NCBI GenBank assembly: GCA_037833965.1
Contig: AP031358.1
Span: forward strand, 814,001 to 878,000
Direction: 5' to 3'
DNA from: Marchantia polymorpha subsp. ruderalis
Taxonomy: Eukaryota; Streptophyta; Marchantiopsida; Marchantiales; Marchantiaceae
Length of the DNA: 64,000 nucleotides
The notes beneath the pieces were generated by a model. The model was given only the letters and a program-made list of their open reading frames with translations, had not been told where the DNA came from and made no database searches. How positions within the stretch are numbered: the first letter of the stretch is position 1; every line of letters starts with the position of its first letter. Positions 1-64,000 of this stretch are shown piece by piece. The position numbers and the translations under genes were made by a program.

Positions 1-704
1 GGGTCTCTTCTTTCTGACTCTGAGTTGTGGTAGAAGTAGTCGATATGGTGAATGTTGGTGTTGTAGACTCCTCCACAGAGAACATGCCTGCAGTAGATTG
101 CTGACTTAAAGTAGGCTGCCCTGTCGATGTTTGTTGACATGCAGGTGTGTGGCTGGGTGAGCCGTTCCCGCTGTGTCGTGCCGCTGGCGCCGAAGGCGCA
201 AATCGCGGCGCGTTATACGCTGGAGGGTCTGGTCCCGAAGGCCCTTGACCCAAAGTCGGATCTTCCGCCGGCTCCTTCCCCTTCCTACGTTGTATCGGGG
301 GTGAATCCTGCCTACTCATAGGCGGCCGCCTGTGCGTAGGCGAACTTTCTCTGCCTACGCGTAGGCGGAGGTCCACGTCCGCTTGAGGTTGCCTATCCGC
401 TGGAAATCGCACTGTGCGTAGGCGGAACACTCGTCCGCATCGCACGTGGTAACTCCGGAGGCCCTTGGCCCGAAGGCCGACTCTCGTCCGTCGGAGGTGT
501 AGAGTGGTCCGCCGCTCCTGCGGACGTCCGCGCTCTCTCGATCCTCTCCGGTGACGCACTTCCTTTCTCCGTGGCGATCGTCGCCGTGTCCGCGCTGCTG
601 GTTGGTAACACACGCCTGCGCGCTTTCTGCTTCGGCCGGCTGCACACTTCGTGCAGTGGCCGCTGTCGTATGGGAGCAGTGGTTTCTCGATGCTGCTCCT
701 CCTC
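1..704. repeat. GC-rich motif-dense repeat, left portion
   Basis: No convincing gene lies here. The stretch carries CGAAGGCG at 191 and CGTAGGCG at 335, 360 and 417, including the self-complementary CCTACGCGTAGG near 354. The same two motifs recur through 1900-2760, so this looks like one repeat family whose short motifs flank the gene at 705-1496. Several open frames exist here on both strands but have no protein-like composition. Family unknown; the element appears to continue beyond the left edge of the window. Confidence 0.5.
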
Positions 705-1496
705 TTACTCCTCTCTCCATCGTCGCTTCCGCGGCACTCTTGCTGCGGGTGTGCTTCTTCCCTCGTCCCGCCGTGTCGGCAGAGTAGAAGCTGGTGAATC
801 CTCTGCATCGGTGTCGACCTCGTTATCCCGCACATACTTCCCGGGATGGTCGACGGATAATGGCGGAAAGCGAGCGAGCTCCGCCGTGGTCAGACAGTTC
901 CTCTGCCGATAGAAGTTTATCAAGAAAGGGGAGAGGTGATTGAGAGTTCCCCCCTTCTCCTCGAATGCGTGATGTCGCATCACTCTGTGCAGGATGCTCG
1001 CCCAGTGAACTGGAGCTCCGGCCAAGATGAGCTCCACAAAAGAAACCTGCCACAAGGTGATGTACGAGGTGCGGTGTGGCTGCAACAATTGCAGCAGCGC
1101 TGCCGCTAAAGTTCGGCGAAAGCGATCTTTGTAGTCGCGGGTCTTGTACCCATTCTTGGTAGACCTCTCCCGTTTGAACAATTCCACAAATTGCGCCTCG
1201 TCCTGCTTCGACAACTTGATGCTCTCACTATCAAAGAGGAGGTACCCGTCGATGCCGGCACACCTCCCCAATGCCTGCGCCCAATCCTGGACGGTCCACC
1301 GATCTACATGCGGACGCAATCCGCGCGTAGGTGGTCGCTGTGGCTCCAGCCATTCGCGCACCATGTCCACATAAATGTAATTCCATCCCCACAGCAGGAA
1401 ATCAAGCTTTCTTGCAATCAGCCGCTCCTCGAAGGCACGCAACCCGTTCTGTGGAAGCCGGAGCGGCAGCATCCGCAGCCTGTTCAGTTTTGACAT
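705..1496 (-). CDS. Uncharacterised repeat-associated protein, 263 aa
   Basis: The first ATG of the open frame is at 1496; the frame stays open without an ATG back to 1658, so an upstream exon or a start outside this exon is possible. From that ATG the protein begins with a basic Leu-rich segment (LNRLRMLPLRLPQNG) followed by an aromatic block (DFLLWGWNYIYVDMV). The middle has RWTVQDWAQALGRCAG and a Tyr/Arg-rich KNGYKTRDYKDRFRR, then HWASILHRVMRHHAF and SPFLINFYR, and the C-terminus is acidic then Arg-rich. The layout recalls the plant-mobile or 'putative plant transposon protein' type of domain found in repeat-associated genes, and I recall similar families in liverworts; both are recollection only. 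The gene sits inside motif-dense repeat DNA, so it is probably carried by a mobile element. Function unknown. Confidence 0.5.
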   Translation of the reverse strand: MSKLNRLRMLPLRLPQNGLRAFEERLIARKLDFLLWGWNYIYVDMVREWLEPQRPPTRGLRPHVDRWTVQDWAQALGRCAGIDGYLLFDSESIKLSKQDEAQFVELFKRERSTKNGYKTRDYKDRFRRTLAAALLQLLQPHRTSYITLWQVSFVELILAGAPVHWASILHRVMRHHAFEEKGGTLNHLSPFLINFYRQRNCLTTAELARFPPLSVDHPGKYVRDNEVDTDAEDSPASTLPTRRDEGRSTPAARVPRKRRWREE

Positions 1497-1658
1497 TGCG
1501 TTCTTGAAATTAGCTTGCTCGCTAACTCTCTCTCTGCTCCGCTCGAGCTTCTTGCTCCCTCTGCAAACTCTAATCTCCCTCAATTCCAAATCGCGCGCAC
1601 TCAATTCTCTCTCAGTCAACAAGTAATCCTCCGCGCGGCGATGTTCTAGAATGTTCAA

Positions 1659-2991
1659 CAGCTAGCAGGTGGACGCGCGCAGCTCGCACTAGAAAATGAA
1701 ATCGCGAATTCAAGAATGCGGCGTCCTCCGTCTCCTGGTCGAAGGTCATGGTCGGCTCTCGGTCGTGAGGGTCGAATCACTTGATGGCCGCGCCGGCTCC
1801 GCGCTATAACGGCCTCCTCTCTCACGCGCGGCTTCACGCTCCGTCGACGCCGACTTAACTCACACGCTCGAATTGGCAAATTTGAACTCCGCTAGCGTAC
1901 TACGCAGCGGACATGGGTGCGCAGCGCCGAAGGCGGATTTCTCGCCTTGCGCGCTTCACTCGTTCGTACCACTCTTCGGCCAATCCCCCTCCGCCGAAGG
2001 CGATCGTCCGCGCATCGGACAAAAGTTGAACTCCCTTCTGCGTAGGCGGAATCCCCGGCGGAATCTCCGCCGGCGCGGAACTTCATCTGCTTGTGCGTAG
2101 GCGCTCGCTTACGCGTAGGCAAATTCCGTCCGCGCTGCTGCGCTGGCGCCGAAGGCGTTGACCGCGGTCAACAGGCTCCGTCCAGTCTGTCCCTTCCTCG
2201 CCTCTCCGTCGGCGCTCTTGTCGCCGTCACTCCGTCCGACCGAAGGCGCATCCATCCGTTCCGTCCGTACAGTTCGTACGGTCCGTACGGATTTTACTAC
2301 TCCGGTGGATCCTCGCCCGTCCGTGCTGCTGCGCTGGCGCGGAAGGCGCCGTACAATTTCTAACCCCGAAGGCGCATTTCTAGGGCCGAAGGCGGATTTC
2401 CCGCCGACGCCGAAGCGCCTGTGCGTAGGCGAACTTTGCTCGTCCGCCTGGGCAGAGGTTTCCTCGCCTACGAGTAGACGACATTCACGGCGGACATCGC
2501 ACCGACGTCAAACCCTATTTCGCCTACGCGTATGCGAACTGCCTTCGGCCGCGCATAAGACAAACTTTCCTCGCCTACTCGTAGGCGAGAAGCTGAGTAT
2601 CTTGCGACCTTCACAACTCCCGGAGTCCTCATCCGTCTGTGGCGTTCTTAGGCTCGTTAGAATAAGAGCGTCGAGCTCTTTCCAACGAGACCCTAACCAA
2701 GTCGAGGCGTTTGGGAATTGACCAACTTCTGAAGGATTCCTCTAGCGCCGAAGGCGGATTTTGCGCCTTGCGCCGAAGGGGTTATTCCTTCAGAGCCCGC
2801 ATGTAGGGTGGTGTCCGTCCCCGACGTTGCACCCAACTCCTGGATTCTACGAGTTCTTTCGAGAATCTTTGCGATCTTCCGATTTCACTCTGTTTTGATG
2901 CACCGAAGGCTATTTACACTGCTACCGCGGTACAGTTTTCCAAAAATGTTTTAATTTCCTCAGAAATACCAAAAGTGGGGTACCACATTTT
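1659..2991. repeat. Motif-dense repeat upstream of the 705-1496 gene
   Basis: CGAAGGCG occurs at 1928, 1994, 2150, 2241, 2367, 2387 and 2749, and CGTAGGCG at 2041, 2096, 2424 and 2580, with a truncated form at 2114. Copies are often followed by GGATTT or GAACTTT and tend to pair as inverted copies (for example CCTACTCGTAGG near 2574). The spacing is irregular, so this is not a simple tandem array. It resembles the subterminal motif clusters of some DNA transposons, but I see no transposase or terminal inverted repeat inside the window. It ends sharply at about 2992, where LINE sequence begins. Confidence 0.5.
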
Positions 2992-3217
2992 CACTCTCCT
3001 CCTGCTTCTTCAGCGTGTTATCCCTTGTGATTACCAAAGTTACTTGTCTAAGCATATTCAAGGTTTCCTCCATATCCAAATCCTTGTCCGTTTCAGGATC
3101 TGCTTGTGTGTCTTCGAGGGCCTCATCATCCGTGAAGTTGTCCTCGGGGTCGACGTTGCTAGTTTCATCTTCAGAGGAGTCGAGAGAATCCTCTATGGTG
3201 GCCTTACTTCTGTTCAT
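2960..3217 (-). pseudogene. Truncated LINE ORF1 N-terminal segment
   Basis: The 85-residue reading frame matches residues of about 78-148 of the ORF1 at 26254-28461. Shared blocks include DSSEDETS and ETLNMLRQVTLVITRD against NTLNMLRQVSLVITRD. Similarity stops after the SENV residues, at about 2992, and the remaining codons come from the neighbouring repeat. The acidic Ser/Asp/Glu tract is kept, but the DUF4283-like core and the zinc knuckle are absent, so no functional ORF1 product is expected. Confidence 0.75.
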
Positions 3218-5364
3218 GCTTCTGGGTCCCTCGCTGGTTGGCGCCCGCTACGTTTGGCTTTCAAGAGGTACTTCCCGTGGGGGGAGCACCTGATCGATTT
3301 CGTCTCCTGAGGCACCACCTGTTGGAGCCAGTGGGACGTTGGTCAGTAGCCCCAATCCTAGCTAAGGGTGGTTTCGTTCTGCCTCCATTTTCCGAGTGCC
3401 GAAGATGCTCCCTTCTGCTAGCTTTCCAGGGGCAACCTATTTTGCAGGTTGCGCCCCTGCACTCTGTGTACTATGTGAGATGTTGCGCTATCTTGATGCT
3501 TAGATGTTGTTTGTGTTGTTGCGTCATAAGGTCGGTGGGAACGGCTCGAGTCGCAGCTCCCAGTGTGGTGTATGTTGCAGGTGCAGGTCCGCAGATCTCA
3601 GCTTATGACGTGGCTATGGATACTGTGCCCGCTCCTGACCTAATTAGCCCCTTTTGCCTAGACCTAATGCGCTGAGTAGAAATCGCTCACCGAGGGCGAA
3701 TTTCACCGCCCTGACGACTACAGCGGGACGTGACAGAGTTTCACCCAAGGGCGAATTCTTGGCAACGGCCCCGTTTCTAAAGTTTTGACCTAACTAACCT
3801 CCTTTGCCTAGACCTATTGCGCCTTGGCGCGAAACCGCCCCAGAGGCCGACTTTCAACTCTTAGACTGCACCGACAGGTCACGGCAGAGCTTCACCCCGA
3901 GGTGAGTGCCTCTCTACGAGCTCCATTGTCAGATCTTTGTTTCCGATTTTGACCTAACTAACCACAGTTGCCTAGATCTTTGTGCGCTAGACTAAGAAAC
4001 ACCCTCAACTGACGAGTTTACCTCTTAGCTTTCTAACGGTGAACATTCCGCAGCAGCCGTGCGAGCGTACCATCTCCGCACGGCGCTACTGCATGTTTTA
4101 ATGATGCGTTACGAACACGCCTGGACCTCTAGCGCTAGGGTTGATCGAGCCCTAATTTCACTTGTTCAACGTCCTGAGCGTTCCTGTTCGTTGCACGCGC
4201 CCTTCGATTTCCTGACCGTGCGACCGCTTGTGTTGCCGTGCGTGCTAACCTTCGACGGGCTGCATCACTGGGTGTTTTTTTGATGCTGGACGGAAGCGCC
4301 TGGACCTCTTGCGCTAGGGTTCGGTTGAACCCTAATTGCACCTTTCAGCGCCTGAGCGTTCGTTTTGTCGTGCATGCCCTTCGACTTCCTACCCGTCTGC
4401 TCGTTGCTGCTGCCGTGCGAGCTTGTCTTCTGCGCACAGCACCGCTGCGCGCTTCGTCGTTGTGACCTGCAGACGCCTCGACGAATTAGGGTTAACCCTA
4501 ATTCGGCTCTGAGGGCTGCGTTTGCCCCGCCTTCGCCGACTGTTTGCTCGCGCCAGCCGCCGGTAGCAGTAGTGCCTCCATGTTGTCGAAAATGTCGCTG
4601 TGTTCTTCCAATGTCTTCGAGTATCGATGTCGCTGCCGCCTTCTCGTCGCCGCTGTTGTCGTAGATTCTGTTGACCGATTTATGTTGGTGTGATTTTCTT
4701 GCGTTGATGTTGTCGATGTTGCCCTGTCTACTTCGCCGCTATCGTGTTTGTTCGCCTCTACATGTCGTGTTTGTCGCCGCCGCTTGCTCGCCGCACTGAC
4801 TGTCGTTGCATCTGCCGACCAAATATTGTCGCTAAGCTCTCCTGCAGCTGTTGAATGGAGATACCGCCTAGACCCTCAGCATATTGTGTCATCGATGCAT
4901 GTGTCAAAGTCTTGAGAATCGGTGTCGGTGTCAACTGTTTGGAAAAGAACCATTGTAAGTGTGTTGATGGTGTGTGACGTGACGCTTGGAGCTCTGCTCC
5001 CACTGCCGCTCCTGTTCACTCGAAATCGGTGTGCTGCTTCTACCACGTTACGTTGCCAACTTCATCGCGTTACACAGGTTCTCACTTGCTCAATTCGTTC
5101 CCGCTGTCGAACCTTGAAACCCTAACACGTTATCATCGTCGCCTCCAGTGACTGCTGCCAACCGCGCCAGAATGTGTGCTTGCTCTACTCGTCTGCTCGT
5201 GCCCAGTCGGTCTCGCTACACCCATACTCTCCCAGAATTCTTGAGTTGCCCTCAGAATCGAAATCCCTGAGGAGTTTCTCTAGTTTCCCTTGTTCCTTGA
5301 GGTGTCCTGCCATGCCCCCAGTCACCGCGTTTCGCGGAGCTGTTTCTAGGGTTGAGCCTGCATT
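2992..5364 (-). mobile_element. LINE copy C: 5' UTR array and start of ORF1 only
   Basis: This fragment contains the first part of the LINE ORF1 (read from 3217 downwards) and upstream of it a 5' UTR matching that of the nearly intact LINE at 19250-30802. The 5' end coincides with that copy: both finish in GTTTCTAGGGTTGA plus CTGCAT immediately before a terminal block (5365 here, 30803 there). This gives two independent sightings of one 5' end. The body is missing left of 2992, where an unrelated repeat starts. The fragment is therefore either interrupted by that repeat or cut off by rearrangement. Confidence 0.65.
3640..4660 (-). repeat. LINE copy C 5' UTR telobox monomer array
   Basis: At least six diverged units can be anchored on the core [A/T][C/T]GCCT[A/G]GACC, at 3655, 3805, 3969, 4117, 4295 and 4473 (the last as ACGCCTCG), giving spacings of about 150-178 bp. 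The core is usually followed by a TTGCGC element and then TAGGGTT...AACCCTAAT. The unit near 4473 carries the palindrome ATTAGGGTTAACCCTAAT. The same units form the 5' UTR of the intact LINE (28854-30100). They resemble promoter monomers such as those of mouse L1, but here they contain teloboxes. Confidence 0.6.
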
Positions 5365-5440
5365 GCATGGCTTAATCTTGGTGATAGCCGCAGAGAGCGG
5401 ACGAATCAATTTTCTGCGTTCAGAGACGCTGTAAAAAATA
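5365..5440 (-). repeat. Terminal block a: 3' end of LINE copy 1 with two hairpins
   Basis: This copy has a relaxed form of the terminal motif (TGGCTTAATCTTGGTGAT instead of GGGAACAAGCAATCTTTTGG). Two hairpins follow: CCGC-AGAGA-GCGG at 5388-5400 and GCGT-TCAGAG-ACGC at 5416-5429. The homologous blocks at 16186, 19250 and 30803 have different stem sequences at the same two places, so pairing rather than sequence is kept. On the minus strand, the sense of the LINEs, this is the extreme 3' end and directly abuts the 5' end of LINE copy C. Confidence 0.6.
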
Positions 5441-5960
5441 GAGAATACAAGATGACACCCACCGCACGGCCTACAAGGCAGACCAGCGAGGTGAGGAGTT
5501 ACGGTGCACAAACACAGCACTGTGCAAGCTGACGACACAACAAGCGCACTGGGATCCCGGCCACCTGGTAGCATACTCCACCACCTGGAAGCCCCAGCTC
5601 GCCCTCATCATCCATTGGAACCTGCAGAAAAGACAAACGAAAGGACCACGTGTCTGCCCCCGAATGTGGGTCCACGTCCCCACATCGAAGCACACCACCC
5701 GTTAACACATGGTTAAGCACCAGGTATAAAGGAAGAGGGAAGTGAGGAAATTGGAGCATGGCACAGCCTGATTAGTAGCCCCGTGCTGAGTTGTCGGTGT
5801 TGGATTCCTGGCTTATGTGCATCCGGTTATGTCATCATTGGTGCCCTAGTTCCACCCGCTGAGAGTGAGCCAGGACGACCCCGTCCACTGTGTTGCTGCG
5901 TTAACTACCTGAATGTCTCTTCAGGGAGGGGTCCAGATGCCCTTCCCAGATCGACGGATC
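5440..5960. repeat. Common 3'-proximal UTR segment
   Basis: The segment is shared with 19330-19640 and more weakly with 16320-16600. Shared landmarks are a CCACGTCCCCA or CACGTCCCCA block (near 5670, 19570 and 16530) and GAAGAGGGAAGTGAGG (near 5735 and 19625). A TATAAAG-like string lies at about 5725, but it is not preserved as a TATA box in the copy near 19600, so I do not call a promoter. No gene seen. Confidence 0.5.
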
Positions 5961-6560
5961 GCGAAAAATCACGGCGCGTTTATTGCGCCTCGCCACTCGA
6001 CTCCAAAACCTAACCCTAATCCGTGTTTCCCGTGTTTGGTGCTCATAACCCTAAAACGTTGTCCGTGTTTAAGGTTGTCTTGTCGCAACGGTTAGTCCTG
6101 TCGTTGACCGGACAGGGCGCAGTTCCGACCACTGTTACCCCCGAAAATCACGGCGCGTTTATTACGCCTTGCCACTCGACTCCAAAAACTAATCCGTGAT
6201 TCCTGAGTTTGGTGTTAATAACCCTAAAACACGGTCCGTGTTTTAGATTTGTCCTGTCGCAACGGTTTGTCCTGTCGTTGACCGAACAGGACGCAGTTCC
6301 TACACTGTACCCCCCCCAAAATCACGGCGCGTTTATTGCGCCTAGCCCCTTGTCTCCAAACTGTAACCCTAATCCGTGTTCCCCGTGTTTGGCGCTAATA
6401 GCCCTAAAACTCGGTCCGAGTTTTCCGCCCTATTTTTGCGCTCCCTTGTGCGCGGAGGTTTGTCCTGTTGTTGACCGGACAGGACGTAGTGCCGACCACT
6501 GTACCCCCGTTTCCCGGAGCATGTTTTTCTCCCTTCGATTCGGCTCTTAGTAACCCTAAA
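5960..6560. repeat. Approx. 177-bp tandem monomers in the LINE 3' UTR
   Basis: Units begin at ATCACGGCGCG (5968, 6147 and 6321, spacings 179 and 174), with a fourth, diverged unit near 6507. Each unit has a GGCGC-(7 nt)-GCGCC hairpin, then CCTAATCCGTG, then a telobox (AACCCTAAAA), and then GTCGTTGACCG[G/A]ACAGG. The array sits in the 3' UTR of LINE copy 1. A related but more diverged set of units lies at 20160-21110 in the intact LINE. Confidence 0.75.
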
Positions 6561-8000
6561 ATCCAGCCGCCGGACTCTTGGGCTAGTTTTGAGACGTCTC
6601 CATTTGGTTACGCTGCGGGCTTCTTCCCGTACTGCGTGCCTCTTATGGCGGAGGCTAGCAGGTCCTTCCCATGTCGGGGGAGTTGCCCAGTTCGCAGCGA
6701 TTTAGTAGCTCCACTCAGGTGGCGCCAACCCTAACCCTACCCTATGAGGGCAGTCTGTTGCAGGTTGCCCTCGGTCTAGGATATCCGCCCCGTGGTTCGT
6801 GCTTCTGTTTGTGCTATGGTGTCTTGTCCATGTCCGGCCACCGCACACTCCCGACCACTGTGACCCCGTTTTCTTGGCGCATATTCCTCTCCCTTTATTT
6901 GGCGCTAGCAACCCTAGAGGTCAGCCAGCCGTGTTTTACGCTCTCTTTTGTTAGCTCCTCACCTGTCGGATGATCTGTTTTGTCCTGAGGTGCCACCGGC
7001 GTCTCTCGAGCTACTTAGGTGGAGGACCGAGAAAGCAGCGCCCTATCAGCTCCCTTCCACCTGGCGCCACGAAACCCTAACCCTAACCCTAAAGTTGCGC
7101 AGACCTGAGCTCCATGTTCCATCAACTCTGCTGCCGCCGCGTCCCCTGCAGACGTGTTCCCTTGGGATTGCTTCCCCTGTGGACGCTGCGATGTGGCCCC
7201 TACCTTATCCTACCTGGGGGGCCGATCCGCGAATCCCCTTGCCGGATCCTGATTTGTCCCTGCGGATGGCAGGAGATGTCGGCCCCCCCCCCCTAGGTGC
7301 GCGTAATCTCGTGGGGTGCTCCATTTGCCTACTGCACTTCTGCCCGCGTGTGCTCGGCGGAGCTTGTTCCCGCAGACTGTTCGTGCTTGTCCGCGGTGGG
7401 TGCAAGCTGCACAACGTTCGTGCTTTGCCTCGTTTTCCACTGTTTCTACAGGGACCGAAGATGTGCCACTATTTGCTGCTGTTGAGAGTACTTGGGGTTG
7501 CAGGCGACGATCTCTATTGGCTGTTGCTGCTCGCGCAGTTGGATGTACGCCGTTTTCTGTCCGCTTGGCAGCACCGACACCTAGTCCTTCGTTACTTTCG
7601 TGCTCGTGATTCTGCCCCGTTGTTATGCTACTCGCACGCCTTGTCTGAGTCTCCAACCTGATCTCGCCCGCAGCCTGACGATGTTCTCTGCGCATACTGT
7701 CCGCAAGCTGACGTTTCGGCTGATTCACGCTTCATCTTTCCCACCTTGACAGGTAGCTATTCCTCCAATGGTATACTGTCGTGGCTCCATTCAAGTTGAA
7801 CGGTGATCTACAGTGTCATCATCCTGACTGGAGAATGTTAGCACCTGTCCGTGCTAGGCCCGAATTCAGTGCCCAGGTCTTACAGCCCTGCCCGATTTCC
7901 TCACTGCCCTGTTCCTGCATACCGTGTTAGCGTGTGGTGTACCTAGCAGACACTTAGCCTTTTATCGCTTTCCTGCAGTTCCAAAATAACTTCTGGTATG
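6560..8000. repeat. LINE copy 1 3' UTR, diverged monomers and telomere-like runs
   Basis: Telobox-containing sequence continues, with an exact three-unit CCCTAA run at about 7072-7093 and a shorter one near 6728. From about 7190 the sequence aligns with 21340 onward (shared GATGTGG/CGTGGCCCCT and GGCAG[G/A]AGATGTCGG). It then runs to the ORF2 stop with shared CTCACT[G/T]CCCTGTTCCTGCA near 7900 and 22085. Long open frames on the plus strand here (for example 6948-7661) are chance products of GC-rich DNA. Confidence 0.55.
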
Positions 8001-11000
8001 CTATGGTTCCCCCATCCCTCTAGTGAGGGGTGGAGCTTCGTTCAGTCCGATCGCTGCTCTCTCCGTGCAGAGAGCTTCCGATCCTCCTTCTGAACCTTCC
8101 GTTCTAGCCAACGTGTTTTTCAGCCAGCGTTCGATTCTAGTGACTATAGAAATGGCAATTGCATTCTGCAGGATACTAGCTATTTCCAACCATTGTCTCT
8201 GCGGGGGATCAGCACTTGATTCCCTCCACTGAGAGATTGCTTTGTCTATCGTGTTCCGAGTCCTGCCATGCACACTAACTGACGCAGTAACGTCTATGAA
8301 TACCTTCTGGTTCCGACTGAGCCAGAGGTGTCTACATATCTCAGTCGTCAACATCCACTGTGCAGCAAAGTGACTATTTTTCTGTTGGGCTAGGCCGAGT
8401 TCAATCAAGTGAAGAAGGAAGGTGGCCTTACCAAAGATCGACTGTTCCTTCGTGGTGTGTCCCCATCTAAGGTTGGTTGTTGCTCTCCATACCTGCTTCG
8501 CGAAGGGGCAGTCAAAGAGAATGTGGGGTACCGTTTCAATCATAGCGCACCCTCTGGGGCACCTCCCATCACCATGCCCCATCTTCGACGCTCTCTCGTT
8601 GGAGTACAGGGCTTGCTGCATCACACGCCACACAAACAGCTTATCCCTGTTTACGTTTCTGTTGCTCCAAAGAGCTGTGAACAGTTTCACCCACTCCTCC
8701 TCCGATTTCTAGATATTCCATTTCCTGTTCAGGTGTATACTGAGTGAGGTGGCCTACGATTTACCCCTGTACCAATTGCGCGCAGCATCTGTGAAGTTGC
8801 CCTTGATAAGCTTGTCCCGTATTTTCCAGCCAGCACTAAGCCGGAGGGGGGTGTTACATAATCCTGTCGCCAGGGTGATTCTATGCAAGAACTCATGCAG
8901 TAGCGAGCCTTCAGCCCTTCTCTGCTCATTATGGCGGCCCCTCACAAAGTTGCGCTTTAGCATCTCCTTCTGTCTCCACAGCGTTTCAATTTGGGTGACT
9001 TTCAGCTCACGAAGTCCCGCCATGATCTGCTTCGTGGCTGCTTCTCCTTCCTGGCGATTGTTTACCACCAAGCTAACTACATCTCGCAGCGTTATATACC
9101 GGGGGATGGCCACACCCTTTGGATCCCAGGTAATTACCCCATGTATAGCCTTCCAGCTTGTCATTATTGACTTTGCTATGTCTGTACCTGCCAGGTGCAG
9201 GGGCTGTCTAGTCAGGATTAAGTCTGAGAGACTATAGTGTCTCCGAACAATATCTCTGTGGTGCTTCGCCCTTCCCTGCCTCACCAGGTCTGAGAGCGCA
9301 AAACCCCACGTGCCTGCTTCCTCGTCAATGATTGAGCCTATCCACTTGCCCATAAGTGAGGAATTCGTGTCTGTTAAGCTCCTGATGCCTAGACCTCCTT
9401 GCGCCTTAGGTCTGCCGACTAAATTCCATCGCACAAGCGAGCGTTTTGCTGTGCCCTCCTTGTTGTAACCCCACAAGAAGTGCCGATAGAACTGTTCGAC
9501 TTTCCTGCATGTAGTAGCTGACAGCCTGATAATTGACGTGTAGAAAGTCGGCTGGGCCTGTAAAACTACCTGTAGGAGCACTACTCTTGCCTCAAAAGAC
9601 AGAAGTCGAAGCTCCCACCCTCCTAGTGTTTTTGAAATTTTCTGTGTACAAAATTCATCCTGCTGATGCTTGCTCACCTCGAGTCCTATTGGTGCGCCAA
9701 GATACTTGTTGATCTCCCCTCGTTGCATCAGGGCGCAGCCCGTAAGGGGGAGCTAATCAGGAGGTCGATCCATCCCCAAGAGTAGAATGGAGGATTTTGA
9801 AAGATTGAGCCTTGCTCCACTGCTCCCTTCGTACTTAGCGAGCACTACTTTGAGTTCTTGGAATGACTCAAAAGAGTCATCAATGAACACTCCCATGTCA
9901 TCAGCAAAAAGAGAGTAATCGAGTATCACCGTTTTCCCCACCTGGTACCCCCTTAGTCTTCCTGCCTGAAAGCTCAGCTTCATTTCCGCCATCAGCGGCT
10001 GTGTGGCTAGAACAAACAGTAACGGCGCCAGTGGGCATCCCTGTCTCACCCCCCTTCCCACAGGGAATCTGTAAGTCTTGGCCCCATTTATGTGCATTGC
10101 CGTAGACGCCCCCAAAGTGAGGCCCTTAACTAGCGCAGTAAACTGTTGCCCATGTCCGCACTAATCCATGGTATCCCACAGGTAATCATGTTCTACCCTG
10201 TCATATGCCTTTTCAAAGTCTAGTTTTACAAACATCTCCTTGCGTCTGTACGTTTTTGCAGCATCTTGTGCCGACCAAAGTGCAAGTACATTATCCAGCA
10301 TCTGGCGCCCTTTGATAAACCGTGTCTGCTGAGGAAACACTATTTTTTGAAGCAAAAGCTGAAGTCTACCTGCTAAGATCCTTGCTATGATCTTATAATC
10401 TGTGTTTAGCATCGTAAGTGGCCTCCAATCCTTGAGCTCCGTTTTATTTACTGTCTTCGGGATCAGCCGAATCATGCCCTCCGTGACAGTCTCAGCCAAC
10501 ACACCCTCTTCCCAAAACTTGTGCACCATGTTGACATAGAACTGTTTCATGTGCGGCCAAGTTTTCCTCAATGCTTCCGCTGAAATCCCATCCACCCTTG
10601 GTGCTTTGTTAAGAGGAAGACTCAACAGCACGTCCTCAATTTCCTTCTCAATGGGGAGTGCAGACAGCATGGTGCGCTCCGAGTTTGAAACGTGGTTCTC
10701 TACTTTATGTAGGATGTCTCGGCGCGTTTGGCGATCTTCTGCTGTAGGAGTTTGCGCAGTGTAAAGCTCTTAGTAGTATTTCCCTACAGCGCAAAGGATC
10801 TTCGACTGATCCCGAGTTTCCTCACGAGTGGATAGGCGCAACTGCAGTATTTGCGCTCGCGCCGCGTTTTGCCTGTGGATATTGAAGAAGTACTTGGTCG
10901 GCGCGTCCCCTAAGCCCAGATGTTTGACTCTCGACCACAGGCGAATCTCCACGTCCCGCTCATGCTCCCGGATTCGTTTTTCGGTTTCTAGCCAGTCGAG

Positions 11001-12084
11001 CCTCACTAACTGTGGCTTCGTAAGGTCTCCTGGTCGATTTGTGTGTAGGTCTTTTGATCTCCCGCTGCAGCTCGTGGATACGCGACAGCCTAGCCCTCTG
11101 CTCCTTCTATTTTGCACGCAAGAAGTTCCGCACTTGCGTAGTCCCTTTGTAGTAGAGTTTCCTGGGATCATCCTTCCTGTGCGCTAGCTTCCCCCATATC
11201 TTCTTAATCCCTTCCTAGATCTGAGGCTTAGCGAACAAGGATGGGCTCCACTTGAAGGTGGTCGGTCCTGTGACAGACAACCTGCCATCTGCACAGACCA
11301 CCGTTCCGACCTCTATAGAAGCTGACACTGGAAGATGGTCTGAGAGTGTATTTCCAGCGTTATGATGGAGGTAGCGAGCTGCTGCTAACCATCTTCCCCC
11401 ATGTGAAAAATAAATCCTGTCAAGTCGTGCCCATCTAGGATCTCCCCCATAAGCAGACCATCTCATATGGAGCGGTCCTCTTGTTTCTACAACTATCTCT
11501 CTTAGGTCAATGAGGTTGTGTTTTGCTCTGAACTCTGTGAAGGTTAGGCCCTCTGCCCCCCCCCCCCCAAGTACCTGGCCCTCTCCTTAGGCGTCTGTGG
11601 AGCATTCCACCATATTCCAGTCCCCACACAGGATAATGTTTGTGTGTGGGAACATGTTCCGCAGGTGGACCTAGTGAGCCGCTCTAGCGCCTGGTGTGTG
11701 TGGACCATATACCGACGCTATGTAAATTTTGTGCCCTCCTTTCTCGATCTGAGCCCATGTAACATATCCATCCTCCGATGTTCCCTGTTGTAATATTTTA
11801 AAACTCCCATGTATCAATAGTGTTGTACCTCCAGTCCCCTCACCTCTAACTCCTTTCAGACCCGGTGAGCAGATTGTGTGCAGATCCCTAGTCAGAAGGT
11901 GGCCGATTGCAATCATTGAGAAAACGTCTAGCTTGTGCTCTTGAATTGCTATAACATCTGGTTTGTCTCGTGCATTCCCTACAAAATCCTTGACTTTATA
12001 CTTCCTGGTAGAGCCATTTAGCCCACCCACGTTCCAGGAAAGGAGATTCAACGTGAGTGGCGTACCTTGCTGGGTGTCAGTCAT
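8001..12084 (-). pseudogene. LINE copy 1 ORF2 (endonuclease-RT), broken
   Basis: The reading frame survives in seven blocks: 12084-11671 (endonuclease start, LLSWNVGGLNG), 11466-11215 (endonuclease end with SDHLP), 11171-10770, 10670-10161 (RT start), 10115-9753 (GRGVRQGCPLAPLLF and FADDMGVFID), 9728-8754 and 8690-8001 (zf-RVT region, IETVPHILFDCPF). At least six frameshifts or stops separate them. At 10549-10560 this copy reads TGG CCG CAC (Trp-Pro-His), where copy 2 has a TGA, so the ancestral codon there was tryptophan. No product is expected. Confidence 0.85.
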
Positions 12085-14284
12085 TGTTCACTGAAGGCCG
12101 CCCGGCCGTGCTCAGTATCTACCTTGCCTCCTACTATGTCTGTTTTTGCCGGTGAGGTGCTGCCGATATCACTGCTTCTGACCTTATTCGGTTTTTGCCC
12201 CCCACTCGCTGCCCTTGCTGCCGCCTTAGCTGATCGCATCTCCCTTTTACGTATGGCTGAGGACTTCATACTCAGCGTTTTGCCCCCCAACACCGCCAGG
12301 GGTCCTTGGCTAGCCACTTGCTTACGAGTGAACTTCGCCCTGATACCTTCTATCCGCGGGTGGGGTTCAGGTTGCTCCACTGGCACTGTTTCCTCATAGC
12401 CCTCCTTGTGTTTTGGAATTTCTTCGATCCCCTTCTGAACTTGCACTGGAATGGAGTCAACATGATCTGCACCCCCCTTTTGCGCCAGGGTTTCCAGGAG
12501 CTGTTTCGGGACCAGCGGCGAAACTTGGGGTCTCCATTTTTCCCGTGCATCTCCCGGCTCGACTTGATCTACTATGTCCCTCGGGAGGCTTTTTGCCATC
12601 TTAGCACGCCCTCCGCTTTGGTCTCCATCTGCAGCAGGTTTGCGCTTGCTGCCCGCATCCGCTGCCTGGACCTTTCCAGATCCCGCTCCTTGTGGTCGAG
12701 GGGTGACCTTGTTCCTGCGCACAAGGGGGGCCGGGGAGGTGGCTGTGGTCTGCTCATCTGCTGCTTCCTTCCGTGTTTTGCTTTGCAGGGACGCCGACGT
12801 GAGTGCAATCTTGGTGAGTTGCGCCACTGAACCTTCCTTTTTCTTTTCATAGAACTGTTCAATTGTGCCCGTTTTGCGCGCTGATTGTGCCTCCTGCATT
12901 GTAGCTCCGGTTCCTGCCTGCTGGGGCGCTTGCGCATACTCTCTCAGCTCCTCCCCCCGTTGCTTCTTTGGTGCGTTTTCTTCACTGTTGCCTTTGGCGC
13001 CCTCATTCCTGTCGATATTCGCCTTCTGCTCCTTCTCCTTGTCGACAAGCTTTGTTTGCCCTGGTGTGACTTTCCTCTAGTATCCGTCGCTCCTGCTCTT
13101 AGTGCGCGGCTGCTGGAAGAACTGTGATGTGGGACGTGGGGTGTCCGCTGGTGGATTGTCTTCTCTCCATTTCCCTTTTGTGCTGGCTGGATTCTCTTGT
13201 GTCTCTGCTGCAGGTTGAGGCACTCCTGCCTAGGGCGATCACGTTGGGATCTCTTGCTGGTTCCAACTCCTTCCCGAGGCGGGAAGAGGGGATCTCCTTT
13301 GCAGTCAACCGCTATGTGTCCAAACCTGCGGCACTTAAAGCAGGAGTTGGCCAGGTGTGTGACGTCGAAGGGTATGCGCTCCACTGTACCTTCTAGTGTC
13401 ACCTCCACAAACGGTGGGGGCAGCATCCCTCGTGGCCACTCTAGGCAGAGGCGTATGATGGGCCGACTACTTTTCTCAATGTTCGCTGGCCCGATGAGCA
13501 CCTGCCCCAGCGTTCCTGCTATTTCTTTGATCAAGAAAAGTTGCAACTGTGAGAGTTTAGTGAACCGCACCCACACCGGATCCACTGCTGGGTAATAGCT
13601 TAAGTCTTCCGCCTCCAGGGTCCACTTAACTATGATGAAATCTTGGCGAAGATAAGTGATGCGTGTCCTTGATAGCGCTTTATCCCTGTCCATCTGCGAC
13701 TGGAATCTGATGTGGTAGTTCTTGCTTCCAATGGCAGTGATCGAGAGGATCTTCAACCTCTTGACTCTGGTAAGTGCATTCTCTGCCCACTCCTGTACTT
13801 GTGGTGTGCTGAGTCCCCTGTCTAGGAAGCATAAAACTGCAGTGAGATTTTCAGTTTCCTCCTTCTTGAGTGTATCATCTCTTGTGATGACCAGACTGAC
13901 CTGGCGGAGCATATTCAATGTGTTCTCCAGATCAAGCTCTTTCTCCACTTCGGGGTCGGCTTGTGTCTCCTCCGTGGACTCGTCATCAGAGCTGCAGTCT
14001 CCTTGGTCATTGTCACTTGTTTCGTCTTCAGACGAGTCCTGCATATCTTTCATGGTGGCTTGACTTCTGGTTAGACCCCTTGGCCCTCCGCTGATAGCTG
14101 TAGATTGCTCATGCCTCTCCCCTGACCCTGCAGGAAGGGAGCTCCTATGCTCAATGCTGGCCACTGGTTGCTCCTCTCGAGGCCCATGTGCAGTGTTCGT
14201 CAGCTGTCCCGCATCTTGCTGCACTGGGTTAGTTTCAGCGCCCATTTGAGGGGTTCCATAAGGAATCCCCAGTTGTGAACTCAT
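12081..14284 (-). pseudogene. LINE copy 1 ORF1 (nucleic-acid-binding), broken
   Basis: The first block, 14284-12944, encodes the acidic N-terminus, the DUF4283-like core and the CCHC knuckle CFKCRRFGHIAVDC. Shortly after the knuckle, at RPRQ, the frame diverges from copy 2. The second block, 12899-12081, resumes the basic Ala/Lys-rich C-terminal half and ends in AAFSEQ. Its stop overlaps the ORF2 start as ATGA, exactly as in copy 2. It is a decayed copy of the ORF1 at 26254-28461. Confidence 0.85.
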
Positions 14285-14720
14285 CGGCGGAGTCGCCTAT
14301 TGTGCAGGTGCTCCCCTGAAGTCGTGTTTGTTTGTTGGTTGCTTGCTGGTTTGTGCTTGCTTGTTTTGCACTTCTGCTCCCTGTAATTGTGCTTCAACTG
14401 CCTGTTAGCCCCCCTGCAAGTGTTGCCGAGCACGCCTCGCCTTGAGCGCAGATAGGTCGGAGCTATGTCAGTGTGAGCGAACACGCTGTCAAGCTGGCCC
14501 AACCCCCGCAGCCGAACCTTTCCAGCTCTAGATTTCGGGTAAACCCTAATTCGGTCCTGAAGGTCGCTGGGAGCAGCACTGGGTGGAAATTTGCGCTGCT
14601 TGCTGTGCCGTACTCGAGCGTTCGTAGCCTTGATTGTCTCCGGTTGCAGAACGCTGAACGTGTATTTTTGCGTACAAACGCCTAGACCCTTATTGCGCTT
14701 GGTTAGGGTACTTATTCAGC
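14285..14720 (-). repeat. LINE copy 1 partial 5' UTR
   Basis: The sequence aligns with 28462-28900 across AGTGTGAGCGAACAC, AAACCCTAATTCGG and GTCGCTGGGAGC, and includes a single monomer core (ACGCCTAGACCC at about 14679). Similarity ends in TTATTCAGCATG, where the unrelated module begins. No coding sequence. Confidence 0.7.
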
Positions 14721-16170
14721 ATGATCCTGGATCGCCCAGTAGTGGTACGCTTCCTGAATCCGTCTTCACAGGCCTGCGCACAGAGGGAGAGAGGCTCGTT
14801 TCTCTTGCTTCGTACGGACTGGCAGAGCCTCCCACGGAGCACCTCGGTGTCAGCTGTCGCACTCCATCCTCATCCCAAAAACACGGTTAGAATCCAGTCA
14901 CCTTTCCCTCCGTCCTGCCAGATGAGGCTCCAGAAGAGGAACAGCTCTGGGTCCGAATCCACCGGGAGATCCATGGCTTCCTCCTCTCTCCGCCAGGGAC
15001 CCATCGAGATTGCTTGTCGTCTTGATCCGCTCCTCGCATTTCTGCTTGACCACCGATGTAATCTCCCGAGTTGTGAACGGCCGGGGTGGTGTAAAAACAA
15101 AGCACTCGGGGCAGACCCATAGGACAGTGGGTGTCCGAGCGTCCAGGCAAAACTGAGAGGAGGGGGGAGGGAGGGGGTGAGTGGGGAGTAGTCGAATGAG
15201 GTTTGTCTATCTGCACCTGCTTAAATAGTATTTCCGGCTTCGAGCCTGAACCCCCTGCCGACATCCCACGCGTCAACCGGACGAGGCGTGTATGTTCGAG
15301 GAAGGAGGGAGGGAGAGGGATGGGGGGAAGGTGCGAGGGGGGAGGGGAGGGGGAAAGTGGCGGCGTGCCCTCGACCTCCTTCCGCCGGCGAAGTGTTCCG
15401 ATTTCATCCGGGTGGCACTCCGGGCTCGGGGGTTTTCATGTTGCTCGAGGCTCAGGCCACAAGGATGCTCTTGCGACGGCGTGCAAGCACGTGCCGGGAG
15501 GGGTGAGCGGGAGGCTCATCTTGCGTGCGTGTGGAGGGTCTTTCCCGGTTGTCCTCCCGGTAGCCTCCGAGAGGAAGTAGATCACCTGTAAGCCGCCGGC
15601 TCCTGCAGCCGGCGCCGGGGAGGCCGAGACTGTCGTGTGGCTGCAAGGCACGTGGCCAGAGTGGCTCGTGCGAGGGAGGACTGTCCAGGGGAGTCTCCGC
15701 AGCCACCCCGGCCGCAATATCTCGGCACGAGGGGTAGTTCACCCGCCGATCGTGTGCGATCATCTCGCGCATGCAGGTCAGAGTGGTCGTATCCGGATCC
15801 TCCCCGTACGAAGAAAGAGCCTGCGGAGAACGGGACGTCAGAGCATGTCCCCCAGTCGCACACGTACCGCTGCTAAATTCTTCCCGGGATCTGCGCAGCG
15901 CCTGCTCTCAATCGTGCTGCCCCACGCGTGAGGAACCGCCCTGGCGCACTCCAGCCGTATTTGTCCGGCGTATAAAGTCCACGGGGGGGCGCCCTCGGGT
16001 CCCTGGTGGCGAGGGGCAGTTCAGGTGTGTAGGCCAGGCCGTGGGGACGTGGCGCACAGGGACAGGGTGAGAGTGCGGTGACGGGGGGGTCAGCGGCCAC
16101 ATCAGTCTCCGTTAATACGTTCCTGGGGAGGTCACCCTCATATTTGCCTCGCAGCAGTCGGTGTTCAGGG
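14712..16170. repeat. Module M, copy 1
   Basis: This is a 1.46-kb segment repeated in the same orientation at 31687-33127, about 87% identical over the 260 bp I compared (15561-15820 against 32541-32795). Both copies start at TTATTCAGCATG[A/G]TCCTGG and end at GCAGCAG..GGTGTTC.GG. Open frames exist but differ between the copies. It is the 5'-most part of the unit containing LINE copy 1 and the middle of the short unit 30803-34503. It may be an alternative 5' region or a separate element; origin unknown. Confidence 0.65.
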
Positions 16171-16188
16171 ACGAGTCGGTGTTCAGGG
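16158..16188. repeat. 13-bp direct duplication at a unit junction
   Basis: TCGGTGTTCAGGG occurs at 16158-16170 and again at 16176-16188, separated by ACGAG. The second copy runs straight into the terminal motif at 16186. It could be a target-site-like duplication or slippage at the junction of two array units. Confidence 0.55.
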
Positions 16189-16600
16189 AACAAGCAATCT
16201 TGGTGAAAACTGCAGGACTCTGCAGGATAATCAAATTTTCTGGGGCGCGGACAAAGGACACGCGCAGAAAGTACAAAGCAGCCACCAGACCCCCCACCCC
16301 CCCCCCCCCTCACAAACGCAGGGAAAGGCAAGGGCATCGGCAACTGAAACACAGCAGCGGCCCTGTGCGAGCCAACCAAGGGAACCCAGAGTGCACCGCA
16401 GAGCGGCATGGGCGTATAAAAACTAGCCCCAACTACCTGTGACTAACCTGGGTACCTGGTCCACAACATCTGCACAGAGCATCCACAGGTGAAAAATAAC
16501 AATGTCCCGGATGTGGGGCTCACGTCACCCTACACCGAGAGAATACAACAGCTTACTACCGAGATGCCAGGAGAGGAGAAGTGCGGAAAGGCGAACAGGT
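16186..16600 (-). repeat. Terminal block b: 3' end of short unit 16186-19249
   Basis: The motif GGGAACAAGCAATCT is at 16186-16200. Hairpin 1 is CTGCAG-GACT-CTGCAG at 16210-16225. Hairpin 2 is built from TTCTG...CGCG pairing with CGCG...CAGAA (16238-16269, with a GGG bulge). The block then shares the CTCACGTCACC landmark with the other units' 3' regions before diverging at about 16600. Confidence 0.65.
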
Positions 16601-16669
16601 TATTAATGTGGTTAGTAGATGTGATTCTATAGGTCCTACTTTCGCTATTAGTTCTAAAAAACATAGTAC

Positions 16670-16755
16670 AGTAATAATAATAATAATAATATTTTTTTTA
16701 TTTTTTTTTTATTTTTTTATTTTTTTTTGTTTTATTTTTGTTTTATTTTTTTCGT
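16670..16755. repeat. AT microsatellite and T-rich tract
   Basis: An (AAT)n run at about 16675-16690 passes into a T-rich tract broken by single A and G residues up to about 16752. Low-complexity sequence in an otherwise GC-rich unit. Confidence 0.9.
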
Positions 16756-17079
16756 GGCTCGTCGGCTTTAGGATACCAAGTTTTCCACTACGCTGTCTAG
16801 ATTCCTGAGATCCACAACCGGAACAGTCTGGTGTACTTCCGAGTCACGTGTGATGGTCGGCTTTCCCCTTCTGGTTACTCTTTCTTGTCCGGTCGATGGC
16901 TAGCCCCTTTCACCCGTCCGGATGCATTCCACTGTGCTTCCTGAGCACTTCGGCTTGTCATATAACTGAACTTAGGACGCCTTTTCCACGTGCGAGTTTC
17001 CTTTGTAATCCAAGTGGCACCCTTCATTGCGTCATCCTGAGGCAGGGATAATGTCTTACAGAACTTCATTCGTCCAGAC

Positions 17080-17460
17080 CCATAAGCGTCACTGTCTGCA
17101 TGCCGGGGGTTTCCATTCCCCCGTCAAGCGACATTCTTCTGTCATGTCAACTCGTGAGGCCTTCCTCCCGTCAGAGTGGCTTTCAGCATATGAGTACTTC
17201 AGACCACTTATTGACTGAGGAGTGATGCAACGTGTTCACGTGTGCGCACTTCTATGTTCCCGATTAACGATTACCACCTTCAGAGCTACGTTCTAGAGCT
17301 ATGTGAAGGTACTTTGGGGTTCGTTTCCAAGCCACTCCATCATATGTTCCTTTATGCCCGTCGATGAGTGTTGCCCACCCGTCAGGTGACGTTCTCCCGT
17401 CTATGACGTGCTCCCGTCAATTAGTCTCCGTACTTTGACGTTTTCATTTCGTCAGTTCGT
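17080..17460. promoter_or_regulatory. Cluster of CGTCA/TGACG motifs
   Basis: CGTCA or TGACG occurs at least nine times in 380 bp, often as CCCGTCA, including a short approximate 17-18-bp tandem near 17383-17425. TGACG is the core of plant bZIP (as-1 type) sites. The cluster lies about 0.7-1.05 kb upstream of the TATA box at 18136. A regulatory role is inference; the motifs could also be simple repeat decay. Confidence 0.35.
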
Positions 17461-18135
17461 ACTTCCGTGGGCTTCCTGTCTTCCTTCCCGGGTTACCATT
17501 CCCTAGGTAGATCCTTCCGTATCATCTTTGAATCCGTTCGCAGGTTGTTGCTCCTACCTCATCATGCCGCCGGCAAGCCTGGATATCCTTCGAGCCATCC
17601 CGCATCTTTCTTGGGTCCTCCAATCACGCATCGCCGATAATGCGGGGGGTCAAGTGATCGGATTGTCCCAGCCGCTCACGTGTCTTCTGCCGCTTATCCC
17701 TGTCCATTCGTGCGACCGTTCTACCCGAAGGATACTCCACCTCTGTACTGGTCCAGTACCTGCGCCGTAACAAGGACGGTCCGCCTCGATCTTCCGTCCA
17801 GGAGGCTCTGCACGGGTGATGGTTATGAGGGCGCGTGCTGGCCCTGGTCCCGTACGTGTGGTTTGCTCCTCGGGATCACCCCCTCATGTTGACCGTCAGC
17901 GGGTATTTTCAGGGGTCAATCTACCATTCTGTGCGGATCCACGTCGGGATGCGTCTGGAGGTAGTGGGATTTCCAAGGAGGGGATGCCGGCACATGTGGG
18001 TTTGGCCATTCCGGTGCAGCCACCCTCCTGACGCGTGGTGCCCCCCTACCGAGATTCAAAATCTGAGGTCGAAGAGCGGAGTGTCTGCCAGGTTCTCCTC
18101 CATGCCTGCGTTCCGTCCAGGCTTCCTCCAGTTAC
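17461..18135. other. No gene identified
   Basis: GC-rich unit interior. Several short plus-strand frames are open, but none resembles a known protein or has a counterpart in the other short unit. Confidence 0.5.
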
Positions 18136-18142
18136 TATAAAG
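18136..18142 (+). promoter_or_regulatory. TATA box upstream of the 18655 gene
   Basis: TATAAAG, followed by a pyrimidine-rich stretch. From here to the ATG at 18655, about 510 nt, I find no ATG on the plus strand, where several would be expected by chance. That is consistent with a genuine 5' leader. Confidence 0.5.
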
Positions 18143-18654
18143 GGCTGCGGGGGTTTCGTTTGTCTTCACCTCTTCATTGTTCCTGCACTGGCCGCTCGCT
18201 CAAGTTTTCTCCTTTCTGTTTTCTGTCTTCACTCCTCGCATCGACGGGCAACGTTTGATTTTTTTGAGTTTCCGGATCCTCGCCGGTGCTCCCTTGTCAC
18301 AGGCCTCTTCCCTACACCCCCAGTCACATTCTAGTCCCCGGGCAAGCGGGGGGGGGGGGAGGAGCTTGCTTCAGAGTTGCGACGTGCGGTGGTTTTCCCT
18401 GTATTGCTGCAGTTGTGTGTCTGCGTGTGCTCCTCGTTCCTCCACGACTTCTTGAGGAGTGCCTCCGACAGTCGTCCATATTTCCTTGAGGGTTGCCTCC
18501 GGCTGCGTGGGCTCCAGGAGGAGGGCGATCCTTGTTCGCGGGTCCCGGTTTACCCTCCTATTAGGGGGGGAGGTTTCCATCCACTCCACCAGGTTCTCTC
18601 GTGTTCTCTTAGTGCCTACACCGAGTTGTCCTCCGTTCGGCTTCTTCACCAGTA

Positions 18655-19029
18655 ATGACTTCTCCGAACGATTCGTGCTTTGTTGCTGCGGACCCTGACT
18701 ACAGTCCAGCCCCCCCAAGAGATTTCGTCATGCCAATCAGTACGATGGTTCTGGGTAGCCATTCCTATCCGCAGATATTCGCGTCAGATGCTGAATGGCA
18801 GGAGCATCTTCCAGTGTGTCGGGTTTCTACGAGTTCCCGTAGCTTTGTGCAGCTACGTTCTTTCCGTGAAGTTTCCGACCTGCTGTCCTATCTGCAATCC
18901 AGACGTACCGGGCCCCCCAGCGGATTGCTTCTTGTTGCTGCGGGATCATCCGATATGGTGGGGGTGCGCAGCTGTCGGGGTTGTCTCCTCCCCATGCTGG
19001 TCTCCCTTCCCCCACCCGCCGGAGCATAG
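18655..19029 (+). CDS. Novel small Cys-bearing protein, 124 aa
   Basis: The start is the first ATG after the TATA box at 18136. The N-terminal half is low-complexity. The C-terminal domain begins at PVCRV and ends in VGVRSCRGCLLP. It aligns without any gap over 61 residues with the C-terminal domain of the protein at 33532-34245, with 23 identities by my count. Conserved points are PVCRV, a SF.E...LL..L core, the GLLL/GLYLL stretch and VGV..CR.C..P. The Cys placement (C near the start, C-x2-C at the end) could bind zinc. DNA similarity is much weaker than the frame conservation suggests. Family unrecognised; function unknown. Confidence 0.55.
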   Translation: MTSPNDSCFVAADPDYSPAPPRDFVMPISTMVLGSHSYPQIFASDAEWQEHLPVCRVSTSSRSFVQLRSFREVSDLLSYLQSRRTGPPSGLLLVAAGSSDMVGVRSCRGCLLPMLVSLPPPAGA

Positions 19030-19249
19030 CGCACCAGAGCGAATGGACACCTCAGTCCATCCGCAGGCATCTCACCTGTTCGGCCGAGTGATCTTCTGCC
19101 AGCTGTCGCCCGGGGTGAGTGGAACATTGCGGAGTTATTTGATGTTCCCACTCGCTCGCCCAAGCGATGCTGTAGTCGAAGATTCCTTGCCGCATACTTT
19201 CCCGGAATGTGGGTGGCGGACTCCGAGTTTCCGGAGTTCCTTTCCCACA

Positions 19250-19640
19250 GGGAACAAGCAATCTTTTGGTGAAAGCCGCTAAGAGCGGGCGGATCCATTT
19301 TTCTGCGTCAACGACGCTAAAAGGCACAAAAGATACAAAGCAACTCCCCCTGCACACTCTGGCACACACCAGCAGTCCGCAAGGAGGCAAAACAGCATAG
19401 GCACAGCCCTGTGAAAGCTAACAGCGTACCAAGCAGTACCACCAAAAACTGGGCGGGTGAGGAACCCCCACCTGTCGATACATGTCTGAACACACTATCC
19501 ATGGTGACCTGCACAGAGAAAGCGAAACAGGGGGGAGCCCTTGACCACCCCTGAGTATGGGTTCACGTCCCCATCTCAAAAACCATCATAAGCAACTTTA
19601 AAAGCCATCAGCAAGTACAGGAGGAAGAGGGAAGTGAGGG
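19250..19640 (-). repeat. Terminal block c: 3' end of LINE copy 2
   Basis: The motif GGGAACAAGCAATCT is at 19250-19264. Hairpin 1 is CCGCT-AAG-AGCGG at 19276-19288. Hairpin 2 is GCGTC-AAC-GACGC at 19295-19307. The block then shares the TTCACGTCCCCA and GAAGAGGGAAGTGAGG landmarks with 5440-5760. Confidence 0.7.
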
Positions 19641-20159
19641 GAATTGGGCGGACAGTAGGTGCCAGTGTCGGACTGCAGTGGAGCCTGTGTTGCCTGGTTC
19701 TGTCATACGCGTAGTCCTTCCTGTGCTGCCCCCCTCTTCATCCAATCCCGGCCATCCATGCCGAGCTGGTCCAGCGATTTCTGATGTTTGTCTTCTTGAC
19801 GCAGCCCCCGACATCTGTCCTGCTCCTACAATGTTTTCCCCCTCTCTTTTTATTTTCCTCGGGTTGCCCACCTGTCGTCCGGGTCGCCAAACCCTTACTG
19901 TTATTTCCATGTGTCCCGTTCTGGTCTGTCCGGGTGTCTTGTACCCGCATTTCCGGCCCTAGGTCGCATCCCTATCTTTGCGCCTGAAATGGCGCTAAAA
20001 AACCCTAACTAGCCATGGTTAGTTTGTTGCTTATTTAGCCGAGGTGACTAGTCGCTACCTACAGGGCCCTGTTGGTTCCATTCCCATCTTCCAGATACCC
20101 TGCTTGGTGTAGTCACCCTCGGCAGCCTCGGTTCCCAGCGGTTGATGCGGTGCCCTATT

Positions 20160-21110
20160 AAGGGCACCTCACCCTAACCCTAACCCTAATCCAACGAAGT
20201 TCCTGTTATTCGGTAGCACAGATCGCCTGCTTTCCGCCTGTGGCTTTTGCTTCGCCCGGATACGCGGGCGTGTGGTGTCCCGACGTCTTCCGCAAAACAT
20301 GCGCCGTAACTCCCGGCGCATGTTGCGCCTATTTGGACGGCGCCAAAAACCCTAAAATCTTGGAGCAACACCCGCCAGCTGCTGCGGGCTCCCAGATCCC
20401 CGTTCGTAGGTTGTCGCTGTTTCTGTCAGGGTCTAGTTCCTGGTTTGACACTGTCATGCGCGCGTATCTCGGCCTGGGTCCCCATCCGTTGTTTGCGCCG
20501 GGTTTAGCGCTATAAACCCGAACCGGACACTGTACGTTACGACCTGCACGTTTGCTGCGCTGGCCGGGGAACCGGAGGCCGGGTTAGAAGTGCCTTTCAG
20601 CCCCTACTTCCCGGCCGGGTTTGTTTTCTTCAGGTGCCCGAAATTCTCGGTATGTAGGACAGTCCTTCTGAGTCCTCCGCCAGAGCCCTGGTCCTGCAGG
20701 TCGCGTAGGCCCCCAAAGCACCGGTCGAGTATCTCGTCAGCCCCTGTCAGACCGGATCCCTCGAGACCTGGCTAGACGAGCAGGTCCCGTGATTGTCGGC
20801 GCTACCTGCTGAACCATGGGTCGTGCAGATCCTCCAGCGCCAAACCCGGCGCATGTTGCGCCAGGAAGTTGGGCGCCCGAAACCCTAATTCCCGGAGTAC
20901 TGTCCTGAGCGTGTTGTGGGCCCTGGTTTCCGGGATCTGCAGTCTGTCGCGGTCCCTTCGCGCTCTTGTCCGTTCCTACCCTTGTGGGATAGGTTTATTT
21001 GTCCGCTCTGGAGCTCTGATCTGGAGACGCCAAATCTTGCCACATACTGCTCCCGATTCTCTGGCGCCTGAAACCCTAAATTCCCGGCAGGTATCACTGC
21101 GCGTGTCTTG
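20160..21110. repeat. LINE copy 2 3' UTR telobox units
   Basis: Repeating elements are a CCCGGCGCATGTTGCGCC-type hairpin (about 20312 and 20842), GGCGCC or GGGCGCC, and a telobox (AACCCTAAAAT at about 20348, AACCCTAATT at 20881, AACCCTAAATT at 21070). An exact three-unit CCCTAA run lies at about 20171-20190. Spacing is irregular (about 180-350 bp). The arrangement hairpin-then-telobox matches the tidier 177-bp monomers at 5960-6560. Confidence 0.6.
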
Positions 21111-22189
21111 CGCCCCGATTCCCGGACCCTTTACTCTGTCTTCGTTCGTCGTGTAGCTGTTCCCGCATCCGTCAGTAGGGGTCGCTGTCACTGCCCTGCC
21201 CACCACGTGTCAGCTCTAGGTTTACACGTTTATGTGGCTTACTACGTGTCATCGTGGCGTTCGCTCTATCTGCCAGTTACCCTGCGGACCTATGCTTGCT
21301 GGCACTTTCAAAGTGCCCTGTCATTCATCGGTACCACCGACGTGGCCCCTTCCAGACCCTGCTCGCTACATCTTCCCACCGGTGGTCCCCCCCTTATCTC
21401 CCTGGGTGAGTCGATCAGCGAATCCAAAGCTTGGATCGTGATTCGCTCCCTTGGATGGCAGAGGATGTCGGACCCCAGCGTCCCCGACACTCTTGCCCGT
21501 CGCTCTGCCCTCATTCTTCAGTGTGTACTCTTACAGTGTGCCGAGAGGTTTCAGTAGTTCTTGATTTCGTTGAGCGTGCAGAGTTCGAATTGGTGCAGAC
21601 AGGCTGCTTGGGAGCGCGTTGGCTGTGCTAGGTAGTGATCGTGTCGCTGCTGTTCCCGCGTTGGATGCACGCCCTCCCCTGCGTAGCTTCTGGTTGCCCT
21701 CACCACCCGGTTGGGGGATGCTGTCCACCGTCACGCATTGCTGGCTAGGTACCTTCTGATGCCGTTTTCCGTTCTGCCGCTCGGTTATGTGCTTCTGCCT
21801 ATATGCTGGTGGCAGACTACTCAACGTGCGAACCTACGACTGCTCCCTTCGAGTCCCTGCCGCTGCGACCTGGGTATATGCGACCTGTGTTTCTTCGATT
21901 AGAATTGCTGTCTGATCTCAGCGTTTCCCATGTATACAGCTGCCACATCCTTCTGGCTGACTGCCTCTTTGAGGAGAATGGAGAATGTGAGTGTCCTGCA
22001 CAGTACGTTGTTGTTTTCTCTGCCAATTCAGCTCAGACGTCCTATAGTTCCCTGGTCTTACTGCCCAGTCCCAATTCCCTCACTTCCCTGTTCCTGCAGA
22101 CCAAGTTAGCATATGATACTCCTGGTGGTCCAAGGGTCCCTCTCGTCGTTTCTCTGCAGCACCAAGTGTCTTATGCCTAACTAATTTTG
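21111..22189. other. LINE copy 2 3' UTR, unique-looking part
   Basis: The sequence aligns in patches with 7190-8000 next to LINE copy 1 ORF2, supporting its assignment to the 3' UTR. No gene seen on either strand. Confidence 0.55.
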
Positions 22190-24730
22190 TCAGGCCCTCC
22201 CCACAGGGAGAGCTGTCACTTCAAGGCCAATCGCTGCTCCCTCCGTGCAGGGGGCTTCCGATCTACCTTCAACCCTATCTACCGTGGCTAGCATGTTTTC
22301 TAGCCAGCGTTCAATCCTAGTTACTATAGACATAGCAATAGCCTTTTGCAAGATCCTAGCTATTTCCAACCATTGTCTCTGCGGGGGGTCAGCACTTGAT
22401 TCCCTCCACTGAGAGATTGCTTTGTCTATCGAGTTCCTAGTCCTGCCATGCACACTTACAGACGCAGTAACGTCTGTGAATACCTTCTGGTTTCGACTGA
22501 GCCAGAGGTGTCTACATATCTCTGCAGTCAACATCCACTGTGCAGCATAGTAGCTGTTTTTCTGATTAGCTAGGCCAAGTTCAATCAAATGAAGAAGAGA
22601 GGTGGTCTTACCAAAGATCGGCTGTTCCTTCATGTTGTGTCCCCATCTGAGGTTGGCAGTTGCTCTCCAGACCTGCTTCACAAAGGGGCAGTCGAAGAAA
22701 ATGTGAGATATTGTTTCAATCGCGGCACTCCCTCTGGGGCACCTCCCATCACCATGCCCCATCTTCGACGCTCTCTCGTTGGAATACAGGGCTTGCTGCA
22801 GCACACGCCAGACAAACAGCTTGTCCCTGTTTACATTTCTGCTGCTCCAAAGAGCTGTGAACAGTTTCACCCACTCCTCCTCCGATTTCTGAGAATTCCA
22901 TTTTCGGTTCAGCTGTATACTGAGTGAAGTGACCTGTGGTTTACCCCTGTACCAGTTGCGCGCAGCATCTGTGAAATTTCCCTTGATGGGCTTGTCTCGT
23001 ATTTTCCAGCCAGCGCTAAGCCGGAGGGGGGTGTTACATAATCCTGTCGCCAAGGTGATTTTATGCAGGAACTCATGCAATGGCGACCCTTCTGCCCTTC
23101 TCTGCTCATTGTGCCTGCCCCTCACAAAGTTACGCTTTAGCGTCTCCTTCCGTCTCCACAGTGTTTCAATTTGGGTGACTTTCAGCTCTCGAAGTCCCGC
23201 CATAATCTGCTTCGTGGCTGCTTCTCCTTCCTGGCGATTGTTTGCCACCAAGCTAACTATATCTCGCAGCGTTATGTACCTGGGGATGGCTACGCCCTCT
23301 GGATCCCAGGTAATATCCCCCTGTATAGCCTTCCAACTTGTCAGTAGTGCCTTTGCTACGTCTGTACCTGCCAGGTGCAGGGGCTGTCTCGTCAGGATTA
23401 GGTCAGGGAGACTATAGTGTTTCCGAACAACATCTCTGTGGTACTTAGCCCTTCCCTGCCTTACCAGGTCTGATAGCGCACCACCCCACGTGCCTGTTTC
23501 CTCGTCAATGACTGAGCCTACCCATTTGCCCATGAGCGAGGAATTCGTATCTGGTAAGCTCCTGATGCCTAGACCTCCTTGCGCCTTAGGTCTACAGACC
23601 AAATCCCAGCGGACAAGCGAGCGTTTCGCCGTGCCCTCCTTGTTGTAGCCCCACAGGAAGTGCCGATACAACTGTTCGACCTTCCTGCATGTGGTGGCTG
23701 ATAACCTGATAATTGATGTATAGAAGGTCGGCTGGGCCTGTAATACTACCTGTAGGAGCACTACTCTTGCCTCAAACGACAGAAGTCGAAGCTCCCACCC
23801 TCCTAGTGTTTTTGAGATTTTCTGTGTACAAAAATCGTCCTGCTGGTGCTTGCTCACCTCAAGTCCTGTTGGTGCGCCGAGATACTTGTTGATCTCCCCT
23901 CGCTGCATCAGGGCGCAGCCCGTAAGAGGGAGCCAATCAGGTGGTCGATCCATCCCCAGGAGTAATATGGATGATTTTGAAAGATTAAGCCTTGCTCCAC
24001 TGCTCCCTTCGTACTTAGCAAGCACTACTCTTAGTTCTTGGAATGACTCAAAAGAGTCATCAATGAACACTCCCATGTCATCGGCAAAAAGAGAGTAGTC
24101 GAGTATCACCGTCTCCCCCACCTGGTATCCTCTGAGTCTTCCTGCCTGAAAGCTCAGCTTCATTTCAGCCATTAGTGGCTGTGTAGCTAGAACAAACAGC
24201 AACGGCGCCAGAGGGCATCCCTGTCTCACCCCCCTTCCCACGGGGAATCTGTAAGTCTTGGCTCCATTTATGTGTACTGCCGTAGATGCCCCTAACGTGA
24301 GGCCCTTAACTAGTGCAGTAAACTGTTGCCCAAGTCCGCACTTGTTCATGGTATCCCATAAGTAATTATGTTCTACCCTGTCATATGCCTTTTCAAAGTC
24401 TAGTTTGACAAACATCCCCTTGCGTTTGATCGTTTTTGCAGCATCTTGTGCCATCCAAAGGGCAAGTACATTGTCCAGCATCTGGCGCCCTTTTATAAAC
24501 CCTGTCTGCTGTGGAAAAACTATTTTTTGGAGCAAAAGCTGAAGCCTCCCTGCTAAGATCCTTGCTATGATTTTATAGTCTGTGTTTAGCATCGTCAGTG
24601 GCCTCCAATCCTTGAGCTCCGTTTTATTAACCGACTTCGGGATCAGCCGAATCATGCCCTCCGTGACAGTCTCAGCCAGCACACCCTCTTCCCAAAACTT
24701 GTGCACCATGTTGACATAAAACTGTTTCAT
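22190..24730 (-). CDS. LINE copy 2 ORF2, reverse transcriptase half
   Basis: The 846 codons carry the RT domain: WRPLTMLN at about 42-49, motif A KLDFEKAYD (Asp111), motif B RGVRQGCPLAPLL (166-178) and motif C FADD (215-218). A C-terminal zf-RVT region is recognisable from GDGRCPRG and IETISHIFFDCPF. No RNase H domain is recognisable. The frame runs directly on from the endonuclease half, separated only by a TGA at 24737-24739 and two sense codons. It is shown separately because of that stop. The product would copy LINE RNA at a nicked target. Confidence 0.85.
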   Translation of the reverse strand: MKQFYVNMVHKFWEEGVLAETVTEGMIRLIPKSVNKTELKDWRPLTMLNTDYKIIARILAGRLQLLLQKIVFPQQTGFIKGRQMLDNVLALWMAQDAAKTIKRKGMFVKLDFEKAYDRVEHNYLWDTMNKCGLGQQFTALVKGLTLGASTAVHINGAKTYRFPVGRGVRQGCPLAPLLFVLATQPLMAEMKLSFQAGRLRGYQVGETVILDYSLFADDMGVFIDDSFESFQELRVVLAKYEGSSGARLNLSKSSILLLGMDRPPDWLPLTGCALMQRGEINKYLGAPTGLEVSKHQQDDFCTQKISKTLGGWELRLLSFEARVVLLQVVLQAQPTFYTSIIRLSATTCRKVEQLYRHFLWGYNKEGTAKRSLVRWDLVCRPKAQGGLGIRSLPDTNSSLMGKWVGSVIDEETGTWGGALSDLVRQGRAKYHRDVVRKHYSLPDLILTRQPLHLAGTDVAKALLTSWKAIQGDITWDPEGVAIPRYITLRDIVSLVANNRQEGEAATKQIMAGLRELKVTQIETLWRRKETLKRNFVRGRHNEQRRAEGSPLHEFLHKITLATGLCNTPLRLSAGWKIRDKPIKGNFTDAARNWYRGKPQVTSLSIQLNRKWNSQKSEEEWVKLFTALWSSRNVNRDKLFVWRVLQQALYSNERASKMGHGDGRCPRGSAAIETISHIFFDCPFVKQVWRATANLRWGHNMKEQPIFGKTTSLLHLIELGLANQKNSYYAAQWMLTAEICRHLWLSRNQKVFTDVTASVSVHGRTRNSIDKAISQWRESSADPPQRQWLEIARILQKAIAMSIVTRIERWLENMLATVDRVEGRSEAPCTEGAAIGLEVTALPVGRA

Positions 24731-24736
24731 GTGCGG

Positions 24737-26257
24737 TCAAGTTTTCCTCAGTGCTTCCGCTGAGATACCATCCACCCCTGGGGCTTTGTTCAGAGGAAGA
24801 CTGAACAGCACGTCCTCAATTTCTTTCTCAGTGGGGAGTGCAGACAGCATAGTGCGCTCCGAGTCTGAAACGTGATTCTCTACTCTGTGCAGGATGTCTT
24901 GGCGCGTTTGGCAGTCTTCTGCTGTAGGAGTTTGCGCCGTGTACAGGTCGGCGTAGTACTTCCCTACGGCGCACAGGATCTTCGGCTGCTCCCGAGTTTC
25001 CTCACCAGTGGGTAGGCGCAACTGCAGTATTTGCGCTCGCGCCGCGTTTTGCCTGTGTATATTGAAAAAGTACTTGGTCGGTGCGTCGCCTAAGCCCAGA
25101 TGCTTGACCCTTGACCACAGGCGAATCTCCACGTCCCGCTCATGCTCCCTTATTCTCTTTTCAGTTTCAAGCCAGTCGAGCCTCTCTAGCTGTGACTCCG
25201 TAAGGTCTCCTAGGCGATTTGTGTGCAGGTCTTCAATCTCCCGCTGCAGCTCGTGGATACGCGACAGCCTTGCCCTCTGCTCCTTCTGTTTTGCACGTAG
25301 GAAGTTCCGCACCTGCGTAGTCCCTTTGTAGTAGAGTTTCCTGGGATCATCCTTCCTGTGCGCTAGCTTCCCCCATATCTTCTTGATCTCTTCCTGGATC
25401 TGAGGCTTAGCCAATAAAGATGGGCTCCACTTGAAGGTGGTCGGTCCTGTGAGAGACAACCTGCCATCTTCACAGACCACCGTTCCTACTTCTATAGAAG
25501 CTGACACTGGGAGATGGTCTGAAAGTGTATTCTCAGCGTTATGGTGAAGGTAGCGCGCTGCTGCTAACCACCTTCCCCCATGTGAAAAATAAACCCTGTC
25601 AAGTCGTGCCCATCTAGGATCGCCCCCATAAGCAGACCATCTCGTATGGAGCGGTCCTCTTGTTTCTGCAACTATCTCTCTCAGGTCAATGAGGTTATGT
25701 TTTGCTCTGAACTCTGTGAAGGTCAGGCCCTCTGCCCCCCCAAGTACCTGGCGCTCTCCAGAGGCATCTGTGGAGCGTTCCACCATATTCCAGTCCCCAC
25801 ATAATATAATGTTCGTGTGTGGGAACATGTTCCGCAGGTGGGCCCAGTGAGCTGCTCTAGCGCCTGGTGTGTGAGGGCCATATATCGAAGCTATGTAAAT
25901 TTCGTGCCCTCCTTTCTCGATCTGCGCCCAGGTAACATATCCATCCTCCGATGTTCCCTGTTGTAGTACTCTAAAGCTCCTATGTATCAATAGTGCTGTG
26001 CCTCCTGTTCCCTCCCCTCTAACTCCTTTCAGGCCTGGTGAGCAGATTGTGTGTAATTCCCTACTCAGAAGGTGACCGATTGCAGTCATTGAGAAAACAT
26101 CTAGCTTATGCTCTTGAATCGCAATCACATCAGGTTTGTCCCGTGCATTTCCTACAAAGTCCTTGACTTTATACTTCCTGGTAGAGCCATTAAGACCACC
26201 CACGTTCCAGGAAAGGATATTCAACGTGAGTGGCATACCTTGCTGGGCGTCCGTCAT
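24737..26257 (-). CDS. LINE copy 2 ORF2, endonuclease half
   Basis: This 506-residue APE-type endonuclease and linker keeps the expected catalytic set: N18 (LSWN), E49 (IQEH), Y126 (YGPH), D155 and N157 (GDWN), D247 and H248 (SDHLP). The frame ends at a TGA at 24737-24739 where LINE copy 1 has TGG, a single G-to-A change on the coding strand. Without that stop ORF2 would be about 1355 codons. The start codon overlaps the ORF1 stop as ATGA. The product would nick target DNA to prime reverse transcription. Confidence 0.85.
   Translation of the reverse strand: MTDAQQGMPLTLNILSWNVGGLNGSTRKYKVKDFVGNARDKPDVIAIQEHKLDVFSMTAIGHLLSRELHTICSPGLKGVRGEGTGGTALLIHRSFRVLQQGTSEDGYVTWAQIEKGGHEIYIASIYGPHTPGARAAHWAHLRNMFPHTNIILCGDWNMVERSTDASGERQVLGGAEGLTFTEFRAKHNLIDLREIVAETRGPLHTRWSAYGGDPRWARLDRVYFSHGGRWLAAARYLHHNAENTLSDHLPVSASIEVGTVVCEDGRLSLTGPTTFKWSPSLLAKPQIQEEIKKIWGKLAHRKDDPRKLYYKGTTQVRNFLRAKQKEQRARLSRIHELQREIEDLHTNRLGDLTESQLERLDWLETEKRIREHERDVEIRLWSRVKHLGLGDAPTKYFFNIHRQNAARAQILQLRLPTGEETREQPKILCAVGKYYADLYTAQTPTAEDCQTRQDILHRVENHVSDSERTMLSALPTEKEIEDVLFSLPLNKAPGVDGISAEALRKT
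26254..26257 (-). promoter_or_regulatory. ATGA stop-start overlap of ORF1 and ORF2
   Basis: The minus strand reads ACAATGACGG: ORF1 ends in TGA and ORF2 begins with ATG, sharing two bases. The same overlap is preserved at 12081-12084 in the decayed copy. Stop-start coupling is known for some LINEs (for example SART1); its use here is inferred. Confidence 0.7.
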
Positions 26258-28461
26258 TGTTCACTGAAGGCCGCCCGGCCGTGCTCAGTATCTCCCTTGT
26301 ATCCTACGATGTCTGTTTTTGCCGGTGAGGTGCTACCGAGATCACTACTTCTGACCTTGTTCGGCTTTTGCCCCCCACTCGCTGCCCTTGCTGCCGCCTT
26401 AGCTGCTCGCATCTCCCTTTTGCGTATGGTTGAGGTCTTCATACTTAGCGTCTTTCCCCCCAACACCGCCAGCGGCCCCTGTCTAGTCACTTGTTTGCGA
26501 GTGAACTTTGCCCTGATACCTTCTGTCAGCGGGTGGGGTTCATCATGCTCCGCTAGCACTGTTTCCTCGTAGCCCTCCTTGTGTGTTGGTGCTTCTTCAA
26601 GCCCCTTCTGCACTTGCACGGGAATGGAGTCGACATGCTTCGCACCCCCCTTTTGCGCCAGGGTTTCCAGGAGCTGTTTCGGGACCAGCGGCGAGACTGG
26701 GGGAGTCCAGTTCTCCCGTGCCTCTTCCGGTTCGACCTGACCACCTGTGGCCCTAGGGAGGTTTTTTGCCATCTTGGCACGCCCTCCACTTTGCTCTCCA
26801 TCTGCAACAGGTTTGCGCTTGCTACCTGCATCCGCTGCCTGGACCTCTCCAACTCCCTCACCTTGTTGTCGAGGGGCAACCTTCTTCCTGCGCACCAGGG
26901 GGGCTGGGGAGGTGGCTGTGGTTTGCTCATCTACTACTTCCTTCCGTGTTTTGCTTTGCAGGGACGCCGACGTGAGTGCAACCTTGGTGAGTGGCGCCAC
27001 TGACCCTTCCTTCTTCTTTTCGTAGAACTGTTCAATTGTGCCCGTTCGGCGTACTGATTGTGCGTCCTGAAATGTGGCTCCGTTTCCTGCCTGCTGGGGC
27101 AATTGTGCATTCTCTCTCAGCTCCTCCCCTCGTTGTTTCTTTGGTGCAGTTTCTTCGCTGTAGACTTTGGCGCCCTCTGTCCTGTTAGTAGTCACATTCT
27201 GCTCCTCCTCCTTGTCGCCGAGCTTCGTTTGCCCAGGTGTGACCTTCCTCCAGTATCCGTCGCTCCTGCTCTTGGTGCGCGGCTGCTGGAAGAACTGTGA
27301 TGTGGGACGTGGGGTGTCCGCAGGTGGATTGTTTTCCCTCCACTTCCCTTTTGCGCTGGCTGGGAGCTCTTGAGTCTCTGCTGCAGGTTGAGGCACTCCC
27401 TGCCTTGGGCGATCACGTTGGGGTCTCCTGCTTGTTCCAGCTCCTTCCCGAGGCGGGAAGAGGGGATCTCCTTTGCAGTCGACCGCAATGTGCCCAAACC
27501 TGCGACACTTAAAGCAGGAATTGGCCAGGTGTGTGACATCGAAGGGTATGTGCTGTACTGTACCTTCTAGTGTTACTTCCACAAACGGTGGGGGCAGCAT
27601 CCCTCTTGGCCACTCTAGACAGAGGCGTATGATGGGCCGACTGCTTCTCTCGATGCTTGCTGGCCCGATGAGCACCTGCCCCAGAGTTTCTGCTATTTCT
27701 TTGATCCAGAAGAGCTGTAGCTGTGAGAGGTTAGTGAACCGCACCCACACCGGATACACTGCTGGGTAATACCTTAAGTCTTCCGCCTCCAGGGTCCACT
27801 TAACTATGATGAAATCTTGGCGAAGATAAGTGATACGTGTCCTTGATAGAACTCTATCCCTGTCCGTCTGCGACTGGAATCTGATGTGGTAGTTCTTGCT
27901 TCCTATGGCAGTGATCGAGAGGACCTTCAGTCCCTTGACCTTGGTAAGTGCTTCCTCTGCCCACTCCTGTACTTGTGGTGTGCTGAGTCCTCTGTCTAGG
28001 AAGCATAAAACAGCTGTGAGATTTTCAGTTTCCTCCTTCTTCTTCAGTGTGTCATCTCTTGTGATGACTAGACTGACCTGACGGAGCATGTTAAGTGTGT
28101 TCTCCAGATCAAGCTCCTTCTCCACTTCGGGGTCAACAGGTGTCTCCTCCGTGGACTCATCATCCGAGCTGCAGTCTCCCTGATCATTGTCACTTGTTTC
28201 GTCTTCAGACGAGTCCTGCATATCCTCCATGGTGGCTTGACTTCTGGTTGGACACCTTGGCCCTCCGCTGATAGCTGTAGATTGCCCATGCCTCTCCCCT
28301 GACCCTGCAGGAAGGGGGCTCCTGTGTTCGATGCTTATCACTGGTTGCTCCTCCCGAGGCCCAAGTGTAGTGTGTATCAGTTGTTCTACATCTTGCTGTG
28401 CAGGGCTAGTTTCAGCGGCCATTTGTGGGGTTCCATAAGGATCCCCCATTAGTGCACTCAT
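26254..28461 (-). CDS. LINE copy 2 ORF1, nucleic-acid-binding protein, 735 aa
   Basis: An N-terminal acidic Ser/Asp/Glu tract (about 79-116) precedes a DUF4283-like domain (about 120-310). A CCHC zinc knuckle follows with C316, C319, H324 and C329 (CFKCRRFGHIAVDC). The remainder is a long Lys/Gln/Ala-rich, low-complexity tail. Plant L1 ORF1 proteins have this order and are thought to coat the element RNA. The stop TGA shares bases with the ORF2 ATG, so ORF2 is probably translated by termination-reinitiation. At 735 aa it is long for the family, owing to the tail. No interruption is seen. Confidence 0.85.
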   Translation of the reverse strand: MSALMGDPYGTPQMAAETSPAQQDVEQLIHTTLGPREEQPVISIEHRSPLPAGSGERHGQSTAISGGPRCPTRSQATMEDMQDSSEDETSDNDQGDCSSDDESTEETPVDPEVEKELDLENTLNMLRQVSLVITRDDTLKKKEETENLTAVLCFLDRGLSTPQVQEWAEEALTKVKGLKVLSITAIGSKNYHIRFQSQTDRDRVLSRTRITYLRQDFIIVKWTLEAEDLRYYPAVYPVWVRFTNLSQLQLFWIKEIAETLGQVLIGPASIERSSRPIIRLCLEWPRGMLPPPFVEVTLEGTVQHIPFDVTHLANSCFKCRRFGHIAVDCKGDPLFPPREGAGTSRRPQRDRPRQGVPQPAAETQELPASAKGKWRENNPPADTPRPTSQFFQQPRTKSRSDGYWRKVTPGQTKLGDKEEEQNVTTNRTEGAKVYSEETAPKKQRGEELRENAQLPQQAGNGATFQDAQSVRRTGTIEQFYEKKKEGSVAPLTKVALTSASLQSKTRKEVVDEQTTATSPAPLVRRKKVAPRQQGEGVGEVQAADAGSKRKPVADGEQSGGRAKMAKNLPRATGGQVEPEEARENWTPPVSPLVPKQLLETLAQKGGAKHVDSIPVQVQKGLEEAPTHKEGYEETVLAEHDEPHPLTEGIRAKFTRKQVTRQGPLAVLGGKTLSMKTSTIRKREMRAAKAAARAASGGQKPNKVRSSDLGSTSPAKTDIVGYKGDTEHGRAAFSEQ

Positions 28462-28849
28462 AGGAGAAGTTACCTATTGTGCAGGTGCTCCCCTGAGTAT
28501 GTGATTGATTGTTGGTTGCTTGCTTGCTTGGATTTGCTGGTGTTGCACTTCTGCTCCCTTCAGTTGTGCTTTCAAAGCCTGTTCGCCCCCTTGCAAGTGT
28601 TGCCGTGCACGCCTCGCCTTGAGTGCAGATAGTCGGAGCTAGGACAGTGTGAGCGAACACACTGTCAAACTGACCAAACCCTCTCAGCCGACCTTTTCCC
28701 GTTCTAAATTTCTGGTAAACCCTAATTCGGATCTGGAGGTCGCTGGGAGCCGCACTGGGTGGGAGTCTGCGCTGCTTGCTGTGCCGTAAACGAGGTTCGT
28801 ACTCTTGCTTGTACCCGGGTTGCAGAACTCTGAACGTGAACTTTAGCGC

Positions 28850-30100
28850 ACAGACGCCTAGACCCTTGTTGTGCCTGATTAGGGTTAGCACTTGTTCAGT
28901 TCAGACGCACCCATTGTGCATCGCTTTTGGGCCTTATGCGTGACTCTTGGTGCTGCTGTGTGCTGCAGCTGTCAAAAACCCATCACCGGCTGCAGATTGA
29001 GGAATGAAGAGCCGTGCGCTCCGACGCCTGGACCTTTTTGCGCCGGATTAGGGTTGGCCCGAATCCACCTCGAGCTCTCTCATTGTTGCGCGCTCGAAGC
29101 AAAATCTTGCTCCTTCGTCGTGCAACTGCATGTCACCAGTTGCAGGTCTTCAAAATTGTTTCCTTCACGTGCAGACGCCTAGACCTTCCTGCGCTAAATT
29201 AGGGTTCGCTCTAATCAAGCTCGTGCGCTTTCACTGTTGTGTGCTTAGATGCCCTGTATGTCTCCGCTTGTGAAATCGTGAATCTGCGTGTTGTTTGTTG
29301 GTGTTGTGTCGACGCGGGCCGAACAGCGCCTGGACCTTCTTGCGCTAGGGTTCAGTTGACCCCTAAGTGCGCCTTTCATCGTCCTGCGCGATCTGTTCGT
29401 CTTGCATGAACTTCAACATGTTGACCGTGTGCTCGCTGCTGCAGCCTTGCAGGCTTGCCGTCTCTACCCTCTGTCACTGCTCGTTTCGTCGATTTAGCCC
29501 ACAAACGCCTAGACCTTTTGCGCTCATTAGGGTTAACCCTAATGAGCAGGAGGAACCCGAAATGCCTAGACCTAATGCGCCTGGGCGGTACAACACCCTG
29601 GAGGGCGAAATTCAGCTTAGAGCCTGCACCGACCGGTCGCAGCAGAGCTACACCCAGCGGTGAGTGCTTCCCTGCTAGCTCCGGCGTCAAATCCACAATT
29701 TGGATTCTGACCTAATTAGCCACAACGCCTAGACCTTCTTTGCCCTAGAACTTTCTAGGAGCGTCGCTGTCGTGGTGTGTGCGTGACCTTCGACATGTTG
29801 ACCGTGGGGTCGCTGCTGCCATCCTGCCGGCTTGCCGTCCCTGCCCTATGCCGTTGCTAGTTTCGTCGATGTAATCAAGAAACGCCTAGACCTTTTGCGC
29901 TCATTAGGTTAACCCTAATGCAGTTAGGAGTGCTGCGTTCGCCCTGTCTTCATCGACTGTCTAGCCACGCCTGCAGCTTCCGTGTTGTCTCCAATGACGG
30001 TGTAAACTTCAATGTCGTAGAATGTCGAGTGCAGACCTCGAATCGTCAAGCGCCTGAGCCTTGCAGCGCAGGAATTAGGGTAAACCCTAATTCCATCTGC
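28850..30100 (-). repeat. LINE copy 2 5' UTR telobox monomer array
   Basis: Eight diverged units are anchored at the core [A]CGCCT[A/G]GACC: 28854, 29024, 29175, 29325, 29515, 29725, 29882 and 30049 (the last GCGCCTGAGCC). Spacings are 150-210 bp. The core is followed by a TTGCGC element and a telobox; at about 29532 and 30066 the telobox is the palindrome ATTAGGGT(T)AAACCCTAAT or ATTAGGGTTAACCCTAAT. The array lies where the LINE promoter should be, so the units may be promoter monomers. Confidence 0.7.
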
Positions 30101-30802
30101 AGCAACTCAGACACTGCTCGATGTCGCTCGTGTCACCCCGGGGCCGTTCACGCGCTGCAGCTGCCGTGCATGCTTGCCAGGGACCCCTAAAGTCGAAGTG
30201 TGTCTGCAGTGTCGTCGAATGTCGAGGTCGAGGTCGTCGCCGCCTGCCCGCCGCCGCTGTTCGTAGTGCCGTTTATCGCCGTTTGTTGTTGCTGAAATTC
30301 TTATGTCGAAAATGTCAATGGAATGTCGCCTGGACCCCCCGCTGATAGTGAAATCAGTGCATGTATCGTTGTCATGAGCGTCAATTGTCTGCATAGAGCC
30401 TAATGTCGTGTGTTGATGGTGATGCCGAACTCTTTGCGCTCGAACCCCGCCGCCGCTTCTGTTCTCCTGAGTGCGTCGTGCTGCTGCTGCCAAGGTCGCT
30501 GTTTCACACCGATGTTACTCCGCACGTCTCGTTCCCGTCATGGATCCGCGAAACCCTAAAAAGAGTTTTCATCGTCGACTTAAGTTCCTGCTTCCCGCCG
30601 CGCCTAAATGTGTGCTCATCGTGCTCGTCTGCTCAAGCCCGATCGTTCTCGCTGCTTCCTAGCTTACCCAAACCTCGTGCGCTGCCCTCTAGATCGAATT
30701 CCCTGAGCTGTTTCTCTGGTTTCCCGTGGTACTCGAGGTTTCCTGCCAGGCTCTCAGTCACCGCGTTTCGCGGAGCTGTTTCTAGGGTTGACTGCCTGCA
30801 TC
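30101..30802 (-). other. LINE copy 2 extreme 5' UTR
   Basis: This part is matched by 4560-5364 in LINE copy C, including CACCGCGTTTCGCGGAGC and GTTTCTAGGGTTGA right at the end. No gene. The shared end point with copy C fixes the element's 5' terminus. Confidence 0.65.
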
Positions 30803-31200
30803 GGGAACAAGCAATCTTTTTTGTGAAAACCACTGGGAACAGTGGGAGATTCCATTTTTGGGCGACCCAAAAGGCCACCAACGAAACAAAGCCCCGGAGA
30901 GAGGCAACAGAACATGCAAAAAAGAAAGAAAGAAAAGCACCCCGAGCCCGCCTAGCCCGGCTGGGTGACACGCCACCCGGCCAGAGAGGGGGGGGGACAG
31001 GGAGCAGAGCGCAGGCACGGCCCTGCGCGGGCCAGACAGTGTGGCAGGAGTACAAGGTCCAGCGGAGAGACGCTACCTCTCCCGGGCCAATCCAGCACAC
31101 AGAGGTCCCATAGGGAAGCAGCAGATCAGCATCGAGCGGGGGCTGGGCAACGTGCTATCGACCTGGGACTATCGTGTCCATAGTCGGAGTACGCCCAAGG
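30803..31200 (-). repeat. Terminal block d: 3' end of short unit 30803-34503
   Basis: The motif GGGAACAAGCAATCT is at 30803-30817. Hairpin 1 is CCACTG-GGAA-CAGTGG at 30830-30845. Hairpin 2 is TTTTGGG-CGA-CCCAAAA at 30856-30872. Beyond about 30890 the similarity to the other blocks fades. Confidence 0.7.
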
Positions 31201-31369
31201 GGCCCTGCTAGGGTGGTGGTCAAGAGGCGAAGTTCAGGTCCGGACTATGTGTCCAAGTCGTTGTGCTCCGGTTCAGAGTTAGGGGTTGCAGAGGTATCTA
31301 AAGATTCAGTTCGCACGTCCCGTCCGCGTGAGGGGGCGGGGGATGAGTCATGGTTGGGATCATGGTTGT

Positions 31370-31445
31370 GGTCGTGCCGTGGTTGTGGTCGTGGTCGTGG
31401 TCGTGGTCGTGATCGTGATCGTGGTCGCGGTCTCGGTCGTGGTCT
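31370..31445. repeat. GTGGTC microsatellite
   Basis: About a dozen imperfect GTGGTC or GTGATC units. They create Arg-Gly-rich and Val-rich open frames that should not be taken for genes. Confidence 0.9.
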
Positions 31446-31686
31446 TCTACAGCGTCAGGGGCAAGGTTTTGATCCTGCACGAGGTCATCGTCGGCATCAG
31501 GGGGGGGAGGCGGAGCGGGATTCGGGAACCCGTCCATCCATCGCCACCGGTCGGGGGGTGGCCGCATCTGTCGCGGTAGCAACCATTCCTCACGGCCAGA
31601 ACCTCCACGTCGAATACAGCTCGTTCAGAGGGAAGCCCCCTAATGTCCGGGGTTTGTGCGGGTTTGCAGGTTCACCGGTTATTCAG

Positions 31687-33127
31687 TTATTCAGCATGGT
31701 CCTGGTTCACCTAGTCGTGGTACGTTTCCTGAGTCAGTCATCATAGGCCTGCATTCAGATGGTGAGGGCGTGTTTCTCTCGCTTCGAACGAACTGGCAGA
31801 GCCTCCCGCGGAGGACGTCGGTGTCAGCTGTCGCATTCCAGCCTCATCCCAAAAACACGGTTAGAATCCAGTCACCTTTCCCTCCGTCCTGCCAGATGAG
31901 GCTCCAAAAAATGAACAGTTCTGGGTCCGAGTCCACCAGGAGCTCCATGACCTCCTCCTCTCTCCGCCAGGGGCCCATCGAGAATGCTCGTCGTCTTGAT
32001 CCGCTCCTCGCAGTATAGTCTTGATCACCGGTGTGGTTCTCCCGAGTTGTGGGCGGCCTGGGTAATGTATAAACAAAAGCAGTCGGGGCAGGCCCGCAGG
32101 ACAGGGGGGTGTCCGGGTTTCTGGGCAGAGCTGGGAGGAGGGGGGGAGGGAGGAGAGGAGTGGGGAGAAGTCGACTGAGGTTAATCTCTCTGCTCCTGCT
32201 TAAATAGTATTCCCGGCTTCGAGCCTAGTCCCTCCGCCGACTTCCCACGCGTCAAGCGGACGAGGCGTGTATGTTCGAGGAAGGAGGGCTGGAGGAGGGG
32301 GGGAAGAAGCGAGAAGCGGGGGAGGAGGAGAGTGGCGGCGTGCCCTCGAGTTCCCTCCGCCGGCGAAGTGCTCCGGCTTCATCCGGGTGACACTCCGGTT
32401 CGGGGGTTTTTATGTTTCTAGGGGGTCAGGCCACCAGAAAGCTCTTGCGACGGCGTGCACGCACGTGCCGGGAGGGGGGTGTGGGAAGCTCATCTTGCAT
32501 ACGTGTGGAGGGTTTTTCCCGGTTGTCCTCCCGGTCGTCTCCGAGAGGAAGTAGATCACCTGTAAGCCGCCGGCACCTGCAGTCTGCGCCGGGGAGGCCG
32601 AGACCGACAGGTTTCTGCAGGGCACGTGGCCAGAGTGGCTCGTGCGAGGGAGGGCTGCCCAGGGGAGTCGCCGCAGCCACCCCGGCCGCAATGTCTCGGC
32701 ACGGGGTGTCGTTCATCCGCCGATCGTGCGTGTTTATCTCGCGCATGCAGATCAGAGTGGTCGTATCCAGATCCTCCCCGTACGAAGGGAGAGCCTGCGG
32801 ATAACGGGACGTCAGAGCATGTCCCCCAGTCGCACACGCTCCGCGGCTACATTCTCCCCGGGATCTGCGCTGCACCTGCTCTCGATCGTGCTGCCCCACG
32901 CGCGAGGAACCGCCCTGGCGCACTCCAGCCGTATTTGTCCGGCGTATAAAGTCCACGGGGGGCTCCCTCGGGACCCCGGTGGCGAGGGGCAAATCGGGTG
33001 TGCAGGCCAGGTCATGGGGACAGGCCGAGAGTGCGGTGGCGGGGGGGTCAGCAGCCACCTCAGTCGCCGTTGATACGTTCCCGAGGGGGTCACCCTCATA
33101 TTTGCTCCGCAGCAGCGGGTGTTCGGG
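31687..33127. repeat. Module M, copy 2
   Basis: Direct repeat of 14712-16170 with the same end points. The long minus-strand frame 32426-33226 is open here but not continuous in copy 1, so I do not call it coding. GGCGTATAAAGTCCACGG is preserved in both copies (near 15970 and 32942) and may be a TATA element. Confidence 0.65.
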
Positions 33128-33246
33128 ATTGTCAGGAGGGGGGGGGTGGAAGAAAGAAAAAGAGGGAGAGGGAGAGAGGGGGGGAGGCTGGGTTTTCCTG
33201 ATTCCTGCATGGCCGTTGCCACACACATCCGAGCCTTAGTGCTAAG

Positions 33247-33254
33247 TATAAATA
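33247..33254 (+). promoter_or_regulatory. TATA box upstream of the 33532 gene
   Basis: TATAAATA, flanked by GTATAAATAGAGG, a good match to the plant TATA consensus. From an expected start site near 33280 I find no ATG before 33532. That first ATG is in frame with the conserved domain. Confidence 0.6.
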
Positions 33255-33531
33255 GAGGGGGGAGAGGATGGCTGTATTGTGTTTATCTTCTCGCTCACGC
33301 AGTCCTGTGCACCTGCTAGTCGTTTTGCATCTGTTGGGGCATAGGATCCGCGCAGGTGGGGTGTGAGACGAGGAACGAGCAGAGGAGCGAGCAGGGGGAA
33401 GGAAGGGAGTGGGGGAAGGAGCCGAAAGGAGGAGAGGCAGGAGAGGGGCGAAGTGCAGAGTGAGGTTTAGCGGAGTGAGGTTTAGCGATAGAAACAGGTG
33501 TGCATCGAGAGGGACAGATCCGCAGGGTGGA

Positions 33532-34245
33532 ATGCCAGGAGGGGGGTCGGTGCCGGATCCGCTATATTCTCTATATGGTGGGCAGTTCGACCCTCGTCGC
33601 GCTCCCACGCGTGCGGACGCTGCACGCCTCCGCTTCGGCCAGTTTCCTGGTGTACAGGTGTCAGAGAGCGGGGGTCACTCGGACGAGATAGCCAGTACCT
33701 ATTCCCCTCAGCCCCTGTCCGGGGGGCTGAACCTAGGCGCCATACTCCCCGCCTCCGCTCACCGTCCTCGTAGCCCTGTCCGTGTCCGAGGGGGGGATGC
33801 CGGTCCGCCGGGTTCCGCAATGTCCGTGTACACTTTCGGGGGCCGTGAGCAGGAGGCGGAGAGCCAGGCCCCCTACCCATCCCCAAATGGGGTCGGGTCG
33901 AGAGGCCCTTCCCCGGAGCCTTACGCTCCAACTCCATTGCCGTCCCCTACGTACAGCCCCAGTCCGCCTCCCGCACTCGTGGAGGCCGGTGGGTCATCCG
34001 AGTGTCCTTGTCCTGTGTGCCGTGTACCTTGGCCGCACGGCTGGACCGTCCGCTTCTACTCATTCGACGAGCTACGCCAGCTCCTGGTACATCTGCGACG
34101 ATACCAGCCCGAGCTGTATCATGGGCTGTACCTCTTGGACGGGGACATTCCAGGGTCCGTTGGTGTGTTTTGTTGTCGCCGCTGTTCTCTGCCCGCGTCC
34201 TATCCCGTGCGCGTTGATGTTGGACTACCTGGGCCGGCCCTCTGA
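33532..34245 (+). CDS. Novel Cys-bearing protein, 237 aa
   Basis: The frame is open upstream to 33409 but only from a GTG; the first ATG after the TATA box is 33532. Residues up to about 155 are Pro/Ser/Gly-rich and probably disordered. The C-terminal domain begins CPCPVCRVPWPHGW, continues RFYSFDELRQLLVHLRRY, and ends GVFCCRRCSLP. It matches the 18655-19029 protein over 61 ungapped residues. Four to six Cys in C-x-C-x2-C and C-C-x2-C arrangements suggest metal binding. It lies on the strand opposite to the LINE genes. I recognise no family, and the role is unknown; accessory gene of the array units is one possibility. Confidence 0.55.
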   Translation: MPGGGSVPDPLYSLYGGQFDPRRAPTRADAARLRFGQFPGVQVSESGGHSDEIASTYSPQPLSGGLNLGAILPASAHRPRSPVRVRGGDAGPPGSAMSVYTFGGREQEAESQAPYPSPNGVGSRGPSPEPYAPTPLPSPTYSPSPPPALVEAGGSSECPCPVCRVPWPHGWTVRFYSFDELRQLLVHLRRYQPELYHGLYLLDGDIPGSVGVFCCRRCSLPASYPVRVDVGLPGPAL

Positions 34246-34503
34246 CCAACTCCTGCGTATAAAGCTGGGACGCACCGGGTTCGAGAGAGACGTTTCTGCT
34301 CCGGGGCGCCCACCTCCGTGCGCTACCGAGGGGGTATCAAGTCGTGACAAATCCAAGCACACCACACAACATCGCAATCACAACGTTTTCTTTCGCTTTT
34401 TGCAGGGGCCCGTCGTCTCTACTGCTAGCAGCCCGGCACCGCTCCAGGAGGGATTTTCGAAGAGTCGACCCGTGGTACCTACTGGTGCGATCGAGCAGGG
34501 CCT

Positions 34504-34518
34504 GGGAACAAGCAATCT
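34504..34518. repeat. Lone terminal motif at the edge of the GC-rich array
   Basis: An exact GGGAACAAGCAATCT is followed after a few bases by ordinary AT-rich sequence with no hairpins. Either the motif is the insertion target from which the array grew, or it is a nearly completely truncated unit. Base composition changes within a few tens of bases here. Confidence 0.7.
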
Positions 34519-35160
34519 TTGAGACAAGCATATGACTACTGGCAGATCAACCAAATAGCCAACCTTTGCATCAAACTTGAGAACCAAAAGGAGAAGCAAG
34601 AGAACATCGATATGACATCATCTCTTTGTAAGCATATTGTTGATTTTTATCATTACAATTGGAAAAAATTATTATAACCTGATCACGGTAAATTAATCTA
34701 ATTGTTACCACATACTCATTTATTTGTAATTTTGTTTTGTCTCATACAATAAGAAGTATCTTTTATGTTAAACATTAGAATTATTAAATAATTAGAAATA
34801 GTGTATATACACGAAATATTAACATTGTTCAAAAAACTATGAAATCTAAAGTGTGTATCTCCAAGAGACAAATGCATGGTAGTTGTATAGGGATGTGTTA
34901 TATAAAAAAAAAAAAAGTAATTGATGGTAACACTTGACTCTAAACTAGGGCGACACATACCTCTAGTTATAGTCCAGTTCTTTCATAGAATTATTTCAAT
35001 GAACACATCACCATAGAAGTCCTACACATATATGACATATTCTACTCAATAACAAATTTCCAATTATTCTTTCTCCCAATCTATTCCCACTTTCTATAAT
35101 TATTCAATTACTTTGAACCTATAATGTTTAAGTTAATGTATACCAGATCTTAGGATTGTG
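34519..35160. other. AT-rich DNA, no gene seen
   Basis: Low-complexity AT-rich sequence with a short A run near 34905. No open frame of interest. Confidence 0.7.
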
Positions 35161-35184
35161 GTCAGATGGCGAACAAGTTTAAAA

Positions 35185-35420
35185 GCGAGCTGGGGGCGAA
35201 AGGGAAACGGATCCGAATATTCTAGCGTTCATAGGAACGATACTTGAAGTGGATTACAGTTCGCGAAAGGGCAGCAGATCCGAATATTCTAAGGTTCATA
35301 GAAATGATACTCGAAGTGGAGGACAGTTCGCGAAAGGAGCTGGGGGCGAAAGAAGCGGATCCGAATATTCTAACTATGCTGGAAGTGGAGGACAGTTCGC
35401 GAAAGAATCGCGACGGAGCT
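35185..35420. repeat. Minisatellite, three units of about 67-81 bp
   Basis: Units are anchored at GATCCGAATATTCTA (35210, 35277 and 35358), each followed by GAAGTGGA..ACAGTTCGCGAAAG. GAGCTGGGGGCGAAAG occurs before the first and before the third. Overlapping frames give repeats such as ADPNIL...EVEDSSRK, but the units shift frame relative to one another, so a protein is doubtful. Confidence 0.75.
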
Positions 35421-35758
35421 TTGAAAGGTACATTAACAAATAATATCCATTGTGTTCTAAGGAATGCGTTTAGGAAAGAAAATAAAAGATTTTATTCGCT
35501 GCTCGTGAAGAAAGATAAAACTGAACCACTCGACCATACCAATACCTGTTTCGAAGTAAAGTACGTAGATTCTACCACAAAATTGTAAAGAACAATCGAA
35601 TTATAACCAAAATAATCGCTAATACATATTTAACAATCGCTGGGTTTAGCGAAGGTTGTTTAGAGATTGAATTTGAATATAACTCTGCGCAAACAGGAAA
35701 GAAAGGCATGAAACTACTCTTAGTTTGAGAGAAAGAAATTATAGAAGTTTACACCGGA

Positions 35759-35792
35759 CATATATATATATATATATATATATTCATTCATT
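35759..35792. repeat. TA and ATTC microsatellites
   Basis: A (TA)n run of about 12 units is followed by three ATTC units. Confidence 0.9.
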
Positions 35793-35935
35793 CATGCTCC
35801 CGTCATTCCAGCCGATAAAAATTCAACAAGAATCTTGATTTAGTGTAAGGAACACCACTCTACTCGCTTATGGTCACTCTCACAAAGGTTCTTCCGCAAG
35901 ATTATGTAAACTTCTATAATTTCTCGCTGAGAGGA

Positions 35936-36077
35936 GCGAGACGCCCCTCTGAGCGATCCTGTAAACACCTGGGACACCGGCATGTACGCAGCGACGGTGG
36001 GCACAGACTCAGAACGGCGAGAGAATGGAAGCTGGGTTTTTGTCGGGTTTACAGGATCGCTCAGAGGGCCGTCTCGC
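35936..36077. repeat. Foldback element, 31-bp arms
   Basis: The arms 35936-35966 and 36047-36077 are inverted repeats with one mismatch, enclosing an 80-bp loop. The arm ends in GTAAAC and begins GCGAGACG. The loop is more GC-rich than its surroundings. It could be a small foldback transposon or a hairpin-forming remnant; no clear target duplication is visible. Confidence 0.65.
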
Positions 36078-36242
36078 TTGGGAGTCGAGAGTGAGTGAGC
36101 AGGGAGTGACGGCGATTGAATGCTCTGTCTTGCAGCGAGATGCTAGTCCGAATTTGAGTTCTTTGGGTCGAGGGCCGATGGACCAGACTTGAGCTGACAT
36201 TGCACTTCTGGAGAGAGAAGTTGTTGATTCGAGTTTGCCAAC

Positions 36243-36771
36243 ATGTCGAGCTTTTCCAGGGGTTCCGAGAGATCTGGAGATCGGCTCATGGAGGGTCGGG
36301 CAGGAGGTTGAAAAGTACAGGGTAGACTTTAAATTCAGAAAATTCTGGAAATTCTGGATCTGGAAAATTCTCTCTCCAGCACTGCGGGAGGCAGGGAATG
36401 TGGAAGATTCCCACCTCTGGGAGTTTCTGGCTCTTTCTGTGCTCGCGGTGGCAGTTTTCGTTTTCTGTCTTCGGCTGGTCCGAGATTTTATTCCTCAGCT
36501 GCAACAGCAGAAGCACCCCCGGAAGCCAAAGAATCGTCTGCTGCCCGTGCGTTAACGTTCGTGGGATTGCTCGGTGCTTCCGCTGCTGCTACTTATAACT
36601 TTTATCCCAGGCCATCGAAGACACCTGTAGTGGAGCCAGCAGAAGAGGTTCACACCATCCGTAACTGGAGCAACACTCATGCCAAAACAAGTGTCTACGT
36701 GCTACCCGAATCATTAGAGGAGCTAGAGAATGTAGTTAAGATTGCTGATGCGCACAAGCAAAAGATTAGGC
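36243..36771 (+). pseudogene. GLDH: L-galactono-1,4-lactone dehydrogenase, N-terminal fragment
   Basis: The frame from about 36333 gives a basic Ser/Ala-rich presequence (RFYSSAATAEA), a short hydrophobic segment (ALTFVGLLGASAAATY), then EEVHTIRNWSNTH and ESLEELENVVKIADAHKQKIRP. These match the start of the FAD-binding region of plant GLDH (HTVSNWSGTH; ENLADLEALV; LRIRPVG in Arabidopsis, from memory). That mitochondrial enzyme makes ascorbate. The match ends after KIRP at 36771; the remaining four-fifths of the enzyme is absent. An ATG at 36243 is in frame, but TGA at 36309 and TAA at 36330 intervene unless an intron removes them. The fragment continues in frame into the kelch pseudogene. Confidence 0.7.
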
Positions 36772-36784
36772 CTCCTGATAAGCC

Positions 36785-37784
36785 GTCGTCGATCAGGGAC
36801 ATCGTGTTCGATACGTCGTCCGGGACTTGGCACAAGGCCGCCTCATTTTTCTACACCTCATGTTTCCTGTCGGACACGGCTTTCACCAAGAAGGGCATGA
36901 TCACTTCCTCGGGAAGCTTGCTGCTGATAACCACCACTGACCGACAAGATCACTCCATGGTGGTGTTCAATCCCATCAACAAGACGAAAAAATGGATTCC
37001 GAAAATGCCCCGATTAGAATGTGTCATCCACGGGAATAATCATGGACAAGGAGACGGGGTCGTACAAGATTTATGTGGTAAATGAGCCAACGCCAGGAGA
37101 AAACATGAAATTCCAGGTGTACGATTCTCTGACGAATAAGTGGGAATCAACTGCACCTCTTTTGCGGGCCGGGGTGGCGGGTATATGTACTGCCTGCTCG
37201 CAAAATTGGCTCTGAACTACTCGTATCAAGTGTACCGCGTGGGAGTGAAGGAGAAGAAATGGGAACTAGTTCGAGCTGTGATGCCCCGAGGCATCAACTT
37301 TCCCCACTTGTTTGAACACGAGGGCCGCTTGCTGTTGGGTGGAGGCATACAGGGTGCTCTTGCAGGGTCGCATCGGACTCTGGCAGGAGTGTATGTGTGG
37401 GAACTTGATGTAGTGAGCGATCAGTGGGTGGACCTCAAGCACGCGCACGAGACTTCGAGCTCCCAACGCAGTAAGTCAGATACACCGGTGTTTGAGGTTG
37501 AGGCGGACACACACGAGTGGATACCGAGACTGCAGATGCCTAACGAGATCGTCCATGAGCTCGAAGCTGGGCATGACTTCTTTTTTGTTGCGAATGGAGA
37601 CTACATTGGCGTTGGGTCGCGCAGAGTTGGATCAGGTGATTCTCAGATTATGAGATACATGTGCAATCTGACCACAGGATACTGGTGGTCACTGCCAGTC
37701 CCCAGCAGAAACCTGTGTCGGTCCGTGCAGATAGAGGTTACGAGCACCATTCTGTTCGAACCACGACTCGATGTTCTGCTGTGA
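36785..37784 (+). pseudogene. F-box/kelch gene copy in left palindrome arm, broken
   Basis: The sequence is homologous to codons of about 79-418 of the intact gene at 48778-50034, beginning DIVFDTSSGTW; the F-box itself is missing. One extra G near 36794 joins it in frame to the lactone dehydrogenase fragment, and this chimeric frame runs to 37085. Two single-base deletions near 37011-37033 then shift the frame. About 24-27 bp are missing near 37170 (RHEVLGAAEY of the intact copy is lost). The last block, from about 37170 to 37784, is open to the normal end. No working kelch propeller is expected. Confidence 0.8.
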
Positions 37785-38284
37785 AGGTGCAACTGCTGAG
37801 GCTCAACTATGTGCAGTGAGCTCCAAATTGTGGACGACAAGATACGGGCTGATGGCTGATTTATGAAGTCGCAACGGGAGAGTCTAAAGAGCAAAACTAT
37901 GGACGGTTAGAGAGAAATGGATAGGATGTAAATTCTGCGACAAAGGTTGGAAGCCATGCCACTGCTCATTTGCAGCATGTAATGTAAACATAATTTCTGT
38001 GAAGCGCTGCGGGACCTTATGCCAAGCCCCATTAAGTGGAGATATGGTTTACAGTCAACTTTTGAATCGCTTGAAGGTGTTATCCATTAAAATTAGAGCT
38101 CTTCCACACTTTTTCCAGATTCCAGTTGTAGATGAATACTTGAGATGGGAAGGTCAAAACAGTGGAGCCCACCCGTTTGCATCATTTTGCATTGCGAACA
38201 GGTATCTCTCTTCTATGTATCTTGTTCTCCGGTGGAACAGAGAGGGAAAGCAGGGTCGATAGGGACGAACAAAGTACAGATGAA

Positions 38285-38312
38285 CAAGGAGCGCAATATA
38301 TAAAGTAGCTTG
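38285..38312. promoter_or_regulatory. TATA-like element in both arms
   Basis: GCAATATATAAAGTAGC, preserved in the right arm near 48250-48275 on the other strand, is followed by about 240 bp of fairly GC-rich, conserved sequence. It could be a promoter or the regulatory part of an old terminal repeat of a virus-like fossil; no body of such an element is recognisable. Low confidence. Confidence 0.25.
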
Positions 38313-40446
38313 CGCTCTGCCACCTAGAGTAACCCATTAGTTAGGTTAGTTAAGAAACCCTCCACACACAAACCAAGAAAATTTGCCTGCGTCTTCACAG
38401 TCGAATAAACTCCGTGGTAGATTCCACCTGCGAGAAACCGGGAGCAGGAGTAGATCGCAGCTAGCTCTCCCGCTCCCCTCTTGGTTCTGTCCGATTTATA
38501 ACCACTATTAACTTTCCGACTCCCTTGTACATTGTCTTGTCGGATGGGAATGTGCTAATCACGTGCTTATTACAGTTTCCAAGCTTTGTCTACATTACGA
38601 TATCTTCAGATCTGTACACACTGGAATTGGTCGCATCACTGCACTCCAAGGTAGAATGGACAAAACCTTAAGAGTCACAATGACAGTAAGGTTCCTATGT
38701 TTCGAGGCAAAGATCACCAGCGAGCGGAGTCAGATTCCAAGATGGTTCCGTCCATACTTGTCGGTACGTGTACTTCCACGAACCGCTCACCCTAGCTCAC
38801 AGTTGTCGAATGGCTCTTCAACGAATGCTGGCCCGGAACTTCTGCGATTCGTTTGGATATTTAATCTCATGAAGAGAAGCCTCGAGGTTATGAGACATCT
38901 CTGTGGATTTTCATCCTTCAAGCCTGCGCCAACTACTAACTAACGGGAACGGCCGATGCCATGCGGTGCAATCATCCTAAATGTGGCGGAAAAAATGAAG
39001 GCTTGGTGCATCTTTGCATGATGTCTTGACAAGCTTTGTGCTCTTATGTGACGGCCTTATGACCCATGACCAGTAAATGTAGGATGAATGCGTGACGATC
39101 GCATTGCACTGTGTGGTGAGTGGTTCGAACTTGGGAAGGATGGATGCGAGTTTACACAGTCTATTTATTTGTAACTGACATTTGACTCTTGTTCCACAAC
39201 ATACCATCTGCCTTGTTTGCCTGCTTTCGAGCAACGCAAACTTTGCATGGACTTTGACTCCGGTGTTTCGCTTGGTGCCGATCGTGCCGATTCACAGTTA
39301 TCCGCCTCACCCAGCTTGACATCTGGGCGAGGCAAACTTCTAATATTATCTGCTTACCCTTGAGAAACAGTGGCCAAGAGATCGTGATGACTTAAAAGCC
39401 AGATTCGAAGTTCATTTCGAAGCACACCAACCATAAGGTCTGGCTGGACTCGAGAAGCTTACAAACGACATGCTTTGTGCAGAAGCGTTTCGGTGGCAAA
39501 GATCACACATTGTGCTGAAGAGAGGAGAGTAAATACGAGACTGTCTATACACCTAAAGCCTTTGTGACCTTTCTAGACAGGACTCAAACAGCAGGGATAG
39601 TCACATACTTCATGTGAGCAATCGATCCTCTTTTAAGTGAAAGTCGATGAACAGTCACTATCCTGGACTCATGCACATGCACATTGAGCACAGACAGGCA
39701 ATTTGATTCTTCAGGATATTGGAACACTTCACTTTTTCGGAAGAAGTCCCTCTTTCCAGCGATAATGCGAAGGAGACCTCGGATCTCTATCGGATGCTCC
39801 CCTGGAAGAAACTCTGAACATCTATCCGGTTCAGAGTGAACTTCTACCAACTTTTCCACTGATGTGACGAGATACCGAAGGGGAATACTGATGAAAGTTA
39901 ACGATATCAATTCGCCATGTAGAGGACGACAAAATTGCAAGAAACTTATCCGAAATTAACGAAATCCGCCAGTTGAACGCCTGATCAAGGTAAGCTCATC
40001 AAGTTTCACCCACCAGAGAGTAAGCTCAACCCGAGGGACATGCCTTCCAATCAACTCTGCCGGGTGTTTGGCAGGCTCAGGATCATGTGGCAAACAAGAT
40101 TCACAGAGTCATGACTCGCACAAAGGCCCCACATGTTTCGTCGAGGGCATGCAAGGAAAGCAAGAGAGAATTCTCATTGTTCTAGGAGTTGTTCAGGTGT
40201 TGTTAGAGTGAAAGTCAGAGTTCTAGCTGAGCAGGAACGTGCTTTCCAATCACTCGATAGGTGAGCTTTCATGCAGAGTTCAGATGAGAAGATTAGTGGA
40301 ACTTACGCAAGTGACACGTGGTGTTACAGATCAGAGTCTAATGATCATCGTATGGGGAAAAAGTGTTCACCTACGGACCCCTACGGAAGGACGTGATTGG
40401 GCGAAATGCTGTGCGGCTTGTAGAAAAGACCGATGCCCCGCAGCAA

Positions 40447-40728
40447 TTATCGAAGACCAGAGGCGTGGGAGTATGATTTCCTTTTATAGCTTCTGAAACG
40501 TACGTCGAATTTCCGACCTTTGTTTCTTGTTGGTCCCACGTAGCTTTCTCGTTTACCGGTTGCGTGCAGTTTGGGGTTGCAGCAGCCTGTCTCGGAAGGG
40601 GGTGTAAGGAAATGGATTTTGCTCAGATCAGAAACAAAACACCCAACAGACAACAAAATGAATAAGTATGACATCTCATGTAGAAAAGTCGAATCTTCGT
40701 GAGAATGATTGTGTAACTTCTTTCGCAT
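40447..40728 (-). CDS. 93-codon ORF of unknown nature, left arm
   Basis: ATG-started frame beginning MRKKLHNHSHEDS, with a hydrophobic patch (YLFILLSVGCFVSDL) and a basic C-terminus (RKFDVRFRSYKRKSY). The right arm has the same frame with two amino-acid differences and four nucleotide differences in 282. That conservation is far above the arm average, but it extends beyond the frame into noncoding sequence, so gene conversion explains it as well as selection does. Hypothetical at best. Confidence 0.25.
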   Translation of the reverse strand: MRKKLHNHSHEDSTFLHEMSYLFILLSVGCFVSDLSKIHFLTPPSETGCCNPKLHATGKRESYVGPTRNKGRKFDVRFRSYKRKSYSHASGLR

Positions 40729-41570
40729 ACAATATGCTCTAGAGCCACGCAGAACTCAACAACGAGTTTTTTCCTACTTTTCTTTGATGTGCTGTCTTTC
40801 ATCAACTACAATTGTGGAAAAAGCGAAAGTATAATCAATGGTCAAGTAGAACCCGGAACTAAGCTGATGACTAAAGAGGATGCGAAGACCCGAGGGTCAA
40901 AACGCAAACGGAAACTAGGGGCTAGGTCCCACTTGTCAAGGCATACATTGGTTTCACGATGATTAAAGCCAGGAGCGAATTCAGCAATAAAAATTTTGGC
41001 GTGATGTTTGGGATGTGATGAGTTTTTTGAATGTACCCTAACTTCACCTTACTCGCAGGATCATGCAGTGATACTGGGAGAGTATGCACCTCAACGGAAT
41101 CTGAGAAAAAGGTGCAAGGCATGCGAAAAAGCAAGAGGCAGGAAAGATGAACAACCTTGATACAGCTTATATAAGTAAAATGTGGTGTGTTCACGGAGCA
41201 ATTTTTATAAAACGCGGTGGGAATACCATGGGATGTCGCCATGGTATGAAACCAAACTGGTTCCATGTAGTTAACCAGTTTGTGGACTCTTTTGTTTCTC
41301 TTTTTTTGTATATTTATATTGTATAAGCATTGGAGATTGAAAGTTGATACTTTAGTTTAATGTTTCAACCAATAGCATTTTGTTGAATATGTTAAATTAT
41401 TGTTCATCAAGTTGTGTTTTGAATGATTTAAGGAGCTCAAACGCTAAAAATTCAAGCAAAACAAGCATAAAAGATTTTTGTCTTCTAATGTCGAAGAAGT
41501 CAAAATGAATTTTTAGTACATCGTATAAGATTTTTTGTTTTTTAATTTATCATTCTATACATGCGAATAT

Positions 41571-44500
41571 ATATCACCATACAATCCACATCGCTGACAT
41601 GACATATTCACACACACATAAAAATTTATTCAAATGAAAAATAAAATAAAAATTCAAAATAACATGGTATTTAATAAAAAAAATAATGACATAAATTTGA
41701 TGATACATTATATACCAGAATAATATTTTTGTTTTGCATGTGGCTTTTGGATTTTTTAATCCTATCTCATCAATATGTTTGCAATTATACAGTTCAAAAA
41801 TACAATATATAAATTAATAAATATCTGCCTAAATTTATTAAATTTTTCATCACTTTAAATCTATCCAACCATACGACATCCTTATAAATTTTTATTTCAC
41901 ACATAAAACATAGTTTATTTTATAATATCAAAAATAAATTTTATGATTCAAGTATCATAAAACTTCAAGCATTGAAGCATGATAATAATTAAAATGTTAA
42001 GTATGAATAATTGAATTTTTAGCAACATAAAAATATCTCATTTGATAAGTTTTTAGTAAATAGAGCTTTGAAATCTTTACAGTCTTCACAAAAAATATGT
42101 AAATTCTATTAATTTTTCTTATGAAAATTTTTCAACCAAATATTCATCAAAAATTTTTATTTCAATCAATTCATATATCAAATATATTATATTGACTTTG
42201 TCGGTTCTATATTCCAGTGAGAACTGACTGGTTGTCATCCTTGCCACACATACTTTCTCTCTTTCACTTAAAAAGGAAGTATACTTGCTGAATCTGCTAA
42301 GAAAATTCAAGAGCATATGAGCAAGAATAAGTTCAACAGGTACAAAATTGAACAAAATGTGACTAACCGACAACAAAGAAATTGATATACATCATCCCTA
42401 TCAATACAGATGCATTTTCATAAAAGTCCGTCTAGTAAATTTTTGTATCTCCATGAAAGCGAGATATTATTTGATGACAGACATGTGTGTTGATGAGGAA
42501 AAAATTGTGACTACTTATACTTATATTTCCATCGTCCAAGCCTTTCGCATATTGCGTGCAGATTTTTTTCCAACGGCTACTGCAATTTCAATCACAAATA
42601 CTTTAGCGAGTTATACAATTTGTGTAGATTGATATAGTTGATATCATCGTGTACGTTACTTTCCGCCAAAACATAACTTTGATCAATTTGATTTTTAACC
42701 CATTTTTCCTTTCTCTCCTTGCAGATCCAAACTAATTATTTTTATCTATCTTTACAAATGTTCCACTGGTGATCTGTCTCGATCATATCGATGTTTATCT
42801 TTAAAATGTTTTTGTTTCTCGAAAAAATACCATGAGTATTCTTGCGATCACAATCTCATCCCACTCATGACAATGTCTTCATTTTCAAACTGAATTGCGC
42901 AATTTTGCTCTAATTTTGTCAGACGAATCAAAGCACACAGAATCTCACCATCAAGAATGAAACAATCTACCCAAGTCTTGTAGTCTTGTCTAGGTGAGAA
43001 AGATGATTAGTAAATCATAAGTGATATCGTGGATCTTTCGTGAATTTCAACAAATGCAATTCGAAATTCACCCCGGAGCACTTTTGAGTTATCTTCATTT
43101 GTTTCAGGGTGGCATTTCTTGAAGTGATAAATTCAAGTTATAACAAAGTACACCATACTTTGTTTGAACATCACTTCTTGAATTCCACACTACGCGAGTA
43201 GTCGTCATGCTGCCATGTACTCACGTACTTTGGACAGATGACCTCTTTGTAACGATCTTTCATTCATTTTGGGGTAACATACATCTTGGGGCAAAAAAAA
43301 TAATTGCAAAATGTATGAACTATATTACTACGTATAAATAGTGTTCACGTTAGATACAAGAGGTTTCCTTACGACGTGATGGCGATTTAACACATGAAGA
43401 ATATTATACATCTCAATATTAAAATTTGTGTTGTTCGTTATTTTGTGTGATCATGAAATTTTTCATCTTTCACAAATCATCATTCTAAAGACAATGTTAT
43501 ATGCATTACAGTATGTTTCAGACAGATTTATTTATTTATTTATCAAGAAAAAATATTTCCTGGGATCAAGCTTAATTAGGATTGATAGTGGGTTTATGCG
43601 ATTTGAAAAAATATTCATAAATAACAAAAAATCATGCCTGGATAAATATCCATCTATTATATAGATGATGCGTGTAGCTGCAATAGACAATGGTTTCAAG
43701 TGCAAAGGTATGTAAGGTGTAGCATTTTTTTATTTGATCCTTGACATTTTACAGAGTTATGGACGTTGACTTAAACATGTTCGTGAGATTGTAAATTTCA
43801 TATCATACTGTATGATGATATCATCCTCTTATTATATAGATTATTTCAGATAGCATATTTCAACTGAGACATCGAGTGTTTTTTTTTAATAACCAATAAC
43901 ATTGGAAGATGATATCTACATCATTGTCTTGTTTGAAATGATATTTCTTTATTACTGGAATTTCTCTTTACAAATTTTCTTTAATATGTGCTTATTGGTT
44001 CACCCTTGAGGATAAGCTGCATATCAATATTTCATTCAATATCCTAATTTCCTTTCATTTCAAATCAGCTTCTGTTAAAAACAAATCTGTATGTGTCATT
44101 ACATATCTTGTTAGTGTTGTGTCATCTCCATCTATTATACAATAATACTCGCGCCTATGGTTTACTATCAAAGCATCCATGTAGCTTTTCGTACAGAGTA
44201 GAAAGGTGTCCCGTTGATACAGTTGTTCCTGTAACAATTTGACCTCATTAGAAACGAGCTGTTTTGCTGCATTAAGTTTGGCACTAGCTGATTCAATATC
44301 AGTTCACAACAGCCCAGCGCCAATTTTAGTGATGAATTTAGCTCTGGTGCTGTAATATTTCTAAAATTAGGGCTGTTATCTATACATATCAGCCTTCTTT
44401 TATGGGTCTATTGTGATCAGAGTAAAGGCTTATGGTCACTCTTCAACTCTGCTTTATCATCGCATATTGTCAAATGCATTTATTTTCTTTTACTTTTCCT

Positions 44501-44994
44501 GATTTGAAACTCCCTACTACTACTCCCTACATGGGTTTGAGAGGCGAAATGTTCTGCGAAGAACTCATACAAGCGTATAATTGACAACACACCACCATGG
44601 AGAATATCTAACCATCAATATTCCAGGCACCCAAGTGAGAAGTACACCTACAGAGGAAATGATAGCACGTTACATGTTAGTTAATTCCTTGTCTCGAGCG
44701 CACTTTTGAGATTTCGAGAGGACTTTATCACACCCTCTTTTGTCACTGTCATATATGAATCCAACCATTTTATTCGTTGAACGCACTATAATCAAGTGAA
44801 GGTTTGTCAATGGATCACCCACTTCATTTCATGGACGTCATTCGGATTCATGGTATCTGTACTCATTGGAAAGAGAAATGAGCGACAGCGGTAATTGAGA
44901 GGAATAACTAAAACTGAAATATAAGTCTACATATAAACCCGAAGTCATATCACAAGCAGAAAGAAAGGTGATTGACCAATCCAAGTAATATATA
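41571..44994. other. Palindrome spacer, AT-rich, no gene seen
   Basis: About 3.4 kb of strongly AT-rich DNA between the arms. Only short open frames (at most 85 codons) and no similarity to known proteins. A (TTTA)n run lies near 43530. Confidence 0.65.
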
Positions 44995-47900
44995 TACGTG
45001 TCGATCGTGTATAGTATAATAAGTTAAAAAGCAAAAGCTCTTATGCGATATACTAAAAATACATTTTTCCTTCTTCGTACATTGGGAGAAAAAAATCTTT
45101 TATTACAAAAGTAAATGCTTGTGTTGCTTGACTTTTTAGCGTTTCAGATCCTTAAATCATTCAAAACGCAACTTGATGAACAATAATTTAACATATTCAA
45201 CAAAATGCTATTGGTTGAAACATTAAACTAAAGTATCAACTTTCAATCTATAATGCTTTTACAGTTTAAATAAATCAAGAATACAAAAAAGGAGAAACAA
45301 ATGAGTCCAAAAACTGATTAGCTCCATGGAACCAGTTCGGTTTCATCCCATGGCGACATCCCATGGTAATCCCACCGCGTTTTATAAAGATTGCTCCGTG
45401 AACACACCACATTTTACTTATATAAGCTGTATTATGGTTGTTCATCTTTCCTTCCTCGTGCTTCCTCGCATCCCTTGCACTTTTTCTCAGATTCCGTTGA
45501 GGTGCATACTCTCGCAGTATCACTGCATGATCCTGCGAGTAAGGTGAAGTTAGGGTACATTCAAAAAACTCATCACATGCGAAACATCACGCTAAGTGTT
45601 TTCATTGCTGAATTTGCTCGTAGCTTTAATCATCGTGAAACCAATGTATGCCTTGACCACCGGGACCTAGCCCCTAGTTTACGTTTGCGTTTTGACCCTC
45701 GGGTCTTCCCATCCTTTTTAGTTATCACCTTAGGTCCCGGGTTATACTTGACCATTGATTATACTTTCGATGGAAGGACAGCACATCAAAGAAAAGTAGA
45801 AAAAAGCTCGTTGTTGAGTTCTGCGTGGCTCTCGAGCATGTTGTATGCGAAAGAAGTTACACAATCATTCTCATGAAGATTCGACTTTTCTACATGAGAT
45901 GCCATACTTATCCATTTTGTTGTCTGTTGGGTGTTTTGTTTCTGATCTAAGCAAAATCCATTTCCTTACACCCCCTTCCGAGACAGGCTGCTGCAACCCC
46001 AAACTGCACGCAACCGGTAAACGAGAAAGCTACGTGGGACCAACAAGAAACAAAGGTCGGAAATTCGACGTACGTTTCAGAAGCTATAAAAGGAAATCAT
46101 ACTCCCACGCCTCTGGTCTTCGATAATTGCTGCGGGGCATCGGTCTTTTCTTCAAGCCGCACAGCATTTCGCCCAATCACGTCCTTCCGTAGGGGTCCGT
46201 AGGTGAACACTTTTTCCCCATACGATGATCATTAGACTCTGATCTGTAACACCACGTGTCACTTGCGTAAGTTCCACTAATCTTCTCATCTGAACTCTGC
46301 ATGAAAGCTCACCTATCGGGTGATTGGAAAGCACGTTTCTGCTCAGCTAGAACTCTGACTTTCACTCTAACAACGACTGAACAACTCCTAGAACAATGAG
46401 AATTCTCTCTTGCTTTCCTTGCATGCTCTCGACGAAACATGTGGGGCCTTTGTGCGAGTCATGACTCTGTAAATCTTGTTTGCCACATGATCCAGAGCCT
46501 GCCAAACACCCGGCAGAGTTGATTGGAAGGTATGTCCCTCGGGTTGAGCTCACTCTCTGGTGGCCAAAACTTGATGAGCTTACCTTGATCAGGAGTTCAA
46601 CTGCCGGCCTTTAATTTCGGATAAGTTTCTTGCAATTTTGTCGTCCTCCACATGGCGAATTGATATCGTTAACTTTCATCAGTATCCCCCTTCCATATCT
46701 CGTAACATCAGTAGAAAAGTTGGTAGAAGTTCACTCTGAGCCGGATAGATGTTCAAAGCCTCTTCCGGGGGAGCATCCGATAGAGATCCGAGATATCCTT
46801 TGCATTATCGCTGGAAAGAGGTACTTCTTCCAAAAGAGTGAAGTCCTGAGAAATCAAATTGCCTGTCTGTGCTCTATATGCATGTGCATGAGTCCAGCAT
46901 CGTGACTGTTCATCGACTTTCACTTAAAATAGGATCGATTGCTCACATGAAGTATGTGACTATCCCTGCTGTTTGAGTCCTGTCTAGAAAGGTCACATAG
47001 GCTATAAGTGTATAGAGAGTCTCATGTTGACTCTCCTCTCTTCAGCTCAATGTGTGATCTTGGCCACCGAAACGCTTCTGCACATAGCATGACGTTTGTA
47101 AGCTTCTCGAATCCAGCCAAACCTTATGGTTGGTGTGCTTCGAAATGAACTTCGAATCTGGCTTTTAAGTTATCATGATCTTTTGGCCACTGTTTCTTAA
47201 GGGTAAGCAGATAAAACTAGAAGTCGGCCTCGCCCAGATGTCAAGCTGGGTGAGGCGGATTACGGTGAATCGGCACCAAGCACTATCGGCACCATGCGAA
47301 ACCCCGGAGTCAAAGTCCATGCAAAGTTTGCGTTGCTCGTAAGCAGTCAAAGGAGGCAGATGGTCTGTTGTGGAACAAGAGTCAAACGTCAGTTACAATA
47401 AAAAATAGACTTTATAAACTCGCATCCATCCTTCACCAAGTTCGAACCACTCACCACACAGTGCAACGCGATCAGCATTCCGCCTACATCTACTGCTCAT
47501 GGGTCATAAGGCCGTCACATAAGAGCACAAAGCTTGTCGGAACATCATGCAAAGAAGCAGCAAGCCTTCATCTTTTCCGCCACATTCGGATGATTGAACT
47601 GCATGGAATTGACCGTTCCGTTAGTTAGTAGTTGGCGCAGGCTTGAAAGATGAAAATCCACAGAGATGTCTGATGACATCGAGGCTTCTCTTCATGAGAT
47701 TAAACATCCAAACGAATCGCAGAAGTTCCGCGCCAGCATTCGTTGAAGAGCCATTCGACAACTGTGGGCTAGGGTGAGCGGTTCGTAGAAGTACACCTAC
47801 GGACACGTATGGACCGGAACCATCTTGCAATCTGGCTTCGCTCGCTGCTGATCTTTGCCTCGAATCATAGGAACCTTACTGTCATTGTGACTCTTAAGGT

Positions 47901-49810
47901 TTTGTCCATTCTCCCTTGGAGTGCAGTGATGCGACCAATTCCAGTGTGTACAGATCTGAAGATATCGTAATGTAGACAAAGCTTGGAAACTGTAATAAGC
48001 ACGTGATTAGCACATTCCCATCCGACAAGACAACATACAAGGGAGTCGGAAAGTAAATAGTGGTTATAAATCGGACAGAACCAAGAGTGGAGCGGGAGAG
48101 CTAGCTGCGATCTACTCCTGCTCCCGGTTTCTCGTAGGTGGAATCTACCACGGAGTCCATTCGACTGTGAAGACGCAGGCAAATTTTCTTGGTTTGTGTG
48201 TGGAGGGTTTCTTAACTAACCTAACTACTGGGTTACTCTAGGTGGCAGAGCGCAAGCTACTTTATATATTGCGCTCCTTGTTCATCTGTACAGTGTTCGT
48301 CCCTATCGACCCTGCTTTACCTCTCTGTTCCACCCGAGAACAAGATACATAGAAGAGGGATACCTGTTCGCAATGCAAAATGATGCAAACGGGTGGGCTC
48401 CACTGTTTTGACCTTCCATCTCAAGTATTCATCTACAACTGGAATCTGGAAAAAATGTGGAAGAGCTCTAATTTAAATCGATAACACCTTCAAGCGATTC
48501 AAAAGTTGACTGAAAACCATATCTCCACTTAAAAGGGCTTGGCATAAGGTCCCGCAGCGCTTCACAGAAATTATGTTTACATTACATGCTGCAAATGAGC
48601 AGTGGCATGGCTTCCAACCTTTGTCGCAGAATTTACATCCTATCCATTTCTCTCTAACCGTCCATAGATTTGCTCTTTAGACTCTCCCGGTGCGACTTCA
48701 TAAATCAGCCATCAGCCCGTATCTTGTCGTCCACAATTTGGAGCTCACTGCACATCGTTGAGTCTCAGCCCTCACCTTCACAGCACAACATCGAGTCGTG
48801 GTTCGAACAGAATGGTGCTCGTAACCTCTATCTGCACGGACCGACACAGGTTTCTGCTGGGGACTGGCAGTGACCACCAGTATCCTGTGGTCAGATTGCA
48901 CATGTATCTCATAATCTGAGAATCACCTGATCCAACGCTGCGCGACCCAACGCCAATGTAGTCTCCATTCGCAACAAAGAAGAAGTCATGCCCAGCTCCG
49001 AGCTCATGGACGATCTCGTTAGGCATCTGCAGTCTCGGTATCCACTCGTGTGTGTCCGCCTCAACCTCCAACACCTGTGTATCTGACTTACTGCGTGGGG
49101 AGCTCGAAGTCTCGGTCGCGTGCCGGAGGTTCACCCACTGATCGCTCACTACATCAAGTTCCCACACATACACTCCTGCCAGAGTCCGATGCGACCCTGC
49201 AATAGCACCCTGTATGCCTCCACCCAACAGCAAGCGGCCCTCGTGTTCAAACAAGTGGGGAAAGTTGATGCCTCGGGGCATCACAGCTCGAACGAGTTCC
49301 CATTTCTCCTCCTTCACACCCACGCGGTACACTTGATACGAGTAGTTCAGAGCCAATTTTGCGAGCAAGCAGTACATGTACCCGCCATACTCAGCGGCTC
49401 CCAATACTTCGTGTCGTCCCCCGGCCCGCAAAAGAGGTGCAGATGATTCCCACTTATTCTTCAGAGAATCGTACACCTGGAATTTCATGTTTTCTCCTGG
49501 CATTGGCTCATTTACCACATAAATCTTGTACGACCCCGTCTTCTTGTCCATGATTATTCCCGTGGTATGACACATTCTAATTCTGGGCATTTTCGGAATC
49601 CATTTTTTCGTCTTGTTGATGGGATTGAACACCACCATGGAGTGATCTTGTCGGTCAGTGGTGGTTATCAGCAGCAGGCTTCCCGAGGAAGTGATCATGC
49701 CCTTCTTGGTGAAAGCCGTGTCCGACAGGAAACATGAGGTGTAGAAAAATGAGGCGGCCTTGTGCCAAGTCCCGGACGACGTATCGAACACGATGTCCTG
49801 ATCGACGAGG
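44995..49810 (-). repeat. Large inverted repeat, right arm
   Basis: Inverted counterpart of 36785-41570. It contains the complete kelch part of the intact F-box gene, whose 5' end extends past the arm to 50034. This arm is therefore likely the source and the left arm the copy. Confidence 0.8.
45845..46126 (+). CDS. 93-codon ORF of unknown nature, right arm
   Basis: Counterpart of the frame at 40447-40728, with Pro and Ser replacing Ser and Phe at two positions (MPYLS against MSYLF). No known domain. The same caution applies. Confidence 0.25.
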   Translation: MRKKLHNHSHEDSTFLHEMPYLSILLSVGCFVSDLSKIHFLTPPSETGCCNPKLHATGKRESYVGPTRNKGRKFDVRFRSYKRKSYSHASGLR

Positions 49811-50034
49811 TTGAAAACGAGCCAAAATGGCATGGGCGGAGGAATTCTGGACACTATCTGCTTGAACCCTGCATCCAGGGCGAACGAGTTCCATTCCTTG
49901 GATACACACCGCATGCGACAGAAGCTCCGCACGGGCAACCACGTCAAAATGGTATGCAGAACTTCGACGGGTAGCGGCCTACCCCACACTTCAGGTTCCA
50001 TCCATGGGTCCGATGGGTCCCGGCAAAAATCCAT
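48778..50034 (-). CDS. F-box/kelch-repeat protein, 418 aa
   Basis: Single open frame from an ATG. The F-box is at about residues 17-60 (VWGRPLPVEVLHTILTWLPVRSFCRMRCVSKEWNSF), shown here by its hallmarks LP.EVLHTIL, LPVRS and CRMRCVSKEW. A kelch/beta-propeller-like region with repeated GG..YM, YQVYRVGVKEEKWELV and VYVWELDVVSDQWV follows. Such proteins are substrate-recognition subunits of SCF ubiquitin ligases, binding SKP1 through the F-box and the target through the propeller. The target cannot be told from sequence. No intron is evident. A broken copy lies in the opposite palindrome arm. Confidence 0.85.
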   Translation of the reverse strand: MDFCRDPSDPWMEPEVWGRPLPVEVLHTILTWLPVRSFCRMRCVSKEWNSFALDAGFKQIVSRIPPPMPFWLVFNLVDQDIVFDTSSGTWHKAASFFYTSCFLSDTAFTKKGMITSSGSLLLITTTDRQDHSMVVFNPINKTKKWIPKMPRIRMCHTTGIIMDKKTGSYKIYVVNEPMPGENMKFQVYDSLKNKWESSAPLLRAGGRHEVLGAAEYGGYMYCLLAKLALNYSYQVYRVGVKEEKWELVRAVMPRGINFPHLFEHEGRLLLGGGIQGAIAGSHRTLAGVYVWELDVVSDQWVNLRHATETSSSPRSKSDTQVLEVEADTHEWIPRLQMPNEIVHELGAGHDFFFVANGDYIGVGSRSVGSGDSQIMRYMCNLTTGYWWSLPVPSRNLCRSVQIEVTSTILFEPRLDVVL

Positions 50035-50920
50035 TCTACTTTCACCTTCCTCCCCGTCCTTCCACCCTCATAACCACCACTCCAGCGATAATCTTGCCTC
50101 CAACCTCCTCCGATCCTAAATTAGGCTACACAGAGACACGATAATCCGTACAAAATTCCTCTACCCTCGTCGCCGCGCGAAACAAACACACACAGCGACA
50201 ACTCTCGTCTACAAGCACAAACAGTATTCAATGTCTTCACCCCGAGGCAAGCCTCGTCGACCTCAGCTTATCAGAAGCGAACTTCTTCCCCGCAAAAATG
50301 CGCTCAGCCCTGCTGACAGAGCATTCCACCTCTACCAGTCCACCCACACAGGCAGAGCAACATGCATCAATTCCTCCACTACGATTGCGATGCGGACGAC
50401 CAATTTCTCGAACCCAGTAGTCACCACCGCGCAATAGGCTGGCCTGGCTAGCAAGAGACCCCCGACGCGACAGACGGACAGAGATACGAGCAGCAGCAGC
50501 AGCAGATGGGGACGCTACGCAAGAGTCGAGAATTTTAAGGCTCAGATAGCAGCAGGCCAAAAGATGTGGGCGAAGCGGCAGCAGCAGAAGCAGCAGCTTC
50601 TTCAGCAGCTCGAAGACAGGCAGAGAGTAGAAGCGAGAGGAGGCTGCTCTGGCCGGCCTGCTACTGCTTGTTGCACATTCGGACTGGCGCTCATCGTTTT
50701 GAACGGGGTGCTAGTGTTGAACTCTCTCTCCCTCTTCGGCAATGAATGAGGCGTCGGGACGCTCGGACAATTAATGATGCCCCGTTTCGGAGCGCTGCAC
50801 CGTGACGACACGGTCCCGGGCTCCCAGGGGAACAACGGCACAGGTACAAAGATAGAGAGAGAGTGAGAGAGGGTAGGGTAAGAGAATCTTTTTTTTTATG
50901 CATCCCTCGGGCAGTCGGTC
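50035..50920. other. 5' flank of the F-box gene
   Basis: Moderately GC-rich, consistent with a promoter and 5' UTR. It contains AGC/CAG-rich tracts at 50488-50508 and 50572-50606 and a GA-rich tract near 50850. No clear TATA box on the minus strand. Small frames (for example 50564-50749) are products of the CAG tracts. Confidence 0.5.
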
Positions 50921-51420
50921 AGGCAGCCAGTCAAGTCATGGAAAGTTTTAGTCCCCCACGAACTAATTCATTCACTGGTGTTAACCCGGGTATCTCAAAG
51001 ATTGTATAGTTTCCAGCCAGTAATATGGCCATCCACTCATAATTATTACATTTCTCGCAATTTTCTCGCCCCGTGCAAATAGACATTGTCGAAATTCCAA
51101 CATACACATTTTTTGTAAAAAAAATCAGACTGTAGAAGAATGCGACTGTTTTTTGAATATTTCTCCATATCGGGACATTATTCTGCATATCTACAGTCTT
51201 TTTTCTTTCTTTAAGGAGTAAAATTTTAGTGTTATGAGGTGAAGTTCTTTTTGAGAATTCTATATATTCAGGTATGCATCGAAATAAACATATGTATGTC
51301 CGGGTTGATTCTTGCTTGCATTAAAAGTCGGGATTAGGTGGATATATTCAGTGTTCTGCAGGCATCTCCGTCTTTAAAGTTCACTTGAAATTCACCTTGC
51401 CGACATTTAGTGGACAGCAG
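50921..51420. other. AT-rich DNA, no gene seen
   Basis: No open frame or repeat of note. Confidence 0.6.
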
Positions 51421-52330
51421 GCCCTTTCGTTCCCAGCGACATGGGAGGAAAGGGCCTGGAGCCTGAGAGGGCCTGCTTCGTTCCGGAATCAAGGCGCAGA
51501 TCTGAGGCCGGGAGCGTCGTTGGAAAGAACGCTGAAGTGTCGGTTTCGGAATTCCTTTTGACATACAAGTGTCCATCAGCGGCATCGAGTATCTGGATGC
51601 AAACTCTGGGATGGGCAGGGAAGTACACTTGGGGATCGCGAATGGGGCCCACAAGGGGCATTGTCATTCGGTGCCAGGCTTTCCACATCCACATGAGAAA
51701 ACCTTTCTGTCGGGGTTCCGCAACGGGTTGCCGGACCGCTTCCTTCTTTCCAGCTCCTAAGGAGCGAAAGGCGGAGTCAGCACGGCGTGACCCGCTTGGC
51801 GCTACCGGAATGGAAACTGGCACTCACCAATGGCCACCGTGGCGCACGAATTAAGCGCATCTGGCCTCCAGCTATGGCTCCAGAAGGCATCCAATGAGCG
51901 AGATGAACGTCCCATCACGGCCAGGCTCGAGAGCTGCATAAACGACGCAGTTTGGTTTGGCCTCGGAGCCCTGTTCCAACACAGGCTCACGGCCGAGGTA
52001 CGTGAGTTGTCCGGACATGCCGAGCGGCTGACGAAGCTGCCGCGTCGATCTGGTGAGCTGTATATAACACCCGACCAGAACAAACGAAGTAGCCACGTCC
52101 AGTTTCGAAGTGATGGACTTTTATCTCGTGAGAACGGATATCATCTGGTCTTCGCATATGGTTCTGGATTCTATCCGGTAACGGTGTCAACCGGACTTTG
52201 GATATCGCAAAAATCACCTTCATCACTCGCCCTGATATTGTGCTCTCTTCCGATATTCAAACTCAAATATATTCTTCTCAGAATTGACAATTGTCGTTAC
52301 ATTCTTCGGTTAAAAAACGAACTTTGACGG
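51420..52330. other. GC island with overlapping open frames, gene unidentified
   Basis: A sharply GC-richer patch is open on both strands: plus 51441-51854 and 51830-52327 (MATVAHELSASGLQLW...), minus 51407-51823 and 51802-52083. The frame around 51540-51760 (IPFDIQVSISGIEYLDANSG) looks the most protein-like. I cannot match any of them to a family. This could be an exon or captured gene fragment. TATATAAC at about 52060 may be chance. Confidence 0.25.
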
Positions 52331-54780
52331 AGTCGAATTTTATCCAAAATAAGAACCGCCTTTCCATCTCCTTGAGTTACATTCTTTTTCAAAAAAGTTG
52401 TACATACATCTCGGTGGAAAATAATAATTTTTTTCTTTCTATGGATTTGATACTTCTGGTCACAACATAATAATTTGAATGATGGATTATTTACATGCTG
52501 TAGGAAGAAATAAATTTACAAAAATTACTTCGTTGAATTTAAAAAGAAGTAATTAGCAAGGTGAATAGCAAGAGGAATACGCAATTGGAATGCTGAATTG
52601 ACATGTTTTGCCTTGTGCAGCTCTCCTCGTTGAAGCGAGACATGAATTATTCTTATTAGAGAAGAAGGAACCGTAACCTTGCCTGGGGCAGAACGAGTAC
52701 AGAGTAGTGTGTTTCATTTTCAAGTTTTCAGTGATCGATCTACGTTGGAAAATAAGGTCAGAGTGCCATAGTATAAGAAATAGATACCCCCAAAAGAACA
52801 TGTGAGTTCAAGAATTCATGCCACAAGAAAGGTCAAAGACTTTAAGAGGAAACAAACAAAGACATCAAAAGCGTACCATTCGAAGATTTAAAACCTTTGA
52901 TGGATTGGATGTGGCCACTAACATTGCCGCCCGTGACACATCCGGTTAAATCTATGCGCCGGTAAGAGACAAGGGAGGACTTCTGAAGTCGGAGATAGCC
53001 AAGGGTCAGCGGATATTGCTGACGATAATAAGTAGTCAACATAAAGAAGATATATGCACATGTCTCCCAATGCCTCCCCATGTCTAGTCTATGTCGTTCG
53101 GACTACTCATTAAATCAATTCATCCCGCGAACAATGGAAATTACCAAAAATCTCGAGGGTCAAAGATGTGAAAGCATCCGTAGCAGATCAACCTCATGTT
53201 TGTGCCTCCTTCTTGTGTGCTGCCTTTGTTCATGCATGTACTGCCTCCAACGACTCTGTCAAAAGAAGAAGTTCGCAACCGTTACATCACCTAGTGTTTG
53301 CTGCCCCTCATGGATTCTTACGAGACTTACAAGAATCACTCAGTGTTACTTACTTGACTTGGTGTCTCTCAACACAAGGTCTTAGAAAATAAATCTCAAA
53401 CTCTGATTGGAGGCTCTATGTTCGAATTGACTCTTCGTTTCGGTACGTGTAAACTTTTAGAAATAAATTCATGTCATTTGAATGAATAGTCATCCGCAAC
53501 AACCTCCCTCCCTTAGATAAATGCGTCCTATCAGCTATGTGATAGAGTGAATTGCAAGATATGGTGCAAAATACACGTAGGTCCTTATGTGCAGTGTACC
53601 CTGTTTTTGAATTATTGGAGTTATTTAGATGGTGTAGATTTGAATTGCATAGCAATCGGATGCATGCGAGTCGTTGAGCTCAAATCTTTCGTAGCATGTC
53701 TTCCTGGTAAGATTCGAGATGGAAGTGCAACTTTTATAAGCTATAATTGCTATAAGATATTATAAGCTATGATTGTACTTTATCCCGCGTTTGGACCCCA
53801 TTTCAATTGCGCGCATGTTTTTCAACACGTTTACATAATTAGTCAATCTCATGTGACTACTCTACTTCAGTTATATCCCACAATTACCGTATTTCCTATA
53901 TGTGTTATCCGTATATATATACATTCATGCAAAACAACAAGTAGTTTTTGACATTTTCAACCAACGTATCAAATCTGGTTGAATGGAGTGGATCTTGTGA
54001 TAGATAATGATGTGTTTTTTGCATCAAAATAAAACATTCATAACCTGGTTTCTCCTCAATGAACCTAGTCACAGAACATGTGTTCCATATTTTCCCTTGG
54101 TTTGTGATTAACAGATTCTATAGGCTATCAAGGATCCAAATGACAACGTTGAGGCAATGATATACGACATCGACACATGTTTAAGAGTTGAAGGCCAACC
54201 CCGTTAAAGAGAGGAAGCATATGAAACTGCCTCACGCAATTAGTTTCGTCATGGTTGATAAAACCACCCTACAAAATGTACTCAGTACCACTTCTTGTGA
54301 TCTAGGAACTTGCAGCCATGTGTTTACTGGGCGGTTTTTATAACTTGCACATCCTCTAGTGAGGAAATCGCACGAAGTGTTGTACTCAGTTTCAGGAAGA
54401 TTTATGGGCTCTATACCACTGCTAGATTATTGCTTCGTCAACACCCATATTTCAAAACATAAAAATAAAAATTCTCAACTTTTGAATATGGTACTATTTA
54501 TATCTGTCTTCTTAATTCAACCATGAAATTCAAGGACAATCAATAAGAAGGAAACTGGTTATCAGAGTTTACCGTCATTTATAATATGAGAGATCTCGAA
54601 ATACCCCTACTGCAAACCTCCTGATGAAAACTTCTTCGATTGATTGAAACCACGGCCACCCCTGGGAATTTCCCATCGCATCGTTACTATCAATCTGTCG
54701 CATTAAATGAACAACCAGGCCAGTTAAGCAAAAGCATCATCCTCCCCTTCATACTCGACATCACCATGTTCTCGAAAAAT
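52331..54780. other. AT-rich DNA, no supported gene
   Basis: Long AT-rich stretch. A 74-codon frame at 53168-53392 has an ordinary amino-acid mix (ADQPHVCASFLCAAFVHA) but no recognised relative. Confidence 0.5.
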
Positions 54781-55110
54781 GCCTCTACAGTAGGACAGGT
54801 GCAGCTGCGGTTAGGTGAGACCCAGCGATCGCTAGGTTGCGGACGAGAGCGAAGATTGCGCATATCTTCAGTTCAGCCTTCGCGATTAGTTGCTGTTCCC
54901 GACCAACAGTGAGAAGCTCTGCGGGCCGTCGCGGGCAAATAGTGAACCGAGTAGCGCATGTTGGAGACTGCGAGGACAGCTTGAGACGGATCGCGACCGT
55001 CGAGCCAAGACCTGACGGCCGCAGATGCCGATGGAGATTAAACTATGCGCAGTTAGTGCCATGGTGACTTTTGAGTCCACGCTTTGGCCAGCAGGGCCGA
55101 GCGATAACAG
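54781..55110. other. GC-rich patch, function unknown
   Basis: About 300 bp with several CG dinucleotides in AT-rich surroundings. Short frames only. It could be a decayed gene fragment or repeat. Confidence 0.3.
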
Positions 55111-56380
55111 TCGGTAACGCTAGCAATTTTATATAATTGTGCGGATTCTTCCTGGACCTTTCCTCCGCATTGTTATTGCTGCCGTTGTGTGTTCAAAGTC
55201 GCCTGTCGAATGAGCCTGTAACTTCCAACATTTCCACTGTATTTTTCGTTGGAAGAGCAAGTCAACGAGTGTGCGTGCGATTTAGCCTTCTCGCCGAGAG
55301 CGACGCCATCATTTGGAATCTCGAAGCAGTGCTCCGAATTTGGTTCCCAAACCAAACATGCCCTCTAAACCTGGAGACTGGAATTGGAATCAATTAACGC
55401 AACATGGAGGCCATGACTCCCCGGCTAACTTGCTTGCTTGTGCTATGGTAACACTTATAACCTTTAGATCCCTGGTAGAATTCGGCGCTCTTCTCTTTGA
55501 TTCGGTACACAACGAGCTTCGGACTCTGTACATTCATGCGTCCAGCATCTTACGAAGGTTTAGACGCCAGAGAGCTGAAAATCCAAAGAAAAGATGAGCG
55601 GAGAAAACAGAAAATATTGATTACAAGGCAACGTAAAAACCTTTCAAAGACAGAGCAACTTCACTTGAGAATATAGTGAAGAGTGAAGTTTTATAACACA
55701 TCTTGACAAATTCTTCGGGTTTTCTTCTCAATTGGGGTACAATGAAGAATCATACTGTCAAAAAAGCAGCAAGTTACTATTTGGTTGACATCCTTTACAT
55801 CTATCTCCAAAACCATTATATTGGCTCCTAATTAAAGCAAAAACATCATTTCGAATCTCCGCTAGATACACTTTGTTTACTGGAAGGAGAAAGTTGAGAA
55901 CATGTATCAGGAAACTGTGCTACGACTTGCCCAAAGTGATTATCTCAAATTAACGATTGTGCTTTGTGATTTTACATATAAAGAAAATCCTATCATGATC
56001 CTGAAAGTAATGGAAAAAGTCAAGGAAATACGCGATTGCCTTCGCATGTACTCATCCTGGAAATATTATATGTAACTGTATTTCTTTCTTACCGCTTTCT
56101 TGATACTGCTCATAATCGTCACCTCCTTTCAGCGTAACCGAATCTTCGAGTACTTCTTCCGTGTTCGTTACTTTCGTTCCTGATTCCGGGCTGCCTAAGC
56201 CTCGGGGCTGTATGGCCCTACGGAACACACAACACACAGACATACAGACTCTGGCACCTTTGTCCTGGGAACATCTCTATCTGCGATCCTGGAAAGGAGC
56301 CTATATTAAAATCTCTCGTTAACGGGCGGAGTTTTCGAGGCACGAGTGTATCCACAATCATCCTACGAGCCTGAGTCGTA
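55111..56380. other. No gene seen
   Basis: Mixed composition; frames of at most 94 codons without recognisable similarity. Confidence 0.5.
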
Positions 56381-57850
56381 GGCTGGATACCGTCGATCGG
56401 ATCCATCGTTGTGGATCGAATCCGATCCAGAGGTTTCAGTTACCGCCTCGAAAGCCCCATCCTTACGTGGTGTTGTCTTATTTCTCCAAACCTGCAGCCC
56501 GGGGCTCCGATGATTGGAGCCGGAGAGCGGGTCGGTCAATTCCACACAGTTTGAACGCGCGTACGAACCATGCAGAAGGGAGGTCCGGCAGCGCTTGGAG
56601 CATGCAGACAGAAGCGAACAAATCAAGGACCGCGGAGAGAAGGCACGGAAGACGGTCAACAAACTGGAGGGGAAAGCGAACGAGGTGCCGGACATTCGGT
56701 CATTACACCGGCGGTTATTAAGAAGCGGGCAGAGGACCGGCAGCTGGTGAGGAGCGGGCAGAGACGTAAAGGCGGACGGGCGAGCAAAGAGGCGGGATAA
56801 GCCACTGAATTAAGACGTTGCACGGCAGCGGAATTGTTGTGACACTCTGGATTCAGATCCCGGTCCGAGTGCTAGACCTCCACGTGGCGAGAGGACCGCA
56901 GACGCCCTGACACACGACATGATTGTGAGGGACACATGTCGGACATGTAGAGTTTCCAGCTGCGCCGCGACGTGACCACCATAGTTTCGGCCGTCCACAA
57001 GTCCCCTCCCCGTGGACCCCACGTCGGCTCGACAACGCTGCGACGACACAACCGAAACCCCCCTCTTCCCCCCTCCCCTCCCGTCCGCGACCCCATCATC
57101 AGCGTCATTCTCTGCCTGGGCGGTTACGGATCTCCCTTCTGAAAACTCCTCTTCTTCTCCCCCGCCTCCCCTCCTTTGCGCTTCTCACCACACTCCGATT
57201 CCCTTCCCTTCCCTTCCCTTCCCTTCCCTTCCCTTCACTTCCGCACGAGCTTTTGGCGCGAGAGGCTGTCCCTGTACAGCACAGCGGCAGGGCACGGCCG
57301 TTCCGGTTGCATGCCTGCTTTCGGAGTTTCCCGTCGGTCGTCGTGTCCCGACGCAATGCTCTTGTGGCATCACGTAACATGCACTACCCGGTGGCTTTCG
57401 GCCGACTTCGCTTCCTTCCCAAGTCAACAGCAGTTGGTGTTTGCATGCACTTCTTCTCCCTTCCGGTCTCAAGCGAGCAGTGGAGTGCAAGAACTCCCCT
57501 CTAGCTGGCTTGCTCGCTCCCTCATTCACTCACTCACTCACTCCCGTCTACTATTGCCTCGTTTATGTCATGCCCTGTCATGCGCAAGCCACACCGATGT
57601 TTTTGTTAGAAATACACCACCTTTGCAATCGGATTAGGGGAGTTTTTTGCGATGAACTCCGGACCATTTTGTCTTACTTTCCCGATACCCACGCCGATTC
57701 CAGTATAGAAGGAATAGCGCTGTTTGGCGAAAACACGCCGGAACCATTTCGTTGCCTTGCGCTAATAGTTTCGCATGTGGACCGGTGCAGAGGTGCTCAC
57801 GGTCCTGGATTGACCGGTCTTTGACCAGGCTCCTTAAGGTCACGGTGTTG
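56381..57850. other. GC-rich region around a CCCTT microsatellite
   Basis: CG-rich sequence with frames open on both strands (largest 57176-57637, plus), partly created by the microsatellite. It may be the promoter and first exon of an unrecognised gene or repeat debris. No TATA box, splice pattern or domain supports a specific call. Confidence 0.25.
57195..57240. repeat. CCCTT pentamer microsatellite
   Basis: About eight tandem CCCTT units with one imperfect unit at the right end. Confidence 0.9.
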
Positions 57851-60800
57851 CTCTCGTCTTTGCGTCCTTGGGTATCACTTAGTTTGCCTTGTATACCACA
57901 TCATGTGCTTCTTCCAGATCACTGCTTCTATGTGACAACATCAAAAATATCCCTCTCCTGTTATTTTCACTTTCTACATTCCTCGTGTGGCCTCGTGTGG
58001 TAGTCTTTAGTCTAGCCTGTATGGTCTGAAGTATATCTTCTTAGTCTAGCAATGAGGCAGTATTACCTACTTTGCAGACTTTGAACGCATGGGCTAAGAT
58101 TCGAAGGTTTCACTAAGAATTGTGATGCACACTGAAAGCATTGCAAACTTGAAGGGTAAAATTTCATACATGACATGCAAACCATGTAGACAAAATGGAA
58201 AATTTTGATTCCACAAAGATTTCAACTGAAAGCAAAGACCATGCGCATGACTCAATAGGTATACAAGAGCAACATAGGTTGCAAAATAAAATGCATATGT
58301 ACATCATCAAGATTAGGTTACATCCTCCGGTCTGGTCCAAATACAATTGGCCTATTTCATCAATAGTTTAAAAATATGCATTGTATCCAACAACTCCGCA
58401 TTATTCCAATCAATATCTTGCATTCCAAAATCTAACGATAACCAGATTTGATGTCCATAAGCTCTGATAGATGTATCAAAACTCTGCATTTTTGTGCCAA
58501 CTGGGACATATGGCGTAATGAAAGAGGGCTTGCAGCGTCAATTCACTCCACACACTCTATCAACGTACTTCTTTCTAGACTTGAAAAATTGAGACAAAAA
58601 CATCACCGATATGAAAACCTTCCAAAAACATCTCTAACATATTTTATTTACTTCTAAAGTAAATTTTACTTTACTCAATGAGAGAACATAATCACGGAAA
58701 TCTCCTTTGTCTCCTGTCTCTCCAGCCATCCGAGCCTAATTTATAAACGGATGTGGCACCTTCTTTTTTTTTTTATCTATATTTCACAAAATGAATACTC
58801 ATTCATCCAACATAAATCAAAATAATTCATCAAAATTTTGAATGATAACAACATTCTCAATATTTGTATTGTCATTTTTTTCCATAAATTCCACTAAAAT
58901 ATCAACACCAGATAACGTAACAAACACCAATGTACATAGTATATGTCAAATTTCCAAACAATATTAAACTCAAATTGCTACTGAAAATCACCCATAACCA
59001 ACTTTCTTAGTCGTAACTGGATAAAAAGCTTGGTCTCTAAAAATTTGTAATCATTCGATCATCATTGCTAAACCTTATTAGACAAAACACTGAATATTTC
59101 ATTCATACATCATCATTAAATCAAGTTGTGACAATAATAGAGATTTCACTACGAATAGCTCAGTGTCATTTTCCGATCAAATTTTCACTAAGAATTGCAT
59201 TTGGGTCATGTATCATGTTGATGTATATCTGCATTTTCTAAAAAGTATAACTTAAAATGAATATCTTATCACATTAATCATTTGTTTATTCTTTACCCAT
59301 CGAGTCTGATAATTGTATCTTAATTGTTCACAATACATTGATATACATTATCCAACAAAAGAATGTTGAAATTGAAGTGTATCTTTCACAAAAGAATGAT
59401 ATACATTATCCAACAACAGAATGATGAAATTGAAGCTTGACCACATAGAGAATAATGCACATGTTTCCAGTGCAACAAAAATTCCTGTGCTGGCACGTTG
59501 GTAGATTTCTATGGCGACCTCATTGATAACTCCATTATACTCTCCCTCTGCCAAGATCTACTCAAAACTGTCTTGATTACAAGATGAATGTTTATAGCGA
59601 TGAATGTATCAAAGCAACTAACACATATATCTCCCTTATGCAAACTATGTGTGACAATTCTAAAACATAAGAATGATGACATACCAACGAACACTCAATC
59701 AATGGCAGAGAATAGGAAAGAAATTTTGCCATACACATTGCATTATGTGCTACCTAATAGAATATAGAATGAATAATCCTACTTATTCAATATACCTCTC
59801 CAATAGATCATTATTTGTTGAGGTATATGCTCCATCGTAATCCACAAAAAATAGAAGAGGAAGATGACAAAATGGACTAGCTTATGATTACAATGACTAG
59901 AAAATCATCGGAGGAGTTAACACATGAGTGAAATAAAATTAGGTTAAGTCATTTTGTTCATTTTACTCTTCCATATTTTGTGGAGACTTCTCTTCTTGTG
60001 AACACCTTTTTGAACTGCACTTCTATGAAACTGAACTGCAATTCAATATTCTATGTTTCTATGACTTACTGTCTAGATTCTTTGTTTGGTTTCTTGGTTT
60101 CAGTTTTGGAGTTGCTGTGAGCACCACTCTTCTTCACGCCATTTCCTAATACGAATTCTCGTCTTTTAAGAACCAGTACTGCCTTCCCAACTATGACACG
60201 TCCGTTTCACAACCAACAAGTCTTCTTCAAATCCACTCTTATCACTTAATTTACACTAGTTTTCTAAAACTATCGTTTCGAAAACGCGCTAGCTATCATA
60301 CAACAAGTGTTCTCCTACGTTTACTTTTGCACGAGCGTTTGACATGAGGATTGCTGAAACTCAAACATGTAAGTTTTGACATGTTAGTGCCGAGAGTACT
60401 CATGCCAACCGCCGCAAAAATTTGTGCATCATACTTCCAACTTCGTCTTTGATTGTATGTTTGAAAAAACATAGCTTCCAGCTCCATACTCGGAAATGAT
60501 GTCATAGGAAAGTATGACCATACTCCTCTTCTTCGTGAGAACAAGAAAACTCAATGCAAGACAAGCCGAGATTGCACTTCGACTGATCCTCTTTGCTTCT
60601 TGCAACAATACGAGACTTCGAGTGAAAGCAGATTCTTCCGGTCTCTGTAACTTCAATTCTGTAACGTTTCTTATCAAAAGCATTTTGACTTTTGAAATAT
60701 GGTCATAACTGTTTCGTTTTTATAATGAGTATACCATCCGCCGCCTTCTTTCTTGGTCACGAAGATGCCCAACCACCGATTTTCCCGGGAAAAAATTTCT

Positions 60801-61260
60801 TGATTGGTCAGATTGAGAAGACAATATACTTGTAATATTATATTCATCAATTTCAACACAAAATTTAATAACAATAAAAAAGTCTGCTAATTCAATATCT
60901 ATTATCTATGTCACTCCATATATAACATCAACTCTAATTAATTGAATGATCATATGCAATAAAAATTACTAGCATTAAGCAGTATACTCAATCTACATGT
61001 ATATCTCAAAAAATTACTTGATGGGATATATATCTAACCCACAACATTTGGTTGAAACCAGCATCATTCATTTTACAATATGGTACCTTCTTAGATTGCA
61101 CTCCAGCCTACCATCACTCATGTTTCAATACGAAACCTTGTAACTTGATTTAGATATGCTCACGACTCTCTTGGCTATGGGCTAATATTTTTTGTCAGAC
61201 GGCTAGCCTTCAGCTTACCATCTTTACCGCCGCAGTATGTTGAGCGTTCTTTCGATCGGC
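57851..61260. other. AT-rich DNA, no gene seen
   Basis: No frame above about 84 codons and no similarity recognised. It includes the small duplication at 59340-59436. Confidence 0.6.
59340..59436. repeat. Tandem duplication of about 58 bp
   Basis: ATATACATTATCCAACAA.AGAATG.TGAAATTGAAG occurs twice (from about 59340 and 59398), with the second copy incomplete. Confidence 0.75.
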
Positions 61261-61267
61261 TTCTTCT

Positions 61268-61570
61268 TCAGGAACATTCTCGTCGAGCAAAATCATGACA
61301 GATGGCTTATAATCTTGCTGGATCATCTAGTAGATAAATAACAACCAGCTCTACACTCCTACTAGCCTCTGGAACTATTCTCGTCAAGCTCGTGATCAAA
61401 ATTACGACTAAAATTATGATGGATTACCGAGCAGATAAATCAAAGCAAACTCTACAACGTTTACTGGCTTTGTCATCATTCTCAGCAAGTTTGTGAATAA
61501 AGTCACGACCCACGTTTTGTGGCTTGGTTAGATCGCCTAGCAAATAAATCACAGCAAGCTCTAGTATAGC
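61268..61570. repeat. Degenerate tandem repeat, three units of about 100 bp
   Basis: Units begin at ATTCTC[G/A][T/G]C[G/A]AG (about 61271, 61372 and 61477) and contain AG[T/C]A[G/A]ATAAAT.A and AGCTCTA near their ends. Strongly diverged, so old. Confidence 0.6.
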
Positions 61571-62720
61571 TAAACCCTAAACCCAATCCAACTTCTACTC
61601 GCTTCTATGAGTAACAACTTTGAGTTCGATTGAATGGAGTATATTAAAATGCTTCAAACATTTCCTTGCTAGTGGACGAAGCAATCATTAAACTAGATTA
61701 TAAGAAGGTGATTTGGAATAGATCATCTAGCAATGCGCTTTCAAGTGATTCAAGAGTCATGAGATGATTGTTATTCAAATGAAAAACAAGGTTTGACGAC
61801 GCCGAGTTATTAAATAACTCTTTGAACACTACTTGCAAGCGAGTCGAGTGGTTCCTAGTATAACTGCAAAGTATGGGCTAACCCAAGATTTTCGTTTTTG
61901 TTTCTTCAAGCGCTGTTGTGGACGATACTGCCATTGAAGATGAGTATAAAATGACAATATCACCATTATCAAAGTCTTCATCCACCGTCGGTATAAACAG
62001 AGACATGACTTGAACTACCATAATCACAAAATTCCTTTGTTATGAGGTGGAAAATTTTGTGTACTCGGGATCTGTACGCCTCTTACAACCTCAATGTTCG
62101 GTAATCTTTTTCTTGTTAGAACCTTGAGACTTTGCTCTCGTTAGCATCCACAAGTTATTTTATTATTGTTTCTTACTGACTCACTACTTTCAGCCAACGT
62201 TTTTTTACTCAGTGGTAGTTCATCCAGTGTCTATGCATTAAAAATCAGCACATTGGCTTCAATTTGCATCACCTCATCTGATCTAACCTTCCTTCCAACA
62301 CGACTCGCCTTCAGCTATCCTCACCTCATCAGTCATTCCTTAAAACAATACTCGGTCTCTCTTGTCTTCTGTGTGTTTCACCTACACACAGCCAAAGCAA
62401 CAAAACAAAAGACTCCCATTCGTTTCTTTTTTGCTTGCAGACCACAAAACAATCATATTCTACGTCAATGCTGATCTCTCTTTCCACTGATCTGATTCTC
62501 TTCCTCTCACTTTGAGCTCAAACTACTCCATCAAGTCCATTAATTACTAACTAACTTAAAGAAACTCGTGTTTTGTTTTGTTTTTTACTATTTCACCAAG
62601 TCCACTACATTTTTAGCATTTGAAATACCTCGCTTCGTCAAACAAACAACGAATCGAACTAATTTTACTCTATTACGCTCTTGCTCACTCTCGCCAACGA
62701 ATAAAACCTATGGAAGCATA
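61571..62720. other. AT-rich DNA, no supported gene
   Basis: A 102-codon plus frame at 62166-62474 has a hydrophobic, Ser-rich composition typical of chance AT/CT-rich translation. I do not call it a gene. Confidence 0.5.
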
Positions 62721-62723
62721 GTA

Positions 62724-63243
62724 AGAGAATTTTTCTAGCTCTTTTTTTCAAAGAAATATAACATGCTCCAACATATCTGCTGGCGTGCTAACAAAAAATG
62801 AGTTGACTACATTATCATGTCCAACCCAATTATACAAACTTAAAAACAATGAATTAAAAAACAATTCCAAAAATGCTTGATTTAAACCGATGTAACTCTA
62901 TTAGTTTATAACAATGTTGTTAAAAATAAGAATTTCATGATTACTATATTAAAATCATAAATTTCTTTGTCTAACCATATATATATATATATATATGAGA
63001 ATTTTTCTAGCTCTTTTTTTCAAAGAAATATAACATGCTCGACATATCTGCTGGCGAGCTAACAAAAAATGAGTTGACTACATTATCATGTCCAACCCAA
63101 TTATACAAACTTAAAAACAATGAATTAAAAAACAATTCCAAAAATGCTTGATTTAAACCGATGTAATTCTATTAGTGTATAACAATGTTGTTAAAACTAA
63201 GAATTTCATGTCTTTGTTTTACTCTATATATATATATATATAT
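62724..63243. repeat. Recent tandem duplication of about 260 bp ending in TA runs
   Basis: Copies at about 62724-62996 and 62997-63243 both start GAGAATTTTTCTAGCTC and end in a (TA)n run of about ten units. They differ at only a handful of positions apart from a small indel near the ends. Near identity implies a recent event. Confidence 0.9.
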
Positions 63244-64000
63244 CGGTTATCACTCATAGATGGAGCTTCTTGGAAACATTTTTGAACATGTCAAAAGATG
63301 CAGTTCAGACCCAAGGTTAAGTTTTGAATATATGATCATCTTTGACATGTTGTAGGTTACCGGGCTACAAGATCTCGTTTTCCACAAGATACTTTTACAA
63401 ATATCATATTTGATTAATGAATCAAGCATAGAATTTTTAATAAATATATATTAAAATTAGTACCAACTAAATATTATGATTTATCATTATTTAGAATCAT
63501 TTGAAAAATTCAATTCAAAATATTAAAGATTTAGTACTTAAGATATTTATATTATAGGCAGGATGTGGAAAAAATCTGCAATAATCAAAATAAACTTCCA
63601 ATTCATATAACATATAATGAATCCATTATGATTTAAAATATAATATCAAAGAAACTCAAAAACTTGAATATCTTAGATCAATCTTTTGTCTAAATTCATC
63701 TCTGAATGCACAATTTCTTGACAGTAAATACTTAAAATAAAAAACTCTTTCATTATTAAAAATTTATACAGTATATAAATTTTCTTCAAAATTTTGATTT
63801 ATACTTGAAATAGTTTGATAATTGTAGTGTAACTGACATATGTAAATTATGTTAGAAAATTTCATGTGCATTTTCAATTGTAAAGATAAGATTAAAATTT
63901 TACTGATTCCTCAAATGAAACAAATTTTGTGATACAAGATTATATCTTTAATCAGAATTGAATCATTCACATATTCTACTATAATTTTCACAAATGAGTT
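63244..64000. other. AT-rich DNA, no gene seen
   Basis: Strongly AT-rich to the end of the window; no feature identified. Confidence 0.65.

What the first reader, a model, noticed from the sequence alone, without database searches (positions are those of the whole stretch)
18136..34245. Undescribed Cys-bearing protein family encoded on the plus strand of array units
Two ORFs 15 kb apart (18655-19029 and 33532-34245) share a 61-residue C-terminal domain that aligns without gaps at about 38% identity, keeping PVCRV at its start and C-[R]-x-C with a following LP at its end. The surrounding DNA is too diverged for this to be a recent duplication. Each ORF begins at the first ATG after a TATA box; the leaders (about 510 and 250 nt) contain no ATG by my reading. 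An ungapped frame, conserved Cys, a TATA box and ATG-free leaders in two diverged copies argue for a translated gene. I recognise no family.
Basis: partly seen in the sequence, partly recalled or inferred. Interest (0 to 1): 0.85.

Follow-up and report, generated by a model that had tools for sequence, protein, structure and literature searches.

The report
Antisense gene inside rDNA-targeting LINE retrotransposons
Two look-alike protein genes in a liverwort genome turn out to be a conserved extra gene, written on the opposite strand, of a jumping element that inserts into ribosomal RNA genes.

Summary
In detail: the two ORFs share 23 of 61 residues without gaps (2000 shuffles: mean 5.0, max 13). 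The genome (Marchantia polymorpha or very near) holds at least 24 copies, 13 with the whole domain unbroken. Between old copies the frame is under purifying selection (A vs C8 dN/dS 0.10; C9:792 vs C4:822 0.12). ORF B alone is weakly supported.

It is not a family of host array genes. The "array units" are L1-type LINEs, some head to tail, whose 3' ends join AAGATT, a site about 40 bases into the 18S rRNA gene. All 15 orientable Cys copies lie antisense to their LINE; six elements show RT, antisense Cys ORF and 3' end in that order. ORFs A and B sit in short pieces that keep the 3' part of such elements. One 11-kb copy next to an 18S start on C6 has all three frames open.

Best reading: an antisense accessory gene of an 18S-targeted plant LINE, the non-LTR counterpart of antisense extra ORFs in plant LTR elements. 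The protein's function is inferred only. No protein relative was found outside Marchantia records and two unnamed contigs.

The parts
33532..34245 (+). ORF A, 237 aa: Pro/Gly/Ser-rich N-terminal part and C-terminal Cys domain (domain about 34003-34224)
   Evidence: purifying selection against the C8 copy
33247..33254 (+). TATA box (TATAAATA) of ORF A, leader of about 250 nt without ATG
18655..19029 (+). ORF B, 124 aa, Cys domain about 18805-19020
   Evidence: selection weak and not frame-specific
18136..18142 (+). TATA box (TATAAAG) of ORF B, leader of about 490 nt without ATG
5374..16186 (-). LINE copy E1 (type I 3' end at 5374-5477; RT 8016-10550, EN 10560-12084, ORF1 12084-14284), 9 stops in the aligned frames; no Cys ORF found in its 3' region
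16196..19250 (-). short element E2 (about 3.06 kb, type III 3' end at 16196-16299), no RT match, carries ORF B antisense; probably a 5'-truncated copy
19264..30803 (-). LINE copy E3 (type I 3' end at 19264-19361; RT 22190-24730, EN 24737-26257, ORF1 26254-28461; EN and RT lie in two separate ORFs); no Cys ORF found in its 3' region
30817..34504 (-). short element E4 (about 3.7 kb, type II 3' end at 30817-30918), no RT match, carries ORF A antisense; 31687-33127 is 86% identical to E1 14712-16169
34514..34553 (+). reverse complement of the 5' end of the 18S rRNA gene (41 alignment columns, 97.6%), the target at the 5' side of E4

Best explanation
The Cys family is the antisense accessory gene of a group of L1-type LINEs that insert into the 5' part of the 18S rRNA gene. 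An element reads, in its sense direction (the same as the rRNA): 5' region, ORF1 (DUF4283-like), ORF2 (endonuclease, RT, zf-RVT), then on the opposite strand the Cys ORF running tail to tail with ORF2, then a 3' region with a hairpin just before AAGATT of 18S. Shown: position, orientation, 18S junctions, 3' hairpin with covariation, selection on the Cys frame in the A/C8 and C9:792/C4:822 pairs. Inferred: the sense RNA may be co-transcribed with pre-rRNA by Pol I, while the Cys gene needs its own Pol II promoter on the other strand (TATA boxes at A and in the four B-like copies examined, not in most others). Inferred, weaker: the protein is a small nuclear or nucleolar, perhaps zinc-binding, regulator acting in trans for the element (against silencing, or on its RNA or its expression), as proposed for antisense ORFs in plant LTR elements. 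Element membership about 0.85; the regulator role about 0.35.
For: Of 22 family places in fetched DNA, 15 could be oriented against LINE features and 15 of 15 are antisense (they stem from about five subfamilies and are not independent). Six elements show RT, Cys ORF and 3' end in order (C6:62, C9:777, C9:792, C9:807, C4:804, C4:810); C6:62 and C9:807 also have EN and ORF1 matches. A profile of the 3' end finds 25 places. Of 24 junctions printed, all have AAGATT (the profile contains its complement, so this part is circular), and 6 run straight on into AAGCCATGC of 18S (5 exact, 1 with one change), 2 more reach 18S after a short filler. The 54-base 18S 5' end has 12 exact matches, 11 within 100 kb of a contig end. 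At C6:70946-71180 spacer, 18S start, a 28-base tandem repeat of the target and the element 5' end follow one another. 3' hairpin: 94.5% of cells paired and covariation score 0.419 against 0.201, 0 of 500 shuffles each. dN/dS of the Cys domain 0.10 (A/C8) and 0.116 (C9:792/C4:822), RT of the latter pair 0.108; the other forward frames of A/C8 give 1.96 and 2.45. The C6:59894-70946 element has open stop-to-stop frames of 747 aa (ORF1), 1367 aa (ORF2) and 172 aa (Cys, antisense).
Against: No expression data could be seen. The three type I elements with near-complete RT matches (E1, E3, C9:737), which include the LINEs of this window, show no Cys ORF (7 regions scanned, best E 1.8), so the gene is not universal. 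In the second pair with RT to compare, C6/C4:810, the Cys domain (0.25) is less constrained than RT (0.099). B is weakly selected and not frame-specific. C3:14043 lies in 10 kb without any LINE match. For the hairpin, the count of pairs with both-sided changes (3 of 5) is reached by 50 of 500 shuffles, the further pair types by 493 of 500, and the structure was predicted from the same alignment. Fold model confidence is moderate (pLDDT 66, 4 sequences) with no PDB match at E 0.001 or below, so function and zinc binding are open. One reverse frame shares much of the A signal (0.19 against 0.10), as expected from shared third positions.
Confidence: 0.8

Rival explanations
1. A host gene family that happens to lie in LINE-rich, rDNA-like clusters and is duplicated with them, or was once caught by one element and now hitch-hikes without use to it.
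For: Clusters on C9 and C4 contain several copies in tandem; one lone copy (C3) has no LINE match within the 10 kb fetched; three near-complete LINEs of type I lack the gene.
Against: 15 of 15 orientable copies have the same orientation and place inside elements, on four contigs (C4, C6, C7, C9), including copies next to an 18S start on C6; 3' ends and 18S junctions bound the copies.
Confidence: 0.1
2. The short elements E2 and E4 are a separate non-autonomous lineage that carries the Cys gene and uses the LINE machinery through a shared 3' end.
For: E2 and E4 have a LINE-like 3' end and no RT match; non-autonomous R2 derivatives are known (PMC3414825, title and start of abstract in a search listing).
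Against: The Cys gene is also in elements with RT; the 5' junctions of E2 and E4 lack the 5' start shared by long copies, which fits 5' truncation. No full-length element of type II or III was seen, so this stays open.
Confidence: 0.15
3. The ORFs are not translated; they are remnants of a sequence conserved for another reason (antisense RNA, promoter).
For: B shows no frame-specific constraint; 9 of 24 places are broken; the public model of A removes most of the domain.
Against: Third-position excess and dN/dS near 0.1 in the claimed frame for two independent old pairs, other forward frames of these pairs at 0.85 to 2.45 in the domain.
Confidence: 0.07

Closest known systems
Antisense additional ORFs (aORF-3R) of plant LTR retrotransposons: maize Grande gene23, RIRE2, Retand (PMC7264820, passages read)
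   Same: An extra ORF between the polymerase gene and the 3' end, antisense to the main genes; for Grande with its own promoter and a nuclear protein; no clear similarity to known proteins.
   Different: Those are LTR elements; here the host element is a non-LTR, L1-type LINE with an 18S target. No sequence relation was tested.
Human L1 ORF0 (recalled; papers only in a search listing)
   Same: A short protein from the antisense strand of a LINE with its own promoter.
   Different: ORF0 lies in the 5' UTR (recalled); here the gene lies 3' of ORF2 and is kept between copies with dS of about 0.8 to 0.9.
R2-clade R8 in 18S rRNA genes of hydra (PMC5035012, one passage read), and R7 (recalled)
   Same: Non-LTR elements specific for the 18S rRNA gene.
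   Different: Here ORF2 has an Exo_endo_phos (APE-type) endonuclease with RT and zf-RVT, and ORF1 a DUF4283 domain; the named nearest RT relatives are liverwort proteins; no antisense gene is known to me in R7 or R8.
Plant L1-type LINEs (description recalled)
   Same: Domain order: DUF4283 and CCHC in ORF1; EN, RT and zf-RVT in ORF2.
   Different: 18S site specificity, hairpin 3' end without a poly(A) tail, antisense Cys gene.

Membership tests
Non-LTR retrotransposon, plant L1 type | RT with zf-RVT, APE-type endonuclease, ORF1 with DUF4283 and zinc knuckle | tested here: met
   in E3: RVT_1 E 1.9e-33, zf-RVT 3.9e-13, DUF4283 4e-07, zf-CCHC 0.002 (below its cut-off); Exo_endo_phos 6.1e-13
Non-LTR retrotransposon, plant L1 type | position in an RT tree within the L1 clade | not tested
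   no tree built; homologues listed only, 120 of 637 rows
rDNA-specific non-LTR element | insertion at one fixed site of an rRNA gene | tested here: met
   24 of 25 profile hits printed: all with AAGATT after the 3' end (partly circular), 6 continuing into AAGCCATGC or one change from it, 2 reaching 18S after filler, the rest running into another element or other sequence; 18S upstream side at C6:70974 and window 34514
rDNA-specific non-LTR element | intact 18S on both sides of one insertion | tested here: inconclusive
   upstream side with spacer seen at C6; the next fetched stretch on the downstream side reads N and was not pursued
Antisense accessory ORF (aORF-3R-like) | antisense, between polymerase gene and 3' end, recurring in copies of the element | tested here: met
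   15 of 15 orientable copies antisense, 6 with RT, Cys and 3' end in order; not found in type I
Antisense accessory ORF (aORF-3R-like) | own promoter and transcript | tested here: inconclusive
   TATAWA in 6 of 14 copies; no expression data
Zinc-binding domain | four ligands in a metal-site geometry | tested here: inconclusive
   two invariant and one nearly invariant Cys only; model pLDDT 66, no PDB match

The most novel reading that the evidence does not exclude
A two-strand (ambisense) LINE: an 18S-rDNA-targeted plant non-LTR element that encodes, against the direction of rRNA transcription, a Cys-domain protein kept by selection because the element needs it in the nucleolus, for example to hold its rDNA copies open for expression or to counter silencing.
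Probability: 0.4. Interest if true: 0.85.

Novelty: new variant of a known kind. Interest (0 to 1): 0.7.

Why it matters
Antisense extra genes are known from plant LTR elements and, in the 5' UTR, from primate L1 (recalled). One placed 3' of ORF2 in a LINE, with selection in some lineages near that of the RT, would mean that such genes arose in unrelated retroelements and do something useful for them. The element also gives Marchantia, a tractable plant, an 18S-targeted LINE with open reading frames, so the role of an antisense retroelement gene and the host's handling of rDNA insertions become testable. It also shows that a published gene model in this region is part of a transposon.

Tried and rejected
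Rejected: viral origin (no IMG/VR locus encodes a relative; a lone US22 hit at E 0.2 in one of 11 members is treated as noise). Rejected: the 263-aa minus-strand ORF beside the C8 copy as a partner gene; it belongs to a dispersed repeat (8183 first-look candidates). Rejected: the C8 gene as cargo of an LTR element; the two roughly 775-bp TG..CA repeats around it show no matching flanks by eye. Looked for a diverged Cys ORF in type I elements: none. Rfam gave no match on the window and nothing above a family's gathering score on six loci. Fold search: 0 of 394 listed matches at E 0.001 or below. Searches for 18S-targeted LINEs in Marchantia or other plants and for antisense genes in LINEs showed no description in the listings (two searches listed 12 of 43 and 12 of 47 papers; I saw titles and abstract starts, and passages of PMC6739443, PMC5035012 and PMC7264820 only; the library lacks most subscription journals). 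Searches looked for gene clusters and for the gene name and gave nothing on it. A too permissive motif scan was discarded.

The 24 family places are read together; two weak rows (C4:15295694, E 0.17; C6:14880651, E 0.23) were dropped. C9:732 and C8:8979 were not in fetched DNA. The 7 of 22 fetched places that I could not orient are C6:88, C8:8997, C2:8294, C3:14043, C4:14869, C9:761 and C9:787. Of 25 profile hits one partial hit (C9:749369) was left out of the junction list and of the hairpin alignment.

Mended on checking: the number of elements in full order (6, not 5), of junctions running into 18S (6, not 8), of contigs (4, not 6), the site (about 40 bases into 18S), the intron ends, and the RT comparison of the second pair.
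Full report
What was checked. The shared stretch is 61 residues without a gap, 23 identical; 2000 shuffles give mean 5.0 and at most 13. TATA boxes at 18136 and 33247 and ATG-free leaders are real for these two.

Where we are. A homology search with ORF A returns two proteins: a Marchantia polymorpha subsp. ruderalis protein, AXG93_815s1410, identical to A for 185 aa, and one from an unnamed assembled contig (72% identity over 35% of the query). A profile search adds one more, P0003, close to the C4:14871 copy. The public model of A skips 34087-34405 and so removes most of the shared domain. The assembly has 241 Mb in 9 contigs, and the window lies at C9:814001-878000.

The family. Protein searches of this genome give at least 24 places: 11 on C9 (732-848 kb), 5 on C4, 3 on C6, 2 on C8, one each on C7, C2 and C3. 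At 13 the whole domain is unbroken, 2 are unbroken fragments, 9 carry stops or frameshifts; at C9:755 and C4:804 the part before the domain has stops. In an alignment of 11 copies V, C, E, L, C, L and P of the domain are invariant, and the first Cys of CxxC is nearly so. Pfam gives nothing for A and B up to E 1, and for 11 members only two single hits at E 0.12 and 0.2; no PDB sequence match up to E 10.

Selection. Nei-Gojobori estimates for the domain: A/C8 0.10 at dS 0.89; C9:792/C4:822 0.116 at dS 0.81; C6/C4:810 0.25; B/C9:769 0.48; B/C4:14871 0.49. A frame control on the last 240 nt gives, for A/C8, 0.10 in the claimed frame and 1.96 and 2.45 in the other forward frames; for C9:792/C4:822, 0.13 against 0.85 and 2.38; for C6/C4:810, 0.25 against 1.52 and 2.21; for B/C4:14871, 0.45 against 0.38 and 2.16, with a reverse frame at 0.28, so B has no frame-specific signal. 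One reverse frame follows the claimed one in A (0.19), as expected when third positions coincide. RT of the same elements gives 0.108 (C9:792/C4:822) and 0.099 (C6/C4:810): equal to the Cys domain in the first pair, clearly lower in the second. N-terminal parts are freer, 0.2 to 0.95.

What the array units are. Many homology blocks between copies stop at one motif. It reads, on the strand opposite the genes, as the end of a LINE followed by AAGATT. In 6 of 24 junctions AAGATT continues as AAGCCATGC or one change from it, 2 more reach 18S after a short filler, and the others run into another element or other sequence. On the other side of some copies comes the start of 18S. The 54-base 18S start, typed from recall, has 12 exact matches in the assembly, 11 of them within 100 kb of a contig end, plus 5 with 1 to 3 mismatches. 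At C6:70946-71180 spacer, 18S start, a 28-base tandem repeat of the target and the 5' end of an element follow one another. A profile of the LINE 3' end finds 25 places in the regions fetched. A 5-bp hairpin lies just before the end: in 23 distinct sequences 94.5% of cells pair, against 82.3% in shuffles (0 of 500), covariation score 0.419 against 0.201 (0 of 500), and versions slid by 1 to 3 columns pair at 40.4% or less. Both-sided changes occur in 3 of 5 pairs, a count that 50 of 500 shuffles also reach, and the number of further pair types is not above shuffles (493 of 500).

Gene content. With the window's LINE proteins as queries, RT, EN and ORF1 were mapped beside the Cys copies. Of 22 family places in fetched DNA, 15 lie beside a 3' end or RT that fixes the element's strand, and all 15 are antisense. 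These 15 come from about five subfamilies and are not independent. Six elements show RT (some in part), Cys ORF and 3' end in order: C6:62, C9:777, C9:792, C9:807, C4:804 and C4:810; C6:62 and C9:807 also show EN and ORF1. The element at C6:59894-70946 has stop-to-stop frames of 747 aa (ORF1), 1367 aa (ORF2) and, antisense, 172 aa (Cys); a tandem copy beside it is 99.9% identical over 9.9 kb. Seven places could not be oriented.

The window itself. Four elements lie head to tail: E1 (5374-16186) and E3 (19264-30803) are LINEs of type I; E2 (16196-19250, ORF B) and E4 (30817-34504, ORF A) are short pieces with type III and II 3' ends. E4 borders an 18S start at 34514-34553. E2 and E4 lack the 5' start seen in long copies and are most simply 5'-truncated; a separate non-autonomous line is not excluded. 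Type I elements show no Cys ORF, so the LINEs next to A and B are not of the types that own these genes.

Mechanism. Element sense equals 18S sense, so the LINE RNA could be part of a Pol I transcript, while a gene on the other strand needs its own promoter; A, the four B-like copies examined and one type IV copy (at -1103) have TATAWA within 1.5 kb of the domain, the other 8 of 14 have none. The Pol I and Pol II reading is inference. The protein (Pro-rich or variable N-terminal part, C-terminal domain with three Cys) was modelled from a 4-sequence alignment: strands and helices, mean pLDDT 66.4, no PDB match at E 0.001 or below. I consider a nuclear regulator most likely, by analogy with antisense ORFs of plant LTR elements; there Grande GENE23 is nuclear and transcribed from its own promoter (PMC7264820, passages read).

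Known relatives. R8 of hydra sits in 18S (PMC5035012, one passage). The named nearest RTs are from Marchantia, Riccia and Calypogeia, then Cryptomeria and other plants (120 of 637 rows listed, some unnamed). Eight literature searches on this question showed no description of an 18S-targeted LINE in plants or of an antisense gene 3' of ORF2 in a LINE in their listings.

Noticed in passing
window 36786-41561 and 45008-49808: A 4.8-kb inverted duplication (92.9%) that contains an F-box/kelch-like gene, 48778-50034 (-) with F-box matches and a partial copy at 37185-37784 (+).
   Followed up: partly
window 705-1496 (-): A 263-aa ORF from a very abundant dispersed repeat (8183 first-look candidates in the genome), no Pfam match.
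   Followed up: partly
window 34087-34405: The public gene model AXG93_815s1410 has a GT-AG intron that removes most of the conserved Cys domain; perhaps a model error, not tested with RNA.
   Followed up: partly
C9:758337-763933 and 784069-789663 (window 34509-37660 in part): A 5.6-kb module, 99.3% identical in two copies, with inverted 18S starts at both ends and a broken Cys relic inside.
   Followed up: partly
L043 (C8:8993523-8994297, 8998377-8999150), L044, L036/L037: A roughly 775-bp TG..CA dispersed repeat, like a solo LTR, recurs beside Cys copies on C8 and C4.
   Followed up: partly
LINE 5' junctions: Between AAGATT and many element 5' ends sits GCTTG or GCTTGTTC, perhaps template-switch filler from 18S; several long copies share a GC hairpin CTCCGCGAAACGCGG near the 5' start.
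   Followed up: no
C9:739277-740308 (+), in a type I element: An open 344-residue frame with 22 Cys, unlike the Cys family in the profile scan; E1 and E3 have no equally long open frame there.
   Followed up: partly
window 62722-63210: A 97% identical direct duplication of about 218 bp.
   Followed up: no
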